Shown piece by piece: positions 1 to 61,214 of a stretch of DNA of 61,214 nt; position 1 is the stretch's first letter; the number at the start of each line of letters is the position of its first letter. This DNA comes from Pseudanabaena frigida (GTDB lineage Bacteria; Cyanobacteriota; Cyanobacteriia; Pseudanabaenales; Pseudanabaenaceae). The stretch spans positions 1 to 61,214 of the forward strand of contig QBML01000033.1 in the NCBI GenBank assembly GCA_003242085.1, given 5' to 3'. The notes beneath the pieces were generated by a model that was not told where the DNA came from, did no database searches, and saw nothing but the letters and a program-made list of their open reading frames with translations. The translations under genes and the position numbers were made by a program.

Positions 1-105
1 TAAAAAGTTCGATAATCACATTGCTATGATTTGGCTTTTTGTCCATCACTACAATACTCTCATCCAATCTATGATTCTTATCATTCCCTCTTGATCACTA
101 CCCAT

Positions 106-1077
106 CTAAATAGTAAAATTTTCTGTCAAAGAATTGTCATCAAGAGAGACTCGAACACTAAAGCGCTCTCCTATCCTGCCGCTAAATTGAATGTTAATAT
201 AATTATCAATGCTTCTGGCTTGTCCTTTTAAAAATTCATTGCCCGCATCATCCAAAACGACTAATTCAATCAATTCGGGCAGAAAAGCTTCTGAGATTGG
301 ATAAAGCGATAAACGAATATCGATCTCATTTTGACCCTTTGGCGAAATTGTCGTGATTAAGGCTAACAAACATTTAGGCGTTGTAACGCCAAGTTCAAAC
401 AATATGCCACGTCGAATTTCCTGTGAATTAGCTAAATTGTTGAGGAGAGACTTTGAGATTTCTTTTGTACGATAAGCATACTGAGATTGTTTGCTATCTA
501 GTAAATTTTCTATCTCTTGCCATCGAGACTCGAAGAGATTCTTTAACCAGTTGCTAAGACTTACAATAGCTTCGGTACTTCCAGAATTTTGTTGATTAGA
601 TTCTCGTAAAGCAGCGATCGCCACACATAAATTTTCAATCGGTTCTAAGCGATTAAGGGCAATAAATTCTGTCGATACTTTTGACACAAAACCTAATAAA
701 GTTGCCGATCTCAAATTTTCCTCAAATCGCACGACGACATAGCCGAGCCGATCTTCCCAGACTTCAGGTGGCACATAACAGGTTGATTCCCCCAACTGTA
801 GCGATCGGCATTCCAACTTTTTGTCCAATCCTGCAATCTCTAAATCGGCAACATCCGCACACATCTGCACAATGGGATTCCAACTATCACTTGTCTCTAA
901 ATTTGTCGCTATCCCCATCATCTCCAAGTAACAGCGAGTCACGAGTACAGCTAAAGTATTATGCTTTACTCGTTCTGCAACCTCTGAGAAAGGTTGTTGC
1001 GACGCGAACGTTCGGGCAATATTACGCGCTTCAATAGAAATTGGTAGAGATAGAAATTCTTCTTCAATATTAATCAT
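106..1077 (-). CDS. DUF1822 family protein
   Basis: A cyanobacterial DUF1822 protein of about 323 residues. It has a soluble, mixed alpha/beta appearance with no signal peptide or membrane segment. The C-terminal third (near SLYPISEAFLPELIELVVLD) is the part most typical of the family. The longest frame opens with TTG at 1098; the first ATG, at 1077, gives a protein starting MINIEEEF, which I prefer. It lies directly after the sigma-like gene, whose stop codon touches the longer frame, so the two are almost certainly cotranscribed. In cyanobacteria DUF1822 genes often follow such sigma-like genes and lie close to CHAT-domain genes; the exact function is unknown. Family call is fairly secure, role is not. 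Confidence 0.8.
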   Translation of the reverse strand: MINIEEEFLSLPISIEARNIARTFASQQPFSEVAERVKHNTLAVLVTRCYLEMMGIATNLETSDSWNPIVQMCADVADLEIAGLDKKLECRSLQLGESTCYVPPEVWEDRLGYVVVRFEENLRSATLLGFVSKVSTEFIALNRLEPIENLCVAIAALRESNQQNSGSTEAIVSLSNWLKNLFESRWQEIENLLDSKQSQYAYRTKEISKSLLNNLANSQEIRRGILFELGVTTPKCLLALITTISPKGQNEIDIRLSLYPISEAFLPELIELVVLDDAGNEFLKGQARSIDNYINIQFSGRIGERFSVRVSLDDNSLTENFTI

Positions 1078-1098
1078 AGTTATTGCTCTCGGAGTCAA

Positions 1099-1746
1099 TT
1101 AGGCAACTCTTTGCTGTTCGTGAAATTCTTTTAATAAAGGAATACATTTTCTTTGATAAAAGCTGCTGAGTGTTGAAACTGGAAGTACAAATTCTTGTGA
1201 CAACACTTGCCAACTCGTTTCAGGCGGTAAGCGCTTCAGAATTAAAACCTGAGCGTTGACATCAGCGCGATCGCGTATGTAGGTACGCCGTAAATTTTTT
1301 GTTCGATCTGCTTCTGCCCATTGCCTCACTAGCTCTAGTAAATTCGGTGCTTGTGGAGGTGCAACTATACGCTCTATTGTATCTATTGCAGCTCCATTAC
1401 TATCTTCTTTTTCCTCAGAGAAAAATTTCATTTGCTGTTGTTGATTTTCGATATACATATCTTGCAATCGGCGTTTAAGGTAAGCATTTAGCCAAGTAAC
1501 AATGTTGCTCCGCTCAGAGTCATAGGCAGATTTTGCTGTAACAGCCTCACAGAGATTACGACAAAAATATAGCCACGTTAGCTGTAAAGCGTCTTCATAA
1601 TAGGTCGAACTATCTTTCCAAAGTTTTTGCGATCGATTAATCAGACGAACCAGTGATGTTAACCCCTTTTGCCGTAAAACGCTCCCATATGGATGCTGGC
1701 ATGTTTCTATAACAAGCTGCTGTAACTGTTGTTCTAGAGCGGTCAT
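1099..1746 (-). CDS. Sigma-70-like (ECF-type) regulatory protein
   Basis: A 215-residue protein resembling the cyanobacterial sigma-70-family proteins encoded next to DUF1822. Residues 40-100 are helical and look like region 2 (segment YYEDALQLTWLYFCRNLCEA, then a conserved W and R-rich stretch). The C-terminus (PPETSWQVLSQEF followed by STLSSFYQRKCIPLL) looks like a region-4 helix-turn-helix. It presumably recruits RNA polymerase or acts as a regulator; targets cannot be read from here. It is first in a two-gene unit with the DUF1822 gene. ATG start at 1746. Confidence 0.7.
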   Translation of the reverse strand: MTALEQQLQQLVIETCQHPYGSVLRQKGLTSLVRLINRSQKLWKDSSTYYEDALQLTWLYFCRNLCEAVTAKSAYDSERSNIVTWLNAYLKRRLQDMYIENQQQQMKFFSEEKEDSNGAAIDTIERIVAPPQAPNLLELVRQWAEADRTKNLRRTYIRDRADVNAQVLILKRLPPETSWQVLSQEFVLPVSTLSSFYQRKCIPLLKEFHEQQRVA

Positions 1747-1815
1747 TGGATGTGCCTATAACTAAACTGTAAATCTCTGAAATTTATATAGCGATCAAAT
1801 TAAAAATTAGACCAC

Positions 1816-1853
1816 ATTACTTTTAAAATCTTTGCAAAGATTTTAAAAGTAAT
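1816..1853. repeat. 38-bp perfect palindrome
   Basis: An AT-rich perfect inverted repeat with no loop (arms start ATTACTTTTAAAATC), centred on TTTGCAAA. It lies upstream of the sigma-like gene on its 5' side. It could be an operator or cruciform-forming repeat; no T-run follows that would make it a classical terminator for a known gene. Confidence 0.6.
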
Positions 1854-1901
1854 CTTAATTTACGATGCTCTATTTACAGTTTCTTTCTCTCAAAGCCGAA
1901 C

Positions 1902-1927
1902 TAAGAAAATTTTTTAAAATTTTCTTA
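1902..1927. repeat. 12-bp-stem inverted repeat
   Basis: Arms TAAGAAAATTTT and AAAATTTTCTTA around a TT loop. It sits between the sigma-like gene and the IS1 element. AT-only stem; role unknown. Confidence 0.5.
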
Positions 1928-2027
1928 TGGTTCATTGGATATGGAATAGCTGTAAATAATCACTATGTGTTAAAGCTCTATACTTCACAGAAGATATTAG
2001 CTATGCATTAACGTCATGCCAAGATAG

Positions 2028-3093
2028 GCACTGGTCAGTTAAGTCGTGAGGCAGTGAAAGCCACGCAATGATAGCAACTCCAGCATGGAAAGCGGTCGAT
2101 GATAAAGCCCGATCGCCATAGCAGGAGTCTTGTTCTTGCCTAAACCCGCATGAGGTCTCATCCAGTTGTGAACTAATCGTTGTACCGTAACTGCTCGTTG
2201 TAATCCTTCGGCATTCTTAGCATACAAGTTTTGTCTGCGACGATAAGCACTACACCTTCTTCTCAAGGCACTGTTGTTTGCTTCATTATGATTAGCATGA
2301 ACGTCACTCTTGTCGCTAATAGCAGTATAGGGATAGGGATGCTCTGGTTTCACCCATTCCACCCGACGATTTCCCTGTGAACCTTTGATTTTGATAGCAA
2401 CTTCTAAGCCATGTTGCCATACCTTCTGATGTCCATACTCACGACTTACTTCGATGGATTTGAGGTACACACTTGCCATTTGCCACAGTTGTTGTGCATA
2501 TCGCCTTTCTCCATCGGTAAACCATCGGATGTATTGACTCATTTTTGACCATTGCTATGCTGTTTTTGTTGCTATAGCAAATAGTTCGTTGGTTTTGAAT
2601 CCTGTCTATCCAATAACGACTGCCACGTTCGATGAATGTCACTGTCCATCCTTTTGACTCACTGGGGGGGGGAAGGTTCTCGCCTACGCGAGTATAAACT
2701 TCATCTCCTTCGATGGTGACATCTCCTCCTGTTGGAGTGGCTGGACTCCATTGCCCAGACTGAGTTGCCAATTTTTGTTCCCACCTCATGATACTAGTGT
2801 GGGATTTTTCTAGCACTCTCCCACTAGCTCTGATTCCCATCCCCTCTGTTCTCATCTTCATGGCAAAAGACACTATACTTGCTGGGGTTCTCAACCTTGA
2901 CATTGGCGTTCCTGTTCGTTCGTTGAGCCTCTTGACGCATCCTTTACATAGATAATTCTGGATCACTTTGCCGTCTTGATGGTAATCCTTGCCATTCTTG
3001 ACTGTCTTTTCGCTTTGGCAGTGGGGACATTTCATGCCTTTCTCCTTGACTCTGCCTATTTATTTTACTCCTCACGCATTACCTGACCAGTGC
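2028..3093 (-). mobile_element. IS1-family insertion sequence, decayed
   Basis: The element is bounded by 11-bp perfect terminal inverted repeats: GCACTGGTCAG at 2028-2038 and CTGACCAGTGC at 3083-3093. Similarity continues inward imperfectly. The flanks CCAAGATAG (2019-2027) and CCAAGTTAG (3094-3102) agree at 8 of 9 positions and look like an old target duplication of the size expected for IS1. It carries one transposase gene broken by a frameshift and a nonsense codon. To its right the plus strand encodes a leucine-rich-repeat fragment, so the insertion lies in or beside a degraded LRR gene. Confidence 0.85.
2039..3035 (-). pseudogene. IS1-family transposase, frameshifted
   Basis: The N-terminal part (3035 down to about 2600) has the zinc-binding CPHC...CKGC motif, a helix-turn-helix region and the first acidic catalytic segment (VTIEGDEVYT). 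The C-terminal DDE part continues in another frame (SQYIRWFTDGERRYAQ, then NEANNSALRRRCSAYRRRQN). The frame changes near 2600, after RYWID. In the second frame a TAG at 2555-2557 replaces what is probably a Trp codon (KTA*QWSK). IS1 elements can use programmed frameshifting, but the extra stop makes this copy defective. A run of nine C on the coding strand (near 2668) remains in frame. Confidence 0.85.
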
Positions 3094-3094
3094 C

Positions 3095-3213
3095 CAAGTT
3101 AGTAATTTTAAACCTTTAGATAGTTTGACTAAGTTGGATGAACTTAGTGTTTCTGATAATCCCTTAAGTCTCAAGAATTGTCCGCTCAAAAGAAGCATAA
3201 AATTCTGTGCTTA
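3095..3213 (+). pseudogene. Leucine-rich-repeat protein remnant
   Basis: Directly right of the IS1 element the plus strand reads QVSNFKPLDSLTKLDELSVS, then DNPLSLKNCPLKRSIKFCAY and a stop. The spacing of leucines (L-T-K-L-D-E-L-S-V-S-D-N) fits one leucine-rich repeat of the kind common in cyanobacterial LRR proteins. No start codon or further repeats remain on the left side of the IS, where only about 20 open codons are seen after a TAA at 1957. I infer a gene relic that was the IS target. Confidence 0.55.
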
Positions 3214-3231
3214 TTAGGAAGGTTTAATTAA

Positions 3232-3313
3232 ATATAGGATGCGTTAGTGCAACGTCACGCATCAACTAGGCAAAAATTATGGGTTACGCTATCGCTAACC
3301 CGTCCTACATTTA
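3232..3313. repeat. Intergenic palindromic repeat (TAGGATGCGTTAG type)
   Basis: Two adjacent hairpins: GATGCGTTAG...ACGCATC and GGGTTACGCTATCGCTAACCC, flanked by TATAGGA and GTCCTA. This resembles a palindromic spacer repeat seen widely in cyanobacteria. The whole stretch from about 3214 to 3571 has no gene that I can support. Confidence 0.5.
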
Positions 3314-3426
3314 ATTCCAACAACTTACTTAGAGGGAAATGACGATTTAATGACTTCTTAGCTTACTTTTTTTGTGTCATGAAGACTTAATATTTAGTAG
3401 TCCTAAATCATTGTAGATTTTTGGGC

Positions 3427-3479
3427 TTGTGGAAGCGCAATCCTAAATGGTTACGCTTCCACAAACCATTTAGGATTGC
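3427..3479. repeat. Interleaved inverted repeats (pseudoknot topology)
   Basis: Arm A (TTGTGGAAGCG, 3427-3437) pairs with 3454-3464, and arm B (GCAATCCTAAATGGTT, 3437-3452) pairs with 3464-3479. The order A-B-A'-B' means both stems can only form together as a pseudoknot, or else they exclude each other. It lies about 90 bp upstream of the small gene at 3572. A leader RNA switch or a rearranged repeat are both possible. Confidence 0.5.
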
Positions 3480-3571
3480 TATATTAAGTAGAGGTATATT
3501 TGCACAAATGATTCTCATCAATTATTGAGTTGTACTATTGTCCTATTCGCCTATTAATTTGGAGATAAAAA

Positions 3572-3802
3572 GTGAGTTCGGTTTATTTTAAATCTATTCT
3601 AGAAAAGCGAAATCAATGGTTAGAAGAACAAATCCGTAAGATGAGTGTCGATATACTCAGTCTCGGTACCTATACCTGTACGGTTTGCGGCGAAGTTTTA
3701 GGCGAGTACATTATCGACTACGCAGGTGAAAGCATACGGCTTTCTAATGCAGAAACCTATGCATTTCTTCAATTTATTCTTGAGACAGAAATGCCTTCCT
3801 AA
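3572..3802 (+). CDS. Small protein with one CxxC, unknown function
   Basis: A 76-residue soluble protein that I do not recognise. It has one CxxC pair (YTCTVCGEVLG, residues 30-40) that could bind metal or be redox active, but no second pair for a full zinc ribbon. The start is GTG at 3572, chosen because GGAG lies 7 bases upstream (3561-3564). A strong hairpin starts at its stop codon. It is monocistronic, with an unusual interleaved repeat upstream. Real-gene status rests on the good ribosome site and terminator. Confidence 0.65.
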   Translation: MSSVYFKSILEKRNQWLEEQIRKMSVDILSLGTYTCTVCGEVLGEYIIDYAGESIRLSNAETYAFLQFILETEMPS

Positions 3803-3849
3803 AGAAGTGATGACATGCCGCACTATATGTTGCACGTCATCACTTCTTT
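3801..3849. terminator. Hairpin with 14-bp perfect stem (bidirectional)
   Basis: Arms AAAGAAGTGATGAC (3801-3814) and its exact complement (3836-3849) surround a 21-base loop, and TTTAGTTTT follows. It overlaps the stop of the small gene at 3572 and ends just before the stop of the convergent histidine kinase gene, so it can serve both transcripts. Confidence 0.7.
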
Positions 3850-3853
3850 AGTT

Positions 3854-5272
3854 TTAAGTAGCTGTTATTGGTAAAAATACTATGAAGCAAGTTTTACCAG
3901 CGACAGACTCGATCGCTAGACTACCGTGATGTCGATTTTCGATAATGCGTCTGACCACGTCTAGCCCTAATCCCGAACCCTTGCCCATGGGCTTAGTAGT
4001 AAAGAAGGGTTCGAGAATGCGGTTTTTCACTTCGGGAGCGATGCCATGTCCATTGTCGATAATTTCTACTACTAAACATTTGTCTCTGTGACAAGTGCGA
4101 ATCGTAATCGTTGCAGGCGATCCGTCAAAGGAGCCTGTGTTTTCTAGTTCGTAAATTGCATTATCAATTAAATTCGTCCATACCTGATTTAGCTCGCTTC
4201 CAAATGCCAAAATCTGCGGCAAATTCCGATCGTAATCGCGTTTGATCGTAATACCATGCTTGAGTTTGAACGAAAATAATCGCAGCGTATCTTCAATGCC
4301 TTCGTGGATGTCAACTTTTTGCTGTGCGCCCCGATCCATATAGGAATAAGACTTCATTGACTGTACCAATGTCGATATTCTCTCAGCGCCATTCAGCCCA
4401 TTGCCAATCATTGCCATCACGTCAAAGGATAGCGCTAGCCATCGCAGTCCCATGTCTCTTAATTCGGTAGAATCATTCCGCCAACGTTCCATCATCGAGG
4501 ATAATATCTCTGGCTCAACACCACCTAGAGCCAAAGGCTCTACTAATTTCCAAGCCTCCTGTACGCCATAATCCTCTAACCATTCTAGTAATCGATCTTC
4601 GCGATCGCTTAATTCTAAGGGATTAGTTGAGGGATGCGCGATCGCCTCAAAGCCTAAATCGCGAATTTTTAGCCATTCGGCTGTGTGCGCGTCATCGACT
4701 TGACGCTGACCATAAACTAAATTCATGCGTTGCAACTCCAGCATTGCTGGCTTTAAATCCTTTAAGGCGCGAACTAGAGCCGCCGCAGGATTATTTAGTT
4801 CATGGGCTAGTCCTGCCGAGAGCGTACCGAGAGCAGCCATTTTTTCGCGGGTTTGAATAAATGATTCTAGACCTCGTAGGCGTTTCTGCACGGTGCGAAA
4901 CATTAGCTTCTCAAACTCACGGTGGGAATGTAGAACATCGATAAAGTCTTCGGTACAGAGGCGATAGAGTTGGACTTCGTTGACAGCCTCTAAGGTCACA
5001 GGCACATTATCGTCAGAGAGGACTTGAATTTCGCCAAAGAAGGATAATCCTTCATGCCGACCGATGGGCATGTCAACGCCTTGGCTCATGCGGCTAATGT
5101 TAGTAATTCCATTTACTTGAATGTAAAATCCATCGGGGCGATCGCCCTCGCGACAGAGAATATCTCCCGACTTCAGGTGCATCGGCTGGACGCGATCGCA
5201 GATCCACTTAATTCTCTCGATGGGTAAAGTCTGAAAGAGTTCCAGTTGTAATAGAGTATCAGCGCAGAGCAT
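3854..5272 (-). CDS. cNMP-binding-domain sensor histidine kinase
   Basis: A 472-residue cytosolic histidine kinase. Residues 10-125 form a Crp-like cyclic-nucleotide-binding domain (LKSGDILCREGDRPDGFYIQ; SFFGEIQVLSDD). The dimerisation/phosphoacceptor helix has the H-box AGLAHELNNPAAAL with phospho-His near residue 157. The ATPase part has the N-box (NQVWTNLIDNAIYEL), G1 (IDNGHGIAPE) and G2 (GKGSGLGLDVVRRI). There is no transmembrane segment. It probably phosphorylates the receiver domain of the upstream fused flavoprotein, encoded 62 bases away in the same direction. A hairpin between the two could make downstream expression partial. Ligand (cAMP, cGMP or other) unknown. Confidence 0.9.
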   Translation of the reverse strand: MLCADTLLQLELFQTLPIERIKWICDRVQPMHLKSGDILCREGDRPDGFYIQVNGITNISRMSQGVDMPIGRHEGLSFFGEIQVLSDDNVPVTLEAVNEVQLYRLCTEDFIDVLHSHREFEKLMFRTVQKRLRGLESFIQTREKMAALGTLSAGLAHELNNPAAALVRALKDLKPAMLELQRMNLVYGQRQVDDAHTAEWLKIRDLGFEAIAHPSTNPLELSDREDRLLEWLEDYGVQEAWKLVEPLALGGVEPEILSSMMERWRNDSTELRDMGLRWLALSFDVMAMIGNGLNGAERISTLVQSMKSYSYMDRGAQQKVDIHEGIEDTLRLFSFKLKHGITIKRDYDRNLPQILAFGSELNQVWTNLIDNAIYELENTGSFDGSPATITIRTCHRDKCLVVEIIDNGHGIAPEVKNRILEPFFTTKPMGKGSGLGLDVVRRIIENRHHGSLAIESVAGKTCFIVFLPITAT

Positions 5273-5293
5273 GGCAATCTCCTAGACTATGAA

Positions 5294-5330
5294 CAAAGCA
5301 AAAGGATTGCGAAGTAATCCTTTTGCTTTG
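5294..5330 (-). terminator. Intercistronic hairpin between regulator and kinase
   Basis: A 15-bp stem (CAAAGCAAAAGGATT and its complement) with a 7-base loop lies just after the stop of the fused response regulator on the minus strand. It ends in GCTTTGTTC, so termination would be weak. It may set the ratio of regulator to kinase. Confidence 0.6.
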
Positions 5331-5334
5331 AGGG

Positions 5335-6987
5335 TTAAACATTGGCAAGATGTTGATGTACAAATTGCACGCAAATCGATCCTTCGCCTACGCCTGAGGC
5401 AACGCGCTTAACTGAGCCGTGACGTACATCTCCCACAGCAAAGATCCCAGAGATATTTGTCTCTAACAAGAAGCGATCGCGTTTCAATTGCCAAGGCTTA
5501 GTTTTATCGATATCTAAACCAGTTTTTACAAAACCGCGATCGTCTTGTTGAATCAAATCGCCTAGCCATTCCGTACTGGGAGTAGCACCAATGAAAATAA
5601 ATAGCGAACTTGCCGCCAGAGTTTTTACCTCACCTGTTTGCGAATCCTTGACCACAATCTCTTCCAGTTTGTCGCTGCCTTTCACTTCTACGACGCTGTG
5701 GAAAGGTAAAACTTCGATATTAGAAGTTCCTGCAATCTGGTCGATCAAATACTGAGACATACTCTTAGTGAGAGACTCGCCGCGCACTAACATGCGAACC
5801 TTGCTGGCATATTTCGAGAAATACATCGCCGCTTGACCTGCGGAGTTAGCTCCACCCACTATATAAACTTCCTCATTTTGACAAGCCGCTGCTTCAGTTT
5901 GAGCCGCACCATAGTAGACACCTGAACCTGTGAATTGGTCAATTCCCTTTACATCTAACCTGCGCCAAGCTACGCCCATCGCCAAAATTAGGGCGTGGCA
6001 ACTAATCTCTGAACCATTAGATAATGTAATGATGCGATAGTTGTTCTCAATGCGGATGCCTGTTGCTTCTAAGGGTGTTAGGATTTCTACACCAAAACGT
6101 TTGGCTTGGGTGACTCCGCGTCGAGCGAGGTCACTACCACTCAAGCCCACAGGAAATCCTAAATAGTTCTCGATGCGCGAGCTGGTTCCCGCCTGTCCTC
6201 CAGGAGCTTCCTTCTCAATCATCACGGTTCGTAAACCTTCAGAAGCTCCATAAACTGCGGCGGCTAGACCTGCGGGACCACCACCAATAATGGCGAGATC
6301 GTAAAATGGTTTTTCAGCTTCCGTTTGTAGTCCGACTTTTCCCGCGATATCAGTAATACTTGGCTTAACTAATTTCGTGCCGTCAGGCAAAATCACCAAA
6401 GGCAAACAGGGATTACCTTTCTCTCCAGCATATTGTAAAAATTTCTGAGCTTCAGGATTGGTCTCAATATCGAGCCAACGATAGGGAATTTGGTTGCGGG
6501 CAAGGAAATCGCGAATATTGTGGGATTGTGGAGACCAGCGATCGCTAATTACTTTTACGCCTTGAAATTCGGGTTTAAAGTTGGCTTGCCAATCGTTGAG
6601 CAAGTCGTCAAGGGCAGGATAAAGCTTTTCCTGTGGCGGGTCCCAAGGCTTTAATAGGTAGTAGTCCAATCTAGCAGTATTAATCGCGGCGATCGCGGCA
6701 TTCGTATCGGCGTAGGCAGTCAGCAGCACTCGCTTTGCTTCGGGAAAGATGTCACTAGCCTGTTCTAAAAATTCTACGCCGCTCATTTGTGGCATCCGTT
6801 GATCCACTAAAAACAAAGCGATCGCTTCATTGCGAAGTTTGAGTTGCTGGGTGGTGTCAAGTGCCGATGCTCCAGAGTCCGCTCGTACAATCCGAAAGCG
6901 ATCGCCATATTGTTGTCGTAAGTCTCTAGCCACCGCTTGCAATACTGCGGGGTCATCATCAACGGTAAGTATTACAGGCTTGAGCAT
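5335..6987 (-). CDS. Response regulator fused to thioredoxin-reductase-like flavoprotein
   Basis: A 550-residue fusion. Residues 1-125 are a receiver domain (VDDDPAV acidic pair, phospho-Asp in FLVDQRMPQMSG, Lys in YLLKPWDP). Residues about 145-220 look like a glutaredoxin fold without its cysteines (VKVISDRWSPQSHNIRDFL, PLVILPDGTKL). Residues 228-550 are an FAD/NAD(P)H oxidoreductase of the thioredoxin reductase type (IIGGGPAGLAAAVYG; PGGQAGTSSRIENYLGFP; VYIVGGANSAGQAAMYF; IFAVGDVR). The CxxC redox pair of true thioredoxin reductases is missing; that position reads GAAQTEAAAC. It therefore may be an NAD(P)H-dependent flavoprotein switched by phosphorylation. Partner kinase lies just downstream. 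Confidence 0.9.
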   Translation of the reverse strand: MLKPVILTVDDDPAVLQAVARDLRQQYGDRFRIVRADSGASALDTTQQLKLRNEAIALFLVDQRMPQMSGVEFLEQASDIFPEAKRVLLTAYADTNAAIAAINTARLDYYLLKPWDPPQEKLYPALDDLLNDWQANFKPEFQGVKVISDRWSPQSHNIRDFLARNQIPYRWLDIETNPEAQKFLQYAGEKGNPCLPLVILPDGTKLVKPSITDIAGKVGLQTEAEKPFYDLAIIGGGPAGLAAAVYGASEGLRTVMIEKEAPGGQAGTSSRIENYLGFPVGLSGSDLARRGVTQAKRFGVEILTPLEATGIRIENNYRIITLSNGSEISCHALILAMGVAWRRLDVKGIDQFTGSGVYYGAAQTEAAACQNEEVYIVGGANSAGQAAMYFSKYASKVRMLVRGESLTKSMSQYLIDQIAGTSNIEVLPFHSVVEVKGSDKLEEIVVKDSQTGEVKTLAASSLFIFIGATPSTEWLGDLIQQDDRGFVKTGLDIDKTKPWQLKRDRFLLETNISGIFAVGDVRHGSVKRVASGVGEGSICVQFVHQHLANV

Positions 6988-7143
6988 GGGACATCTTAGG
7001 GGGAATGATGGGATCTCAATTAAATTTATATTACAAAATAGCTATGTTTTTTGTTGTGAGGCGATCGCTATTTACTGAATCGTCCCTAAGTTTAATAAAA
7101 TCCTGTACTTAAGTTTGGGTTGTTCTGGGTTTGTCATAAAGAG

Positions 7144-7193
7144 TGCGATCGCTAGTACCGTGAGGCGTGATTTCTGGGTGATCGCATCAACGA
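7144..7193. repeat. HIP1-flanked repeat family A, one copy
   Basis: Reads GCGATCGCTAGTACCGTGAG, then GCGTGATTTCTGGGTGATCGC and ATCAACGATA. It matches the consensus of the dispersed repeat described at 16632-16990. It lies downstream of the RelE-type toxin gene stop. Confidence 0.6.
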
Positions 7194-7196
7194 TAC

Positions 7197-7544
7197 CTAT
7201 TCCTCCACAAATTCTTTAATAATTTTTTCGATCACATTATTCTCTATATCTGACGTGTCGGACTTAGAATAAATCGTCACCAAAACCACACTGGTTTCAG
7301 TTTTCACATAATAAATAACCCGATAACCTGCGCTTTTTCCCTTTTGAATATTGCTATTTTTGAGACGAACCTTAAATACTTGATTATTCAAACCAGAAAT
7401 TTGATTGCCTAAAACTTCTCCTAATTTAAGCTGCTCAATTAGAGGTTCTAGATCCTTACGAATTGAACGATAACGTTTAGCTAATTGACTAAGATCTTTT
7501 TTGAAACGGGAAGTCAGAAAAATTTCGATAGAATTACTCGACAT
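7197..7544 (-). CDS. RelE/ParE-type toxin
   Basis: A protein of about 115 residues with the RelE/ParE fold. It shows an N-terminal strand plus FKKDLSQLAKRYRSIRKDLEPLIEQL helices, a central VFKVRLKNSNIQKGKSAGYR segment with basic residues, and a strand with the typical R-V-I-Y-Y pattern followed by LVTIYSKSD. Such proteins cleave ribosome-bound mRNA or poison gyrase; the subtype cannot be told. ATG at 7544 is preferred over the TTG one codon earlier. It overlaps the antitoxin gene by 11 bases, the usual antitoxin-first order, so translation is coupled. Confidence 0.85.
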   Translation of the reverse strand: MSSNSIEIFLTSRFKKDLSQLAKRYRSIRKDLEPLIEQLKLGEVLGNQISGLNNQVFKVRLKNSNIQKGKSAGYRVIYYVKTETSVVLVTIYSKSDTSDIENNVIEKIIKEFVEE

Positions 7545-7761
7545 CAATCCCCTCCCACATCTGAGATAGAGGAATAGTTTGCCCCCTCATCGCTTCTTGG
7601 AGACCTTGTTTAATACCCTCGATAACAATCTCATCAGGGGTATCATCAAGATTCTCACGGGTTTTTTCGACTAAATATTGTAAAACTTCTTGCTTCTCAT
7701 TAAGTGAAAGTTGATCGATCAAAGTAAAAACCTGATCTTTGGTAATTTGTAAAGTTAGCAT
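7534..7761 (-). CDS. Antitoxin of RelE/ParE-type system
   Basis: A 75-residue acidic protein with helices suited to dimerisation (TLIDQLSLNEKQEVLQYLVEKT) and a C-terminal region (EIVIEGIKQGLQEAMRGQTIPLSQMWEGI) typical of antitoxins paired with RelE/ParE-like toxins in cyanobacteria. The C-terminal part should wrap the toxin. It is the first gene of the pair and probably represses its own promoter. ATG at 7761. Confidence 0.8.
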   Translation of the reverse strand: MLTLQITKDQVFTLIDQLSLNEKQEVLQYLVEKTRENLDDTPDEIVIEGIKQGLQEAMRGQTIPLSQMWEGIDVE

Positions 7762-7907
7762 AGGTGTCAGTTTCCTTAAGTGTTATTCATAAATTTAGCA
7801 AAATATTATTTTCTATTGCCTAAATTATAACGGCACATCAATCCCCCACTCCTCACACCCCCCTCAAATCAAGCGATTGCCTCAACAATTATCTTCTCAA
7901 GTTTGTA

Positions 7908-7960
7908 AGGCGCGATCGCTATTACTATGAGTCGTAATTTTTAGGCGATCGTCTTGGTGG
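7908..7960. repeat. HIP1-flanked repeat family A, one copy
   Basis: Reads GCGATCGCTATTACTATGAG, TCGTAATTTTTAGGCGATCG. It lies between the antitoxin promoter region and the glycine-rich small protein. Confidence 0.6.
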
Positions 7961-7980
7961 TCTGAGTCAAAAAGAAATTA

Positions 7981-8292
7981 CTAGAATAGTTTTTTCAATA
8001 CCTTCTTTCCAAACCTTCCAACTTTTCTAACATCCTCATCTTTAGATAACTTGTCAGCAACTGCTACTGTCGCAATAGCAGCAAGAGGTATAGCCCCCAG
8101 TACAGCAACTCCTCCTAATATTCCTGCACCACCTGCGGCAATCGCTCCACCGCCGATAGTTGCTAGAGCAGAACTTGTTGCGGCGGCTCCAGATAAACCA
8201 GCAGCACTAGCAGTCGAAGCTGCAATTCCATAAACACCAGCAGATGTTGCAACACCAGCAACTCCACCTATTATGACATCTTCATCTTTCAT
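7981..8292 (-). CDS. Small glycine/alanine-rich membrane-active protein
   Basis: A 103-residue protein, very rich in Gly, Ala and Ser, with two or three hydrophobic stretches (VIIGGVAGVATSAGVYGIAA; TIGGGAIAAGGAGILGGVAV) in a glycine-zipper-like pattern and a basic tail (RKVGRFGKKVLKKLF). The segment SGAAATSSALATIGGGAIAA is a motif I associate with diverse bacterial membrane-inserting proteins, but I cannot name a family. It could be a small pore-former, toxin or membrane anchor. It is monocistronic, lying between a toxin-antitoxin pair and a nuclease-like gene. Confidence 0.6.
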   Translation of the reverse strand: MKDEDVIIGGVAGVATSAGVYGIAASTASAAGLSGAAATSSALATIGGGAIAAGGAGILGGVAVLGAIPLAAIATVAVADKLSKDEDVRKVGRFGKKVLKKLF

Positions 8293-8488
8293 AAAAACTC
8301 CTATATAAATTAATTGATACAGAATTTTCAGCTACCCCCAAAAAATCTATCTAAAAATTATACATGACTAACCAGATTACTTTGGTTTAATAAAATTAGA
8401 TAAATCGTTAGATAAAACTACTCGACGGTTAACTTAACAGAGTTTATCAATTTGCGATGTTAAGGTGGTGAGTCCCATTGGGGGAGGC

Positions 8489-9394
8489 TTAAATTATCCC
8501 AACAAAGTAATTGCGTGCTGTACGAATAAGTGTACGATGCAAATCAACTATTTCCTCTGCAAGTAAGTGTAGAGAATCCACGACCTCACTCAAGTACTTT
8601 GGTTGTTCAAATTCCCAATCAACAGGAATAGACCTCAGTTCCATAGAATTTCCTAGGTAGCGCGTATGCGTAGCAATGAGCATCAGATATTCTTCTGATT
8701 TTTGCCAGAGGGATTTTCTTATGGTTTCTAGATCCGCATTAATGAACTCTCGATCTGCACAATTCCACTCGTTGTTGAAAGTGCGAAGTGGATCAAGATT
8801 GGAATCTCTGAATGTATCTCCCATATTTTGCTGATCTATAAACTTAATTACTCCCAAAGTTGGAAGAAGATTGATAAGTTCGTCATAAAGTTTTTTATCA
8901 TATTCCTTGGGGAGCGCGTTCTTAGGAATATCTTTGTTAGGACAGAACTGTGGATAATGCTTGAAGAATTCCATTTCATCCAAAGATAGATCATGTTGAA
9001 TGTCTTCCCAGAAAAGTATTTCAACAAAGAATCTTTCAGCTATTTTACGCTCTTTAGATATCTTCCGAATTGATTCCTGTAGTGCCGCATCTCTCGACGA
9101 TGTTGTAGCAATATATAAAGCGCTGAGTGTTGGCTCAAATGACTCTGCTTTTTTAATCTCACTACAAATAACATCTTCGGATAGACGATGAATTGTATTT
9201 TTACACTGAACTCCAATCATCATGCCTTCATCAGAATTCCCAAAGACATCAACACCGTCTTGGCGTTGACCTTGACGACCATTTCTGAAGAAGTTTGTTG
9301 ATTTCCAACGTAGTTTTGCGGTTGATAAAACGATGTCCTCAAATTCATCCCATGACTTCGGGGGCGGAATATTTGCACCTGCGATAGTTGGCAT
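8489..9394 (-). CDS. PD-(D/E)XK restriction-endonuclease-like protein
   Basis: About 301 residues. The N-terminal 150 residues look like an Mrr-like nuclease: WDEFEDIVLSTAKLRW, then QRQDGVDVFGNSDEGMMIGV followed by QCKN. The D...(hydrophobic)-Q-C-K pattern fits the PD-(D/E)XK core with Q in place of E, as in Mrr-type enzymes. The C-terminal half is helical with no recognised domain (LRTFNNEWNCADREFINADL, ending HLLAEEIVDLHRTLIRTARN). The longest frame opens at TTG (9424); ATG at 9394 (MPTIAGANIPPP) is more likely. It could be a single-protein defence nuclease; no methylase is nearby. Confidence 0.65.
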   Translation of the reverse strand: MPTIAGANIPPPKSWDEFEDIVLSTAKLRWKSTNFFRNGRQGQRQDGVDVFGNSDEGMMIGVQCKNTIHRLSEDVICSEIKKAESFEPTLSALYIATTSSRDAALQESIRKISKERKIAERFFVEILFWEDIQHDLSLDEMEFFKHYPQFCPNKDIPKNALPKEYDKKLYDELINLLPTLGVIKFIDQQNMGDTFRDSNLDPLRTFNNEWNCADREFINADLETIRKSLWQKSEEYLMLIATHTRYLGNSMELRSIPVDWEFEQPKYLSEVVDSLHLLAEEIVDLHRTLIRTARNYFVGII

Positions 9395-9522
9395 TTTGCG
9401 TGAATTGAAAAATTTAAACAACAATTATTCTACACTTGCTATTTAATTCCTGTATACGAAGAATACAGATTTTTTATGCACTAAAGTTCTGATCGCTTCA
9501 ATTATCTATGTGTTAAAGGGCT

Positions 9523-9711
9523 TGCTATTGGTGATCGCTATTACTGTAAGTCGTGATTTTTAGGCGATCGCCTCAATTATCAATCTACTAAAGGTTTGTT
9601 GAAGGCGATCGCTATTAATGTGAATTGTAATTTCTAAGCGATCGCTCAACAAATGTTGTTCTTTGCGATCGCCTAAAACTTTTCGGAACCAAACAACGAA
9701 TTCAACCATGC
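9523..9711. repeat. Repeat families A (two copies) and B (one partial copy)
   Basis: Two tandem family-A units (9530-9580, 9605-9645) are followed by the head of family B (TTTGCGATCGCCTAAAACTT, then CGGAACCAAACAACGAA). This fills the spacer between the nuclease-like gene and the stop of the SnoaL-like gene at 9712. No other feature is seen from 9395 to 9711. Confidence 0.65.
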
Positions 9712-10119
9712 TTAGAACGGTTCAAAACAGTCATATGTCCTCTGACGAATTATTTTGCCATCTTCAAATTCAATGAACTGAGCAAAATAAGCTTTCATCT
9801 CCTTTCCAGCAGGAGTTTGCCCAATTGGAATAGCAATTTTTGCCGTCCATATTGTTTCTAAAATTACTGTGTTACCAACAACATAAGACTTTTGAATGTC
9901 ATAATTCTGACTTATCAGAACTGATTTACCTCTTAGAGAAGCTTCCTTTAAATCATTTAGATTTCTTATTGCCCCATTAGGCAGTAAGAGATTTGGATAT
10001 TCTATTTGCTCCACCGACTCAGAATAATAAATAGCAAGCTCATCTGCTGTTTTACCTTCTGCAATATCTTTGAGATAATTTTTCGTGATTTCTAGAATTT
10101 GATGGCTTTCGGTTGTCAT
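9712..10119 (-). CDS. SnoaL-like / NTF2-fold protein
   Basis: A 135-residue NTF2-fold protein: N-terminal helices (ILEITKNYLKDIAEGKTADELAIYYS) then a curved sheet (VVGNTVILETIWTAKIA; MKAYFAQFIEFEDGKIIRQRTYDCFEPF). Family members are small cyclases, isomerases or binding proteins; the substrate is not deducible. It stands alone with a family-B repeat at its 3' end, a pattern shared with three other lone genes in this window. ATG at 10119. Confidence 0.8.
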   Translation of the reverse strand: MTTESHQILEITKNYLKDIAEGKTADELAIYYSESVEQIEYPNLLLPNGAIRNLNDLKEASLRGKSVLISQNYDIQKSYVVGNTVILETIWTAKIAIPIGQTPAGKEMKAYFAQFIEFEDGKIIRQRTYDCFEPF

Positions 10120-10422
10120 AGCTGTTCCTATTAATAAACTGCTCTACACTAATGTTAGCCTTGAAGACTGCTACCACTTCTCTATCGTCAGCAATAGATT
10201 CGTATGCGTCTAGCAACTGAAAACTAGAACAGGCAAACGCCAAGTTCAAACATGATTTTACCAGACCCTATCGGAAGTAGAAACATCGACTGGAATATAG
10301 CAGTTCTAAATAAGTTGAAAGAGGCTTCTACTCCGCTCAGCCATCTATATACGTTGGCTGAGCGGAGTAGAAGCCCTATTTTATATTTGAATCGTCTATA
10401 CCTTGTTAAGCAGCTTCTTGTT
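10120..10422. other. Spacer between SnoaL-like and GFA genes
   Basis: About 300 bases without a gene that I can support. A minus-strand open stretch (near 10130-10249, NLAFACSSFQLLDAYESIAD) may be a decayed coding fragment, but I cannot assign it. A strong hairpin lies at 10323-10375. Confidence 0.5.
10323..10375. terminator. 21-bp perfect stem hairpin (CTTCTACTCCGCTCAG type)
   Basis: Arms GGCTTCTACTCCGCTCAGCC (plus one base) and exact complement, loop of 11 bases, followed by CTATTTTATATTT. It lies 3' of the GFA gene. It resembles a cyanobacterial spacer palindrome with core CTTCGACTNCGCTCAG; a second, imperfect relative is at 31295-31338. It probably acts as terminator. Confidence 0.65.
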
Positions 10423-10836
10423 CTACCATGACTCTGGATACTCGGCGTGAGTTGGAAGCCCTCCGTTAGCACAACCCCACGATGCTCTGGATGCCCAGAA
10501 GATGTGATCTGTAGGAGTGATAGGCGGTGCTTCATCTAACGAGCCAGCAGGAATAACCATAATCTTGCCGTTGCGCGTTAGGCGCGGGACGGGACACCCG
10601 CAATGCCTGCAAAACCATTTGCCAAAACTCTTTGCTGTGGGAAGGTCATAACGTGTAATAACGTCCTCTCCAGAAATCCATTGGAACTGGCTGGGTTCAA
10701 CGGTTAGATTTGTGGCATGACCTGTGCCCGTGCCTTTACGACATCGCGAACAGTGGCAATGAGCCATTTTCTGGAACGGTGGGTTTACTTCAAATTTCAC
10801 CATTCCGCAAAGGCAACCACCATGAATGCTAGACAT
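10423..10836 (-). CDS. GFA/CENP-V family zinc protein
   Basis: A 137-residue protein with the full zinc-ligand set of the glutathione-dependent formaldehyde-activating (GFA) fold: GGCLCGMVKFEV, AHCHCSRCRKGTG and WFCRHCGCPVP. These cysteines bind two zinc ions. Despite the family name most members are not proven to act on formaldehyde, and the substrate here is unknown. Monocistronic, with a terminator-like palindrome behind it. ATG at 10836. Confidence 0.9.
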   Translation of the reverse strand: MSSIHGGCLCGMVKFEVNPPFQKMAHCHCSRCRKGTGTGHATNLTVEPSQFQWISGEDVITRYDLPTAKSFGKWFCRHCGCPVPRLTRNGKIMVIPAGSLDEAPPITPTDHIFWASRASWGCANGGLPTHAEYPESW

Positions 10837-10947
10837 GTTTATCTATCTCCTTGCTCAACTTTCGCATATTCAACCTGTGACACTTACTAGAAACTTTTTG
10901 CTATCAACACCCATTAATCGCCCAAAAGATAAAAGAAGGAATGTACT

Positions 10948-11012
10948 GCGATCGCTATTACTGTGAGTTTTGATTTCTAAGCGATCGCTTAACCAATATT
11001 TTCTTTGCGATC
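10948..11012. repeat. HIP1-flanked repeat family A, one copy
   Basis: GCGATCGCTATTACTGTGAG, TTTTGATTTCTAAGCGATCG, followed by the AT-rich tail and another HIP1. It lies 3' of the secreted-protein gene at 11060. Confidence 0.6.
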
Positions 11013-11059
11013 GCTAGTACTTAAACAGGTGTAGATACGCTAATGAAATGTGACATACC

Positions 11060-11422
11060 CTATTGGAATATCTTAGGATCGGGATGTGCTGCTGGAATAC
11101 TTTCTCCCCCAGTACATATTCCGTCGTAGCGCATCCTACGGAAAGCTTCTATCATCCCCTGCTGCGAAATTGCGTACTGATTGATTGCAGGTCTACTGTT
11201 ACCAGTAAGCCTCACTAACTCAGACCATGAATTATACCAACAGTAGGCACCTTCTCCATTGGAGTAGTAGACAGCAGGTCTACCTGAAAGCTGAAACACA
11301 CCTTGGGGAATTGTTTGACTTTGAGCTTCTGTCTTACTTGACCAAACTCCTACTCCCAAGAACGCGATCGTTGTAGTCATTAAGCAAAATAAAGTATTCA
11401 TTAGATTTCTACTTGTTGTCAT
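11060..11422 (-). CDS. Small exported protein, unknown function
   Basis: A 120-residue protein with a clear Sec signal peptide (hydrophobic core LMTTTIAFLGVGVW, likely cleavage after SKTEA). The mature part has two cysteines (GEGAYCWYNSW and GICTGGES) that may form a disulfide, and a central YYSNGEGAYCWYNSW motif. I do not recognise the family. It presumably acts in the periplasm or outside the cell. ATG at 11422; GGAGG lies just upstream on the minus strand (CCTCC near 11428 on plus). Confidence 0.7.
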   Translation of the reverse strand: MTTSRNLMNTLFCLMTTTIAFLGVGVWSSKTEAQSQTIPQGVFQLSGRPAVYYSNGEGAYCWYNSWSELVRLTGNSRPAINQYAISQQGMIEAFRRMRYDGICTGGESIPAAHPDPKIFQ

Positions 11423-11481
11423 CTCTACCTCCTTAAAAAGCTAATTACTTGGGGATCAAATGCTAAGCACTAATACGCAGT

Positions 11482-11636
11482 CTCTATAGGTATTTCGGGG
11501 ATGTCAAACATAATAAACGGTTCAATGCTTTTTATGAAGAGCGTTTCAGACATCAAAGATATACGAGGCTAAAACTTTTGCGCATAGTGCATCTCAATCA
11601 TTTAAGCTAAAGCAAATTCCCGAAATACCTATAGAG
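11482..11636. mobile_element. MITE-like element with 18-bp terminal inverted repeats
   Basis: CTCTATAGGTATTTCGGG (11482-11499) is repeated as its exact complement at 11619-11636. The 119-base interior has no complete ORF. Size and structure suit a non-autonomous transposable element. I see no convincing target duplication. Confidence 0.5.
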
Positions 11637-11695
11637 CCAATTTAACACTTATTACAAGGCTTTTTTCAACTTACTGAAAGAAATAATTGTAAATT

Positions 11696-11880
11696 TACGA
11701 TCGCCAATAACTTCTTGGAACTAAACAACTAGATAGATTTGTTGTGTCCCGATCGCCTATCAATTTCCTAACTTTGCGATCGCCAATAACCTCTCAAAAC
11801 TCGTCAACGAGGCAAACCATTTTTGATTGCTCACTCTCGGATAAAATAGACAATTTTAACGGGCGTATCGTTTCGATAAA
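11696..11880. repeat. Repeat family B, two overlapping heads and one body
   Basis: ACGATCGCCAATAACTTCTT and GCGATCGCCAATAACCTCTC start two copies; the second continues with the conserved body (CCATTTTTGATTGCTC, GATAAAATAGACAATTTTAA, GTATCGTTTCGATAA). It lies 3' of the gene at 11952. Confidence 0.6.
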
Positions 11881-11951
11881 GTCAGGATAGAGATGGATTG
11901 GTCGGGAACATCTGAGTCAAACACCAGACCTTCCGCTACAATGTTCTGTTA

Positions 11952-12560
11952 TCAATCTTCCTTTGGGGCTAGCTCAAATTTTGCTAGCATCCTGTCAAAA
12001 ATATCAACTGGGAACTGATATTCATCTATCTCAATGAAGACCTTACTCTTTTCTTGTTTATCATACAAAACCGTAACAGAAGTCATATTACTCCCACAAT
12101 CACCCAAAAGATTACCTAAATACACTCTTTCTGTTCTAGTTTTGTTAACAAGAGGTGTAGCAAGAAAAAGGACGAATTTCTCAACAAATGACAATGATTG
12201 AGATTTCTCTTCAGCATTTTGCGTTTTAAAAAGATATTTTTTAGTTCGTATCTCTGACGCAAAATTCATGAGATTTTGATAAAGAATTTCGACCTGATTC
12301 TCCTCTACATCAATCCTTACTGCTGAAAAGAGAAATATATTAAGAACTTTCCCCTCAGCTCTACTTGATCCTGAAGCCATTGGAGATTCTAAGGCAGCTA
12401 GTAGTTTTTTATTCTTAGTCGATTTAAGATACTTTGATAGGTATTCCATCGTTTGTGACCTCTGCTCAGCAGCAGCTTCAACGCTTAAAACCACAAGGGA
12501 CATTGATGTACCATCAATGTCCCCAATTTCTACAATATAATTACAAAATTTCTCTTGCAT
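11952..12560 (-). CDS. Unknown cytosolic protein
   Basis: A 202-residue soluble protein that I do not recognise. It shows alternating strands and helices (KFCNYIVEIGDIDGTSMSLV; MTSVTVLYDKQEKSKVFIEI) with no signal peptide, membrane segment or catalytic motif. A low-complexity ASGSSRAEGK loop sits near residue 62. It is followed at its 3' end by family-B repeats and preceded by two membrane-protein genes in the same orientation. ATG at 12560. Confidence 0.6.
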   Translation of the reverse strand: MQEKFCNYIVEIGDIDGTSMSLVVLSVEAAAEQRSQTMEYLSKYLKSTKNKKLLAALESPMASGSSRAEGKVLNIFLFSAVRIDVEENQVEILYQNLMNFASEIRTKKYLFKTQNAEEKSQSLSFVEKFVLFLATPLVNKTRTERVYLGNLLGDCGSNMTSVTVLYDKQEKSKVFIEIDEYQFPVDIFDRMLAKFELAPKED

Positions 12561-12733
12561 TATGCTTCCTTCTATGTACGAACATTTAGTCAGAAACCTC
12601 TAAAAGTTAACTGCTGAACTTACCCGCTAATAGAGGTTTTGAATGATGAAAAAATCTTAGCATAGGTCGGGTGCAATGATTTTTTATAGGGCATAAAACT
12701 TCTTCCTAAATATTATAGAAAATCAAGCCATGA

Positions 12734-13585
12734 TTAAAGTCCAAGACTATACCTTAACGCCCTAACAACAACCTCATGACCAGAAGCATTCATCCCATAA
12801 GAATCCATGTAATTTGAAATTGGTTCTTTTTCTCCAGTTTTCATGATGAGAATAATGCGATCGGTATGTTCCTCATCACTTTTGTCATCTTCAATTTGAA
12901 TATCTACAATTTGATTTATATCGAATCTACTTATTTCCTTACCATCAAGTTCGCATACAAGTATTTTTTCATGTTTCTTGATAGAATACTTTCGGTAATT
13001 ACCCGACGTGTGACAGACTGCAAGTGTATCTTCAGAATTGTGAATTACCCACTCTCTATGTAGAAGTTGTATTGGCTGATCTGACAAAAAGTCTGAGATT
13101 ATGCGCCTTGATATAAGAAGTTTGATATCGCTATTGGATTTGCCTAACTCGATCTTGGTTCCTCTAAATCGACCATTTTTTCGTATCCAGATGACAAGCT
13201 CACTAATATTCTTTTGGCGCAATAGCTCAACTCCAGTTACTTCATTTAAGGGAAATTCTTCAGTGTTAGAACCAAATAAATTTCTTCGTTGTACGGATAG
13301 TTGTTGTCTTGCTTTATCAAAGGATAATGTTGAATCTATTGGCGAAGCCAATCCATATACGCCATTTACTAAAGCTAAAATACTCGCAATGTAACAACCT
13401 ATCGCTAAAGAATCTTTTGGAATTCCAGTGATTGAAGCTAGAAGACTTGGGACAGCTCCATGAAATGCAAGAATGGCAATTAGTATACCTGTAAATATTA
13501 GTGCTATTGATATTGCTAGCTTTTTATGATTATTTATCAGGATAGACAATCTTTTAGGACTTTCTTCGAGAACCTTATAGTCCAT
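12734..13585 (-). CDS. Membrane protein with PH-like domain (paralogue of next gene)
   Basis: A 283-residue protein. Two membrane segments at about residues 22-45 and 60-85 (LAISIALIFTGILIAILAFH; AIGCYIASILALVNGVYGLA) are followed by a cytosolic sheet-rich domain (LSFDKARQQLSVQRRNLFG, FPLNEVTGVELL, LVIWIRKNGRF) of the kind seen in bacterial PH-like proteins. A second similar block ends the protein (RYSIKKHEKILVCELDGKE). The neighbour at 13655 has the same plan, so they look like a paralogous pair. Function unknown. Confidence 0.65.
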   Translation of the reverse strand: MDYKVLEESPKRLSILINNHKKLAISIALIFTGILIAILAFHGAVPSLLASITGIPKDSLAIGCYIASILALVNGVYGLASPIDSTLSFDKARQQLSVQRRNLFGSNTEEFPLNEVTGVELLRQKNISELVIWIRKNGRFRGTKIELGKSNSDIKLLISRRIISDFLSDQPIQLLHREWVIHNSEDTLAVCHTSGNYRKYSIKKHEKILVCELDGKEISRFDINQIVDIQIEDDKSDEEHTDRIILIMKTGEKEPISNYMDSYGMNASGHEVVVRALRYSLGL

Positions 13586-13654
13586 CTCTTAATGATTCCT
13601 CTAATGATTTGTTATACATCTTTGCTTACAAAATCTCTTTCTATCTCTTGTTTC

Positions 13655-14236
13655 TTAATTCAACAAAAAACCTCTAATTAAATTAGTCATATTCTCTTGT
13701 GTTTTCTCATTGTCGCCAGGGTAAAGCCTTAATTTCTTACCTGTTATACTAACCACAATTGAACGCCAATATCTTGGTGGAGGATCGTCATTATTCTCAA
13801 TCAAAGGTTCTACAGATAGGATTTCATTTAAGCTATAGCAAGTAATTTTGTTGGGGCAGTATGGGAAGATAGCTGGGGTAGAACACTTTAAAGTTCTTAG
13901 ATTCTTATCAAATGTATATGTAGATTGTCGCCCCCCACCATAAATTCTGATCAGCAATATGCCCGTGAAAGGAAAAGCTGCAATCAAGATTCCAACTATG
14001 AAACATTCCCAGACATTACTAGAATTTATTAACATAGTAATTCCAAAAATTACTATAAAAGCAATTAAGGGTTGAATAATTAAATTTTTTGCACTGGGGA
14101 TAGTTCCCTCACTGTATCCATATTCGCCATTAAAAATAACTAGCTCAACCTCTGTATGTTTAAGTACTTTCATTCCTAGAGACATAGGGCTATGCGAACT
14201 AAATATGCAGTAAGATCGTACAACAAGTCTTGACAC
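13655..14236 (-). CDS. Membrane protein with PH-like domain (paralogue)
   Basis: Up to 193 residues. Two membrane segments (LIIQPLIAFIVIFGITMLIN; CFIVGILIAAFPFTGILLIR) precede a sheet-rich domain with TYTFDKNLRTLKC, CYSLNEILSVEPL and RSIVVSITGKKLRLYPG. The phrases FDK...L and SLNEI align with the neighbour at 12734. The start is uncertain: ATG at 14173 (MKVLKHTEVEL) matches the start of the paralogue best, with other in-frame ATGs at 14185 and a longer frame to 14236. Function unknown. Confidence 0.6.
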   Translation of the reverse strand: MSRLVVRSYCIFSSHSPMSLGMKVLKHTEVELVIFNGEYGYSEGTIPSAKNLIIQPLIAFIVIFGITMLINSSNVWECFIVGILIAAFPFTGILLIRIYGGGRQSTYTFDKNLRTLKCSTPAIFPYCPNKITCYSLNEILSVEPLIENNDDPPPRYWRSIVVSITGKKLRLYPGDNEKTQENMTNLIRGFLLN

Positions 14237-14353
14237 TTTTTGTAGCTTTCCTTGATAGATAATTAAGTCAAGTGCGATCGTCTCAATTCTAAAAGGTTTG
14301 ACGAGAGCGATTCCTTATGTATTTCTTGTCATGACGATAAAAGATTGAATTTG

Positions 14354-14929
14354 TTAAGAAGCTTTTGGATAGAGCCACTTAGCAAAAAGATTAGTAACTC
14401 TTGGCATGATAATGTAAGTCATCGCAAATACCATCAGCCCTGAAACCAGAAATGTCGCTAGAGTTGGTGGCAAGAAAGAGAGGTTCGGGATTACCAATCT
14501 ATTCATGAAATTTATCAAGATAAAGATAATTCCCCAAGTGAGAAGGAACATCTTATAGCGCGGCGGTGGTAATATCGCTTTATTAGTGGATAGAGTAAAC
14601 CAAGTTTCCAAGCCAGTGAGAACCTGAAACTTACCTTCATCTACAATCAAGCGATTGAGCTGGGCGAGATAACCTTTGCGAATTTCTGAACTTTCCCACA
14701 GCCGATAATTACTCAGGCGATCGAATTTGAATACAATCCGATACTGAAGATTCGATGTGTCATCTGGGCGAAAGACATTCACTCCCAGATGACCATCAAA
14801 CATCTCGGCGGCAGAAATCATTTCTGTTAAGATTCCCTCAAATTCCTGCTCGCAAGAAGGTTTAACATTGAGAGCAACATCAACGGTTACGGGAGTATCA
14901 TCTGATTCCATGCGATCGCTTTGATTCAT
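14354..14929 (-). CDS. ABM-domain monooxygenase-like protein with membrane anchor
   Basis: A 191-residue protein. Residues 12-110 form an antibiotic-biosynthesis-monooxygenase (ABM) ferredoxin-like domain (VDVALNVKPSCEQEFEGILT, FDGHLGVNVF, YRIVFKFDRLSNYRLWESS). Two membrane segments follow (MFLLTWGIIFILINFMNRLV; LATFLVSGLMVFAMTYIIMP). This ABM-plus-C-terminal-membrane arrangement occurs in a known group of uncharacterised bacterial proteins. The ABM domain faces the cytosol by inference. Substrate unknown. ATG at 14929. Confidence 0.85.
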   Translation of the reverse strand: MNQSDRMESDDTPVTVDVALNVKPSCEQEFEGILTEMISAAEMFDGHLGVNVFRPDDTSNLQYRIVFKFDRLSNYRLWESSEIRKGYLAQLNRLIVDEGKFQVLTGLETWFTLSTNKAILPPPRYKMFLLTWGIIFILINFMNRLVIPNLSFLPPTLATFLVSGLMVFAMTYIIMPRVTNLFAKWLYPKAS

Positions 14930-14977
14930 TTGTATTAGTTGATCGTTAGCTACTGATGTTACGGGGAAGTTTGTAAA

Positions 14978-15078
14978 GCCCTCACCCCTAGCCCCTCTCC
15001 CGCAGGAGAGGGGGACAAGAGAATATTATAGGTTTTGCTCCCCTTCTCCTGCGGGAGAAGGAGTTGGGGGATGAGGGT
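14978..15078. repeat. Cyanobacterial CTCCCGCAGGAGA palindromic repeat
   Basis: Two self-complementary arms (CCCTCTCCCGCAGGAGAGGG and CTTCTCCTGCGGGAGAAG) also pair with each other (CCCTCACCCCTAGCC with GTTGGGGGATGAGGG). Relatives are at 33126-33222 and 44418-44503. It sits between the ABM gene and the SMP-30-like gene. Confidence 0.65.
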
Positions 15079-15089
15079 TGTAGCAAGAT

Positions 15090-15974
15090 TTAAACCAATG
15101 GCAGTCCAGCAATGCCAACTTCAAGCCTTACCACCTTTCCCGATTCAACCCCAGTAGCAGGAGGGAAAGACATGCCGCCGTTGGTTGTGACATAGATGCT
15201 GCGATCGCCTTCAGATTTACCGAATGCTAAAGCCGTGCTACCTGCCATGCCTTGTTTTAGTTGAGCAATAGTAGTGACAGTGCCATCTTGATCGATCTTC
15301 ACCACACTATTAAAAACGTGAGTCGTACCGTAGAGATTCCCTTCAATATCAAAGGCAAAGTCGTCGATATTAACTCCAGTGAGAAAGATCTCTGGTTCTC
15401 CTGCCAAGCCATCGGCAAGAATAGGAATCTTCACAATCTGTTTCTTTTGAGTATTGGAAGCATAGAGAAAATTGTCGTAAATTTTTAAACCATTCACCGC
15501 AGGAGTAACTTCTTCAGACGAAGTACGCGCAAGATCGGGATGTTCTAGCCAAATGCTAACCGTTTTCGTTGGCACATTCAATTGCCAGATTGCACCACGA
15601 TAGGAATCAGCGATTAAGTAATTATCGCTATCTAATCGAGTCAATCCATTCAAAAATATTGCTTCGGGCAATTCCGTCAAAAGTTCGACCGTTCCATCGC
15701 TAGCAATACGCCATACTACAGAAGTTTCCTTTTCATCCCAACCTGACAGCAGCAGTTCTACATTTGGTGTCAATGCCAAGCCAGTTGCTTTACCTGCGAT
15801 CGTTGCGTGGGTTGCGACAACTCCATCAGCACTAATGCGAAAGACCTTACCTTCGTAATGATTGGTGATAAATAAAGTATTATCTGCATCGATAACAACG
15901 CTTTCTAAAAAGGAATTGACAGGAAATTCAGCGATCGTTTGGGCGGGGACTAGGTCAGTTAATGTTTCTATCAT
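15090..15974 (-). CDS. SMP-30/gluconolactonase-like beta-propeller protein
   Basis: A 294-residue cytosolic protein of six-bladed propeller type: repeated blades such as SFLESVVIDADNTLFITNHY, GLALTPNVELLLSG, NGLTRLDSDNYLIADSYRGA and FAFDIEGNLYGTTH. Metal-binding positions typical of SMP-30 (N and D in blade turns) are plausible, but enzyme activity is not assured; many members are lactonases or unknown. Just downstream of its start on the minus strand lies a truncated alpha/beta hydrolase relic, and an HxlR regulator is divergent. ATG at 15974. Confidence 0.8.
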   Translation of the reverse strand: MIETLTDLVPAQTIAEFPVNSFLESVVIDADNTLFITNHYEGKVFRISADGVVATHATIAGKATGLALTPNVELLLSGWDEKETSVVWRIASDGTVELLTELPEAIFLNGLTRLDSDNYLIADSYRGAIWQLNVPTKTVSIWLEHPDLARTSSEEVTPAVNGLKIYDNFLYASNTQKKQIVKIPILADGLAGEPEIFLTGVNIDDFAFDIEGNLYGTTHVFNSVVKIDQDGTVTTIAQLKQGMAGSTALAFGKSEGDRSIYVTTNGGMSFPPATGVESGKVVRLEVGIAGLPLV

Positions 15975-15986
15975 GATTTTTCACCT

Positions 15987-16175
15987 TTAGGATAATAGCA
16001 TCGCTGTTAATTTGTCAGGAGATGCCGCAAATGGAGAATGTCCTGTCTCAATTTCTAATACGCGATCGCAGAGTAGCTCAGTAAACATCTGTTTCTGTAA
16101 ACTTGGTGAGATCACGCGATCGTTTAAGGCGGTGATATAGGTGCAGCGATCGCGCATATAGGGTTGCTCATTTTT
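15987..16175 (-). pseudogene. Alpha/beta hydrolase C-terminal remnant
   Basis: The minus strand reads RCTYITALNDRVISPSLQKQ, then MFTELLCDRVLEIETGHSPF and AASPDKLTAMLLS before a TAA. GHSPF holds the catalytic histidine, and RCTYI...D is the typical last core of EstC-like alpha/beta hydrolases. An in-frame stop lies just upstream (near 16185), so the nucleophile part is gone. Its stop is 13 bases from the start of the SMP-30-like gene, so they were probably an operon. Confidence 0.75.
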
Positions 16176-16295
16176 TAATCGTTATTTTTTTCCATAATTA
16201 GGATATACATTATTCTTAATAAGCAATAACATCAAAGGTTATTAGTTACCAAATAGATACTAGTACGATTGTTTTTGAGTTTATATCTGAAAGTT

Positions 16296-16631
16296 ATGGC
16301 TACAAAAAAATATAGCTGTCCCGTAGAGTTCACGCTCGATCGCATTGGAGGTAAATGGAAGGCAGTAATCCTATGGTGGCTGAAAGGTGGTAGTAAGAGA
16401 TTTGGCGAGCTAATGCACTTGATGCCAGACATCAGCCGAAAAGTATTGACTTCGCAATTGCGAGAATTAGAAGCCGATGGACTGATCGAACGTGAAGTTT
16501 TTGCAGAATCGCCGCCGCGCGTAGAATATTCGTTATCGGATCATGGTGCAACTTTAAAACCGATTATGGAACTCATGTGCGAATGGGGAAAAGTAAACGG
16601 GAAAGAACATCAATTTGACTTTGGTTTATGA
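16296..16631 (+). CDS. HxlR-type winged-helix transcriptional regulator
   Basis: A 111-residue HxlR-family regulator (ATG at 16296, MATKKYSCPVEF). It contains the N-terminal CPVEFTLDRIGGKWKAVILW pattern and a winged helix (ISRKVLTSQLRELEADGLIE, PRVEYSLSDHGATL). The Cys in CPVE is the usual sensor residue in HxlR proteins reacting to electrophiles or oxidants. It diverges from the hydrolase relic and SMP-30-like gene, which are its likely targets. Confidence 0.9.
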   Translation: MATKKYSCPVEFTLDRIGGKWKAVILWWLKGGSKRFGELMHLMPDISRKVLTSQLRELEADGLIEREVFAESPPRVEYSLSDHGATLKPIMELMCEWGKVNGKEHQFDFGL

Positions 16632-16990
16632 GGCGATCTTTATTACTGTGAGCCATGATTTCTTGGTGATCGCATCAACAATTCATCTCCTGAAAGCGAT
16701 CGCTATTACTGTGAGTCGTGATTTCTAGGCGATCGCTTTAACGATATATTTTCTAAAGCGTTGCTGAAGGCGATGGCTACTACTATGAGCCGTGATTTTT
16801 AGGCGATCGCTTTAACGATATATTTTCTATAGGTTTGCTGAAGGCGATCGCTAGTGCTGTGAGTCGTGATTTTTAGGCGATCGCATTAACAATCTATCTT
16901 CTAAAGGCGATCGCTAGTGCTGTGAGTCGTGATTTTTAGGCGATCGCCTCAATTATCTATCTACTAAAGGTTTGTTGAGGGCGATCTCTG
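16632..16990. repeat. Tandem array of repeat family A (five units)
   Basis: Five head-to-tail units of about 63-85 bases. Consensus: GGCGATCGCTANTNCTGTGA, GTCGTGATTTNTAGGCGATC, GC, NNTNAACNATNTATNTNCTA, AAG. Units differ by a few substitutions, and some have an insert with GGTTTGCTGAA. Each unit has HIP1 near both ends. Single or double copies occur at 7144, 7908, 9530, 10948, 20131, 24990 and 26570. No gene lies in 16632-17069. Confidence 0.8.
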
Positions 16991-17069
16991 ATTATTGGAG
17001 TATCTCTGGGATTGAAAACCTCTTGATGATTCAATCAGAATATTTCAATGTAAATGTTGTACTAAAAAT

Positions 17070-17564
17070 ATGTTCTCATACCAAGTTCGAGATTTGACTG
17101 CTGAAGATGAATCGATAGTGTGGACGATGCTGATGTATGCAGCCCATGAAAGTTCGATTGAAGCTGTTCAAAAACAGCCTTATCTTTGCCGCTATGCAGA
17201 GGATTGGGGAAGAGAAGGCGATATGGGTTCTGTTGCATTTGCAGACAACAAACCAATTGGGGCAGTTTGGCTGCGGTTATGGTCGGGAAGCGATCGCGGC
17301 TTTGGTTATATTGATGCGTCTATTCCAGAACTAGCAATGGCTGTTTTACCAGAATATCGGGGTAAAGGAGTTGGTAGCAAATTGTTGAAGGCTATTTTAG
17401 AAAAAGCTCAAGGTTTATTTCCTGCGATATGTCTCAATGTTCGCGAGGATAATCCAGTCGTGAGATTATACGAACGGATAGGATTTGTTAGGGTTGAAGG
17501 CAGCAAAATTGTAAATCGTGTTGGTGGAGTCTCGTTTAATATGATGTATAGCAACCACAAATAG
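17070..17564 (+). CDS. GNAT-family N-acetyltransferase
   Basis: A 164-residue GNAT acetyltransferase. The acetyl-CoA-binding motif A is clear: MAVLPEYRGKGVGSKLLKAI (R-G-x-G-x-G/S), followed by motif B, NPVVRLYERIGFVRV. Preceding strands (GSVAFADNKPIGAVWLRLWS) complete the fold. Substrate unknown. ATG at 17070. A decayed hairpin of family C begins at its stop codon. Confidence 0.9.
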   Translation: MFSYQVRDLTAEDESIVWTMLMYAAHESSIEAVQKQPYLCRYAEDWGREGDMGSVAFADNKPIGAVWLRLWSGSDRGFGYIDASIPELAMAVLPEYRGKGVGSKLLKAILEKAQGLFPAICLNVREDNPVVRLYERIGFVRVEGSKIVNRVGGVSFNMMYSNHK

Positions 17565-17591
17565 AGGCAGCGCTTCGCGCCATCTCTATTT
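17559..17591 (+). terminator. Imperfect hairpin overlapping GNAT stop (family C relic)
   Basis: Arms AAATAGAGGCAGCGC and GCGCCATCTCTATTT around TTC, 12 of 15 pairs. It has the GCGC-TTC-GCGC head of the perfect hairpins found later in the window. Confidence 0.55.
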
Positions 17592-17633
17592 GCGATCTAA
17601 TTTGATAGCGATCGCTATCAAATTAGATCGCAA
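17590..17633. repeat. 44-bp perfect palindrome centred on HIP1
   Basis: TTGCGATCTAATTTGATAGC precedes GATC and the exact mirror complement follows. Every base pairs and the centre is GCGATCGC. It lies between the GNAT gene and ada. Confidence 0.8.
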
Positions 17634-17711
17634 GAATTAGATATTTACTTTCGAGTCTGGTGGCTTAGGATATCAAAGTATTGACAATGGTATTTAGTAA
17701 TATATTCAGCC

Positions 17712-18770
17712 ATGACGCAATTTACCACGATAGATCGAAGATGGGAGGCGGTTGTCGCAAACAATCCGCAAGCTGACGGAGCTTTCTTTTATGCAGTTAA
17801 AACCACGGGTATTTATTGCCGTCCGACTTGTAAATCTCGAATGCCAAAACCTTGTAACGTGAAGTTTTTCGCGACTATTACTGAGGCTGAAACCGCAGGC
17901 TTTCGCCCCTGTAAGCGATGTCAACCCAATAGCGAATCACCACAGGCGGAACGAGAACAACTAATTGCTAATATTTGCAAAACTATCGAAACATCTGAAG
18001 AACAGCTTTCTTTAAATGAGTTGGCTCAGATGGCTGGCTTAAGCCCATATCATTTTCAGCGTGTGTTCAAGCAGATTGTAGGAGTGACTCCTAAAGACTA
18101 TGCAAAGGGAGAACGGGCAAAACGTCTGCGCGATCGCTTGCAGCAAGACAGCTCGATTACCACCACACTATATGCAGCAGGTTATGAATCCAGTAGTGGC
18201 TTTTATGCGGAAGCTAACAACATATTAGGTATGAAACCCAACGAATACAAAAGAGGTGCAATGAACCAGCAAATTCGATTTGCAGTTGAGATGACGAACT
18301 TAGGATGGGTAATGGTTGCTGGAACTGAAATAGGGATTTGCGCGATCGCCTTAGGCGACAATCCAGATGAATTAGCGAGCGAAATTCATAGGCGGTTTCC
18401 ACAAGCAGAGTTTTGTGATACCGATCTGACATTTCAGCAATGGGTTGCCGATGTAGTCTCAATGATCGAAATGCCCAAGCGCAGCTTGAATTTGCCGCTT
18501 GATATTCAGGGTACTGCTTTTCAACAACAGGTATGGCAATTATTACGGACTATTCCTGTGGGAAGTACCTTAAGCTATCAACAAGTTGCCACTCAAATTG
18601 GGAAACCCAAAGCGGTTCGAGCAGTTGCTTCAGCATGTGCGGCAAATAAACTAGCGATCGCAATTCCCTGTCATCGAGTTATAGGTAGTAATGGTTCTCT
18701 CAGTGGCTATCGATGGGGAGTGGAACGCAAACAAGCTCTATTGGAACTAGAAAAGTTAGAGAATTTATGA
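17712..18770 (+). CDS. ada: Ada: methyl phosphotriester/O6-methylguanine methyltransferase and regulator
   Basis: A 352-residue bifunctional Ada protein. Residues 10-75 are the zinc domain with four cysteines (C36, C40, C67, C70; GIYCRPTC...FRPCKRCQ); by homology the first accepts methyl groups from phosphotriesters. An AraC-type helix-turn-helix follows (LSLNELAQMAGLSPYHFQRV; FKQIVGVTPKDY). The C-terminal methyltransferase has the active-site IPCHRVIGSNGSLSGYRWG. Methylation of the N-terminal domain should make it an activator of its own operon. It heads a translationally coupled operon with a 2OG oxygenase and AlkA. Confidence 0.95.
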   Translation: MTQFTTIDRRWEAVVANNPQADGAFFYAVKTTGIYCRPTCKSRMPKPCNVKFFATITEAETAGFRPCKRCQPNSESPQAEREQLIANICKTIETSEEQLSLNELAQMAGLSPYHFQRVFKQIVGVTPKDYAKGERAKRLRDRLQQDSSITTTLYAAGYESSSGFYAEANNILGMKPNEYKRGAMNQQIRFAVEMTNLGWVMVAGTEIGICAIALGDNPDELASEIHRRFPQAEFCDTDLTFQQWVADVVSMIEMPKRSLNLPLDIQGTAFQQQVWQLLRTIPVGSTLSYQQVATQIGKPKAVRAVASACAANKLAIAIPCHRVIGSNGSLSGYRWGVERKQALLELEKLENL

Positions 18771-19495
18771 AAAATAGTACCGCATCTATTCAAGCGATAG
18801 CCGATCGCGTGGAAGCATTACCTTGGCAAAGAATCTATTCTGATCTGGAACATCATGGTTTTGCGATAACTGATCGACTTTTTGATGTTGATGAATGTCA
18901 AAAATTGATTGGGATGTATACCGATAGCAGCTTATTTCGCAAGCAAGTGATCATGCAAGATCACAGTTATGGAAGGGGAGAATATCAATACTTTGCCTAT
19001 CCACTGCCTGAGATCGTTTATTCTTTGAGGCAATCAATGTATTCGCAATTAGTGGCGATCGCCAATCAATGGCATACATCCCTGAAGCGATCGATATTTC
19101 CCGCAACCTTATCCGAATTTTCCAAATCCTGTCATATGGGAGGACAGACGAAACCCACTGCCCTTTTGTTGAAATATGAAGCTGAAGACTATAACTGCTT
19201 GCATCAAGACCTTTATGGTGAACTAACTTTTCCACTGCAAGTAGCGATTCTACTGAGCGATCCAGATCGAGACTTTGCGGGTGGTGAGTTCGTTTTAACG
19301 GAACAAAGGGTACGCAAGCAATCTAAAGTAGAAGTTGTTAGATTGCAACAAGGTCAAGCAGTAATTTTTGCTGTCAATCATAAGCCTGTGCCAAGCAAGC
19401 GTGGTATTTCCCGCGTTAACATAAAGCACGGAGTTAGTCGCATTCTCTCAGGACAAAGATTTTGTCTGGGTGTAATCTTTCACGATGCAAAATGA
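18767..19495 (+). CDS. 2OG-Fe(II) oxygenase of the alkylation-repair operon
   Basis: A 242-residue Fe(II)/2-oxoglutarate dioxygenase. The iron-binding triad is visible as HQDLYG (His and Asp) and the distal HGVSRILSG; the downstream Arg fits the 2OG-binding role. It resembles the prolyl-4-hydroxylase-like/DUF2086 group rather than classical AlkB, yet its place between ada and alkA points to repair of alkylation damage. ATG at 18767 overlaps the ada stop (ATGA), and its own stop overlaps the alkA start in the same manner. Confidence 0.85.
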   Translation: MKNSTASIQAIADRVEALPWQRIYSDLEHHGFAITDRLFDVDECQKLIGMYTDSSLFRKQVIMQDHSYGRGEYQYFAYPLPEIVYSLRQSMYSQLVAIANQWHTSLKRSIFPATLSEFSKSCHMGGQTKPTALLLKYEAEDYNCLHQDLYGELTFPLQVAILLSDPDRDFAGGEFVLTEQRVRKQSKVEVVRLQQGQAVIFAVNHKPVPSKRGISRVNIKHGVSRILSGQRFCLGVIFHDAK

Positions 19496-20115
19496 TGATG
19501 GACTTAATAAAACCAGAGCGACATTTCCGCAATGCGATCGCCCAACTTTATCGACTAGATCGAGATTTTCAGCAAATCGAAACTGTCGCTGGGGATTTAG
19601 AAATAAGAAGTTACGAACTCACCTTTGCTGCTCTGGTTCGGATTATTATCGGACAACAGCTTTCTACTAAAGCTGCTAATTCCATCTTTTTTAGACTCAG
19701 TGAGTCGATGGAGATTTCGCCAACAAATATTGTGGCTTGCTCTGAAGAGGAATTACGAAACTTGGGGTTAAGCCGTTCTAAGGTTGCTTGCTGTCAAAGT
19801 TTGGCAATTGCAATTTTGGAAGAACAAATCAACCTAGAATCTTTTGATCGTCTCTCAGATGAAGCGATCGCTTCCCAACTCCTCCAAATCAAAGGTATTG
19901 GCAAATGGACGGTAGAGATATTTTTACTATTTTGTCTGCATCGGCTAGATGTCTTTCCCGCAAACGATTTGGCACTTCAAGTGGCTTATCAAAAATTAAA
20001 GAACCTTAGCGATCGCCCAACTGCCAAGGAACTTATTACTTTGATTGCACCTCTAGCGCCTTACCGTGGCGTTGTTGCCCATTTACTCTGGCATTACTAC
20101 CGTTATCTCCATTGA
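19492..20115 (+). CDS. alkA: DNA-3-methyladenine glycosylase II-like (AlkA)
   Basis: A 207-residue compact AlkA-type glycosylase without the N-terminal TBP-like domain of E. coli AlkA. The helix-hairpin-helix reads LLQIKGIGKWTVEIFLLFCL, followed by the catalytic Asp in VFPANDLALQ. It removes 3-methyladenine and related bases. Start chosen as the first of three tandem ATG codons at 19492, overlapping the upstream TGA. It is the third gene of the ada operon. Confidence 0.9.
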   Translation: MMMDLIKPERHFRNAIAQLYRLDRDFQQIETVAGDLEIRSYELTFAALVRIIIGQQLSTKAANSIFFRLSESMEISPTNIVACSEEELRNLGLSRSKVACCQSLAIAILEEQINLESFDRLSDEAIASQLLQIKGIGKWTVEIFLLFCLHRLDVFPANDLALQVAYQKLKNLSDRPTAKELITLIAPLAPYRGVVAHLLWHYYRYLH

Positions 20116-20130
20116 TCTATTTTTAGTGGG

Positions 20131-20335
20131 CGATCGCATCAACAATCTATCTCCTAAAAGCGATCGCTATGACTGTGGGTTGGAATTAATAGGCGATCGC
20201 TTCTAAATTATTTGTCTTTGCGATCGCCAATAGCTTCCCGAAACTAAACAACAAAGTTAAACATTTTTGCTTGCTTAAACTTGGGTAAAAATAGTCAACC
20301 TTAAAGGTCTTACCGATTTTCGACGTTAGATGTTT
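20131..20335. repeat. Repeat family A copy followed by family B copy
   Basis: Family A (20131-20212) is followed by family B (about 20213-20335): TTTGCGATCGCCAATAGCTT, CCGAAACTAAACAAC, then CATTTTTGCTTGCTTAAACT, AAAAATAGTCAACCTTAAAG. It ends beside the stop of the SnoaL-like gene at 20338. Confidence 0.65.
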
Positions 20336-20337
20336 TC

Positions 20338-20721
20338 TCAATACATTGGATTGCCATTCTTCGTTTCATCTGGCACTTCCTGTATCGAGTCCCAATGCTC
20401 GACAATCTTTCCATTTTCGTCGAAGCGAAAGAAATCCATCGTCACGTAATCTTTGTCACCAGGCCATTTTTGATGCGTATGAAGCGCAACCAAATCACCT
20501 TCCGCTACTGCTCGCACAAATTCGATATCTTTTCCAGGGTAGTCTTTCGCCATCTCGTTGAAGTACTCAATGAAAGCCGTCTTTCCGTCACCGACTAACG
20601 GATTGTGCTGTATATATTCAGCCCCTACATACAGGTTTACAGCTTTGGCTGGATCGCCCAGATAAGCTGTGCGATAAAACTCAATTGCGTTCTTTTTGTT
20701 CGCTTCTATATCGTGGTTCAT
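20338..20721 (-). CDS. SnoaL-like polyketide-cyclase-family protein
   Basis: A 127-residue NTF2-fold protein of the SnoaL type: KKNAIEFYRTAYLGDPAKAV, then VGAEYIQHNPLVGDGKTAFI, VALHTHQKWP and MDFFRFDENGKIVEHWDSIQ. The YIQHNP and EHWD phrases are typical of this group, which includes aldol-cyclase-like enzymes and many unknowns. It is a lone gene with family-B repeat at its 3' end. Confidence 0.9.
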   Translation of the reverse strand: MNHDIEANKKNAIEFYRTAYLGDPAKAVNLYVGAEYIQHNPLVGDGKTAFIEYFNEMAKDYPGKDIEFVRAVAEGDLVALHTHQKWPGDKDYVTMDFFRFDENGKIVEHWDSIQEVPDETKNGNPMY

Positions 20722-21062
20722 GTCTGTTCACCCTTAAGATCAGTTAGTCATCATACACCTAGCTACTTAATTGAGCGGCAACTGATCGCCTTTCAAATCA
20801 GCGCAAAATCTCTAATATTATCTGCTCGGATGATATGTTATGCCCCGATCGCTTAATTATTATTTATCCATGCGATCGCCAATAACTTCTCTGAACTCAT
20901 CAAAGAAACATTTTGGGCTGCCCAATCTCGGCTAAAAACTGACTAACTTAACGGATGTATCGTTTTCCGTTGAGCATCAGCCAGCATTTTTCTTATCACC
21001 TCTAAAATCTTTCATAAGTCCGCTCCAACATAGTTATTAGCCTGCAATCCATATACAACAGT
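20722..21062. repeat. Spacer with repeat family B copy
   Basis: The spacer of about 340 bases carries a family-B copy at 20870-20980 (GCGATCGCCAATAACTTCTC ... CTAAAAACTGACTAACTTAA). The copy ends with a hairpin (ACTTAACGGA and TCCGTTGAGC, 10-base loop, 20950-20979). It lies 3' of the minus-strand gene at 21063. No gene seen. Confidence 0.6.
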
Positions 21063-21524
21063 TCAAATTGGTTTCCTTCGTTGCGATTTATACCAGTTGT
21101 GAGCTTTATTAACTTGCTCCGCCCAGAACCTTAAGACAGTATCTTCCTTTGTGTCAGGCAATGCATTTAGCCACTCCATCCAATCAAAGAAAATCTTACT
21201 TGGCTTATATTCGGCACGATTTACTACAAGTGCATTTGCCATAAAGCCATGCTCACAATAGCTACGGCATGAAATTTGTCCTAAAAAATCACCAATAATA
21301 CGTCTATCTAATCCTGTCCAGCCTGAGGTATTCATGTAATATGCACCTCCTTGACCAACATTAGGTAAATGAAATTCAATACCTTTGACCAAGTCAGAGT
21401 ATGTTATTAGGCTTAAATTTTTACCAGTTTCCGCGATTCGTTTTTCTAGTTCTGCATACGCAATAGGATCTTGTGGAGCGTAAGTCCATCGACATTCAGC
21501 CAATTTTTTAGCAACTTCATCCAA
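21063..21524 (-). CDS. Unknown protein, possibly 5'-truncated
   Basis: A 153-residue protein that I do not recognise. Aromatic-rich, with GGAYYMNTSGWTGLDRRIIG and SCRSYCEHGFMANALVVNRA as the most conserved-looking parts. There is no ATG near the start; the frame begins at TTG (21524) just after an in-frame stop, so either TTG is used or the 5' end is lost. Family-B repeat lies 3'. Confidence 0.5.
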   Translation of the reverse strand: MDEVAKKLAECRWTYAPQDPIAYAELEKRIAETGKNLSLITYSDLVKGIEFHLPNVGQGGAYYMNTSGWTGLDRRIIGDFLGQISCRSYCEHGFMANALVVNRAEYKPSKIFFDWMEWLNALPDTKEDTVLRFWAEQVNKAHNWYKSQRRKPI

Positions 21525-21822
21525 CTTTTTGCATCCTCACAATTTAGTATCTTGCAGATTGAGCGATAGTCCTGATTACAAAATAAATATTCCATAACTC
21601 GTTAGATAAAGCAACCAAAAAGCACAATAACAAGATTTCTGCGGAATAGCTTACTTGAACAGAATTTTATCTAGCAAAATATAACTTAGCAACTTGTGTT
21701 AGTGGAACTTAACCCACAAATAATTAGCATTAAGTTGAATCTTGGTAGCTTAACATTGCATTAACGTCCCTACAAGATCGTTGATCTCACTAGAGGTAAA
21801 GTTTTGCGGTATGCGATCGCCA

Positions 21823-21885
21823 TTAATGACCAGTTTCAATATTTGGAACGAGGTTGCCATCTTCCATATAGACAATGCGATCGCC
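21823..21885 (-). pseudogene. devA: devA remnant (last 20 codons of ABC ATPase)
   Basis: After the devC stop the minus strand reads GDRIVYMEDGNLVPNIETGH and TAA. DRIVYMEDG is the C-terminal signature of DevA-type ABC ATPases, where it follows the H-loop. Everything before it (Walker A, signature, Walker B) is absent. The join to the devC stop falls exactly on GGCGATCGC, so a deletion between two HIP1 sites is the simplest explanation. Confidence 0.8.
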
Positions 21886-23058
21886 TTAGAAAATATCAGC
21901 AGGATCGGCGGTTTGGATTTTTCGCATAGCGATCGCTCCCGAAACAGTACACATAACTACGGTCATCACAAAGACAGAAGTGGCGCGTTCTAGAGTCATT
22001 TTTATCGGTAACATCGTGGCGGCGTAGGTAACTTGATAGAGTCCGATAGAAAGTAAGAGACTAGGCAGAAACCCCAGACAAGCCAACAAAAGAGCTTCTT
22101 GGAAAAGGATACTCAAAAGATAGCGATCGCTATAACCCATTGCCTTGAGAGTGGCATATTCCGCAAGGTGATCGGAGACATCGGAATAGAGAATCTGATA
22201 GACAATCACGATACCGACAATAAATCCCATAGCCACACCCAACCCAAAAATGAAGCCGATACTGGTTCCCGTTTCCCAATAGCTTTTTTCGACACCTGCC
22301 CATTCTTCGGTAGTCAGCACGCGCAGATCTCCAGATAGTAGGTTAGCGAGTTCCCTTTTGACTTGCTGCACGTCGGTTCCTTCTTTTAGATGTATTAATC
22401 CCATCTCAATGCGATCGCTGCGTCGGTCTGGAAATAAACGTAAAAAAGTCGCATCACTAGTGATGATATTGCCATCCGCCGCAAAGGAAGAACCAACCTC
22501 AAACAGTCCGCTTACTTGCACTAATTTATTGTTGAGTTGAGCTTCTAATTCTCCATTTTGCATAAACATATTCGCCACATCGCCATATTCGGGACGACCA
22601 GCACGATCAAAGAGAACGCGATCGAGTTGTTGAATCTGCGGGATTTGTTGGGCGGGATCGGGTAGGTTGACACTAGGATTACCCGCATCAACTCCCCAAA
22701 TGAGAATCGCTCGATTTTGACGAGTTTCGGGGTTACGCCATTGACCCGCAACGGAAATATAAAGTGGAGAAACGGATTTAACTTGAGGATGGGCGAGGGT
22801 TTGGTAAAGGCGATCGCGTTGAAAACTAGGTGTGGAGATGAGGGTCTGGAACTGAGTACTAGCGATCGCTAAATCTGCTTGAATTAGTTCTCGATAGGGC
22901 TTCATCGCCGAATCATAGAGCGCTCCTTCAAATCCCAACTGCACGAACATCAAGATATCGGCAAAGGCAATACCTGATAGCGCCACGACAAAGCGAACTT
23001 TATTGTGAGTCAGTTGCAGCCAAGCAAGGGGAATTTTTTTGAATAGTTTATGCAGCAT
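21886..23058 (-). CDS. devC: DevC-type ABC exporter permease
   Basis: A 390-residue permease of the DevC/MacB type: N-terminal MLHKLFKKIPLAWLQLTHNK then a first membrane helix (FVVALSGIAFADILMFVQLG), a large periplasmic domain, and three C-terminal helices (GFIFGLGVAMGFIVGIVIVY; ALLLACLGFLPSLLLSIGLY; SVFVMTVVMCTVSGAIAMRK). Start ATG at 23058, with GGAGGA just upstream, rather than the longer frame. It works with DevB and an ATPase; the adjacent devA is deleted, so an ATPase from elsewhere would be needed. Confidence 0.9.
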   Translation of the reverse strand: MLHKLFKKIPLAWLQLTHNKVRFVVALSGIAFADILMFVQLGFEGALYDSAMKPYRELIQADLAIASTQFQTLISTPSFQRDRLYQTLAHPQVKSVSPLYISVAGQWRNPETRQNRAILIWGVDAGNPSVNLPDPAQQIPQIQQLDRVLFDRAGRPEYGDVANMFMQNGELEAQLNNKLVQVSGLFEVGSSFAADGNIITSDATFLRLFPDRRSDRIEMGLIHLKEGTDVQQVKRELANLLSGDLRVLTTEEWAGVEKSYWETGTSIGFIFGLGVAMGFIVGIVIVYQILYSDVSDHLAEYATLKAMGYSDRYLLSILFQEALLLACLGFLPSLLLSIGLYQVTYAATMLPIKMTLERATSVFVMTVVMCTVSGAIAMRKIQTADPADIF

Positions 23059-23092
23059 AGATCCTCCTGATATTAAACTTGAGGCGATCGCC

Positions 23093-24274
23093 TTAATTTG
23101 TAGATGAAAGTTGAATCTTGCCTTGAACTTGTAAATTTGTAAAAGCAGCAACGCGGCGGCTATCCTCTGGACTTAAACGCACCTTGACTTCAATGACGCG
23201 GCGATCAAGATTCTCTCCTGCTTGGTTTGTTGCTTGGCGCTGACGCTCTACTTGCAAGCCAACTTGCGAAACAATCCCTTTCACTTCGCCTTGAAATGCT
23301 TGTCCTGTAATCGTCGCAGATTGTCCGACTTTGACGCGATCGATCTCCGTTTGATAGACTTCCAGCACCGCCACCATGCGATCGGTTGCACCTAATTCGA
23401 CGATGCCATTATTGCTAACCTTTTCCCCTAATCGCGTGCGAATTTTGAGGATTTGTCCATCCATAGGAGCGCGAATATAGGCTTGAGCAAGGTTCGTCTC
23501 CGCCCGTTTGAGAGCGGCGATGGCGCTGTCTACTTCTCTAGCTTTGGTGGCAATATCGACAGGGCGCACTTCGGCAATGCGATCGCGAGTACTAGTTGCT
23601 TCAAGAACTTGGGCTTGGAGGGTATTGGCAAGGCGATCGCGATTGCTCAGAGCTTCCTGTAACTGAGCGCGAGTTGTTTCCGCAGTCAGACGTTTAGTAT
23701 CTAAAACCGAAGCAGAAATTGCACCTTGGGCATAAAGTTGTTGAAAACGAGCCAACTCTGTCTCCGCAGTGCGAACTTCCGATTGCCATCGGGAAATCGT
23801 CGCAGACTGAGCTGCATCGCCACCGCGCAAATCTGCTTGCAATCGCACGATGGTTGCCTCTTGCGCTTGGATTTCCGATTGTTTTGCGCCAGCCCTAACC
23901 CTTGCGAATTCTGCTTGGGCAATCTCCACCTGTGCCTTGGCTTGTACAACTTCATCGGCAAAGCGATCGCTAGCATCTAGTACGGCAATAATTTGCCCTG
24001 CTTTCACCCGATCGCCGACTTGGACGCGCAACTCTTTTAAGCGATCGCCTTCTAGCGCAACAGGAGCCGCTAAACGCATGACTTCTCCTTCTGGTTCCAA
24101 TCGACCTAGTGCCGTTACGGGCAGAGGTACACTAGAGATCGCGGGAGTATTATTTGTAGTATTTGGCTTACTAGAAGAGAGAACGCTATAAATAGAAATT
24201 CCTGTAGCTAGAGTCGCAAGGAAAATGCCCCCAAGCCAAAGATGGCGGGAGTTAAAGAAAGATTGAGATGTCAT
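23093..24274 (-). CDS. devB: DevB-type HlyD-family membrane fusion protein
   Basis: A 393-residue periplasmic adaptor: N-terminal membrane anchor (LGGIFLATLATGISIYSVLS), lipoyl half-motifs (LGRLEPEGEVMRLAAPV; LRVQVGDRVKAGQIIAVLD), a long coiled coil (residues about 115-255) and the second lipoyl half (LAQAYIRAPMDGQILKIRTR), then a beta-barrel (VAVLEVYQTEIDRVKVGQSA). In heterocystous strains DevBCA exports glycolipids; here the cargo is unknown. It is in an operon with the tetR gene upstream and devC downstream. Confidence 0.92.
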   Translation of the reverse strand: MTSQSFFNSRHLWLGGIFLATLATGISIYSVLSSSKPNTTNNTPAISSVPLPVTALGRLEPEGEVMRLAAPVALEGDRLKELRVQVGDRVKAGQIIAVLDASDRFADEVVQAKAQVEIAQAEFARVRAGAKQSEIQAQEATIVRLQADLRGGDAAQSATISRWQSEVRTAETELARFQQLYAQGAISASVLDTKRLTAETTRAQLQEALSNRDRLANTLQAQVLEATSTRDRIAEVRPVDIATKAREVDSAIAALKRAETNLAQAYIRAPMDGQILKIRTRLGEKVSNNGIVELGATDRMVAVLEVYQTEIDRVKVGQSATITGQAFQGEVKGIVSQVGLQVERQRQATNQAGENLDRRVIEVKVRLSPEDSRRVAAFTNLQVQGKIQLSSTN

Positions 24275-24310
24275 ATTTTACTAATCCATTTCAAAGAAAT
24301 TTAGCAAGCT

Positions 24311-24883
24311 TCAGTCATCGCTAGTCATGCGAATTAGTTCGGCAATTACCTGCGATCGCTCCTCGTCAGAAATGCAGTTAAGCCCTAATAACTGATTCCA
24401 AGAAAGTCCATCCGCAGCTAAGAGAATTACCCCTGCCTTGAGCGGAGCAATCCCACAATTGCAGGCTTGTTGATGCCACCGAGTAGCAGCTTCTTGGTAT
24501 GGTTGGAGGAGTTTACTATCCTTCGCGACAGCCGCTAATAATCCAGATTGAATTGCGGCATTCTGGCGATCGAATATATCTCCAGCCCTGATGTAAGCCC
24601 GTAACCAAGCACCTTTGACGGTGAGATCGCCTTCGCGAGTGAGTTCTATCTCTAATAATTGCTCGAACTCGGCGATCAGGTTTGCGACCATGCTCGTCAG
24701 TAGAGATTCTTTATTAGGGAAATGATAGAGCAATCCGCCTTTGCTTACGCCTGCTTCTTTGGCAACTGCATCAAGGGTCAAAGCGTCAGCCCCAAAGCGC
24801 AAAACGACTTCACCTGCCGCATTGAGCAGTGATTCTCGCGTCGCCGATCGCGATCGCTTGCCAACTTCTAAAGCCTCTGCCAT
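24311..24883 (-). CDS. TetR/AcrR-family repressor of the devBC operon
   Basis: A 190-residue TetR-family protein. The N-terminal helix-turn-helix (RESLLNAAGEVVLRFGADAL; TLDAVAKEAGVSKGGLLYHF; PNKESLL) is followed by a ligand-binding domain of the TetR_C type. Its own promoter contains a matching palindromic operator, so it should be autoregulated and control devBC, which starts 36 bases downstream. The effector is unknown, perhaps the exported compound. Confidence 0.92.
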   Translation of the reverse strand: MAEALEVGKRSRSATRESLLNAAGEVVLRFGADALTLDAVAKEAGVSKGGLLYHFPNKESLLTSMVANLIAEFEQLLEIELTREGDLTVKGAWLRAYIRAGDIFDRQNAAIQSGLLAAVAKDSKLLQPYQEAATRWHQQACNCGIAPLKAGVILLAADGLSWNQLLGLNCISDEERSQVIAELIRMTSDD

Positions 24884-24936
24884 AACCTTTTGCCCGAATA
24901 CTAAAAAATTAAGACAATGGACTTGCCTTGAAAGTA

Positions 24937-24965
24937 ACTATACCGTCCAGACGGTTTAGTGTCAA
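24937..24965 (-). promoter_or_regulatory. Sigma-70 promoter with embedded TetR operator
   Basis: On the minus strand TTGACA (24960-24965) and TATAGT (24937-24942) are separated by exactly 17 bases. The spacer and -10 edge carry the palindrome ACCGTC-CA-GACGGT (24942-24955), a typical TetR-family operator. Binding would block RNA polymerase directly. The TetR start codon lies 54 bases downstream of the -10 box. Confidence 0.85.
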
Positions 24966-24989
24966 CTAGTGGATTAAATTTTTTGATTA

Positions 24990-25290
24990 TGCCGATCGCT
25001 ATTACTGTGAGCCGTGATTTCTAGGCGATCGCATCAACAATCTATCTTCTAAAGCTGAATGCTATTATCGTGAGTCGTGATTTCTAGGCGATCGCATCAA
25101 CAATCTATCTCCTCAAGGCGATCGCTATTACTATGAGTCGTGATTGATAGGCGATCGCTTAATAATTATTTGTCTCTGTGATCGCCAATAACTTCTCTAA
25201 ACCAACATAATCAACCATTTTTGATGGACGAATCTTGGCTAGAGATAGACAACCTTAAAGGAGCGATAGCTTGTTTGGCAAAAACTATGA
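24990..25290. repeat. Three family-A units and one family-B copy
   Basis: Family A units start near 24993, 25055 and 25118 (e.g. CGATCGCTATTACTGTGAGC), and family B at about 25176-25285 (GATCGCCAATAACTTCTCTA ... CATTTTTGATGGACG ... GATAGACAACCTTAAAGG). The spacer from 24966 to 25498 otherwise has no gene. Confidence 0.7.
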
Positions 25291-25498
25291 AGTAGGTTTT
25301 GTCATTTGAGGATTATTAATTCGCCAATTCTAAGGATTGTCTTTTGAATCAATGGTGTTAGTGTGGTTCAAGCTATGAGATAAAGATTAAGCAACCAAGC
25401 TACTCTAAAATGGAGCTTTTGATCTAACAACAAATTCCATAAATTTTAAAATGGGGAGATAAAACATCCTCACAGTAGCACTCTTGAGAAATAATGTT

Positions 25499-26532
25499 AT
25501 GGTTAAAACACGACGGCTTCAAAATGAAAGTGCTGGATTTATTAACGATGTTTCAAACATCATAGCTGCGGAAGCATGGAAAAACCCCTCATTAATTCCA
25601 GATTTATCAAAGGATAAAACAATATTTATCTTCTCTGACTATAGTCGTGTCCAAGGAGAATACAAGACTTACAGTTTTTTGGTTGTAGGACGTTCTGGTA
25701 CCGATTATTTCAATGGTGCTAGGAAAATTCTTAGAGAGGATTTTAATCTTAAGAATCGTCGTATGTCATATAAAGGTCTTAACGACAAAATCAAACTCAA
25801 AGCATTACCAGCGTTTTTGTCTTGTGCTGGGGCAATGGATGGATTACTGATTACATTTGCAGTTGATACTCAAATAAGATATATGTTTGCCGAGCAGTTT
25901 ATGGATGTATGGCCAGAACTTTCTGATTTAAAAAAAGTACATTAGAGGATATGTTGAGAGTAGTACATTTTGGAGCACAAGCCATAATGACTGCTTTTTC
26001 TAGTGGTCAAAACATTGTCTGGTTTACAGATAGTGATGCGATAGTTGCAAATGAGAAACATGAACAGCTTTTCGGTAAATTGGTAGAAACAACAATTAGA
26101 CATATGTTTATGCCGCAAGAAGATATCAATCAAATCGTATTTGGACTTTCAGAAATAGATGATGGATCACTTGAAATAGAAGATTTTGTCTCAATTCCTG
26201 ACCTAGTAGCAGGAGCATTGTGTGAGACACTTGATCGGCTCAGCCAATCTGATCTTAAGGTCACTTCAAAAATAATATTGAACATGCCAAAAGTACAATC
26301 AAAAACTAATATTATTTGTGAATGGATTGGTAAAACTATTTGTCCTCTAAAGAAATTTGGAATAGTTTTTGATAAATTTGGATCTCATCAGTGGGATTTT
26401 CGACCAACTTTTTTCTCTATCAAAAACTTAAATGTCACACCTTGTGAAATAAATTGCAATGCACAAAATTTGGCAGAATATATATCTGATCCAATTCATT
26501 TTGATGTTATAAACCAAGATAAGACTGAATAA
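25499..26532 (+). pseudogene. Unknown protein split by a -1 frameshift at A7
   Basis: Two adjoining frames form one protein of about 345 residues. The first part (from ATG 25499, MVKTRRLQNESAG) ends ELSDLKKVH at 25945. The second continues without an upstream stop when the ribosome slips back one base on the run TTAAAAAAAGT (25938-25948), giving LKKSTLEDMLRVVHFG. The 0-frame codons AAA AAA preceded by A make the heptamer A-AAA-AAA, an efficient slippery sequence. Acidic motifs FIFSDYS and VWFTDSDAIV recall DUF3800/RNase-H-like proteins, but this is speculative. It may be a simple mutation, a sequencing error or programmed frameshifting. Confidence 0.6.
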
Positions 26533-26567
26533 GCTGATCAATTGCCTATCTGCTAAAGAGTTTGCTG

Positions 26568-26780
26568 AAGGCGATCGCTAGAACTGTGAGTCTTAAGTTT
26601 TGGGCGATCGCACCAACAATCTATCTCCAAAAGCCGATCTCTAGTACTGTAAGTCGTGATTTCTAGGTGATCGCCTCAATTATCTATCTATTAAAGGAGT
26701 TGCTACAGGTGATAGCTTTTACGGTGAGTCGTTATACGCGATCGCATCAACAATCCATCTTCTCAAGGCGATCGCTATAT
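26568..26780. repeat. Repeat family A, three diverged units
   Basis: Units start near 26570, 26634 and 26705 (e.g. GGCGATCGCTAGAACTGTGA). A final HIP1 at 26767-26775 directly abuts the nucleotidyltransferase-like remnant. Confidence 0.65.
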
Positions 26781-26890
26781 TTACGATCAGATTGCTAGAT
26801 CTGCATGATAATGTGAATGTGGACGTAATAATGATAGAAGATGCATCTGCAAGTTGGCGCGATCGCATCATTGAAGGTAAAGAACTATGA
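26776..26890 (+). pseudogene. Possible nucleotidyltransferase C-terminal remnant
   Basis: The plus strand reads IFTIRLLDLHDNVNVDVIMI, then EDASASWRDRIIEGKEL and TGA. VDVIMIEDAS...W..RIIEGKEL resembles the end of MNT-type nucleotidyltransferases (antitoxin-like). The open frame runs straight into a HIP1 site belonging to a family-A repeat, with no start codon, so the 5' part is lost. Low confidence on family. Confidence 0.4.
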
Positions 26891-26973
26891 CAAAATATTT
26901 TGCCTTTAATTTGAGGAGAGTTTGTGGCTTTATGGAAGCGATGGTTGATGGTAAATGATTGAGAATTAGAACA

Positions 26974-27465
26974 ATGCTGCAATTCACTCAACAACATTAT
27001 TTTGTATTGAAGCTTCTCTCCGCACTAGGCTGTGGACTGATGGCTGGAGTCTTCTTTGCCTTCTCGACCTTTGTAATGAATGCTCTTGCCAGACTTCAAC
27101 CGAAGGAAGGCATTACCGCCATGCAAGCCATCAATATTACGGCGATCAATCCGTTATTCATGGGAATATTTTTGGGAACAGCCGCGACCTGTATTTTTAT
27201 TGCTGGATCTTCGCTGTTAAACTGGTATCAACCCAAGTCCGCACACTTACTTATCGGCAGTCTGTTCTATCTTGTCGGGGCATTTGGAGTAACGATACTG
27301 TTCAATGTGCCGTTAAATGAAGCCCTAGCGATCGCCAATCCAGATAGTGCTAACGGCGCGAGTCTATGGGCTAACTATCTTGCCAACTGGACAATCTGGA
27401 ACCATGTGCGGACGATATCAGCACTTTTAGCATCCGCAGCAATCACAATCGCACTCTATGAATGA
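26974..27465 (+). CDS. DUF1772 (anthrone-oxygenase-like) membrane protein
   Basis: A 163-residue protein with four membrane segments (LSALGCGLMAGVFFAFSTFV; PLFMGIFLGTAATCIFIAGS; HLLIGSLFYLVGAFGVTILF; TISALLASAAITIALYE) and the DUF1772 hallmarks MNALARLQP...A and FNVPLNEALA...W..Y...W..WNHVR. ATG at 26974. It overlaps the sigma gene by 8 bases, so they share an operon. DUF1772 genes often accompany ECF/YCII clusters; function unknown. Confidence 0.9.
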   Translation: MLQFTQQHYFVLKLLSALGCGLMAGVFFAFSTFVMNALARLQPKEGITAMQAINITAINPLFMGIFLGTAATCIFIAGSSLLNWYQPKSAHLLIGSLFYLVGAFGVTILFNVPLNEALAIANPDSANGASLWANYLANWTIWNHVRTISALLASAAITIALYE

Positions 27466-28702
27466 GAACAATGCTAGTCAGATCCGCGATCGCGTAAATG
27501 AGATTTACCGTCAAGAATCGCGGAGTATTTTTGCTACCCTGATTCGCTTAATCGGAGACTTTGACCTAGCAGAAGAAGCCATGCATGAAGCTTTTGCCGT
27601 AGCGGTCAAACAATGGCTGCGAGATGGCATACCAGCCAATCCTAAAGCTTGGCTGGTCTCCGTTGGACGCTTCAAAGCCATTGATACAATCCGCCGCCGT
27701 ACTCGCTTCGATGCATCCTTAGCAGAACTAGCTCAACATCTTGACACAAGTGATACCACAGTCACAGAAGATGAAGATGTCGAAGACGATCGCCTGCGCC
27801 TGATTTTCACCTGCTGCCATCCAGCCCTATCGCGAGAAGCACAGGTAGCCTTAACCCTACGAGAAGTCTGTGGACTCACCACCGAAGAAATTGCCAGTGC
27901 CTTTCTGATCGCGCCCCCCACCTTGGCACAGCGCATCGTCCGTGCCAAAGCAAAGATCCGCGACGCACGAATTCCCTATCAAGTGCCAGCGATCGCTGAA
28001 CTACCCGATCGCTTAGACACAGTATTGCAAACGATCTATTTAGTGTTCAACGAAGGATACGCCGCTTCATCGGGGACAGCACTGACAAGAACCGATCTCT
28101 CAGAAGAAGCAATTCGCTTAGGACGATTAGTAGTGGAGCTATTACCAGATGCTGAAGCGATCGGATTGTTAGCCCTGATGCTCCTGCAAGAATCGCGACG
28201 TACTGCCCGCACATCTGCCACAGGAGATTTAATTCTGCTAGAAGATCAGGATCGCTCCATCTGGAACCAAGCATATATTGTGGAAGGTAGGACACTTGTG
28301 CGGCAAGCGTTATCATCTCCACAGTTCGGTTCTTACACAATTCAGGCGGCGATCGCCGCAGTGCATTCTGAAGCTACAAGTGCTGAGGCAACTGACTGGG
28401 CACAGATTGTCGCATTGTATGACCTACTCATGCGCGCAGAGCCATCACCAGTGGTTGATTTAAATAGAGCCGTGGCAGTAGCGATGCGCGATGGTTTTCT
28501 AGCGGGATTGCAACGGATCGATAACATTTTATCGAAAGGTGATTTAGCTGACTATCACTTAGCCCATGCCGCAAAAGCTGATCTTTGTAGGCGTTTGGGC
28601 AGAGTAACCGAGGCTAGTGAGTCCTACCAACGCGCCCTTACACTCGTGAAGCAAGAACCAGAGCGGCGGTTTCTCGAAAAACGTCTCCAAGAACTGAACT
28701 AA
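27458..28702 (+). CDS. ECF sigma factor, ECF42-type with TPR-like C-terminus
   Basis: A 414-residue sigma factor. Region 2 (FATLIRLIGDFDLAEEAMHE, AWLVSVGRFKAIDTIRRRTR) and region 4 (REVCGLTTEEIASAFLIAPP, TLAQRIVRAKAKIRDA) occupy the first 180 residues. A long helical extension follows (LDTVLQTIYLVFNEGYAASS, SPVVDLNRAVAVAMRDG, YQRALTLVKQEPERRFLEKR). This is the layout of ECF42 factors, which lack an anti-sigma and are encoded beside YCII (DGPF) proteins, as here. It most likely drives the following cluster. Confidence 0.93.
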   Translation: MNENNASQIRDRVNEIYRQESRSIFATLIRLIGDFDLAEEAMHEAFAVAVKQWLRDGIPANPKAWLVSVGRFKAIDTIRRRTRFDASLAELAQHLDTSDTTVTEDEDVEDDRLRLIFTCCHPALSREAQVALTLREVCGLTTEEIASAFLIAPPTLAQRIVRAKAKIRDARIPYQVPAIAELPDRLDTVLQTIYLVFNEGYAASSGTALTRTDLSEEAIRLGRLVVELLPDAEAIGLLALMLLQESRRTARTSATGDLILLEDQDRSIWNQAYIVEGRTLVRQALSSPQFGSYTIQAAIAAVHSEATSAEATDWAQIVALYDLLMRAEPSPVVDLNRAVAVAMRDGFLAGLQRIDNILSKGDLADYHLAHAAKADLCRRLGRVTEASESYQRALTLVKQEPERRFLEKRLQELN

Positions 28703-28704
28703 CA

Positions 28705-28745
28705 AGATATCTAGAGGCGGCGCGAATCGTCGATTCTAGATATCT
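28705..28745 (+). terminator. Hairpin after ECF sigma gene
   Basis: 11-bp perfect stem AGATATCTAGA / TCTAGATATCT with a 19-base loop containing GGCGGCGCG, probably a decayed family-C element. It starts 2 bases after the stop. Confidence 0.55.
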
Positions 28746-28838
28746 TCCAAAAATATTTTGCCGACCTGTCGATTTACAGCTTCACCGAACGACTACTAGA
28801 TGAAAGCAACTAATTTTAGGTAAAACTCTGGAGGCACG

Positions 28839-29216
28839 ATGAAATTTATATGCCTTGGATACATGGATGAGGCGAAATGGGATCGGATGACTGAAAGCGA
28901 TCGCACAGCGCTGATGGAGGAATGTTTCGCCTATGACGACGAGTTACGCCGAGGTGGACACTTTGTTGGTGGCGAAGCTCTCCAAAGCATCCGCAATGCC
29001 GCAACGCTACGGTATCAGAACGGTAAGGTCACGATTACAGATGGCCCCTACGCCGAAACCAAAGAACATCTGGGCGGTATCCTCTTTCTTGAAGCTAGAG
29101 ATCTGAACCACGCGATCCAGTTGATGTCCCAACATCCTGGGGTTCGCAACGGACCTTTTGAGATTCGAGGCGCTGATGAGCAGATCAACGCAATGGTTGC
29201 TGCGCGAGATCTGTAA
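28839..29216 (+). CDS. YCII-family (DGPF) protein
   Basis: A 125-residue YCII/DGPF protein with the signature [19 protein letters not shown] and the N-terminal [14 protein letters not shown] strand. The fold is ferredoxin-like; the His/Asp pair (here E and D) suggests a small enzyme, but reactions are unproven for this subgroup. GGAGG lies 8 bases upstream of ATG 28839. First of three YCII genes placed behind the ECF42 sigma factor. Confidence 0.92.
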
Positions 29217-29258
29217 GAGAAGACTTGAAAAACCTGATTAATTACTTAGGAGCAAAAC

Positions 29259-29738
29259 ATGGACGCTGAACCTCAAAAAGAACATCATTGGCTTGATAAA
29301 TTTGTTGGCGAATGGATTTCTGAAGTCGAATGTATTATGGGATCTGAGCAACTACCATCGAAGACTCAAGGAACTGAGATCGTCCGATCGCTTGGCGGGC
29401 TTTGGGTCGTGGCAGAAGGTGAGAGTGAGATGCCTGACGGTAATCTTGGCAAGACTATTATGACGTTGGGCTATGACCCCAAAATCAATCGATATGTGGG
29501 AACGTTTATCGGCTCAATGATGACGCATCTCTGGATTTACAATGGCGCTCTTGATGAGTCTGAAAAGATTCTTACACTCGATACAGAAGGACTAAACTTT
29601 AGCCAGAGTGCGATCGCCAAATATCAGGACATCATTGAATTTGTTAGTGATGACCAGCGGATCATGCGATCGCAGATTCTTAGTGAGGATGGCAACTGGC
29701 AGCAGTTCATGACAGCGCATTATCGGCGCAAACATTAG
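29259..29738 (+). CDS. DUF1579 family protein
   Basis: A 159-residue protein with the DUF1579 beat: HHWLDKFVGEWISEVECIMG, GTEIVRSLGGLWVVAEGESE, MTLGYDPKINRYVGTFIGSM, HLWIYNGALDE. These lipocalin-like beta proteins accompany YCII/VOC genes in ECF clusters; the ligand is unknown. The gene is 42 bases downstream of the first YCII gene. Confidence 0.92.
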   Translation: MDAEPQKEHHWLDKFVGEWISEVECIMGSEQLPSKTQGTEIVRSLGGLWVVAEGESEMPDGNLGKTIMTLGYDPKINRYVGTFIGSMMTHLWIYNGALDESEKILTLDTEGLNFSQSAIAKYQDIIEFVSDDQRIMRSQILSEDGNWQQFMTAHYRRKH

Positions 29739-29757
29739 CTCGCCGTAAATATTTAGT

Positions 29758-29828
29758 GATCAATCCTGAAATATATGTAGCTCATTTATAAGTTGAGTTA
29801 TGATTAGCGTACTTTAATCATAACTCAA
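29758..29828 (+). repeat. Partial duplication and hairpin in YCII leader
   Basis: 29758-29790 repeats the start region of the next gene (29832-29864) at 29 of 33 positions. Between them is a 14-bp-stem hairpin (TTGAGTTATGATTA / TAATCATAACTCAA, 8-base loop, 29793-29828). The upstream copy has CTG where the gene has its ATG. Confidence 0.65.
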
Positions 29829-29839
29829 AAGGATCAATC

Positions 29840-30199
29840 ATGAAATATATGCTGCTCATTTACAGCGACGAAACCGCGTGGACTGAGGGAGAGATGGAAG
29901 ATTGTTACGCGAAGTCGGTGCAGCTAACCCAAGCCCTAAACTCGAACGGTCAATACTTGGGCGCTTCACCTCTACAATCTGTTGCCAAAGCAACTAGTGT
30001 GAGGATTCGTGACAGCAAACGACTAGTAACCGATGGCCCATTTGCCGAAACACGAGAACAACTTGGCGGCTACTTCTTGATTGATGCAACCAATCTCGAC
30101 GAAGCGATCGCGATCGCCGAACGAATTCCTACCGTCCACAAAGGCACGGTTGAAATTCGACCGATTCTAGAGCTATCAGGCTTGCCATCAGAAAAGTAG
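29840..30199 (+). CDS. YCII-family (DGPF) protein
   Basis: A 119-residue YCII protein: MKYMLLIYSDETAW at the start, RLVTDGPFAETREQLGGYFL signature, and AIAIAERIPTVHKGTVEIRP at the end. ATG at 29840 with AAAGGA upstream. The leader has a hairpin and a partial copy of the gene start. Part of the ECF42 cluster. Confidence 0.92.
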   Translation: MKYMLLIYSDETAWTEGEMEDCYAKSVQLTQALNSNGQYLGASPLQSVAKATSVRIRDSKRLVTDGPFAETREQLGGYFLIDATNLDEAIAIAERIPTVHKGTVEIRPILELSGLPSEK

Positions 30200-30366
30200 T
30201 CTCCATAAACAGAACGCGCCCAAAATTTCCCATCAGCTTTTAAAAAACTTTTCTAGAAAAATTTGCTCAACCTGTCGATCGCTTGCCATCTCATTCGACT
30301 AGATCGTGAAGCAAAGGTTGAGGCTCTCTTAACTCTACATAGCAATAGTAAACAGGAGATTGAAAG

Positions 30367-30795
30367 ATGAAAGTCATGGTTATGGTCAAAGCGACCAAAG
30401 ACTCAGAGGCTGGCGTGATGCCCAGCGAACAACTGCTTACTGATATGGGTAAATTCAACGAAGAATTGGTCAAAGCAGGGATTCTGCTGGCTGGTGAGGG
30501 TCTACATACTAGCTCAAAGGGAGTGCGGGTGAGATTCTCAGGAGCAAATCGTAGCGTCATTGATGGGCCATTCACAGAGACAAAGGAGTTAGTTGCTGGC
30601 TACTGGATCTGGCAAGTACAGTCGATGGAAGAGGCGATCTCATGGGTCAAACGCTGTCCCAATCCCATGCCATCAGAATCAGAGATTGAGATTCGTCCGC
30701 TTTTTGAGGCAGCAGATTTTGGCGACGAATTTACACCTGAACTTCGGGAACAGGAAGAGCGTATCCGTGCAGAGGCAGAAAAGCTCAAAGTTTAG
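30367..30795 (+). CDS. YCII-family (DGPF) protein, longer form
   Basis: A 142-residue YCII protein: MKVMVMVKATKDSEAGVMPS, SVIDGPFTETKELVAGYWIW, IRPLFEAADFG. A charged helical tail (ELREQEERIRAEAEKLKV) extends beyond the usual fold. ATG at 30367 with AGGAGA upstream. Third YCII gene of the cluster. Confidence 0.92.
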   Translation: MKVMVMVKATKDSEAGVMPSEQLLTDMGKFNEELVKAGILLAGEGLHTSSKGVRVRFSGANRSVIDGPFTETKELVAGYWIWQVQSMEEAISWVKRCPNPMPSESEIEIRPLFEAADFGDEFTPELREQEERIRAEAEKLKV

Positions 30796-30863
30796 GCATT
30801 CAGACTATTTCAAGCGTCTTACGCATAGATTTAGCAATCATTTATTAACCCAAGGAGTACATT

Positions 30864-31274
30864 ATGCAATTGAATCCCTATCTAACTTTCAATGGTCAAT
30901 GTGAAGCTGCCTTTAAGTTTTACGAGCAGTGTTTGGGTGGCATAATCGTGATGATGATGACCCACGGCGAATCGCCTATGGCAGAAAAAACTGCCGAAGA
31001 ATGGCGCAATAAAATTCTCCATGCCCAATTAACCATTGGCGACATTGTCTTGATGGGTTCTGATTCGCCACCTGAGTATTTTGAAAAACCACAGGGTTTC
31101 TCCGTCAATCTTCAATTTGAAGATGTAGCTGAATCAGAACGAGTATTTCAGGCGTTGGCAGAAGGTGGAACAGTACGGATGCCAATTCAGGAAACCTTCT
31201 GGGCTAATCGGTTTGGCATGTTTGTCGATCGCTTTGGAATTCCTTGGATGATTAATTGCTCGGAAGCCGCCTAG
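30864..31274 (+). CDS. VOC-family (PhnB/glyoxalase-like) protein
   Basis: A 136-residue VOC protein: MQLNPYLTFNGQCEAAFKFY, HAQLTIGDIVLMGSDSPPEY, FQALAEGGTVRMPIQETFWA, FGMFVDRFGIPWMINC. Paired beta-alpha-beta-beta-beta units form a metal-binding cleft, here of the PhnB-like subgroup. ATG at 30864, GGAG upstream. Likely part of the ECF42 regulon. Confidence 0.92.
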   Translation: MQLNPYLTFNGQCEAAFKFYEQCLGGIIVMMMTHGESPMAEKTAEEWRNKILHAQLTIGDIVLMGSDSPPEYFEKPQGFSVNLQFEDVAESERVFQALAEGGTVRMPIQETFWANRFGMFVDRFGIPWMINCSEAA

Positions 31275-31294
31275 CTCGGTATTTGAGAGATTTC

Positions 31295-31338
31295 AGGCTT
31301 CGACTGCGCTCAGTCCGCAATGGCTAGCACAGTCGAAG
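31295..31338. repeat. CTTCGACTGCGCTCAG-type palindrome
   Basis: GGCTTCGACTGCGCTCAG and CTAGCACAGTCGAAG pair imperfectly across a short loop. Related in core to the hairpin at 10323-10375. It lies between the two VOC genes. Confidence 0.55.
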
Positions 31339-31389
31339 TCAACCTTGGCTATAAATTCTTTTTAACAATCATTTGAAGAGTAAAGTCCT

Positions 31390-31860
31390 ATGCAAAAAAT
31401 TACCCCATTCTTATGGTTTGATGGTCAAGCCGAAGAAGCAATGAATTTTTATACTTCTATTTTTAAAAATTCTAAGATTGTGAGCGTGATGCATTATGGA
31501 GAAGCTGGCCCTGGAGCTAAGGGAACAGTTATGTCTGCAACATTTGAGATTCAAGGACAAGAATTTATAGTGTTAAACGGTGGACCACACTTCAAATTCT
31601 CACCAGCCATATCGTTTTTTGTGAACTGCGAAACGCAAGAGGAAGTAGATGAATTGTGGGAAAAGCTATCCGAAGGTGGCAAGACAAACAGATGTGGTTG
31701 GCTAGATGACAAATTTGGAGTGTCATGGCAGATTGTTCCTACGGCTTTAGGAGTGATGTTGCAGGATAAAGATGCCGAGAAATCCAAAAAAGTTATGGCA
31801 GCCATGCTGCAAATGGATAAACTTGACATCGAAACTTTGAGACGCGCATACCTCTCATAG
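31390..31860 (+). CDS. VOC-family (PhnB-like) protein
   Basis: A 156-residue VOC protein of the 3-demethylubiquinone-methyltransferase-like/PhnB group: KITPFLWFDGQAEEAMNFYT, IQGQEFIVLNGGPHFKFSPA, LWEKLSEGGKTNRCGWLDDK, FGVSWQIVPTAL. No methyltransferase motif. The C-terminal KKVMAAMLQMDKLDIETLRR is typical. Last gene of the ECF42-linked cluster before a strong terminator. Confidence 0.92.
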   Translation: MQKITPFLWFDGQAEEAMNFYTSIFKNSKIVSVMHYGEAGPGAKGTVMSATFEIQGQEFIVLNGGPHFKFSPAISFFVNCETQEEVDELWEKLSEGGKTNRCGWLDDKFGVSWQIVPTALGVMLQDKDAEKSKKVMAAMLQMDKLDIETLRRAYLS

Positions 31861-31890
31861 TCATTACAATCTGCAATAAGGTTTGCTTAT

Positions 31891-31943
31891 AAAGCCCAAA
31901 AGAGAATAGCGGCGCGCAGCGCCGCTATTCTCTTTTGGGCTTT
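31891..31943. terminator. Family-C perfect hairpin (25-bp stem)
   Basis: Left arm AAAGCCCAAAAGAGAATAGC followed by GGCGC, 3-base loop GCA, exact complement, ending TTTGGGCTTT. It lies between the convergent VOC and exonuclease genes and suits a bidirectional terminator. Confidence 0.8.
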
Positions 31944-31951
31944 GATCGTGG

Positions 31952-32779
31952 CTATATCAAATCGCTATAAAGAGGAAGCGAAAGCTGTTCAATGGGCTCT
32001 TTCCGATTTTCTATTTTAATCTTGTCAACTAAATTTTCTACTCCTTTACGCTGATATAGATTTATTTGTCGATGACGAGAGAATCGAGACTTGATAGTAG
32101 AATCTACCAAAAGTGATTCTACTTTACCTATAGGAAGTTGGAAAATCACGCTTATATCTTTTGCAGAAAGCCATTGCTGTCCAAACATATCCAAAATCTC
32201 TGCATCATCGGCAGTTTGAATTTGGGTTAACAGTTTCTCTAAAAGTAACCAACAGGCGATCGCATCCGATTCGGCTCGATGAGATTTTCCGACATTAAAG
32301 CCAAAATATTTAACTAACTTAGGTAGCGATCGCGATTGTAAATTTGCCAGTAAAAGCCTTGATAGTTCAACGGTACAAAGTTGAGCTTGAGCTTTAAAAT
32401 CAACACCCAATCTGCGGTATCCAGCCTGTAAGAAAGAATAGTCAAAACTAAAATTATGGGCTGTGAGAATGCCAGTTTGCAACATTGGCAAGTAATTTGG
32501 CAACACTTTATCAATAACTTCGGCAGAATCCACCATATCCTGAGAGATGCCTGTAAATCCGACTATTTGCTCAGGAATGAGAATTTGAGGATTGATTAAA
32601 TCGGTCAATATTTGCTGTATTCCATCCTTGAGAGTAGCTTGAAGAACAGAAATTTCGATAATGCGATCGCTATTTCCCACTACACCCGTCGTTTCGAGAT
32701 CGACTACAGTAAAAACCTCAGTACTAATCTGACGATAGTAAGCAAGAAGCTCAGTAGAGAGTTTTGTAGTAGTTTTCAC
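31952..32779 (-). CDS. DnaQ-like DEDDh 3'-5' exonuclease
   Basis: A 275-residue protein. The DEDDh exonuclease motifs are all present in the first 190 residues: FTVVDLETTGVVG (Exo I), LTAHNFSFDYSFL (Exo II), SHRAESDAIACWLL (Exo III with H and D). A C-terminal domain of about 80 residues (WLSAKDISVIFQLPIGKVES, RFSRHRQINLYQRKGVENL) looks like a winged-helix or DNA-binding part. It starts with GTG (32779) overlapping the stop of an upstream minus-strand fragment. Confidence 0.88.
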   Translation of the reverse strand: MKTTTKLSTELLAYYRQISTEVFTVVDLETTGVVGNSDRIIEISVLQATLKDGIQQILTDLINPQILIPEQIVGFTGISQDMVDSAEVIDKVLPNYLPMLQTGILTAHNFSFDYSFLQAGYRRLGVDFKAQAQLCTVELSRLLLANLQSRSLPKLVKYFGFNVGKSHRAESDAIACWLLLEKLLTQIQTADDAEILDMFGQQWLSAKDISVIFQLPIGKVESLLVDSTIKSRFSRHRQINLYQRKGVENLVDKIKIENRKEPIEQLSLPLYSDLI

Positions 32780-32980
32780 TGATATCGTTCCAGAAAATCT
32801 AATGCTTGATTGCGTAACTCATAATACTCTTTAGACTCCCGCAGTTCGTGGCGATCGCGAGGGCGGGGCAGTAGGAATACAATCTTTTTGTTTCTAGGAT
32901 AATGGGACTTATACCAAAATAAAAAATGTCGCAAACTTTTTTTAACGTAAGTTCGACGAACTAAAAGTAATCAGGAGGGA
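32776..32980 (-). pseudogene. Unknown ORF fragment coupled to exonuclease gene
   Basis: About 67 codons are open on the minus strand before the stop that overlaps the exonuclease GTG (GTGA). The protein reads RRTYVKKSLRHFLFWYKSHY, then PRNKKIVFLLPRPRDRHELR and ESKEYYELRNQALDFLERYQ. A TGA lies upstream and no start with a ribosome site is visible, so it looks like the 3' end of a lost operon partner. Family not recognised. Confidence 0.5.
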
Positions 32981-33125
32981 GAGCAGGCAAACCTTTGATC
33001 TGAAGATCCAAAGTAGGTTTAGTGTCACGATAGAAATAAGAAACTCAACCAGCCAAAAGATGAACGAGGAAATTGAAAATACTACGATGTCTAGAATACA
33101 CTGATGTTACATGTAAGTCTGTAAG

Positions 33126-33222
33126 ACCTTCAACCTAGCCCATCTCCCGCAGGGAAGGAGACCAAGAAAATAATATGGGTTTTGATCTCCTTCTCCTTCG
33201 GGAGATGGGGTTGGGGTAAGAA
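33126..33222. repeat. Cyanobacterial CTCCCGCAGG palindromic repeat
   Basis: Arms CCATCTCCCGCAGGGAAGGA and TCCTTCTCCTTCGGGAGATG, with outer CCTAGCCC/GGGGTTGGGG, around AAAATAATATGGGTTTTGA. Same family as 14978-15078. Confidence 0.6.
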
Positions 33223-33397
33223 ATCTGTTCGTTGGTGTTTTGGTTTTAAATTAAATTTGACGATCGATGGCAAAGGAGAATTACTTACTTTCAAGCTTAC
33301 ACCTAGAAAGAGTTGACTTTCTATCGTCCTATACGTTCCGTTCAATACAATACATGTCGATTCTCTAATTACTGATACGATAAATTAGGAGCTGATT

Positions 33398-33556
33398 GAA
33401 ACTCATTTGCCAGATATGCTGCGATTTGCTCTTTCTATCAAATCTGGCAAGATCGATTCTTCAACTGTCTTACGAAACTTGGCACAAACAGTAAAGAATA
33501 AACCCTGTCAGGCATTTCATGGCTTAGATTTTGCTATGAGAAATGTTTTTTGTTGA
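33398..33556 (+). pseudogene. Tn3-family transposase remnant
   Basis: The plus strand reads ETHLPDMLRFALSIKSGKID, SSTVLRNLAQTVKNKPCQAF, ending FAMRNVFC and TGA. LRFALSIKSGKI..STVLR matches the conserved late region of Tn3 TnpA (lLRLa.SIk.G.v.as.iLR.L). A TAG precedes it, so only about 50 codons survive. I see no terminal repeats. Confidence 0.5.
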
Positions 33557-33704
33557 AAATTTTCTTGATAGAAATATCAATCAATACTTACGCTTTGTAT
33601 CTTAGTCAAGCAATTCATGTAAATCATTCAATAAATCATACAGGCAGCTGTCACGGTAACTCAATAACAATCTAGAAGCATAAGCGAAGCGGCTGTAATT
33701 AAAT

Positions 33705-33791
33705 ATGTCTGAGATTCAAAAGAAAGTAGTAATCATTACGGAAGCCAGTAGTGGATTAGAGGCCGCAACTGCTCGTCGACTGGGGAGCTAG
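33705..33791 (+). pseudogene. Short-chain dehydrogenase N-terminal remnant
   Basis: Reads MSEIQKKVVIITEASSGLEA, ATARRLGS, then TAG. This is the first beta-alpha unit of an SDR, but the TGASSGLG nucleotide loop has become TEASSGLE and the rest is missing. It lies 70 bases upstream of the release-factor-like gene. The 32981-33860 spacer otherwise holds only the repeat and the Tn3 relic. Confidence 0.75.
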
Positions 33792-33860
33792 ACTATCGTC
33801 GTAGAAACAAAAATTGTGACAGCTTAACCTGAGCCAAAAATTAACCCCAAGGAAAAGTCA

Positions 33861-34535
33861 ATGGAAATATCAATGTCCAAGGTTCATCAAACTACTTACA
33901 AAGGGATCTTTCAGCATCCGATCGCCCATAATTTACAATGGCATGACGTGCGGTCAATGCTAGATGCCCTAGCTGAAGTGACTGAAGAGCATAATGGTAA
34001 TCTCAAATATACAAGACATGGCGAAGTGCTAGTCCTCCATCCTCCCAAGCATAAAGATCTATCTGACACTAAAGAATTGATGCAAATTCGTCACTTTCTT
34101 GAACGCTCTAGTGTGCCTGAACTGGCAGACCCAAATGAGGATGGCACTCATTTGCTGGTTGTAATTAATCACCGCGAGGCTCGTATCTATAAAACAGAAC
34201 TCCGCGATTCAGTGCCAGAGGATATCATACCCTACGACCCAGACGGTACGCGCCGTCATCTCCACAATCTGAATGATAATGTTAAGGGCCAACCTGAACT
34301 TAAGTCTTTCTATGAAGCGATCGCCCAGTCATTAAAGGATGCCGAACAGATTTTGATCTTTGGTAGTTCAACTGGAGCCAGCAGTTCTATGGATTATTTA
34401 GTAAATGAACTCGAACAAAATCACCCAGATATTTCTAAAAAAGTTATGGGTGCGATCGTGGTGAACGAACAACACATGACCGAAAATCAGCTATTGGCTC
34501 AGGCACGGGCATTTTATGAAGCAAATAATAAATAA
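33861..34535 (+). CDS. Bacterial release-factor-like (baeRF-type) protein, tentative
   Basis: A 224-residue soluble protein. The C-terminal half (LLVVINHREARIYKTELRDS, IAQSLKDAEQILIFGSSTGA, VMGAIVVNEQHMTENQLLAQ) recalls bacterial proteins related to archaeo-eukaryotic release factors and stress proteins of that group. The N-terminal part starts HPIAHNLQWHDVRSMLDALA with NGNLKYTRHGEVLVLH. Family assignment is tentative. It heads a collinear group with ferredoxin, oleate hydratase and alcohol dehydrogenase, though with a 200-base gap to the ferredoxin. ATG at 33861. Confidence 0.55.
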   Translation: MEISMSKVHQTTYKGIFQHPIAHNLQWHDVRSMLDALAEVTEEHNGNLKYTRHGEVLVLHPPKHKDLSDTKELMQIRHFLERSSVPELADPNEDGTHLLVVINHREARIYKTELRDSVPEDIIPYDPDGTRRHLHNLNDNVKGQPELKSFYEAIAQSLKDAEQILIFGSSTGASSSMDYLVNELEQNHPDISKKVMGAIVVNEQHMTENQLLAQARAFYEANNK

Positions 34536-34733
34536 CTGTTTCTCCAAGGGACAGGCTATACCAACAAGGTATTACAGCAATTTGCTTTCAAAACCGCCAC
34601 AAATAAAAATATAAAACCCACTGCGGGGCTTCGCCCTGCGCCCCCTTGTGCGGTGAGTTTGATCAACAACTGCTGTAAAAAGATCGAGACTTTTTCCATC
34701 AATTAAATATTTAAATATTAGAGATTTTATCCC

Positions 34734-35036
34734 ATGGCAAATTCTTATCAAGTCAGACTATTTAACAAAGCCGAAGGGATCGACCAAACTGTTGAAGTGC
34801 CAGAAGATCGCTACATTTTAGAAACTGCCGAAGAGCAAGAAATGACGCTACCTTACTCATGTAGGCAAGGCGTTTGTTCGACTTGCACCGTGAAGATGAT
34901 TGAAGGAAAGGTAGACCAGTCTGAAGGGAGTTATCTGAGTGAAGAACAAATAGCTAAAGGATATGTGTTGATTTGCATTGCCCACCCTCAAGCAAATTGT
35001 GTATTTGAGACTCACAAAGAAGAAGAAGTACTTTAA
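34734..35036 (+). CDS. Plant-type [2Fe-2S] ferredoxin
   Basis: A 100-residue ferredoxin with the cluster ligands CRQGVCSTC (C43, C48, C51) and a fourth Cys in YVLICIAHPQ. It differs from the photosynthetic type by its N-terminal half (LFNKAEGIDQTVEVPEDRYI) and the lack of the usual strongly acidic patches. It probably donates electrons to a partner enzyme; the oleate hydratase gene starts only 29 bases later and is the likely partner or at least co-expressed. ATG at 34734. Confidence 0.93.
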   Translation: MANSYQVRLFNKAEGIDQTVEVPEDRYILETAEEQEMTLPYSCRQGVCSTCTVKMIEGKVDQSEGSYLSEEQIAKGYVLICIAHPQANCVFETHKEEEVL

Positions 35037-35065
35037 ATTCAATAATTTTTGAGGAATGAATTGAT

Positions 35066-36637
35066 ATGGATAAGAAATCTAGGGCTTATCTTTTGGGTGG
35101 TGGAATTGGCTCCTTAGCAGCCGCAGCCTTTATGATTCGAGATGGTGACATTTCAGGCGAGAATATTTTTATCTTGGAAGTAAAACCTCTTCTGGGTGGA
35201 AGTATGGATGGAACTGGTAACTCCATTGATGGGTATTCGCTGAGGGGAGGACGAATGTTAACAACTGATAATTATGAATGCACGTGGGATCTTTTTAAAT
35301 CTATCCCTTCCCTGCATACTCCAGACAAATCCGTATATGAGGAAACTATGGAGTTTAACGAACTACACAAGTCAAATTCGATGGCGCGTCTTGTGGATCG
35401 TCGCCGTGCAAAAGTTCCTGTTAGCTCTATGGGCTTTTCAATGCAGAATCGTCAAGAATTGCTAAAGCTCACCCAAGCTACTGAAACTGAACTAGCTGCA
35501 AGTTGTATCACTGATTGGCTTTCTCCAGAATTTTTTGAGACGGAATTTTGGTTTATGTGGGTAACTACATTCGCCTTCCAGCCATGGCACAGTGCCGTTG
35601 AATTTAAGCGTTACTTGCATCGCTTCATGCTCGAATTCACCCGAATTGAAACTCTTGCTGGGGTTAAACGCACTATCTACAATCAGTATGATTCACTAAT
35701 TCTACCGTTGCAGAGTTGGCTTGCAGCCCAAAATGTTCGCTTTGAGCTAGATTGCAAGGTGACAGATCTTGTTAGTACTAATTCAGAAGGTAAAGTAGTA
35801 GTCACAGGCATTCATTATCAGCAAAGAGGAGAAAGTAAAGCGATCGCAGTTAAAAGTGGCGATCTAGTATTCCTACAAAATGGATCGATGACCGATGCCT
35901 CAAGTTTGGGTTCGATGACGATCGCTCCTAAAAAGCTGACGAAGGAAGACTGTACCAGTTGGAGCCTATGGGAAAAGCTGGCTGCGGAAAACTTAGATTT
36001 TGGGAATCCTGCCGTTTTCAATAACTGCATTGCTGAATCTGTATGGGAGTCTTTTACGGTTACGCTGAAGAACTCCAAATTCTTCGATTTGATTGCTAAT
36101 TTTAGCGGCAATCAAGCAGGAACTGGTGGGCTGATCACTTTTAAAGACTCAAACTGGCTGATGTCAATCGTGCTTGCCTATCAGCCCCATTTTATAAATC
36201 AACCCAAAGATGTGCAAGTTTTTTGGGGATATGGACTTTTGCCCGATCGCGTCGGAAATTTTGTACCGAAACCGATGGATGAATGTAATGGTGAGGAGAT
36301 TCTTCGCGAACTATGCGGTCATCTGCGATTCGATTTAGACAGCCTAGGAACTGCAAACTGCATTCCTTGTCGAATGCCATATATTACTAGTATGTTTATG
36401 CCACGCTTATCTACAGATCGACCATTGCCGATCCCCCGTAGCTCTAAGAACCTTGCTTTAATTAGCCAGTTTGTGGAAATTCCCGATGATGTCGTTTTCA
36501 CTGTTGAGTATTCGGTACGAGCAGCGCAGATGGCAGTTTATGAATTTCTAGATATCGATCGCAAAATTCCACCTGTTACACCTCATGACAAGTCTTTGCT
36601 AGTGCAGTTTGAGGCTTTAGTCAAAGCATTTAAGTAA
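35066..36637 (+). CDS. ohyA: Oleate hydratase (myosin-cross-reactive-antigen family)
   Basis: A 523-residue FAD protein of the oleate hydratase family (usually 550-590 residues), so somewhat short. It has the N-terminal nucleotide motif YLLGGGIGSLAAAAFMIRDG, the substrate-side loop GGSMDGTGN, RGGRMLTTDNYECTWDLF, and later MTDASSLGSMTIAPKKL and FTVEYSVRAAQMAVYEFL. The enzyme adds water to the cis-9 bond of oleic acid to give 10-hydroxystearate and needs reduced FAD. ATG at 35066 with GAGG upstream. Unusual in cyanobacteria; possibly acquired by transfer. Confidence 0.92.
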   Translation: MDKKSRAYLLGGGIGSLAAAAFMIRDGDISGENIFILEVKPLLGGSMDGTGNSIDGYSLRGGRMLTTDNYECTWDLFKSIPSLHTPDKSVYEETMEFNELHKSNSMARLVDRRRAKVPVSSMGFSMQNRQELLKLTQATETELAASCITDWLSPEFFETEFWFMWVTTFAFQPWHSAVEFKRYLHRFMLEFTRIETLAGVKRTIYNQYDSLILPLQSWLAAQNVRFELDCKVTDLVSTNSEGKVVVTGIHYQQRGESKAIAVKSGDLVFLQNGSMTDASSLGSMTIAPKKLTKEDCTSWSLWEKLAAENLDFGNPAVFNNCIAESVWESFTVTLKNSKFFDLIANFSGNQAGTGGLITFKDSNWLMSIVLAYQPHFINQPKDVQVFWGYGLLPDRVGNFVPKPMDECNGEEILRELCGHLRFDLDSLGTANCIPCRMPYITSMFMPRLSTDRPLPIPRSSKNLALISQFVEIPDDVVFTVEYSVRAAQMAVYEFLDIDRKIPPVTPHDKSLLVQFEALVKAFK

Positions 36638-36670
36638 GTTTATCTAAACAAATAATCAGGAGAAAAACCG

Positions 36671-37720
36671 ATGAAAACGAATGCCTACGCTGCGCAAAAC
36701 GCCACAACTCCCCTTGCGCCCTTTATCTTTGAACGCCGCGAACTTGGCGAGCATGATGTGCAGATCGAAATTCTATATTGCGGCGTGTGTCACTCCGATT
36801 TGCACACCGTCCGCAGTGAATGGAGCAGTACCGCCTACCCTTGCGTCCCCGGCCACGAAATCGTCGGGCGAGTCAAGAACGTTGGTGCGAAAGTCAATAA
36901 ATTTAGAGAAGGCGATACGGTTGGGGTGGGTTGTATGGTCGATTCCTGCCTTACCTGTGCTAACTGTAAGGAAAACCTAGAGCAGTTTTGCGAAAAAGGT
37001 ACGATTTGGACTTACAACGCTCCCGACAAACACACTGGTGGTATAACCTACGGTGGATACTCTGAGAGTATCGTGGTGGATAAAGAATTTGTGCTAAAAA
37101 TTCCGAAGAATTTAGATCTTGCTGCCACGGCTCCATTGCTGTGTGCTGGGATCACGACTTATTCGCCCTTACGCTATCACAATGTGACCAAGGGTCAGAA
37201 AGTAGGCGTTGTTGGACTCGGTGGGCTAGGACATATGGGGGTGAAATTGGCGAAAGCTCTCGGTGCATACGTCGTGGTCTTCACCACCTCATCGAACAAA
37301 GTTGAAGATGCACTGCGTCTCGGAGCGGATGAAGTGGTCAATTCTAAAAATGAAGACGAGATGAAGAAACACCTAAATAGTTTCCACTTCATTCTCGACA
37401 CCGTTTCTGCACAACATGATATCAACGCTTACCTCCTGATGTTGAGACGAGATGGCAACCTCACTCAAGTCGGCGTACCACCCGATCCGCTTTTACTTTC
37501 GGTGGGCAGCCTAATTTTCGGTCGTCGCAGTATGAGTGGCTCGCTGATTGGCGGCATTAAAGAAACCCAAGAGATGCTGGATTTCTGCGGTAAGCACAAT
37601 GTTACTGCCGATATCGAACTTATCCTCATCCAAAACATCAATGAAGCCTACGATCGCCTCGTGAAAAGCGACGTGAAATATCGCTTCGTCATTGATATGG
37701 CTTCGTTAAAACAGGCTTGA
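36671..37720 (+). CDS. Zinc-dependent alcohol dehydrogenase (YahK/CAD type)
   Basis: A 349-residue medium-chain dehydrogenase. Catalytic zinc: C38/H60-E61 region (CGVCHSDLH, PGHEIVG); structural zinc cysteines CLTCANCKENLEQFC; Rossmann motif VGVVGLGGLGHMGVKLAKAL with TTSSNK after the second strand, suggesting NADP(H). It resembles aldehyde reductases of the YahK/YjgB group. It is 33 bases downstream of the oleate hydratase gene; oxidation of 10-hydroxystearate to the ketone would be a fitting role but is inference. Two strong hairpins follow. Confidence 0.93.
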   Translation: MKTNAYAAQNATTPLAPFIFERRELGEHDVQIEILYCGVCHSDLHTVRSEWSSTAYPCVPGHEIVGRVKNVGAKVNKFREGDTVGVGCMVDSCLTCANCKENLEQFCEKGTIWTYNAPDKHTGGITYGGYSESIVVDKEFVLKIPKNLDLAATAPLLCAGITTYSPLRYHNVTKGQKVGVVGLGGLGHMGVKLAKALGAYVVVFTTSSNKVEDALRLGADEVVNSKNEDEMKKHLNSFHFILDTVSAQHDINAYLLMLRRDGNLTQVGVPPDPLLLSVGSLIFGRRSMSGSLIGGIKETQEMLDFCGKHNVTADIELILIQNINEAYDRLVKSDVKYRFVIDMASLKQA

Positions 37721-37727
37721 TAACCTT

Positions 37728-37762
37728 ATACAAGTGGCGGCGCTTCGCGCCGCCACTTGTAT
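37728..37762. terminator. Hairpin (GGCGGCGC-TTC-GCGCCGCC)
   Basis: 16-bp stem ATACAAGTGGCGGCGC with loop TTC and exact complement, then TTTTTGGGTTTT. It starts 7 bases after the alcohol dehydrogenase stop and is a good intrinsic terminator. Confidence 0.8.
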
Positions 37763-37780
37763 TTTTGGGTTTTAGCTATA

Positions 37781-37835
37781 TAAACCCAAAATATTGCACC
37801 GCCCGCGTAGCGGGCGGTGCAATATTTTGGGTTTA
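37781..37835. repeat. Family-C perfect hairpin (26-bp stem)
   Basis: Left arm TAAACCCAAAATATTGCACC then GCCCGC, loop GTA, exact complement ending TTTTGGGTTTA. It touches the stop codon region of the HAD fragment, so it terminates the minus-strand gene too. Confidence 0.8.
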
Positions 37836-38387
37836 TTTGCTTAATTTAGCTTGTATATCGCTCAAGTGGATACCTGTCAAATTTGGAAGAACCATACTTG
37901 CAGATCCGTTAAACCGATCCCTATGTTCTTTAGGCGCAAGCCCGATCGCCCACATACCTGCGGCGATCGCTGCCGCAACTCCCGCAGGCGCATCTTCCAC
38001 TACAACGCATTTAGCAGGGGCTATACCGATCTGAGTAGCAGCAAAGAGAAATAGGTCAGGGGCTGGCTTTGGCTTCTCAACGCTGTAGCCATCCGCGATC
38101 GCATCCACTAGATCGGCTATTCCTAACTTAGCGATTACGGGTCGGGCATTTTTGCTGGCGGAGGCGATCGCAATTTTTATTCCCGATTGTCTGAGTTCTT
38201 TTAATAGCTCAATTACGCCTGATAACACATCTTGGGGAGTAGTATCTTGGATTGATTCTACATAGTAGCGATTTTTGCGATTCATCATCTCTTGGAGTGC
38301 CGCTTCAGAATAATGGCGATCGTCGACAATCAGCATCAGCGATTCTCTTCTTGCCACCCCACGCAGGGCTTCATTTGCCTTGCGATC
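37833..38387 (-). pseudogene. Truncated duplicate of HAD beta-phosphoglucomutase domain
   Basis: About 185 codons copy the C-terminal HAD part of the GH65 fusion gene at 44447. The nucleophile motif DLDGV is missing because similarity stops at GCGATC (38382-38387), so it cannot be active. The cap helix (RRESLMLIVDDRHYSEAALQ), motif II (IKIAIASASKNA), the Lys motif (VEKPKPAPDLFLFAA) and CVVVEDAPAGVAAA are kept. Its longest ATG/GTG frame is 174 residues. A 215-bp tract is identical to the other copy while flanks differ by roughly 10%. Confidence 0.85.
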
Positions 38388-38412
38388 ACCTTTTTCTTAT
38401 TATTTTCTTATT

Positions 38413-38811
38413 TTACATGAGATAACTTTCTAGCTCAGGATATTTAGAAAATAAACTGTCAACACTGGCAAGTTTTGCGCCATATTCTAATGCGGTGGCG
38501 ATGATTAGGCGATCAAAGGGATCTTTGTGAATGGGGGATAGGTTTATGGCTCTGACTGTAATTGCGGGAGTCAGTGGAAATAATTCGATTTTTGCTGGCG
38601 CTAATGCCCTATTAAACCAATCTTCAGATGAACAAGTTAGCTCTAATCTGCCTCGACTCTGGGCTAAGGCAATCTCATAGCAGGATAGAGGAGATACTGC
38701 TAATATATCGGCTAACTCAAAGCGCTCAAGCCAAGATGAGGGAAATTGATCGAAATTTGAGTTGATTAGCCATAGCCAAATATGGGTATCGAGAACTATT
38801 ATTTCAGACAT
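38413..38811 (-). CDS. PIN-domain toxin (VapC-like)
   Basis: A 132-residue PIN ribonuclease: MSEIIVLDTHIWLWLIN with the first Asp, a conserved Glu in SPLSCYEIALAQSRGRLEL, then HKDPFDRLIIATALEYGAKL and SVDSLF with the remaining acidic residues. These bind Mg2+ and cleave RNA. ATG at 38811 is preferred to the TTG two codons earlier. It overlaps the antitoxin gene by 13 bases. Confidence 0.88.
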   Translation of the reverse strand: MSEIIVLDTHIWLWLINSNFDQFPSSWLERFELADILAVSPLSCYEIALAQSRGRLELTCSSEDWFNRALAPAKIELFPLTPAITVRAINLSPIHKDPFDRLIIATALEYGAKLASVDSLFSKYPELESYLM

Positions 38812-39020
38812 TCCCAATCCTCTTCATCGACAATAGGACTGACAATATCATCTAAGATTTTCACTTTGCCAGCCATGTCGGGAATAGGAAAGCGGCGCTT
38901 TATTTGGGGTTTGGTTTCTTCTAGGATGGTTACAATAATTCGTGCCGAGGTGATTTCTGGTTGTTCAGAAAGCCACTTAATTTGTCCGTTTTCGTAGGTT
39001 GCTTCATAACTTTTGAGCAT
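38799..39020 (-). CDS. Antitoxin of PIN toxin
   Basis: A 73-residue protein: N-terminal strand-rich part (MLKSYEATYENGQIKWLSEQ, ARIIVTILEE) and an acidic C-terminus (KILDDIVSPIVDEEDWECLK) likely to cover the PIN active site. This type is common with cyanobacterial VapC-like toxins. It is the first gene of the pair, about 29 bases after the stop-side end of the helicase gene, and has its own ATG at 39020. Confidence 0.8.
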   Translation of the reverse strand: MLKSYEATYENGQIKWLSEQPEITSARIIVTILEETKPQIKRRFPIPDMAGKVKILDDIVSPIVDEEDWECLK

Positions 39021-39048
39021 GATTGTTTATCCTCTGAGTAAATAATAT

Positions 39049-42000
39049 TTACAGTAAACTGATAGCGGGTTTCACAATCTCGTTAATATATTTCATTAAC
39101 TTTTCAATTTCTACATCAGGATTTTTAAACCAATCCGTAGACCAAATTCGATACAGTTTCCAGCCTAGTTTTTCAAGTACTTCTTGACGATATCGATCGC
39201 GATCGCGTGCAGCTTTGGATGAGTGATAGGTAGCTCCATCGCACTCAATACCTAATAAATATGTTCCTGTTCGATTGGGATCAACTATTGCCAGATCAAT
39301 AAAGTAGTTAGCAACTCCTACCTGTGCCACAACTTCAAAGCCCTTAGCTCGTATAGCCTTAGCAACAAATACTTCAAAGTCACTATCTGGCTCTCTACCA
39401 GTTAGCCTTGCCGTTTCTAGTTGCTGAGTCTGAATATATTCTAAATAATTTCGCAGGGCATGAACGCCACGATTAGAGGCTTCGGTTGGGCGAATAGCAG
39501 CAGCAGTCATGGAAGAAAATACTTCAATGCGCTCTTTAGCACGGGTGAAGAGTACGTTTAGTCGTCTATGTCCGTTAGCGCTATTGATTGGACCAAATCT
39601 TTGAGCAACTGGTAGATCGGGACGTTCACGACCATACACTGTGGAGATAAAAATGACATCGCGTTCATCACCTTGGACATTTTCCAAGTTTTTGATAAAA
39701 AATGATGAAAGGGTTTCTTCCCACTTAGCGATGTAATCGGCAACTTCAGGATGATTATTGATGAGTAAACTCATCTCATCTTGTAGTAAATCTCTTTGTT
39801 TTTGATTGAGTGTTACTACGCCCAGAGATAGTTCTGGAGAATTTTTCATGAATTCTAAAATTGCTTCTGCAACCCTTCTGACTTCAATAGGGTTGACATT
39901 CGATTGATAGATTCCTTCAGTAATATGATGATAATTAATGGAGAATTTGCGATTAGGTGAGGGAAAAACGGTGAGGCTGTTATCGTAAAAATGTTTGTTA
40001 GAGAAAGCAATCAAACTCTCATGTCGTGAGCGATAGTGCCATTTGAGGCGGCGCACACTGAATGCTTTGATTGTCATGTCCAGAATAGACTCTTCATCGT
40101 CATCATCAGTCGCCCCAGCAGTAGAACTAAAGAAGTTTGTGGGTGGTAATTGCTTGGGATCTCCTACCACTACTAGCTGTTTGCCTCTAGCCATTACACC
40201 TAATGCTTCTTCTGGGCGCATTTGTGAGGCTTCATCAATAACGACTAGATCGAAGCGAATGGAATTTGAAGGGATAAACTGTGCCACACTGGCAGGTGAC
40301 ATCATCCAGCATGGATGAAGAGATTGCAAAGCATTTCCTGAACGATGAAGAAGATTTCGTAAAGGTGCTAACCTAGACTGCTTGCTAGTCTCATTTTTAA
40401 TGAGTGCTTTTTCTGTCCAAGTGTTTTTTAGTCCCCTTCCGTTGCCTTCAGGAATTTGATTTTGAGCTAATTGTGCAGCTAACTTATTTTGATAAAGATT
40501 CAGTATCTCTCGATCCAGTTTTTGAAATTTTTGACGTGCAATTAGCTGATCTTCTCCCTTAAATAATCTTAGATTATCATGTTTTTTGTGGATTTCACTT
40601 ACAAGAGAACGGTAAAAGATGTTTCTGTACAGGCAGTCAATCTGTTCTTCATTCAGGCTAGAAACACTAGTAAAATCAACAAAATCCCATAAATTTGCTG
40701 ACTTTATTTTTGCTTTGACTTGGCTATAGGATAGATATCTTTGAAGAGAATCTAGTTGATTTAGCTGTTGTATGCGATCGCGTAGCCTAGTGGCATTACA
40801 ATCTAAGATTTTCGCATTGCCAAACATTGTTAGACTGTCAATCTTTCCTAAAGACATAGCAGTTTCACAATATCGATCTTGTTTCTGTAATAAGGAATGG
40901 TATTGCTTTCCAAATTCCTTAATACCTGTAATGAATACGCTAACATTAGGACTTAGGCATTGATTCTTAATATTTTGTGGGAATTGTGCTTTGTGTATTG
41001 ATTCTGCCCAATTAAGACAACCTTGCAATGATTCCAGAGAAAATAATTCTGATTTTGGATAAGTTCCTAAAATACTAGTAAACAATGGTGAATCGAGATC
41101 TTCTTGTGATCGCCGATAATTGTCCATTTCCAACATCAGCAATGGGAGTTCCTGCAAAGACAGGTCAGGTCTAATTTTTAGTTGCAATAAATTTTGATAT
41201 ATTTGCTCTATTTCCTGTTTTCGATTTTCTAAAATAGTCAAAGCTGAATCTGAACTACTAACAGTTAATACTCCAGTATTTATCAAGTTTTGGCAGGTCT
41301 TATATAATCCTTGAAAATCAGAAGAATTAATATAACTAATTGCATTCCTTAAATCCTCTAAAGACGAGTTTACAACAAAGTTTCTAATTTTATCTTTACA
41401 AGAAATTTCAGCAGTTAATTCCTCCAATTTCTTTCCAAAATTATTTATCTCGAAACAAACCTTGTAGTCTGTCTCAAACTTTTGATAAAGTTTCCCACAT
41501 ATTACATCTATTCCATCTCTATCTTTTAAGACAGTATATTCATCCCAAAAGTCAGCAACTTGAATAAGTATCTGAGAAATTTCTTGATCACTATTAGTCT
41601 TAGCAAAGTTTTTTATTGTATGCCAAGTCTTATGTGCTGCATGATATTCTCCGTCAATAAAAAAGAAAATTCCTGCATTAACTATTCTTTTTGCGTAGTG
41701 TCGTAACTTTGCAGAATCCGTAAATCGATTTAGATGAACAGCATTATTCAAGAATACAAATTTTTTCTGAAGTGACTCAGCTTTAGATAATATTTTAAGA
41801 TTTGCAGGATTACACAATTTAGGATTACGGTAACGCAAAACATATTCTGGGGTGCTTTCCACAAAACTAAAAACAGCATTAATATTTACAATATCCCCAA
41901 GTTGAATATCTGAACTTAAATTAAACAGCTTTTGGAGATGTTCAAAAATGGGTAAAACACGTCGCCACTGCTCTAAATTATTGCGGTCACTACTCCATAA

Positions 42001-44175
42001 CTGATGTACTTCATTTCTAATTGGTTGAGTATTCCATTCATCATGAAGTTGTCGAGATTGCTTAATGGAATGTAACTTTGAAACAAATTCTTGTATTTCC
42101 TCAAGGTCAAATAACGCTGTATTCTCATTATCAAAAAACTTGTTTGCATTATTCAGTAGTTGCTTAGTTTCAGAATATTTTTGAACAAACTCTCGACAAA
42201 TTAGAACAGAAGACTGAGATCGTAAAGGTGATAATAAAGCAGTCTCCATCTGCGTTGGTAGTTCAGGGATTTTTATAAGTAAATCATCTAGCTGTTTTAG
42301 GTTTCCTATAGTTGGATTATGAGAAAGCCCAAATATAGCGGCTTGCTTTTGATAAAGATTTAATGTCTCAGAAATTAATTTACTCAATTCTGCGAAAGAT
42401 CTTATTAATTGTTCTTGTTCAATAGGATTGATATCTAAAGCATTAACGCCATTCCAAATATCGATATCTTGATTGGCTTCTACTACTTCAGTTTTAACTT
42501 TGATAAACTTTCTTAATAGTGTGCGATGTTTATCAAAGTCAAATCGAGTCAGAGACTGGGGATTAGTTATACTAAGAGCCAGTAAATTGTCAGGAATCTT
42601 TGCTGTCTTAAATTCTTGTTCTAAACTTTTTACTCTCCAAAGAATTTCTTGAATTGTGTGAATTTTGTTTTCATCTCCCATTGCCCCAAACGGTTGATTA
42701 AGTAACTCTACATAGTCAGTGAGTTGTTGACGATTCCTTAAATACTCGCGTTTGATATCATCAGGATTAGCAGATTGTGTAACATCTCCCCTCTCACATC
42801 TAGTCTTAATTTCTTTGTAGACATCAACTTTAGGCTTATTAGTTGAATGAATCTCCAAACAAAAATCTCTTAGTCCTACAGCATCAAGGCGATCGCGTAC
42901 TACCTCTACAGCCGCCATTTTCTCTGCAACAAATAGCACCGTTTTCCCCTTAGCCAGAGCCGCCGCAATCAAATTTGTAATTGTCTGACTTTTTCCAGTT
43001 CCGGGAGGTCCCTCAATAACTAGATTTTTACCATCCATCACATCTACAATTGCCGAAAACTGAGAAGCATCAGTTTCAGAAATAATCAAAGGAACTCGAC
43101 GGCTAATATCTGGCTTATCTACCTCATAATCGCTAGGTATTTTAAATGTGTCATGTGTCTCAGTATTACCACCACCAAGCAAACTAGAGACAATAGGATG
43201 ACTTGCTAATCCATCATTATCCCAATTTTCAGGATCGATATCCTTATAAAGAGCAAAATTCCCAAATGAAAACAAGCTCAAAGTCACAAATCGCCGCACT
43301 TGCCATCGATTCACCCTTTCGATTAACTGTGCAACTTCCCGAAAATAAGCATCAGGTGAATCAGCTTCTTGAAAATCAGGCAACTCAATCCCAAAATCCC
43401 GTCTTAGCCTTTCCCGCAAACATGGATTTACTTCAACCTCATCTTCATGGGCTTTAATAAAATAGCGATATTGTCCTCTTACAGATTCACGCTCAATACT
43501 CACTGGATAAAGCAGCAAAGGTGAAATAAAGCGCACATCAGAAGATTCTGACTCAAACCATTCCAGCATCCCAAATGCTAGATAAAGCGTATTTCGTCCC
43601 GTTTCCTGAATAGATGTACGCGCACCCGTTGATAAACCTGACGCTTTGCGTTCAAACTCTTTCGGGAAAAGTAGAGTTTGTAAAACAGAATTATTCCCCT
43701 TGACCTCTGTGACTGAAGACGGCAAATCATAGTTAGGATTAATCCCAAGTCCTTGTGCCTGTTGCTGAGGTGTTGGGGCAATCTTAGAACCGATCAACTT
43801 TGGCAACTTTAGCTTCGCTCTTACCTTGTCACGTAATAATCTTTCAATTGTCTGTAAATTTTCTGGGCTTTCATCCTCATTAGCGATCGCATTTTGATAC
43901 TGCTCATCAGTGCTACGCATTTCTATGAGCAATTGTTGAAACTGCTCACTATTCTCATCGGGAGGCGTACTATCTGGCTCAGGCAAGGTCTCTAAGACCA
44001 GTTTTCTGCCATCGTTTAGACGCTTGTAAATCCGATCTGGCGCATCGTTAACAATCCGAATCTGTGTACGCACCTTTTCTGAAAACTTAAAGTTTAAAAG
44101 CTTATTCCTAGCCGACAGATCAAGCAACTTATCTTGAAATTTTTTGATCGTTTGGGAAACAAGCTCTTGGCTCAT
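39049..44175 (-). CDS. DUF4011 - SF1 helicase - Vsr-like nuclease protein
   Basis: A 1708-residue protein. The N-terminal DUF4011 part (KKFQDKLLDLSARNKLLNFK; TGARTSIQETGRNTLYLAFG) is followed by helicase motif I near residue 390 (NLVIEGPPGTGKSQTITNLI), a long helical middle of about 900 residues, then motif II near residue 1310 (LVVIDEASQMRPEEALGV), VVVGDPKQLPP, a WHYRSRHESLIAFSN motif and NVQGDERDVIFISTVYGR. The C-terminus is a Vsr/DUF559-like nuclease (LLGIECDGATYHSSKAARDR; RYRQEVLEKLGWKLYRIWST). Such single-chain helicase-nucleases are linked with phage defence in other bacteria; here that is inference. Confidence 0.92.
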   Translation of the reverse strand: MSQELVSQTIKKFQDKLLDLSARNKLLNFKFSEKVRTQIRIVNDAPDRIYKRLNDGRKLVLETLPEPDSTPPDENSEQFQQLLIEMRSTDEQYQNAIANEDESPENLQTIERLLRDKVRAKLKLPKLIGSKIAPTPQQQAQGLGINPNYDLPSSVTEVKGNNSVLQTLLFPKEFERKASGLSTGARTSIQETGRNTLYLAFGMLEWFESESSDVRFISPLLLYPVSIERESVRGQYRYFIKAHEDEVEVNPCLRERLRRDFGIELPDFQEADSPDAYFREVAQLIERVNRWQVRRFVTLSLFSFGNFALYKDIDPENWDNDGLASHPIVSSLLGGGNTETHDTFKIPSDYEVDKPDISRRVPLIISETDASQFSAIVDVMDGKNLVIEGPPGTGKSQTITNLIAAALAKGKTVLFVAEKMAAVEVVRDRLDAVGLRDFCLEIHSTNKPKVDVYKEIKTRCERGDVTQSANPDDIKREYLRNRQQLTDYVELLNQPFGAMGDENKIHTIQEILWRVKSLEQEFKTAKIPDNLLALSITNPQSLTRFDFDKHRTLLRKFIKVKTEVVEANQDIDIWNGVNALDINPIEQEQLIRSFAELSKLISETLNLYQKQAAIFGLSHNPTIGNLKQLDDLLIKIPELPTQMETALLSPLRSQSSVLICREFVQKYSETKQLLNNANKFFDNENTALFDLEEIQEFVSKLHSIKQSRQLHDEWNTQPIRNEVHQLWSSDRNNLEQWRRVLPIFEHLQKLFNLSSDIQLGDIVNINAVFSFVESTPEYVLRYRNPKLCNPANLKILSKAESLQKKFVFLNNAVHLNRFTDSAKLRHYAKRIVNAGIFFFIDGEYHAAHKTWHTIKNFAKTNSDQEISQILIQVADFWDEYTVLKDRDGIDVICGKLYQKFETDYKVCFEINNFGKKLEELTAEISCKDKIRNFVVNSSLEDLRNAISYINSSDFQGLYKTCQNLINTGVLTVSSSDSALTILENRKQEIEQIYQNLLQLKIRPDLSLQELPLLMLEMDNYRRSQEDLDSPLFTSILGTYPKSELFSLESLQGCLNWAESIHKAQFPQNIKNQCLSPNVSVFITGIKEFGKQYHSLLQKQDRYCETAMSLGKIDSLTMFGNAKILDCNATRLRDRIQQLNQLDSLQRYLSYSQVKAKIKSANLWDFVDFTSVSSLNEEQIDCLYRNIFYRSLVSEIHKKHDNLRLFKGEDQLIARQKFQKLDREILNLYQNKLAAQLAQNQIPEGNGRGLKNTWTEKALIKNETSKQSRLAPLRNLLHRSGNALQSLHPCWMMSPASVAQFIPSNSIRFDLVVIDEASQMRPEEALGVMARGKQLVVVGDPKQLPPTNFFSSTAGATDDDDEESILDMTIKAFSVRRLKWHYRSRHESLIAFSNKHFYDNSLTVFPSPNRKFSINYHHITEGIYQSNVNPIEVRRVAEAILEFMKNSPELSLGVVTLNQKQRDLLQDEMSLLINNHPEVADYIAKWEETLSSFFIKNLENVQGDERDVIFISTVYGRERPDLPVAQRFGPINSANGHRRLNVLFTRAKERIEVFSSMTAAAIRPTEASNRGVHALRNYLEYIQTQQLETARLTGREPDSDFEVFVAKAIRAKGFEVVAQVGVANYFIDLAIVDPNRTGTYLLGIECDGATYHSSKAARDRDRYRQEVLEKLGWKLYRIWSTDWFKNPDVEIEKLMKYINEIVKPAISLL

Positions 44176-44417
44176 AGGAACTTAGGATTGCTGATTATTT
44201 TATTTATTATATGTTACCTAGATTTAACTAGTAATGATGTCAAGTAGCCGTATTCAACCTAAATTTTGCAATAATCATAGACTGAAAGTAAATATTAAGC
44301 GAAACTAAAGGCTTTAAAGTTAGAAGCTCTTGAATGATCGCCTAATATAAAATCCATCAGCCGCAACCAGCCATAAGCTAACCGTTGAGAAATAACTTGT
44401 GTGTACAGGGTTGTCTA

Positions 44418-44503
44418 AGAAGGGAGAGAAGAACAAGAAAAATTTCTTACTCCCCTTCTCCCAGAAGAGGAGAGGGGGGTGGGGGATGAGGGCAATTTGG
44501 ATT
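44418..44503. repeat. CTTCTCCC palindromic repeat inside GH65 3' end
   Basis: GGGAGAGAAGAAC...TACTCCCCTTCTCCCAGAAG, GAGGGGGGTGGGGGATGAGG. A diverged member of the 14978-15078 family. The GH65 fusion gene runs into it and stops at 44447, so its last 15 or so codons are repeat-derived. Confidence 0.6.
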
Positions 44504-47467
44504 TTGTGTAAGTCTTAATCTAGTTATTAGATCGCTCAAATCAAACTCTATCAAATTGGGGAGAACGATATGTGCAGCCCCGTTAAACCGATCGCTATGT
44601 TCTTTAGGAGCAAGCCCGATCGCCCACATGCCTGCGGCGATCGCTGCCGCAACTCCCGCAGGCGCATCTTCCACCACAACGCATTTAGCAGGGGCTATAC
44701 CGATCTGAGTAGCAGCAAAGAGAAATAGGTCAGGGGCTGGCTTTGGCTTCTCAACGCTGTAGCCATCCGCGATCGCATCCACTAGATCGGCTATTCCTAA
44801 CTTAGCGATTACGGGTCGGGCATTTTTGCTGGCGGAGGCGATCGCAATTTTTATTCCCGATTGTCTGAGTTCTTTTAATAGCTCAATTACCCCTGCCAAA
44901 ACATCTTGGGGAGTGGTGTCTTGGATTGATTCCACATAGTAGCGATTTTTGCGATCCATCATTTCTTGGAGAGCTGCTTCGGAATAATGGCGATCGCCGA
45001 CAATCAGCATCAGAGATTCTCTTCTTGCCACACCGCGTAGCGCTTCATTTGCCTTGCGATCGAAGGGTATCTTTTCTTCATCGGCTAACTTCTGCCAAGC
45101 CCGATAGTGGAATTCGGCGGTGTCCGTCAAAACTCCATCAAGATCGAAGATGAAACCTTGAATCTCAGGGACGTGAGCAAGTGTGGATGCTAAATTGAAA
45201 CTATACCAAGTGTTCTGCCATTGCAGTTTAAATTTGAGATAGGTCCAAGAGTCAGGAAGGTGCGGATTAGCAACAGGTTTATCTCCCTTCAGTTGAATGC
45301 CACCGAATCCAAAAACTACAGCTTGCCAGATGCCGCCTGCGGAAGCTGCATGAATGCCATCGGGGGTGTTACCGCGATTATCTTCGAGATCGACCATTGC
45401 GGCTCGTAAAAAGTGATGATCTGCCTCGGATGCAGCACCGACATTAGCGGCGACGATCGCGTGAATGGCGGAAGTAAGGGATGAGCCATAGGTGCTGTCG
45501 GTGCGCGGAGCGTAGTAGTTCCAATTCTTTTGCAGCCAGTCATGGCGATCGCTGAATTCGGGATCGTCACGCATCAGGTAGAGGAGCATTAACACATCAG
45601 GTTGCTTGAGGACTTGGCTCTCATTGGTTGCATCCATGCCAAGAACTGCTTGGATTGAGCGATCGCGAGGTTCGTAGGTGCTTAAATCAATATCTTTAAG
45701 TTGAAAGAAGCCATCACATTGTTCAATTACTGCTGTTTCTTGATCTTTTTGATTATAGGAGATATAGATTTGGGAGATCGCTTCTTTCCATTTTAGTAAT
45801 TGCTCTGGCGAAAGTTGGAGCTTTTGAAATAAGTCAGTAGCGAGATCGGGAAATTTTTGCTGTAGCCAATCATGGACTGCTACCGCCTTTTCTAAATGCC
45901 ACTGCACCATTCTATTGGTGAAAGTATTGTTATTCACCTGCTCGTGGTATTCATCGGCTCCGATTACTCCACAAAGCTCATAGCGTTCCAGATTGGTATT
46001 CCATTCCAATCGGCTCATCCAAAATGTTGCCGTATCGAGAATGATCTCCGCTCCATAATCTCGCATCCAGAGATCGTCCCCAGTAGCTTGCCAATATTGC
46101 CAGACTGCATAGGCAATGTCGGTACTAATATGAATTTCGCGATCGCGACACCAGATTCTTACGGCTTTGGCATAGGGATCGTTGGGCATAGACCAAAGAG
46201 GGGTTACTTCATCGCCTGTTGCCGCGCTTTCCCAAGAAAACATCGCGCCTTTATAGCCACTATCAGATGCCTTGCGTCTTGCACCATTGAGGGTACGATA
46301 GCGGTAGGTCAATAAATTGCGGGCGATCGCGGGTTGGGTAAAGGTAAAAAAGGGCAGAATAAAAATCTCTGTATCCCAAAAAATATGACCTCGATAGCCT
46401 AGTCCTGATAGGTTTTTTGCGGGAATGCTGACGCGATCGTTATGGGGCGATGCGGCGATCAAAATTTGGAACAGATTGTAGCGAACTGCCAACTGGGCTT
46501 GGACATTGCCACCAATCTCGATGTCACTATGTTCCCAAACTTTTGTCCAAGCCTGTCGATGTGCATCTAGGAGCGTTGCATAGGATGGAAGTCCTGCCAA
46601 TTTATCTTGAGCTGCTTGAACGGGATTCTCTGTTTCCAGCGATGTAAACAGGGTCACGAGCTTCTCAATGTTGATTGTCTGTCCTTCGACGACATTAAAA
46701 GTAGCGATCGCCGTGGGATACCCTGGGGTATTTGTCATTTGCAAATTTGCCTCGACATCAATCACGGTAAGTTTTGCCGCCATTCCCAGCTCAATTCGCG
46801 AACCACGAGTCCGCACCTGTAGCCAAATTCCTTCACTATCGGATTGACGGTACTTTGCGTCGCCAATCCGATAGCGTCGATCGCGATCGCTCTCTTTCTC
46901 TATCTTGCCTTGATCTAGTTGCTCCCAATGATTAAAACCCTGATTGTCAGAATAACCATTAATACTGGCTTGTACTTCAATCGTTCCCTTAAAATCAATT
47001 GCTGTAATTTGGCAGCACAAGCCCAATACTTGAGGATCGGCAAAGCTAGCAAATCTTTCAAACCTTAAGTCTATAGTATTTCCTTTAGGGCTACGCCAAT
47101 GTAGCGATCGCGTCAGTAATCCACAACGCAAGTCAAGCTGACGTTCGTAATTGATAATTTCACCGCGATCGAGCCGAAATCGCTCACCATTGACAATCAC
47201 TAGCAATGAGAGCCAATCAGGACAATTTACCAGCTCCGTATAGACCACAGGCACATCATCATAGACTCCATGCACCAAGGTAGTTGGCAAAGCGTGGGGA
47301 TAGCCCTCCTCAAAGCTGCCGCGCGTCCCCAAATATCCATTGCCAATGGTAAATACGGTTTCTCTAGAATGCAACTGTTCGGGATCGAATTGAGATTCGG
47401 TCAATGTCCAATCTGTATAAATTAAATCAGGGGAGCTTAGCAAATCATGGGATCTTGGAGTTTTCAT
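44447..47467 (-). CDS. GH65 disaccharide phosphorylase fused to beta-phosphoglucomutase
   Basis: A 1006-residue fusion. Residues 1-750 are a GH65 inverting phosphorylase: TVFTIGNGYLGTRGSFEEGY, LGYRGHIFWDTEIFILPFF, and general acid Glu506 in GVIGADEYHEQVNNNTF, then KQPDVLMLLYL. GH65 members split maltose, trehalose, kojibiose or nigerose to beta-glucose 1-phosphate; which one is unclear. Residues 770-990 are a HAD phosphatase-fold mutase (FIFDLDGVLTD with D775 and D777; VEKPKPAPD) that would turn beta-G1P into glucose 6-phosphate. The tail (NPNCPHPPPPSPLLGEGE) comes from a spacer repeat. It ends a pair with sucrose synthase, the stop of which is 1 base away. Confidence 0.93.
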   Translation of the reverse strand: MKTPRSHDLLSSPDLIYTDWTLTESQFDPEQLHSRETVFTIGNGYLGTRGSFEEGYPHALPTTLVHGVYDDVPVVYTELVNCPDWLSLLVIVNGERFRLDRGEIINYERQLDLRCGLLTRSLHWRSPKGNTIDLRFERFASFADPQVLGLCCQITAIDFKGTIEVQASINGYSDNQGFNHWEQLDQGKIEKESDRDRRYRIGDAKYRQSDSEGIWLQVRTRGSRIELGMAAKLTVIDVEANLQMTNTPGYPTAIATFNVVEGQTINIEKLVTLFTSLETENPVQAAQDKLAGLPSYATLLDAHRQAWTKVWEHSDIEIGGNVQAQLAVRYNLFQILIAASPHNDRVSIPAKNLSGLGYRGHIFWDTEIFILPFFTFTQPAIARNLLTYRYRTLNGARRKASDSGYKGAMFSWESAATGDEVTPLWSMPNDPYAKAVRIWCRDREIHISTDIAYAVWQYWQATGDDLWMRDYGAEIILDTATFWMSRLEWNTNLERYELCGVIGADEYHEQVNNNTFTNRMVQWHLEKAVAVHDWLQQKFPDLATDLFQKLQLSPEQLLKWKEAISQIYISYNQKDQETAVIEQCDGFFQLKDIDLSTYEPRDRSIQAVLGMDATNESQVLKQPDVLMLLYLMRDDPEFSDRHDWLQKNWNYYAPRTDSTYGSSLTSAIHAIVAANVGAASEADHHFLRAAMVDLEDNRGNTPDGIHAASAGGIWQAVVFGFGGIQLKGDKPVANPHLPDSWTYLKFKLQWQNTWYSFNLASTLAHVPEIQGFIFDLDGVLTDTAEFHYRAWQKLADEEKIPFDRKANEALRGVARRESLMLIVGDRHYSEAALQEMMDRKNRYYVESIQDTTPQDVLAGVIELLKELRQSGIKIAIASASKNARPVIAKLGIADLVDAIADGYSVEKPKPAPDLFLFAATQIGIAPAKCVVVEDAPAGVAAAIAAGMWAIGLAPKEHSDRFNGAAHIVLPNLIEFDLSDLITRLRLTQNPNCPHPPPPSPLLGEGE

Positions 47468-47468
47468 G

Positions 47469-49904
47469 TTATCGCTGCATATGTTCTGCTAAAATCTGCT
47501 CGGCTCTGGGTTTGTAGAGCAAATAGAAGAGGGCTTCTAGATAACGTTGCCGCGCCTCTCGGTTGTCTGAGTAGATACAGTCCCAAAAGCTGTAAATCTT
47601 CGCTAGCAGTAGGAGCTTTTGGGTATGATTTTGCCAGTTATATTGCTCTTGAATGCGTTGAATTGCGCGATCGGAAAGCTGAGACCAGTATTCGCGATCG
47701 CTCTGGCATTGATGGAGAAATAACAGGATCTTTTTAGTAGTACCATCTAAGTCGATGGGGTTGATATGAAAGCCATTGATACCATCTTGAATAATTTCTA
47801 AGGAACCGCCAAATTCAGTGGCAAAGGTGGGTAACCCAGAAACCATCGCTTCGAGAATGGTGCGCCCAAAAGACTCAAACTTAGCAAAATGTACGAAAAT
47901 TCCTTGGCGATCGGCGATCGCCCGATAGACTTCTCCGATATCGCTATTGGAAAACCGCACACCTAACCAGCGAATATTCCCATGCAAATTGTATTGATAA
48001 ATTAGAGTATGTAGTTTAGCCAGTTCATTGGCGGCATCGGAGTTCGTGACATCGGCAACCTCTAAAGCATCTGTAACTAAAATCAAGTTACATTCTTTCT
48101 GCAACTCTGGACTACGCCCAAAGCATTCTACTAAACCAGTCAGATTCTTAACCATAGCGATCGTTGCCACAGCAAGGATTGGGCGTAGGTCTGGCTGGGA
48201 TAGATGACCCAAAATATGTGCAGTTTCCTGATAAAAGAGTAACGATTGAATGTGGGTACGCTGTTCAATATCGCGATTCTCTATCTGGTGATAAGGGAAA
48301 AATATTTGCTCATTTACTCCAGGCGGTACGCGATTGAATCTGGGGCTGAACAGGTCAATGCCGTTAGTGACATGATACAAATTTGGCATCGTAAAGCATT
48401 GATAGGAATCATACTGACCAACACTTTCTGGGGTTCCCATAATTTCTTGATAGGACGAGGTGATGATGAAGTCAGCCGCATTCATCCCAATTAGCTCAGC
48501 CGTAAATTGGGATGAAAAGTGATACTGAGAATCTAAATCCTGCCAGTAAAGATTACTGAATAGATGCTTCGGTTTTTCTAGGGAATGGGCAATTTGGCAA
48601 TGGATGGCGTTGAGACGATTCGCTAATAGCGCTGCGACCAAATTTCCATCACTGTAGTGACCAATGATTAAATTTGGTTTGCCGCCTAGTTTGTCAATTA
48701 GTTCCCTTTCTGCATCCACCGCAAAACTTTCAAGATAGGGCCAAATCTCAGACTTGGGAATCCAATTATCGGTCATAGCTGGATTGAGTTTTTGAAAGGG
48801 TACGCGCAGAAACCAAGCATTGTCCGTGCCTTCAATCTTTTCCCAATCAAGATTGCATTGCGTTCCCATACTATTAGGAATCAGGCGGGTGAGAACGATC
48901 ACTTGAGGATGAATATCTAGTAAATCCAGTCCAGCTTGTTGAATATTGATATGGAGTTGTTTCTCAATACTGCGGGCTTGCTCCAGCACATAGGCGGCTT
49001 GGCTGCGGGTTTCAGGTAGTCCCAGCGTACTCTCTTGACCTATCCAGCCATGAATGGAGATAGATACTACGCGAAAGATCGCAGGAACTCGTGATACAAA
49101 GGCATCCAAAATCGCAGGTTCGGGATCTTCAAGTAAATGATTGAGTAGTTCCATCGTTTCGCGAGCGCGCCCAACTTTATTTCCCCATCCTGGTTCAAAG
49201 CCAAGGGCTTGGAGATCGAGATGAACTTTTGCATAGGGAAGATCGGCAGCCTCCTCACTTAAAAGCTTGAGCGCGAGCTTTACCTGTTTTGCTAGTTCGA
49301 TTCCTGACTCAATTTGAGTATTGATCAGTAGCTGCATTCTGTCATGCTCAAGTATATGCAGAGCCATAAACAGCGCCTCTAACCAGTGCGGGAAAGCGCT
49401 CATGAGCTTGTTGCATAGGTAGTTGCTAAGAAACGTTAGCCCCTGCCCCATATTTCGCGGATCGCTGATATGTGGAGAGCCTTGATAGAAGGGTTTAAAG
49501 TCAATATTGAGAATGTGAGGCTGTTCTTGATTAACTTGGCGATCGCGCAGATTTAGTAGTTCGTGAACGTCCATCTGGGTCTCTTTGGTGAGATCTGCGG
49601 TTAGCTTCCACACTTGTTGGCTGCCAATCCAAGCACGCAGCACTAACCAAATACTCTTCTCATTTAAGTTGTTATCAAATTTCTCATCTAAAATTAGTTC
49701 GTGGATGTAGTTGATCAACTGCCTTAAAGAAGAACTGTGATAGGCTTGAATGGGCTGTGGTAATTGTTCGCAAAGCTCCGTAAATGCTTGGAGAATCTCA
49801 TTTCGTAGGAAATATCGCTTCCCAGTGCCGCGTAAATTTGTAACTAGCTGCTGTAGAGTATTTCTCTCGTCGCTATTTAAAATTGCTTGGATTAGTTTAT
49901 GCAT
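47469..49904 (-). CDS. Sucrose synthase-like glycosyltransferase
   Basis: An 811-residue protein, the usual length of sucrose synthase, alignable throughout: PNLIIGHYSDGNLVAALLAN, HSLEKPKHLFSNLYWQDLDS, ADFIITSSYQEIMGTPESVG, NLYHVTNGIDLFSPRFNRVP and the E-x7-E motif KFESFGRTILEAMVSGLPTF. The enzyme interconverts sucrose plus NDP with NDP-glucose plus fructose. Oddly the normal MARLDxxKN segment reads VATIAMVKN, so the Arg that contacts the nucleotide phosphates in plant enzymes is Thr. Activity or substrate may be changed. First gene of the pair with GH65. Confidence 0.88.
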   Translation of the reverse strand: MHKLIQAILNSDERNTLQQLVTNLRGTGKRYFLRNEILQAFTELCEQLPQPIQAYHSSSLRQLINYIHELILDEKFDNNLNEKSIWLVLRAWIGSQQVWKLTADLTKETQMDVHELLNLRDRQVNQEQPHILNIDFKPFYQGSPHISDPRNMGQGLTFLSNYLCNKLMSAFPHWLEALFMALHILEHDRMQLLINTQIESGIELAKQVKLALKLLSEEAADLPYAKVHLDLQALGFEPGWGNKVGRARETMELLNHLLEDPEPAILDAFVSRVPAIFRVVSISIHGWIGQESTLGLPETRSQAAYVLEQARSIEKQLHINIQQAGLDLLDIHPQVIVLTRLIPNSMGTQCNLDWEKIEGTDNAWFLRVPFQKLNPAMTDNWIPKSEIWPYLESFAVDAERELIDKLGGKPNLIIGHYSDGNLVAALLANRLNAIHCQIAHSLEKPKHLFSNLYWQDLDSQYHFSSQFTAELIGMNAADFIITSSYQEIMGTPESVGQYDSYQCFTMPNLYHVTNGIDLFSPRFNRVPPGVNEQIFFPYHQIENRDIEQRTHIQSLLFYQETAHILGHLSQPDLRPILAVATIAMVKNLTGLVECFGRSPELQKECNLILVTDALEVADVTNSDAANELAKLHTLIYQYNLHGNIRWLGVRFSNSDIGEVYRAIADRQGIFVHFAKFESFGRTILEAMVSGLPTFATEFGGSLEIIQDGINGFHINPIDLDGTTKKILLFLHQCQSDREYWSQLSDRAIQRIQEQYNWQNHTQKLLLLAKIYSFWDCIYSDNREARQRYLEALFYLLYKPRAEQILAEHMQR

Positions 49905-50513
49905 ATCCTAATTCCATAATTGGCGATCGCTCTAACTGAGTTGCTCTACTCTAGCTCTCTTTTAGTAGGCTATAGGGAAAATATGGATGTAGGTTCGTAA
50001 AGCTTCAAGACGTTGTGATACAACTCATTCAACTCATACATTGCTTATACTGGGTTAAAGCTCAAAAGATTTTAATGTGCAATTTTCACTCGTTAAAGCG
50101 ATCGCTCAAAAAAGAACGAAAAGGTCAGTTGTCATTGTTGTGAATATATGGAGAAGCGGTTTATCAGATTACTGGTTTGTTTTGCAATCGCTCTAGCTTT
50201 CTATTTGAGGAGTTGCATTCTCGTGCGATAAATGGTTATTCGATCGTGGCTGATGGTGCTTTCGATCGTTATGTGCGTCAGTCAATAGTGTTTGATTTAG
50301 AGCGGTTATTGAGCCTTTGCCAAATTTAATGCGAAAACCGCGAGAGCAAGTTCGCAATAGAAGTTCGATTATTGGTGTGATTGATAAGAAAGTTTTGATT
50401 CAGGCTCTAGAGCAGGATAGTATACTTAATTCCGAAGAAGATTTTGTACATGTGTTTAGTAATGCTCATGTTGAAACTACTAAGTTACAAGCAAAATATT
50501 TGAGATGTTATTG
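49905..50513 (+). pseudogene. Spacer with frameshifted unknown gene remnant
   Basis: From about 50150 the plus strand encodes ITGLFCNRSSFLFEELHSRA, INGYSIVADGAFDRYVRQSI, VFDLERLLSLCQI and a stop. In another frame from 50317 it continues with MRKPREQVRNRSSIIGVIDK, KVLIQALEQDSILNSEEDFV and HVFSNAHVETTKLQ. The two look like one gene broken by an indel near 50320. I do not recognise the family. 49905-50150 has nothing that I can assign besides HIP1 sites and the likely sucrose synthase promoter. Confidence 0.4.
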
Positions 50514-50633
50514 CTAGCGACTACCATAGTAGGCAGCACAAGCACCTTCAGAAGTAGCCATAGGTGCGCCGAGAGATCGTTCAGGCGTACAGGTTTTGCC
50601 GAAACTGGGACATTCATGGGGTTTGCGAGTTCC
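50514..50633 (-). pseudogene. hypD: hypD C-terminal remnant
   Basis: The minus strand reads [39 protein letters not shown] and TAG. CPxFGxxCTPExPLGAPM...SEGACAAYY is the well-known C-terminus of HypD, a [NiFe]-hydrogenase maturation protein, including cluster cysteines. Upstream HypD sequence is missing. It abuts, in opposite orientation, a hypE piece. Confidence 0.85.
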
Positions 50634-51260
50634 TTAGTTGTCGATCGCGGTAAGGGTATTGGCATTTTTATTAATACTTCGGGAATTGGTGTAATTACAA
50701 CGGATTTAGATATTGCACCGCGATCGATTCGTGAAGTAGATGTAATTCTATTAAATGGCAATATTGGTCGTCATGGCATCGCAATTATAGCGGCACGGGA
50801 GGGTTTGGAGTTTGAAACTGAGATTCAAAGCGATTGTATGGCTTTAGCAGAATTAGTGATGGCTTTAATAGAAAGTGGTGAGGAAATTCATACCATGCGC
50901 GATCTCACTCGCGGTGGTCTAGCAAAAGTATTGAATGAATTAGCAACTACCACAAACTTACAGATTATGTTAGAAGGATCTGCGATCGCCGTACAGGAAG
51001 ACGTGAGAGCAGTCTGTGAGATTTTGAGGCTCGATCCTCTCTATGTAGCAAATGAAGGGAGATTTATTACTTTTCTACCCGAATCGGAAGTTGACAAGGC
51101 GATCGCCATTGCTCGTAATTTTCCTGAGGCAGGGGGACAGATGACGGTAATTGGTAAAGTTGGCGATCGCAGCAATTCCCTAGTATCTATACGTGGTCAG
51201 ATAGGAGTGAGTCGGATTTTGAGTATGCTCAGTGGTGAGCAGTTGCCGCGCATTTGCTAA
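50634..51260 (+). pseudogene. hypE: hypE C-terminal two-thirds, 5' end lost
   Basis: Reads LVVDRGKGIGIFINTSGIGV, then RHGIAIIAAREGLEFETEIQ, MRDLTRGGLAKVLNELATTT and the end SGEQLPRIC. The terminal Cys that carries the thiocyanate/cyanide group in HypE is kept. The first 140 or so residues (ATP-binding loop, dimer strand) are replaced by reversed hypD sequence, so the gene cannot make normal HypE. A frame opening at 50505 would give a nonsense N-terminus. The rearrangement joint is at about 50634. Confidence 0.88.
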
Positions 51261-51300
51261 GTTTAATGCTGGCAATAAATAGCATTAAAGTTTTACTTAG

Positions 51301-51365
51301 GACATAAAGCCCAAAAGATGAGTGGCGGCGCTTTGCGCCGCCACTCATCTTTTGGGCTTTATGTC
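51301..51365. terminator. Family-C perfect hairpin (31-bp stem)
   Basis: Left arm GACATAAAGCCCAAAAGATG, AGTGGCGGCGC, loop TTT, exact complement. The longest perfect member of the family. It lies between the hypE relic and the convergent phosphoribosyltransferase gene. Confidence 0.8.
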
Positions 51366-51397
51366 TTTGCTATAGCTCAAGAAGAAATTAGAGAAGA

Positions 51398-52048
51398 TTA
51401 GGACTTAGATAATTCGTGATTCGCTGATTGAAAATAGGATAACGCTTCTGAGGTAGTAACTTCAGGAAAATGCTTGTAGAAGCAGCTAACGCTCATGAAG
51501 ATTTCAGGTTGTTCTAGCAGAATTATTTTGTCGATAAGAGAGGTGAGCAATCTAGGTATTCTCAGAGGTGCGACAGGGACGGCAAGCCAAATTTCTCTGT
51601 AGGGCATATTTTTCATGGCAGCAGTGATCGCCGCAATCGTTGCACCTGTAGCAATACCATCATCGACAAGGATGGCAGTTGTCTCGGCAATTTCTAGCTG
51701 CGGTCGGAAGGGCTGAAACATGTGAAGTAGTCCTTCGGCTTTAGTACGTGCGTTGTGAATAGCATGAGACCACTCGCTAGGCGTGCAATATTCCCTTCCT
51801 ATATCCACTATAAAGCCGTCAGATGAGATCGCACCTAAAGCTGTTTCGGGATTAGAGGGAAGCGTAATTTTCTTAGCGATCGCCACATCTAGAGGGCAAC
51901 TAAGTTTTTCGGCAATGGGAGCAGCAACTAATACGCCTCCACGAGGTATACCATAGACGAGCGGATTCATAGGCTTGTCTTTGACAATTAGTTCGGCTAA
52001 TTGACAGCCAGCAGTATACCGATCTTCAAACAAACTGAGTACTTGCAT
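51398..52048 (-). CDS. Phosphoribosyltransferase-family protein
   Basis: A 216-residue type I phosphoribosyltransferase: LVYGIPRGGVLVAAPIAEKL at the N-terminus and the PRPP-binding motif AILVDDGIATGATIAAITAA. The group is common beside stress genes in many bacteria and the acceptor base is unknown. ATG at 52048 (MQVLSLFEDRYTAG) is chosen because this matches the family's usual start; GAGGAGG lies about a dozen bases upstream. A longer frame reaches 52096. Confidence 0.88.
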   Translation of the reverse strand: MQVLSLFEDRYTAGCQLAELIVKDKPMNPLVYGIPRGGVLVAAPIAEKLSCPLDVAIAKKITLPSNPETALGAISSDGFIVDIGREYCTPSEWSHAIHNARTKAEGLLHMFQPFRPQLEIAETTAILVDDGIATGATIAAITAAMKNMPYREIWLAVPVAPLRIPRLLTSLIDKIILLEQPEIFMSVSCFYKHFPEVTTSEALSYFQSANHELSKS

Positions 52049-52153
52049 GGAGAGTAAAACCTCCTCAAGAAGGATCTTGGGTAAACCAAGCGACAAATTC
52101 CTGATTACCTATTCACTTCCATTATATCGCTGCCGCCAAGTGTATTAGTACAT

Positions 52154-52206
52154 AAAACCCAAAAGAGAGTTGCGGCGCGTAGCGCCGCAACTCTCTTTTG
52201 GGTTTT
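52154..52206. terminator. Family-C perfect hairpin (25-bp stem)
   Basis: Left arm AAAACCCAAAAGAGAGTTGC, GGCGC, loop GTA, exact complement ending CTTTTGGGTTTT. It sits between the divergent phosphoribosyltransferase and phosphofructokinase genes, where neither needs a terminator. Confidence 0.75.
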
Positions 52207-52383
52207 GGGTTTGTCCTAACATAACTGGCTACGGCTATACATTCCCTAGAACCAGTTGTGAACTTGTGTTGCAAGATTTGAGAGATTTTCTTAAGTTTTG
52301 TCGAAGTAGAGAATTTGGGACGCTAAACGCGAGAATATCAGATATAAGCAATTTCTCATTCGTTAACGCTGAATCTATACGCT

Positions 52384-53505
52384 GTCATTCGTGCCGTAGT
52401 GAAAGTGGCGACGTATAAGTATGGATGGGAAGTCTACGGTATCCCCTATGGAACTGATGACTTTATCGAACTATTAGTCGGCAAGCGACAACCTGAAGAG
52501 CTACGCATCAAAGAACATGGTTATGACATTCCTGGCTTAGTACAAGGGTTAGATATTCTCTACTTTCTCAGTGGCAGTGTATTAGGTTCGATCAGTAAAG
52601 GGAATCCCGAACAACATGCTGACGATATCATTAATGGCTACGAGAAATTAGGTTTAACTGCTTTAATTGTTATGGGTGGTGATGGAAGTATCGAGATTTT
52701 AGATGGATTAGCCCAAAAAGCTGCCGATCGAGGAGCATCATGGAATTGGGTGGCGATTCCCAAAACCATTGACAATGATATTCCCTTCACTGAAGCGTCC
52801 GTAGGTTTTGATACGGCGGTTAATCGCGTTACTCAGGCTCTTTACGATCTCACTTTTACTGCCGCCAGCCACGATCGCGTGATGATCGTCCAAGTGATGG
52901 GGCGAGATTCGGGATATCTGGCGATGGAAGCAGGACTTGCTGGCGGCGCAGATGTGATCTTAATCCCCGAATTGACTCCCGTTTTAAATGAGAATGCAAT
53001 CATGGGAGTCTGTCGTCATATCGGTCAATTACAGCAGAATGGTAGAAGGTTTGCACTAGTGGTAGTTGCCGAAGGTGTAAAAAATCACCTCAGTCAAAAA
53101 GAGCATTACATCGGTGATTATCTCGCCCGTCAAATTCAAGAATGTAGCAGTAGACTTTGCAGTATCGATTCCCCAGAAACCAGTAATATTAGCCCTTTCG
53201 ATACTCGTGTTACGGTGTTGGGTCACGTCCAGAGAGGTGGTACACCAACCTCTACCGATCGCCTTTTGGCAACTGCTTTCGGTCGGGAAGCTGTAAATTT
53301 GATTGCTAATGGTAACTACAACCAGATGGTAATTTGGGAAAATGGCAGGGTGAGTAGTGTTCCCATCAGTCGGGTGATCGAGCAGATTAAAAAGGGTCGC
53401 CGAGAGAAGAAAGCTCCTTCACGGGTCGATCCTCAAGGTTTCTTGGCGAGAACGGCGCGGGATATTGGTATTTATGTGGGAGAAGCAAGTAGTGACGATC
53501 GGTAG
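52384..53505 (+). pseudogene. pfkA: 6-phosphofructokinase lacking its N-terminus
   Basis: The frame starts within AVIRAVVKVATYKYGWEVYG and covers the rest of a PfkA protein: LTALIVMGGDGSIEIL, IPKTIDNDIPFTEASVGFDT, IVQVMGRDSGYLAMEAGLAG, VTVLGHVQRGGTPTSTDRLL. The Gly at the first site with Lys in PKTIDND is the pattern of group-III ATP-type enzymes. The first 15-20 residues with the ATP-binding GGDCAGLN loop are gone. The DNA reads TTAACGCTG, 13 extra bases, then TCATTCG, as if a small insertion with GCTG duplication broke codons L-N-A-V. GTG at 52399 could start a protein of 368 residues, but it should be inactive. Confidence 0.8.
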
Positions 53506-54237
53506 ATAAGCTTACTTTTTCAAAGCCTTGAGCGTAAATCATCGACATGGCAGAACAGGAATTCTAAACTATCGAGGTTAAGGAATTTTGGTCAAGTGCA
53601 TTGGTTCATCGAACTCAAGAAGCGATCGCCATTACGGTAGTGACTAGCTATAGCTATATTTACAGTCCTATCAATTTTCAAAAGATTTAATTACACTGAA
53701 CTAACATTTCAAACGTACTAGCTCGAAAACCGCAAGAAGTATAGTGTTTGAAGGCTGCATCATTGTTTGCTAAGGTATTCAAGCGAATTTGTTGGATACC
53801 CAATTGTTGAAAATGTTCTACAGTTTTCATCACCATCTGTCGCGCAATACCTTGAAAGCATTAATAAATGAATGGGGTGAGTTTAACCTGAAAAAGCGGT
53901 GAGGAAATAGTGTTATGCGGGTACAAATGAACTTGATTGGTTTAAATGTTACCTCTATCTGACGTTGGCAGTACGGTAACGCCAATGATCTATTCCTTAA
54001 CAGCAAATGAATAGATCCCGAAAGTTCCCAAAGAAGAAGCCGAACGGGTGCTTGCTTAAGAAGATCAGCAATTTCAAAACAGCTTGAGGAATAGAACTAT
54101 TTCGTAGTAGGTTAAAGAGTTAATTTGTTTTAGCCACAACCACATCAAAAGTTTTAGGTTGAGTTTCTAAAACCACAATTTCTTATAAACAAAGTAAAAT
54201 TTAAACATATTACATTAAGAGTTCTGCAAGAGGTCTA
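53506..54237. other. Spacer with decayed sequence
   Basis: About 730 bases without an intact gene. It contains the GNAT relic at 53687-53862. Downstream, short open pieces such as VPKEEAERVLA (near 54028) suggest another unrecognised relic. Confidence 0.5.
53687..53862 (-). pseudogene. GNAT acetyltransferase C-terminal remnant
   Basis: The minus strand reads FQGIARQMVMKTVEHFQQLG, IQQIRLNTLANNDAAFKHYT and SCGFRASTFEMLVQCN with TAA. GIARQM is the end of acetyl-CoA motif A, and NDAAFKHYTSCGF is motif B. The first half of the enzyme is missing. Confidence 0.75.
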
Positions 54238-57021
54238 ATGAAAATTCATAGATACCTTCTTCCAGTAGCTTTAGCAACTTTTTTTCTTATTTCCATATTT
54301 GGACTATCTCCATTTCTCGCCCAAACCTCTTTCGATATAAATGCACCAACTTTAATTTCTCCAGCAGATAGTCTGCAAGAGGTCGGTCTTAAAAAATATC
54401 AGGCAAGGAAATATCGAGAAGCCATTCAAATCTGGGAAGAAACCCGCGAACTCTTTCACAAAAATCAAAACCTGCTTGGGGAGGCAAATGCACTCAACAA
54501 TATGGGTATGTCGTTTCGTCATTTGAGCAATTTTCGGAGAGCCGTAGAACTACATACAAAAACACTTGACCTTTGCACAGCCCTCCAACGATATAACCAA
54601 AATACTTTCGAAGTAATTGCCAAAAAAATATTGAATTCTCAAACTGCTTTTGCGCTTCACCAACAATCTCTTGGTATGCATCCTATTACTGACAGTAAAA
54701 CCTGCTTTGCTATATCTTGGAGAAATCTTGCATCTGATTATGTTGATCTAGGTGAGTTCGAACGTGCTATTAAACTGGCTAAACAAGCTTTATCTATATT
54801 TAAACAAATTCCCGATCGTTGGGGTGAGGGGATTTCATTGAATAACCTAGGAATTGTGTATGACTATATTGGGAAATATGATATAGCTATTGACTATTAT
54901 CAACAGTCCCTCGACTTGTTCAAAGCTACCAATGATTCTTTGAATCAAGGTCGGGTAATGAATAATCTTGGCATCACTTATCGACACTTAAGTAAATACC
55001 AATACGCCCTCGAATTATTTCAAGAGGCATTTACTATTGCTAGGAATACTGGTGATGTTGAATCCCAAGCCCATTCGCTGGGTATGCAAGGCTATGTATA
55101 CCGTTATCTTGGGGAATTTGAGAAAGCGATAGATTCATATCGGCGATCCCTAGAAATTTTTACTCAGGTTGATGACTTACAAAGTCAGGGTATAGTCCTT
55201 AACGGTCTCGGAATTTCCCACTATCGAACCAATCGTCTATCAAAGGCTCTCGAACTTCACTCTAAAGCATATGAAATTTTTGAACGAATTGAGGACGTTG
55301 CCAGTGTTGCTGATAGCCTACTCAATCTTGGTAATACCTATAGTGCCTTGGGCAATGACACTCTAGCTGAAGAAAATTTTCGGAAGGCATTGGATATCAA
55401 GCACAAGCTGAATGATCTACAGGGGCAAGTTAGATGCCTGAATGCTCTGGGGTTGATCGAGTACAAAAGTGGTAAGTTTCGGGAGTCTCTTTCTTCCTAT
55501 ACTCAAGGCTTATCTATAGCCGTAAATATTGGAGACCGAGAGATTCAGGGGAATTTACTGAGCAATATTGCCAGTATTTTCGTCAAAGCAAAACAGCCAG
55601 AACTGGCAATTCTCTTTTATAAACAATCCGTTAATGTAAGGGAAATCATCCGCAGTGACATCAGAAAGCTCGACAAACAATCACAGCGCTCCTACCTCGG
55701 CACCGTCGAACTTACTTATCGCAATCTCGTCGATTTACTACTCAAACAAGGGCGAGTCACCGAAGCATTACAAGTCCTCGACTTGCTCAAAATCAAAGAA
55801 CTAGAAGACTATCTCAAAAACTTCAAAGAGAATGATCGCACGGTAAAGGGTGTTGAACTTTTAGAACCAGAAAGAGTTGTCAGTAGACAGTTGATAGGTG
55901 TCAGTTTTGAGCGCATGTCCGAAATCAATCGTCAACTTGTTAGCCAGATTCAGCAACTGCCAAGATCGGAAATCAACAAAGTTCCTAACTATCTTCAAAA
56001 ATTGCCCCAAGGCGCAGCCCTTCTCTATCCCCTTATCCTCGACGATCGCCTCGAAATCATCCTGTTTGCTCCCAATAGTCCCGCCATCCATCGCAGCGTC
56101 AATATCAATAGAAAGGAACTTGAAGATCTTGTATTGACCTTTCGCGTTGAATTGAGAGACTACACCTCTTTAGATGTCAAGGATTCGGGCAAAAAACTCT
56201 ACGACGTTCTCATCAAGCCAATTGAAGAAGACCTCATCCAGACAAAAGCAAACACCATCCTTTATGCTCCTGATGGCTTATTTCGCTATATCCCCCTTGC
56301 TGCACTCTATGACGGCAAACAATGGTTAGTCGAGAAATATCGCATCAACAATCTTATTGCCTATAGCTTCTTCGACCAAAACAGCAAACCTCAATCCAAT
56401 CCCAGTATCTTTGCAGGAGCCTATGGCAATAGCAATCAAAAACTCGTATCTGGTTTTAGCCAATTACCCGCAACCATACCCGAAGTAAATAACATTAAAT
56501 CCACATTCACTAACACCACAGAGATTACCGAACAAAACTTCACAGCCGAAGCAAGTAAAAACAAAGCCGTTGGCAATGCGATCGTTCACCTTGCCACCCA
56601 CGCTAGTTTTCAATCGGGTAGCCCTCTCGATTCTTATATATTGTTCGGCGATGGCAGCAAGGTCACCCTATCTGCTATCAGCGACTGGAATTTAAAAAAC
56701 GTCGATTTAGTAGTGTTAAGTGCCTGTCAGACTGGTTTGGGTACTTCCGCCAATGGAGCCGAAATACTTGGCTTTGGCTATCAAGTGCAGAAAGCAGGAG
56801 CAAAGGCTTCTATTGCTTCTCTCTGGACTGTATCGGATGGTGGTACTCAGCTACTGATGCAAGCGTTTTACGAAAACTTGCGAAAAAGTAATCCTAGTCT
56901 GTCCACATCTCTCCGTGAGGCTCAGTTAAGCATGATTCATCGACCAGTTAGAAATGACGAACCAAACTTCAACCATCCTTATTTCTGGTCTGCTTTTGTC
57001 CTGATTGGTAATGGTTTGTAA
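54238..57021 (+). CDS. TPR-CHAT protease-like protein, exported
   Basis: A 927-residue protein. It has a signal peptide (VALATFFLISIFGLSPFLAQ) and roughly ten tetratricopeptide repeats over residues 45-480 (e.g. GRVMNNLGITYRHLSKYQYA). The C-terminal CHAT domain has the His of IVHLATHASFQSGSPLDSYI and the Cys of VVLSACQTGLGTSANGAEIL, the caspase-like dyad, then KAGAKASIASLWTVSDGGTQ. It presumably is a periplasmic or secreted cysteine protease/signalling scaffold. A second TPR gene follows after 106 bases. ATG at 54238. Confidence 0.93.
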   Translation: MKIHRYLLPVALATFFLISIFGLSPFLAQTSFDINAPTLISPADSLQEVGLKKYQARKYREAIQIWEETRELFHKNQNLLGEANALNNMGMSFRHLSNFRRAVELHTKTLDLCTALQRYNQNTFEVIAKKILNSQTAFALHQQSLGMHPITDSKTCFAISWRNLASDYVDLGEFERAIKLAKQALSIFKQIPDRWGEGISLNNLGIVYDYIGKYDIAIDYYQQSLDLFKATNDSLNQGRVMNNLGITYRHLSKYQYALELFQEAFTIARNTGDVESQAHSLGMQGYVYRYLGEFEKAIDSYRRSLEIFTQVDDLQSQGIVLNGLGISHYRTNRLSKALELHSKAYEIFERIEDVASVADSLLNLGNTYSALGNDTLAEENFRKALDIKHKLNDLQGQVRCLNALGLIEYKSGKFRESLSSYTQGLSIAVNIGDREIQGNLLSNIASIFVKAKQPELAILFYKQSVNVREIIRSDIRKLDKQSQRSYLGTVELTYRNLVDLLLKQGRVTEALQVLDLLKIKELEDYLKNFKENDRTVKGVELLEPERVVSRQLIGVSFERMSEINRQLVSQIQQLPRSEINKVPNYLQKLPQGAALLYPLILDDRLEIILFAPNSPAIHRSVNINRKELEDLVLTFRVELRDYTSLDVKDSGKKLYDVLIKPIEEDLIQTKANTILYAPDGLFRYIPLAALYDGKQWLVEKYRINNLIAYSFFDQNSKPQSNPSIFAGAYGNSNQKLVSGFSQLPATIPEVNNIKSTFTNTTEITEQNFTAEASKNKAVGNAIVHLATHASFQSGSPLDSYILFGDGSKVTLSAISDWNLKNVDLVVLSACQTGLGTSANGAEILGFGYQVQKAGAKASIASLWTVSDGGTQLLMQAFYENLRKSNPSLSTSLREAQLSMIHRPVRNDEPNFNHPYFWSAFVLIGNGL

Positions 57022-57127
57022 GTAATGAGTAGTTGTTCTAGTGGAAAACAAAAAAGGCGATCGCTTTTTTTGTTGGGAAATCGACTCGCTAAGACTAAAA
57101 TTTTGAAGTAGCTTCAAAGGTACTGTT

Positions 57128-57856
57128 ATGGCTTCGCAGTTCTACTCGATTGCATTTGTTTTGGTAATTAGCATTTTGGGATTTGGACTACCATCAGATT
57201 TGTCTTTAGTAACTGCCCAAGTGCAGACAATACAAAGCCGCAAGAATGATGCAAGTCGCCTATTTGAGCAAGGTAAAGAGAAACTTAAAAATTCTCAATT
57301 TGAGTCTGCCTTACAATCGTTTCAGCAAGCATTAACAATCTACCAAAACATTGTAGACAAAAGCTCTGAGGGCAAAACCCTGCTTTATATGGGGTTAAAT
57401 TACACTGCCATCAACAAAGTTGATAAAGCTCATGGAATCCTACAGCAATCTTTGTCAATTATGAAAGAAATCAAAGATAGAAAGGGTGAGGCGCAAGTAC
57501 TAGGAAACATTTGCATTGTTTATGCTTCCAAAAGTGAATTTGAAAAAGCTTTGCCATATATACAGCAAGCTTTAGTAATTGATCGAGAAATCCAAGATAA
57601 ACGAGGTGAAGGTTACGATTTAGCCTGTCAAGGTTTCATTTATTATTTTCGTGGCAAATACGACAAAGCTATTGAGAGCTTTCAGTCATCTCTGTCTATT
57701 GGCAAGGAAATTAAAGCAAAAGCAATTGAGGCTCAAGCATTAGCTGGTCTGTCTGCTGTTTACGGCAAACTAGGACAAAATAAAAAATCACAGGATTATC
57801 TCGGACAATCTTTTGCAATCTCACTAGAAATTAAAGATGAATTCGTAATACGCTAA
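57128..57856 (+). CDS. Exported TPR protein
   Basis: A 242-residue protein with a signal peptide (FVLVISILGFGLPSDLSLVT, cleavage near TAQ) and four or five TPRs (FESALQSFQQALTIYQNIVD; FEKALPYIQQALVIDREIQD; YDKAIESFQSSLSIGKEIKA). The repeats resemble those of the preceding TPR-CHAT protein, but no CHAT domain follows; the gene stops after YLGQSFAISLEIKDEFVIR. It may be a truncated paralogue or a partner scaffold. ATG at 57128. Confidence 0.82.
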   Translation: MASQFYSIAFVLVISILGFGLPSDLSLVTAQVQTIQSRKNDASRLFEQGKEKLKNSQFESALQSFQQALTIYQNIVDKSSEGKTLLYMGLNYTAINKVDKAHGILQQSLSIMKEIKDRKGEAQVLGNICIVYASKSEFEKALPYIQQALVIDREIQDKRGEGYDLACQGFIYYFRGKYDKAIESFQSSLSIGKEIKAKAIEAQALAGLSAVYGKLGQNKKSQDYLGQSFAISLEIKDEFVIR

Positions 57857-57984
57857 TCTCAATTAACTAGACAAATAGGTTGCAAACTAAATGTATAGAA
57901 TTATCTACACGTTATCGTTTTGCTTTAGTTGCTTTTACTGATTTACAATCCAATGTAAACAAGTAATTAACTTAGTCTAACTAC

Positions 57985-58179
57985 TTATTTAACAAACAGT
58001 GGAATAATCTGTAAAATCGAATAACTCGCGATCGATCCCGCGATCGCCATCGCCACGAACCAAGGAAATATTTGCCAGATGCAATATGCAATCATACCCA
58101 ATGCAGCGATCGCGGGAATGAAAAATAATAGGCGTAGGTATCTGAGTCTAGATTTAGGCTTTGCAGATTTTAGTTCCAT
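57985..58179 (-). CDS. Small membrane protein, unknown function
   Basis: A 64-residue protein with two membrane segments (LRLLFFIPAIAALGMIAYCI; WFVAMAIAGSIASYSILQII) and a basic N-terminus (MELKSAKPKSRLRY). Not recognised. It is divergent from the DUF29 gene. ATG at 58179. Confidence 0.6.
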   Translation of the reverse strand: MELKSAKPKSRLRYLRLLFFIPAIAALGMIAYCIWQIFPWFVAMAIAGSIASYSILQIIPLFVK

Positions 58180-58225
58180 GTTTGAATTGTTCTAGTGGAA
58201 AATGGGGATAAGTTAAGGGAACGCT

Positions 58226-58678
58226 ATGAATATGGGTTTGTATCAGGAAGATTTTTATCGGTGGACAGTAGAGCAGTCTAATCTATTACGATCAATTGAA
58301 TTGGAAGGGCTTGATACAAAAAACCTAGCCGAAGAGATTGCATCGTTGGGGAGGCAAGAACGGAAAGAGCTAAGGACTCATTTTAATGTTGTACTTGGTC
58401 ATTTACTAAAGTGGCATTTACTACCACAAGAGCGCAGTAAACTTTGGCAAGTGACAATTGACAGCGAACGCCGAGAAATTCTCTGGATATTACGAGATAG
58501 CCCTAGCCTCAAAGATAATCTCAGTGAAATCATCAAAGATAGTTATGAAGCGGCTTTGTATCTTGTGATGATTGAAACTTCTCTCGATGCTAAAGATTTA
58601 CCAAAAGACTGTCCTTATACGGTTGAGCAAATTTTGGACTTAAGTTTTCCTATTGGTATTGATAAGGAGTTAGCTTAA
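58226..58678 (+). CDS. DUF29 family protein
   Basis: A 150-residue DUF29 protein: LYQEDFYRWTVEQSNLLRSI, LDTKNLAEEIASLGRQERKE, HFNVVLGHLLKWHLLPQERS, WQVTIDSERREILWILRDSP, YTVEQILDLSFP. These helical proteins are abundant in cyanobacteria, function unknown. ATG at 58226 (a second at 58232). The SLOG-like gene starts 6 bases after it, so they are an operon. Confidence 0.93.
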   Translation: MNMGLYQEDFYRWTVEQSNLLRSIELEGLDTKNLAEEIASLGRQERKELRTHFNVVLGHLLKWHLLPQERSKLWQVTIDSERREILWILRDSPSLKDNLSEIIKDSYEAALYLVMIETSLDAKDLPKDCPYTVEQILDLSFPIGIDKELA

Positions 58679-58684
58679 AAACCT

Positions 58685-59182
58685 ATGAAATGGACTGCGA
58701 TCGCGGGAAGCTGGCGACATACTAATTTTGACATTGAGAACCAAGTCCGTGAAGAGGTGCGATCGCTACTTGTCCTTGGCAATGGGCTTGTTTCAGGTGG
58801 TGCTTTGGGTGTGGATTTTCTTGCGACTGATGAAGCCTTACAAGCGGGTATTGATGCTAGCCAATTAAAAATTATTATCCCGTCTAAATTAGAAATATAC
58901 AGCGCTCACTATTTGAATCGTGCTAGAGAAGGTGTAATCACTCGCGAACAGGCGGAAACTTTGATTTTTCAGTTGGAAACAGTGAGGTCAATGGGTTCAT
59001 TAGTTGAAGGCATGGCTCAAATTATTGATAAAGAGGCATATTTTAATCGCATTACCAAAATCATCAATATTGCTGACGAACTCATTGCTTTTCATGTCAA
59101 TGACACACAAGGGACACAGGATACTATTGACAAGGCTAGAACTAAGGGTATTTCAGTTAAAGTCTTGAGATATAAGGTTTAG
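58685..59182 (+). CDS. SLOG/DprA-like Rossmann-fold protein
   Basis: A 165-residue protein with the SLOG superfamily signature: WTAIAGSWRHTN at the first strand and LVSGGALGVDFLATDEAL at the nucleotide-binding loop. LKIIIPSKLEIYSAHYLNRA follows. SLOG proteins bind nucleotides, nucleotide-sugars or, in DprA, single-stranded DNA; which is unknown here. Coupled to the DUF29 gene. Confidence 0.8.
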   Translation: MKWTAIAGSWRHTNFDIENQVREEVRSLLVLGNGLVSGGALGVDFLATDEALQAGIDASQLKIIIPSKLEIYSAHYLNRAREGVITREQAETLIFQLETVRSMGSLVEGMAQIIDKEAYFNRITKIINIADELIAFHVNDTQGTQDTIDKARTKGISVKVLRYKV

Positions 59183-59276
59183 ATAGTTCTAGCGAAATTA
59201 GTTTTATGGACTTCCATACAAAAACGATCTCCAAAGGTAGCGATCGCTTTTACCTAATTCATTCACGATCGAAGAA

Positions 59277-60251
59277 TTATTGCACGGAAATAAATCCCAG
59301 ATTCTGCCCAATTTGTTGCCCCTGCGGAGAAAGCGCAAACTCGATAAATTGTTTGACAACAGGGCTAGTTGTTTTCTTTGCCGCTAAAAATAAACTACGA
59401 CTGATGGGGTACTTCCCAGCCTTCACGCTATTAATATCCGTTGGAGCTACACCGTTAATCGGCAAAATCCTCACGATCTCTTGCTTTTCTACTTGAGTAG
59501 TAGTTGCGTAACTAATACCGTTGTCTCCAAGTTCGCGCAAAATTGCTGTCGTCTCATCTTGTTTCCATGTAATGAAGTTAGCGCTATCAGGAGCAAATTG
59601 CTGCCCTGCCAAAACGATATCGAGGAAAGCTTGTCTAGTTCCACTAGATGAGGCACGATTGATTGCTTTAATCGGTAAATTTGTGCCACCAACCTGTGAC
59701 CAGTTCGTGATTTTACCCTGATAAATATCGCGTACTTGATCCTTGGTTAATCCACCTTTAAACGGATTATTAATGCCAATCACTATAGCGATCGCATCTT
59801 TAGCGATCGGTACTAATTGAATCCCTGCTTCTGCTTCTTCGGGTTTCAGTGGACGAGAAGTTGCAGCGACTGCTACAGAGCCGTTAATCAAATTTTTTAA
59901 GCCTTGGCTCGAACCAGTAGGACTTCCGTCAGGGACACCATAGGTTGTTGGAGTATTGGGATTAACCTGACTGTAAGCATTACGTAAATCTTTGACGAGG
60001 GCAACCATTGTCGTACTGCCGTCCATGCTCAAAATACTGGGATTCGGTAAGGATGTATCAAAGTTCAGGCTAGTAACTGATGCAGAATTATTTGGGGGAT
60101 TGCTTGAGTTTACTGGGGTAGTTGATTGAGTTGGTGGTGGTGACTGAACTTGCTTGCCTTGCTGTGAGAAGTACAAGTAACCACCACCTGCTACTCCTGC
60201 TGTGACTAGCATCGATAGCACCAAAACTATTGTTTCTTTACCCTGTGACAT
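59277..60251 (-). CDS. PstS-like phosphate-binding protein
   Basis: A 324-residue membrane-anchored binding protein. An uncleaved-looking N-terminal segment (TIVLVLSMLVTAGVAGGGYL) is followed by a Pro/Ser/Thr-rich linker and the PBP-like fold: ILSMDGSTTMVALVKDLRNA, VAVAATSRPLKPEEAEAGIQ, IAKDAIAIVIGINNPFKGGL, LTKDQVRDIYQGKITNWSQV, NRASSSGTRQAFLDIVL. The SGTRQAF motif binds phosphate. It may feed a Pst transporter or act as sensor; no pst genes are adjacent. ATG at 60251. Confidence 0.92.
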   Translation of the reverse strand: MSQGKETIVLVLSMLVTAGVAGGGYLYFSQQGKQVQSPPPTQSTTPVNSSNPPNNSASVTSLNFDTSLPNPSILSMDGSTTMVALVKDLRNAYSQVNPNTPTTYGVPDGSPTGSSQGLKNLINGSVAVAATSRPLKPEEAEAGIQLVPIAKDAIAIVIGINNPFKGGLTKDQVRDIYQGKITNWSQVGGTNLPIKAINRASSSGTRQAFLDIVLAGQQFAPDSANFITWKQDETTAILRELGDNGISYATTTQVEKQEIVRILPINGVAPTDINSVKAGKYPISRSLFLAAKKTTSPVVKQFIEFALSPQGQQIGQNLGFISVQ

Positions 60252-60505
60252 ATCTCTCAGTGCTTCTAATCTTTTCTTAACGGTATCGCAAATTTGACAG
60301 CTTGCTTAGAACCATCAATAAATCTCTAGGTGAGTCTTGCTAGAATAAGATTAACGCACAGACATCAAAAATGTTTGCTCTAGTTGACTGTAATTGCTTC
60401 TACGATAGCTGTGAGCGAATGTTTGACCCATCGCTTGAGCGCAACGACTGATATGCGATCGCCTAGATATACGAGTTGTTGGGATGAATTGCTAGTGGTC
60501 AAGAG

Positions 60506-60814
60506 TTAAGCAGCTTGTAAAATCATTTCGTTAGGAATTGATACCCAAACCTTAAACTGGTTTGCTTCAGGGGCGATTAATACGGCAAAGCCCAAATCTA
60601 GATCGCTTCGACATCCTGCGATCGCATCGGTTAGAGAGTTATAAGCCCTATCGACGACAAAGGTTTTACCTAGAAACACGATCGCTTTTTCAGTGCCAGC
60701 AATGGTGTTGATAACAATCAAGCGAACTTGGTTTAGTGAATTGAGAATCATTGTCTTTGCCTTGTGAACTGGTTTCTCTATGGGTTTAGTATCGCGTTCT
60801 ATCAAGGTTTGCAC
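60506..60814 (-). CDS. Small cytosolic protein, unknown function
   Basis: A 102-residue protein from GTG (60814), or 81 residues from an internal ATG (MILNSLNQVRLIV). The sheet-rich C-terminal part (LGFAVLIAPEANQFKVWVSI) and ...DAIAGCRSDL are not recognised. It ends PNEMILQAA. No operon partner. Probably a real gene by its even codon pattern, but no family. Confidence 0.5.
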   Translation of the reverse strand: MQTLIERDTKPIEKPVHKAKTMILNSLNQVRLIVINTIAGTEKAIVFLGKTFVVDRAYNSLTDAIAGCRSDLDLGFAVLIAPEANQFKVWVSIPNEMILQAA

Positions 60815-61214
60815 TGCGATCTCAAATCTATGCTCCTGTGATGTTGAGCGTGTGAATATGCGATCGCTGTCACAAATTTAAAGCACCTTAACCGATTGGC
60901 TAGGGTACTTTAAATGTTTTAAGTAGATATTAAAAACTCGTGATTTAGAGAATTATCACTAATAGCAAAAATACAATCGCTGCAGCGTAGGACTGGAAGT
61001 TGATTCAGCGATCTAAGTCATCAAATCGCGCGATCGGTTATTTTGGGTTTGGTGATATTAAGTATGAGTAGAAGCGATCGCGATCGCCCATTGTTATATT
61101 TTGCGAGTTCGTAACTGGAGTTTAGACTAAGTTGATTAAGAAAATCAGAAAAAGAGCAAGAAAAAGTAACCCAGAGAATGGAGAACTGAGCAAATCCAAG
61201 AGAATGAAAAGGAG
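60815..61214. other. Terminal spacer without recognised gene
   Basis: About 400 bases with no gene that I can support. An imperfect hairpin (TTTAAAGCAC ... GTACTTTAAA, about 60878-60913) followed by TGTTTT could be a terminator. HIP1-type sites occur at 60859 and 61074-61086. Confidence 0.5.

What the first reader, a model, noticed from the sequence alone, without database searches (positions are those of the whole stretch)
21811..21890. devA deleted at an exact HIP1 junction
The devC stop codon is followed by GGCGATCGC and then, with no gap, the last 20 codons of a DevA-type ATPase (GDRIVYMEDG...). In family members this DRIVYMEDG stretch lies about 200 residues into DevA. The GDR codons are themselves spelled by GGCGATCGC. 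So the simplest history is recombination between a HIP1 site after devC and the HIP1 site in the devA 3' end, cleanly removing the rest. This is a concrete case of HIP1 acting as a deletion hotspot, and it leaves tetR-devB-devC without its ATPase.
Basis: partly seen in the sequence, partly recalled or inferred. Interest (0 to 1): 0.65.

Follow-up and report, generated by a model that had tools for sequence, protein, structure and literature searches.

The report
Exporter operon stripped at HIP1 sites
In this Pseudanabaena genome a three-part pump has lost the gene for its motor protein (and at least one neighbouring gene), and both scars sit exactly on a short palindrome that cyanobacteria carry in great numbers; the palindrome was already linked to deletions, so this is a well-documented natural case rather than a new mechanism.

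Summary
On the minus strand the devC stop is followed by G, HIP1 and the last 20 codons of a DevA ATPase, then a second HIP1. No orthologous devA remains; 10 of 11 relatives carrying this operon keep one. The history is richer than proposed: six of 11 relatives read tetR-devB-GNAT-(other)-devC-SfLAP-devA, and the window has a second scar of the same design (devB stop, G, HIP1, last GNAT codons). It stands at that devA site only in truncated tails (window, G003, G012, G018); in the last three it adjoins a dispersed HIP1 array and may come from it. So the right breakpoint is a CGATCGC; the left partner is unknown. Genome-wide, HIP1 at ends of homology is weakly enriched (12 of 216 against 6.8 expected); in array-rich islands it is strong, mostly because of the arrays. 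HIP1-linked deletion has been in print since 1993. DevB and DevC show little decay and may use a paralogous ATPase.

The parts
24311..24883 (-). tetR, regulator at the head of the operon
   Evidence: Pfam TetR_N and TetR_C_28 over cut-off; found with devB in 11 relatives
23093..24274 (-). devB, membrane fusion protein
   Evidence: TIGR02971 320 bits, cut-off 129; intact, mean pairwise dN/dS 0.075
23084..23091 (-). HIP1 at the devB/devC scar (devB stop TAA-G-HIP1)
   Evidence: no HIP1 in the 130 nt after the devB stop in 11 of 11 relatives
23073..23090 (-). last codons (RSPQV, stop) of a deleted GNAT acetyltransferase gene
   Evidence: about 38 nt from the HIP1 on match G001 without a mismatch (read by eye); a full GNAT gene lies between devB and devC in relatives (Pfam on the G016 copy); one copy of this stretch in the genome
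21886..23058 (-). devC, permease
   Evidence: TIGR01185 482 bits, cut-off 290; intact
21877..21884 (-). HIP1 at the devC/devA scar
21823..21885 (-). devA remnant: last 20 codons and stop
   Evidence: own-genome hit to DevA residues 211-239
21813..21820 (-). HIP1 downstream of the devA stop, present behind 9 of 10 native devA copies; the sequence beyond it differs between most genomes
24984..25190 (+). dispersed HIP1 array (two modules alternating between HIP1 sites) upstream of the operon

Best explanation
A tetR-devB-(GNAT)-devC-(SfLAP or other)-devA exporter operon in a variable, HIP1-array-rich island has suffered two deletions in this lineage. Each left the upstream gene intact up to its stop codon and joined it to a CGATCGC-centred site near the 3' end of the deleted gene: HIP1 in the GNAT gene, GCCGATCGC in devA. 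I think both were short-homology recombinations guided by CGATCGC/HIP1, the left partner being a HIP1 that had come to lie behind devB and devC (probably from a dispersed HIP1 array) and was consumed. Shown: the loss, the two junctions, the right-hand breakpoints, the same cut in other genomes next to arrays. Inferred: the left partner and the recombination route. Effect: an exporter with fusion protein and permease but no ATPase of its own; it is either recently dead or borrows one of two DevA paralogues in the genome.
For: Junctions and relatives' sequences. 10 of 11 operon-bearing relatives have a DevA at 91-100% identity to the G016 query, G003 none better than 62% (E up to 1e-60); own genome only paralogues at 73% and 61%. 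HIP1 stands at the devA site in 4 of 24 places seen, exactly the four truncated tails; the 20 others lack it. In G012, G018 and G003 the tail is fused to an array module ending in HIP1. Rough chance that two unrelated right breakpoints fall within 3 nt of a CGATCG edge, from about 5 CGATCG per kb in relatives: of order 3e-4 (my estimate). In the islands 17 of 57 clustered ends of homology lie at a shared HIP1 against 3.3 expected, 13 of 57 against 2.9 with a stricter window.
Against: No relative shows a HIP1 or an array right behind devB or devC, so the left partner is unseen. The G before HIP1 at both scars is in neither parent as seen in relatives. Without ends in arrays the island enrichment shrinks to 6 of 36 against 2.1 (p 0.016), or 4 of 36 against 1.8 (p 0.11) with the stricter window. 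Genome-wide it is 12 of 216 against 6.8 (p 0.043), several of the 12 in these same islands. G017 lacks GNAT and lost SfLAP at joints without HIP1; the joint in G003's broken devC and in G011's internally deleted devA copy also lack one.
Confidence: 0.55

Rival explanations
1. Exact HIP1 x HIP1 recombination between a HIP1 behind devC and a HIP1 in the 3' end of an intact devA.
For: The product is a clean HIP1 junction; HIP1-dense genome.
Against: Neither parental HIP1 is seen: 0 of 10 intact devA and 0 of 9 devC ends in the genus; 0 of 62 and 0 of 72 in a wider set. A true HIP1 at -234 in devA was bypassed.
Confidence: 0.15
2. The right parent was not intact devA but an older orphan tail already headed by HIP1 (array-HIP1-tail, as in G003, G012, G018); HIP1 x HIP1 exchange with that copy removed devA and whatever lay between.
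For: Such tails exist in three genomes, in G012 and G018 beside an intact operon.
Against: Over 51 nt the window tail is nearest to native copies (3 differences to G010, 4 to G012 and G016; all ten native copies 3-9) and has 6 differences to each orphan tail, a weak signal. No orphan tail was matched in G016 or G014, the relatives most alike in tetR-devB.
Confidence: 0.12
3. The deletions broke at unrelated places (stop codon joined to GCCGATCGC; stop codon joined to TGCGATCGC), and single substitutions (C to G; T to G) then made or extended HIP1 at the joints.
For: One substitution suffices at each joint. That HIP1 propagates by nucleotide substitution is in the title of Robinson 1997 (a reference in PMC6331805; paper not read). 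G is a common base outside HIP1 (30% in the window).
Against: Needs both right breakpoints to lie next to CGATCGC by chance; the same devA cut recurs in other genomes.
Confidence: 0.13
4. Assembly artefact closing a gap.
For: Draft genome of 67 contigs.
Against: Both scars lie inside one 61-kb contig; the sequence shared at the joints (7-12 nt) is far shorter than usual assembly words (recalled); no orthologous devA elsewhere in an assembly rated 99.99% complete.
Confidence: 0.03

Closest known systems
[quoted passage not shown] seen only as a reference title and a passage in PMC6331805)
   Same: A deletion whose border involves GCGATCGC in a cyanobacterium; HIP1 proposed there to promote rearrangements
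   Different: There a cadmium-tolerant line; here a natural loss with no HIP1 at the parental devA or devC sites of relatives, and a second scar of the same design in the operon
HIP1 in site-specific or illegitimate recombination (review passages in PMC4390886, citing Akiyama 1998 and Robinson 1997, neither read)
   Same: HIP1 as a place where DNA is joined
   Different: The review says no evidence links HIP1 to homologous recombination; here the association lies mainly with dispersed HIP1 arrays
DevBCA exporter (TIGR02971, TIGR01185, TIGR02982)
   Same: DevB and DevC over cut-off
   Different: DevA missing apart from 20 codons
HgdB-HgdC of Anabaena PCC 7120 (PMC6161253, passages read)
   Same: DevB- and DevC-like proteins without a neighbouring ATPase gene; its authors suggest an ATPase encoded elsewhere
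   Different: The passages read describe no devA scar; here the ATPase gene was demonstrably lost

Membership tests
DevBCA-type tripartite exporter operon | DevB-family membrane fusion protein | tested here: met
   320 bits against 129
DevBCA-type tripartite exporter operon | DevC permease | tested here: met
   482 bits against 290
DevBCA-type tripartite exporter operon | DevA ATPase in the operon | tested here: not met
   20-codon tail only; no orthologue found in the genome
HIP1-mediated deletion (smtB type) | GCGATCGC exactly at the junction | tested here: met
   Two junctions
HIP1-mediated deletion (smtB type) | HIP1 at both parental positions | tested here: not met
   Right side: not at devA (0 of 10), yes at the GNAT end (6 of 7 relatives shown). 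Left side: 0 of 9 for devC, 0 of 11 for devB. Judged from relatives, not from the true parent
HIP1-mediated deletion (smtB type) | HIP1 enriched at breakpoints in general | tested here: inconclusive
   12 of 216 against 6.8; islands 17 of 57 against 3.3, but 6 of 36 against 2.1 without array ends
Integron-type cassette array (considered for the HIP1 arrays) | Repeats in one orientation at gene-sized spacing | tested here: met
   71 of 71 neighbouring arrays at most 10 kb apart on the same strand, median gap 1.49 kb (from the printed part)
Integron-type cassette array (considered for the HIP1 arrays) | Integron integrase beside the array | tested here: not met
   TIGR02249 over cut-off at 16 places in 13 of 26 genus genomes, in this genome only a remnant. 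No exact module core within the 12 of those 16 places fetched, nor at the remnant
Integron-type cassette array (considered for the HIP1 arrays) | attC R and L boxes and fold | not tested
   Only single-strand folds of five stretches were computed; HIP1 is self-complementary, so folding is expected anyway
ATPase-less DevBC pair of the HgdBC kind | Works with an ATPase encoded elsewhere | not testable with these tools
   Two DevA paralogues present, 73% and 61% identical to the lost type

The most novel reading that the evidence does not exclude
The dispersed, co-oriented HIP1 arrays of Pseudanabaena (25-nt and 22-nt modules alternating between HIP1 sites) are recombination sites of a cassette-like system: cargo such as the dev operon is inserted, trimmed and lost between them. 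The devA and GNAT scars would then be by-products of that system rather than of HIP1 as such.
Probability: 0.15. Interest if true: 0.7.

Novelty: new member of a known kind. Interest (0 to 1): 0.4.

Why it matters
It gives a natural, sequence-resolved example of gene loss at HIP1 with intact relatives for comparison, and it corrects the simple reading: the joint carries HIP1 although neither parent position does in relatives. It points to array-rich islands, not single HIP1 sites, as the place to test whether HIP1 guides rearrangement. For the exporter family it is a loss of the motor subunit with the other two parts still constrained, a chance to test ATPase sharing among DevBCA paralogues.

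Tried and rejected
Orphan DevA elsewhere in the genome: none orthologous. Decay of devB/devC: mean pairwise dN/dS of the window copy is 0.075 for devB (range of 11 copies 0.072-0.099) and 0.055 for devC (nine others 0.034-0.049), so devC is the highest but still strongly constrained (G003 left out). At columns invariant in the other equal-length copies the window DevC has 7 private residues, 4 of them in residues 3-9, and DevB 2 (G003 and G010 left out; for tetR no other copy had equal length, so its zero means nothing). N-terminal change by conversion from the C2 paralogue: its DevC N-terminus differs. The 12-mer TAAGGCGATCGC as a special sequence: TAAG precedes 44 of 5552 HIP1 positions counted on both strands of 1.63 Mb, the two scars among them. 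Synteny-based indel test: too little collinear DNA, 15 indels, 1 or 2 with HIP1 at the joint. Control 8-mers: of 15, those not overlapping HIP1 gave 0 hits, while several overlapping HIP1 (for example GATCGCTA, 4 against 0.5) rose with it. Rfam on 7.0-27.5 kb: 8 matches at E up to 1, none over its gathering score. HIP1 arrays as attC sites of the resident integrons: no module beside the integrases looked at. Limits: the module pattern asks for exact cores, so degenerate copies would be missed; the array mask was made. Mistakes made: and the devC query were out of frame (start taken as 23066 instead of 23058); their devC translations and identities are not used.

Full report
What is there. On the minus strand the window carries tetR (24883-24311), devB (24274-23093) and devC (23058-21886). 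After the devC stop come G, GCGATCGC and the last 20 codons of a DevA ATPase ending at 21823, then TG and another HIP1. DevB and DevC are full family members (TIGR02971 320 bits against 129; TIGR01185 482 against 290). The window is contig C26 of a 67-contig draft. Seven relatives could be named by matching contig lengths with a public collection: six Pseudanabaena and Phormidium tenue FACHB-1050.

devA is really gone. A pattern around the tail, up to 3 mismatches, finds in the own genome only the remnant and one paralogue. A protein search with the G016 DevA finds paralogues at 73% (C2) and 61% (C14), more distant ATPases and the remnant. Eleven relatives with tetR-devB of this operon were found; 10 have a DevA at 91-100% identity (100% being the query's own genome), G003 none better than 62%, and its devC is broken.

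More than devA is gone. In six of the 11 relatives (G001, G008, G011, G012, G016, G018) the order is tetR-devB-GNAT-(other genes in some)-devC-SfLAP-devA, G001 across a contig break (Pfam names from the G016 copies). G014 and G004 have other sequence between devC and devA. G017 has neither GNAT nor SfLAP, but its devA starts with the first residues of the SfLAP gene, so SfLAP was lost there, at a joint without HIP1. From the devC stop to the devA site is 670 nt in G017, 974 in G014 and 1383-1396 in three others, so the size of the window's deletion depends on which form was ancestral. The window also lacks the GNAT gene, and that scar has the same design: devB stop, G, HIP1, then the last GNAT codons and the spacer before devC, about 38 nt identical to G001.

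The parent sites. At the devA site 10 of 10 intact orthologues read GCC or GCT GATCGC (Ala-Asp-Arg), one or two bases off HIP1. After the devC stop, 9 of 9 relatives have no HIP1 at once; the nearest is 43-56 nt on, inside the SfLAP gene, in six of them. After the devB stop 11 of 11 have none within 130 nt. The GNAT end does carry HIP1 in 6 of 7 relatives shown. In a wider cyanobacterial set, 80 loci including some of the same genomes, 0 of the 72 with a recognised devC end have HIP1 within 12 nt and 0 of the 62 with a recognised devA site have HIP1 there. Nine of 10 orthologues have a true HIP1 234 nt before the devA stop, and it was not used.

The same cut elsewhere. Of 25 pattern matches in 26 genus genomes, 24 were seen in context (one row repeated its neighbour). 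HIP1 stands at the devA site in four: the window, G003, G012 and G018, and these four are the truncated tails. The 20 others, intact copies, paralogues and one internally deleted copy in G011, lack it. In G012, G018 and G003 the tail is fused to a module of a dispersed HIP1 array (degenerate in G003), so there the HIP1 can have come from the array, and the seven bases CGATCGC are what both sides share. G012 and G018 have the same flanks, so probably one event, and keep an intact operon 2-4 kb away. This is why I favour CGATCGC-guided joining over a HIP1 x HIP1 exchange, with the left partner in the window unknown.

Is HIP1 a breakpoint hotspot? Ends of homology among 1.63 Mb from four genomes carry a shared HIP1 in the last 12 columns in 12 of 216 cases, against 6.8 expected from interior match runs (p 0.043); several of the 12 lie in the dev islands. 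In the islands around the dev locus it is 17 of 57 clustered ends against 3.3 expected (13 of 57 against 2.9 with an 8-column window), but after leaving out ends in arrays 6 of 36 against 2.1 (p 0.016), or 4 of 36 against 1.8 (p 0.11). The association is thus mostly with arrays. Native devA is followed by HIP1 in 9 of 10 relatives, and the sequence past that HIP1 differs between most genomes.

The arrays. They alternate a 25-nt and a 22-nt module between HIP1 sites. A pattern for one module plus HIP1, up to 3 mismatches, is found in 22 of 26 genus genomes and 1 of the other 12 family members searched, the reversed control pattern in none. They are co-oriented: 71 of 71 neighbouring pairs within 10 kb in the printed, truncated list. 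Integron integrases over the NCBIfam cut-off are present in 13 of 26 genus genomes and none of 14 controls; the own genome has only fragments. No exact module core lies in the 12 of 16 such places fetched or at the own remnant, so I do not file the arrays as attC sites. Cyanobacterial integron attC sites as such are in print (one passage of PMC8352920).

What the remaining genes do. devB shows no sign of relaxed selection and devC at most a little. In Anabaena DevBCA with HgdD (TolC) exports heterocyst glycolipids, and a DevB/DevC-like pair without its own ATPase gene, HgdBC, is described, for which the authors suggest an ATPase from elsewhere (PMC6161253, passages). The window's DevBC could likewise use a paralogue, or the loss may be recent. 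The data do not decide.

Prior art. HIP1 was first found within smtB and proposed to promote rearrangements, in a paper whose title names a deletion (PMC6331805, passage and reference titles). A review records evidence for site-specific and low-efficiency illegitimate recombination at HIP1 and says none links it to homologous recombination (PMC4390886, passages). Searches pairing HIP1 with deletion, smtB, small dispersed repeats, Pseudanabaena, mobile repeated elements and illegitimate recombination showed no account of this locus or of these arrays in the titles and abstract starts listed; subscription papers are mostly not held. So this is a new member of a known kind.

Noticed in passing
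window 7146-26778 (copies near 7146, 7873, 9533, 10948, 16634, 20129, 24984, 26565) and many loci of the genus: Dispersed HIP1 arrays of alternating 25-nt and 22-nt modules, on one strand within a region and about a gene apart; one module plus HIP1 found in 22 of 26 genus genomes.
   Followed up: partly
G000:C11:80732-81160 (L296) and 13 genus genomes (for example L283-L295): Integron integrases (TIGR02249) over cut-off in 13 of 26 Pseudanabaena genomes; this genome keeps only a shortened remnant.
   Followed up: partly
L050 (G003:C13:20629) and L049 (G003:C5): G003 has lost devA too, keeps an orphan tail on another contig, and its devC runs into unrelated sequence after about 278 codons without HIP1.
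   Followed up: yes
L070 (G011:C33:143218): A second, internally deleted devA copy downstream of the intact one, joined without HIP1.
   Followed up: no
window 37833-38357 and 44447 to about 45000: Two stretches encoding nearly the same protein end, apparently a partial duplication; I take it for a beta-phosphoglucomutase-like protein, from recall and no search.
   Followed up: no
window 21063-21524: A 153-aa protein downstream of the remnant without any Pfam or NCBIfam hit at E 0.01.
   Followed up: no
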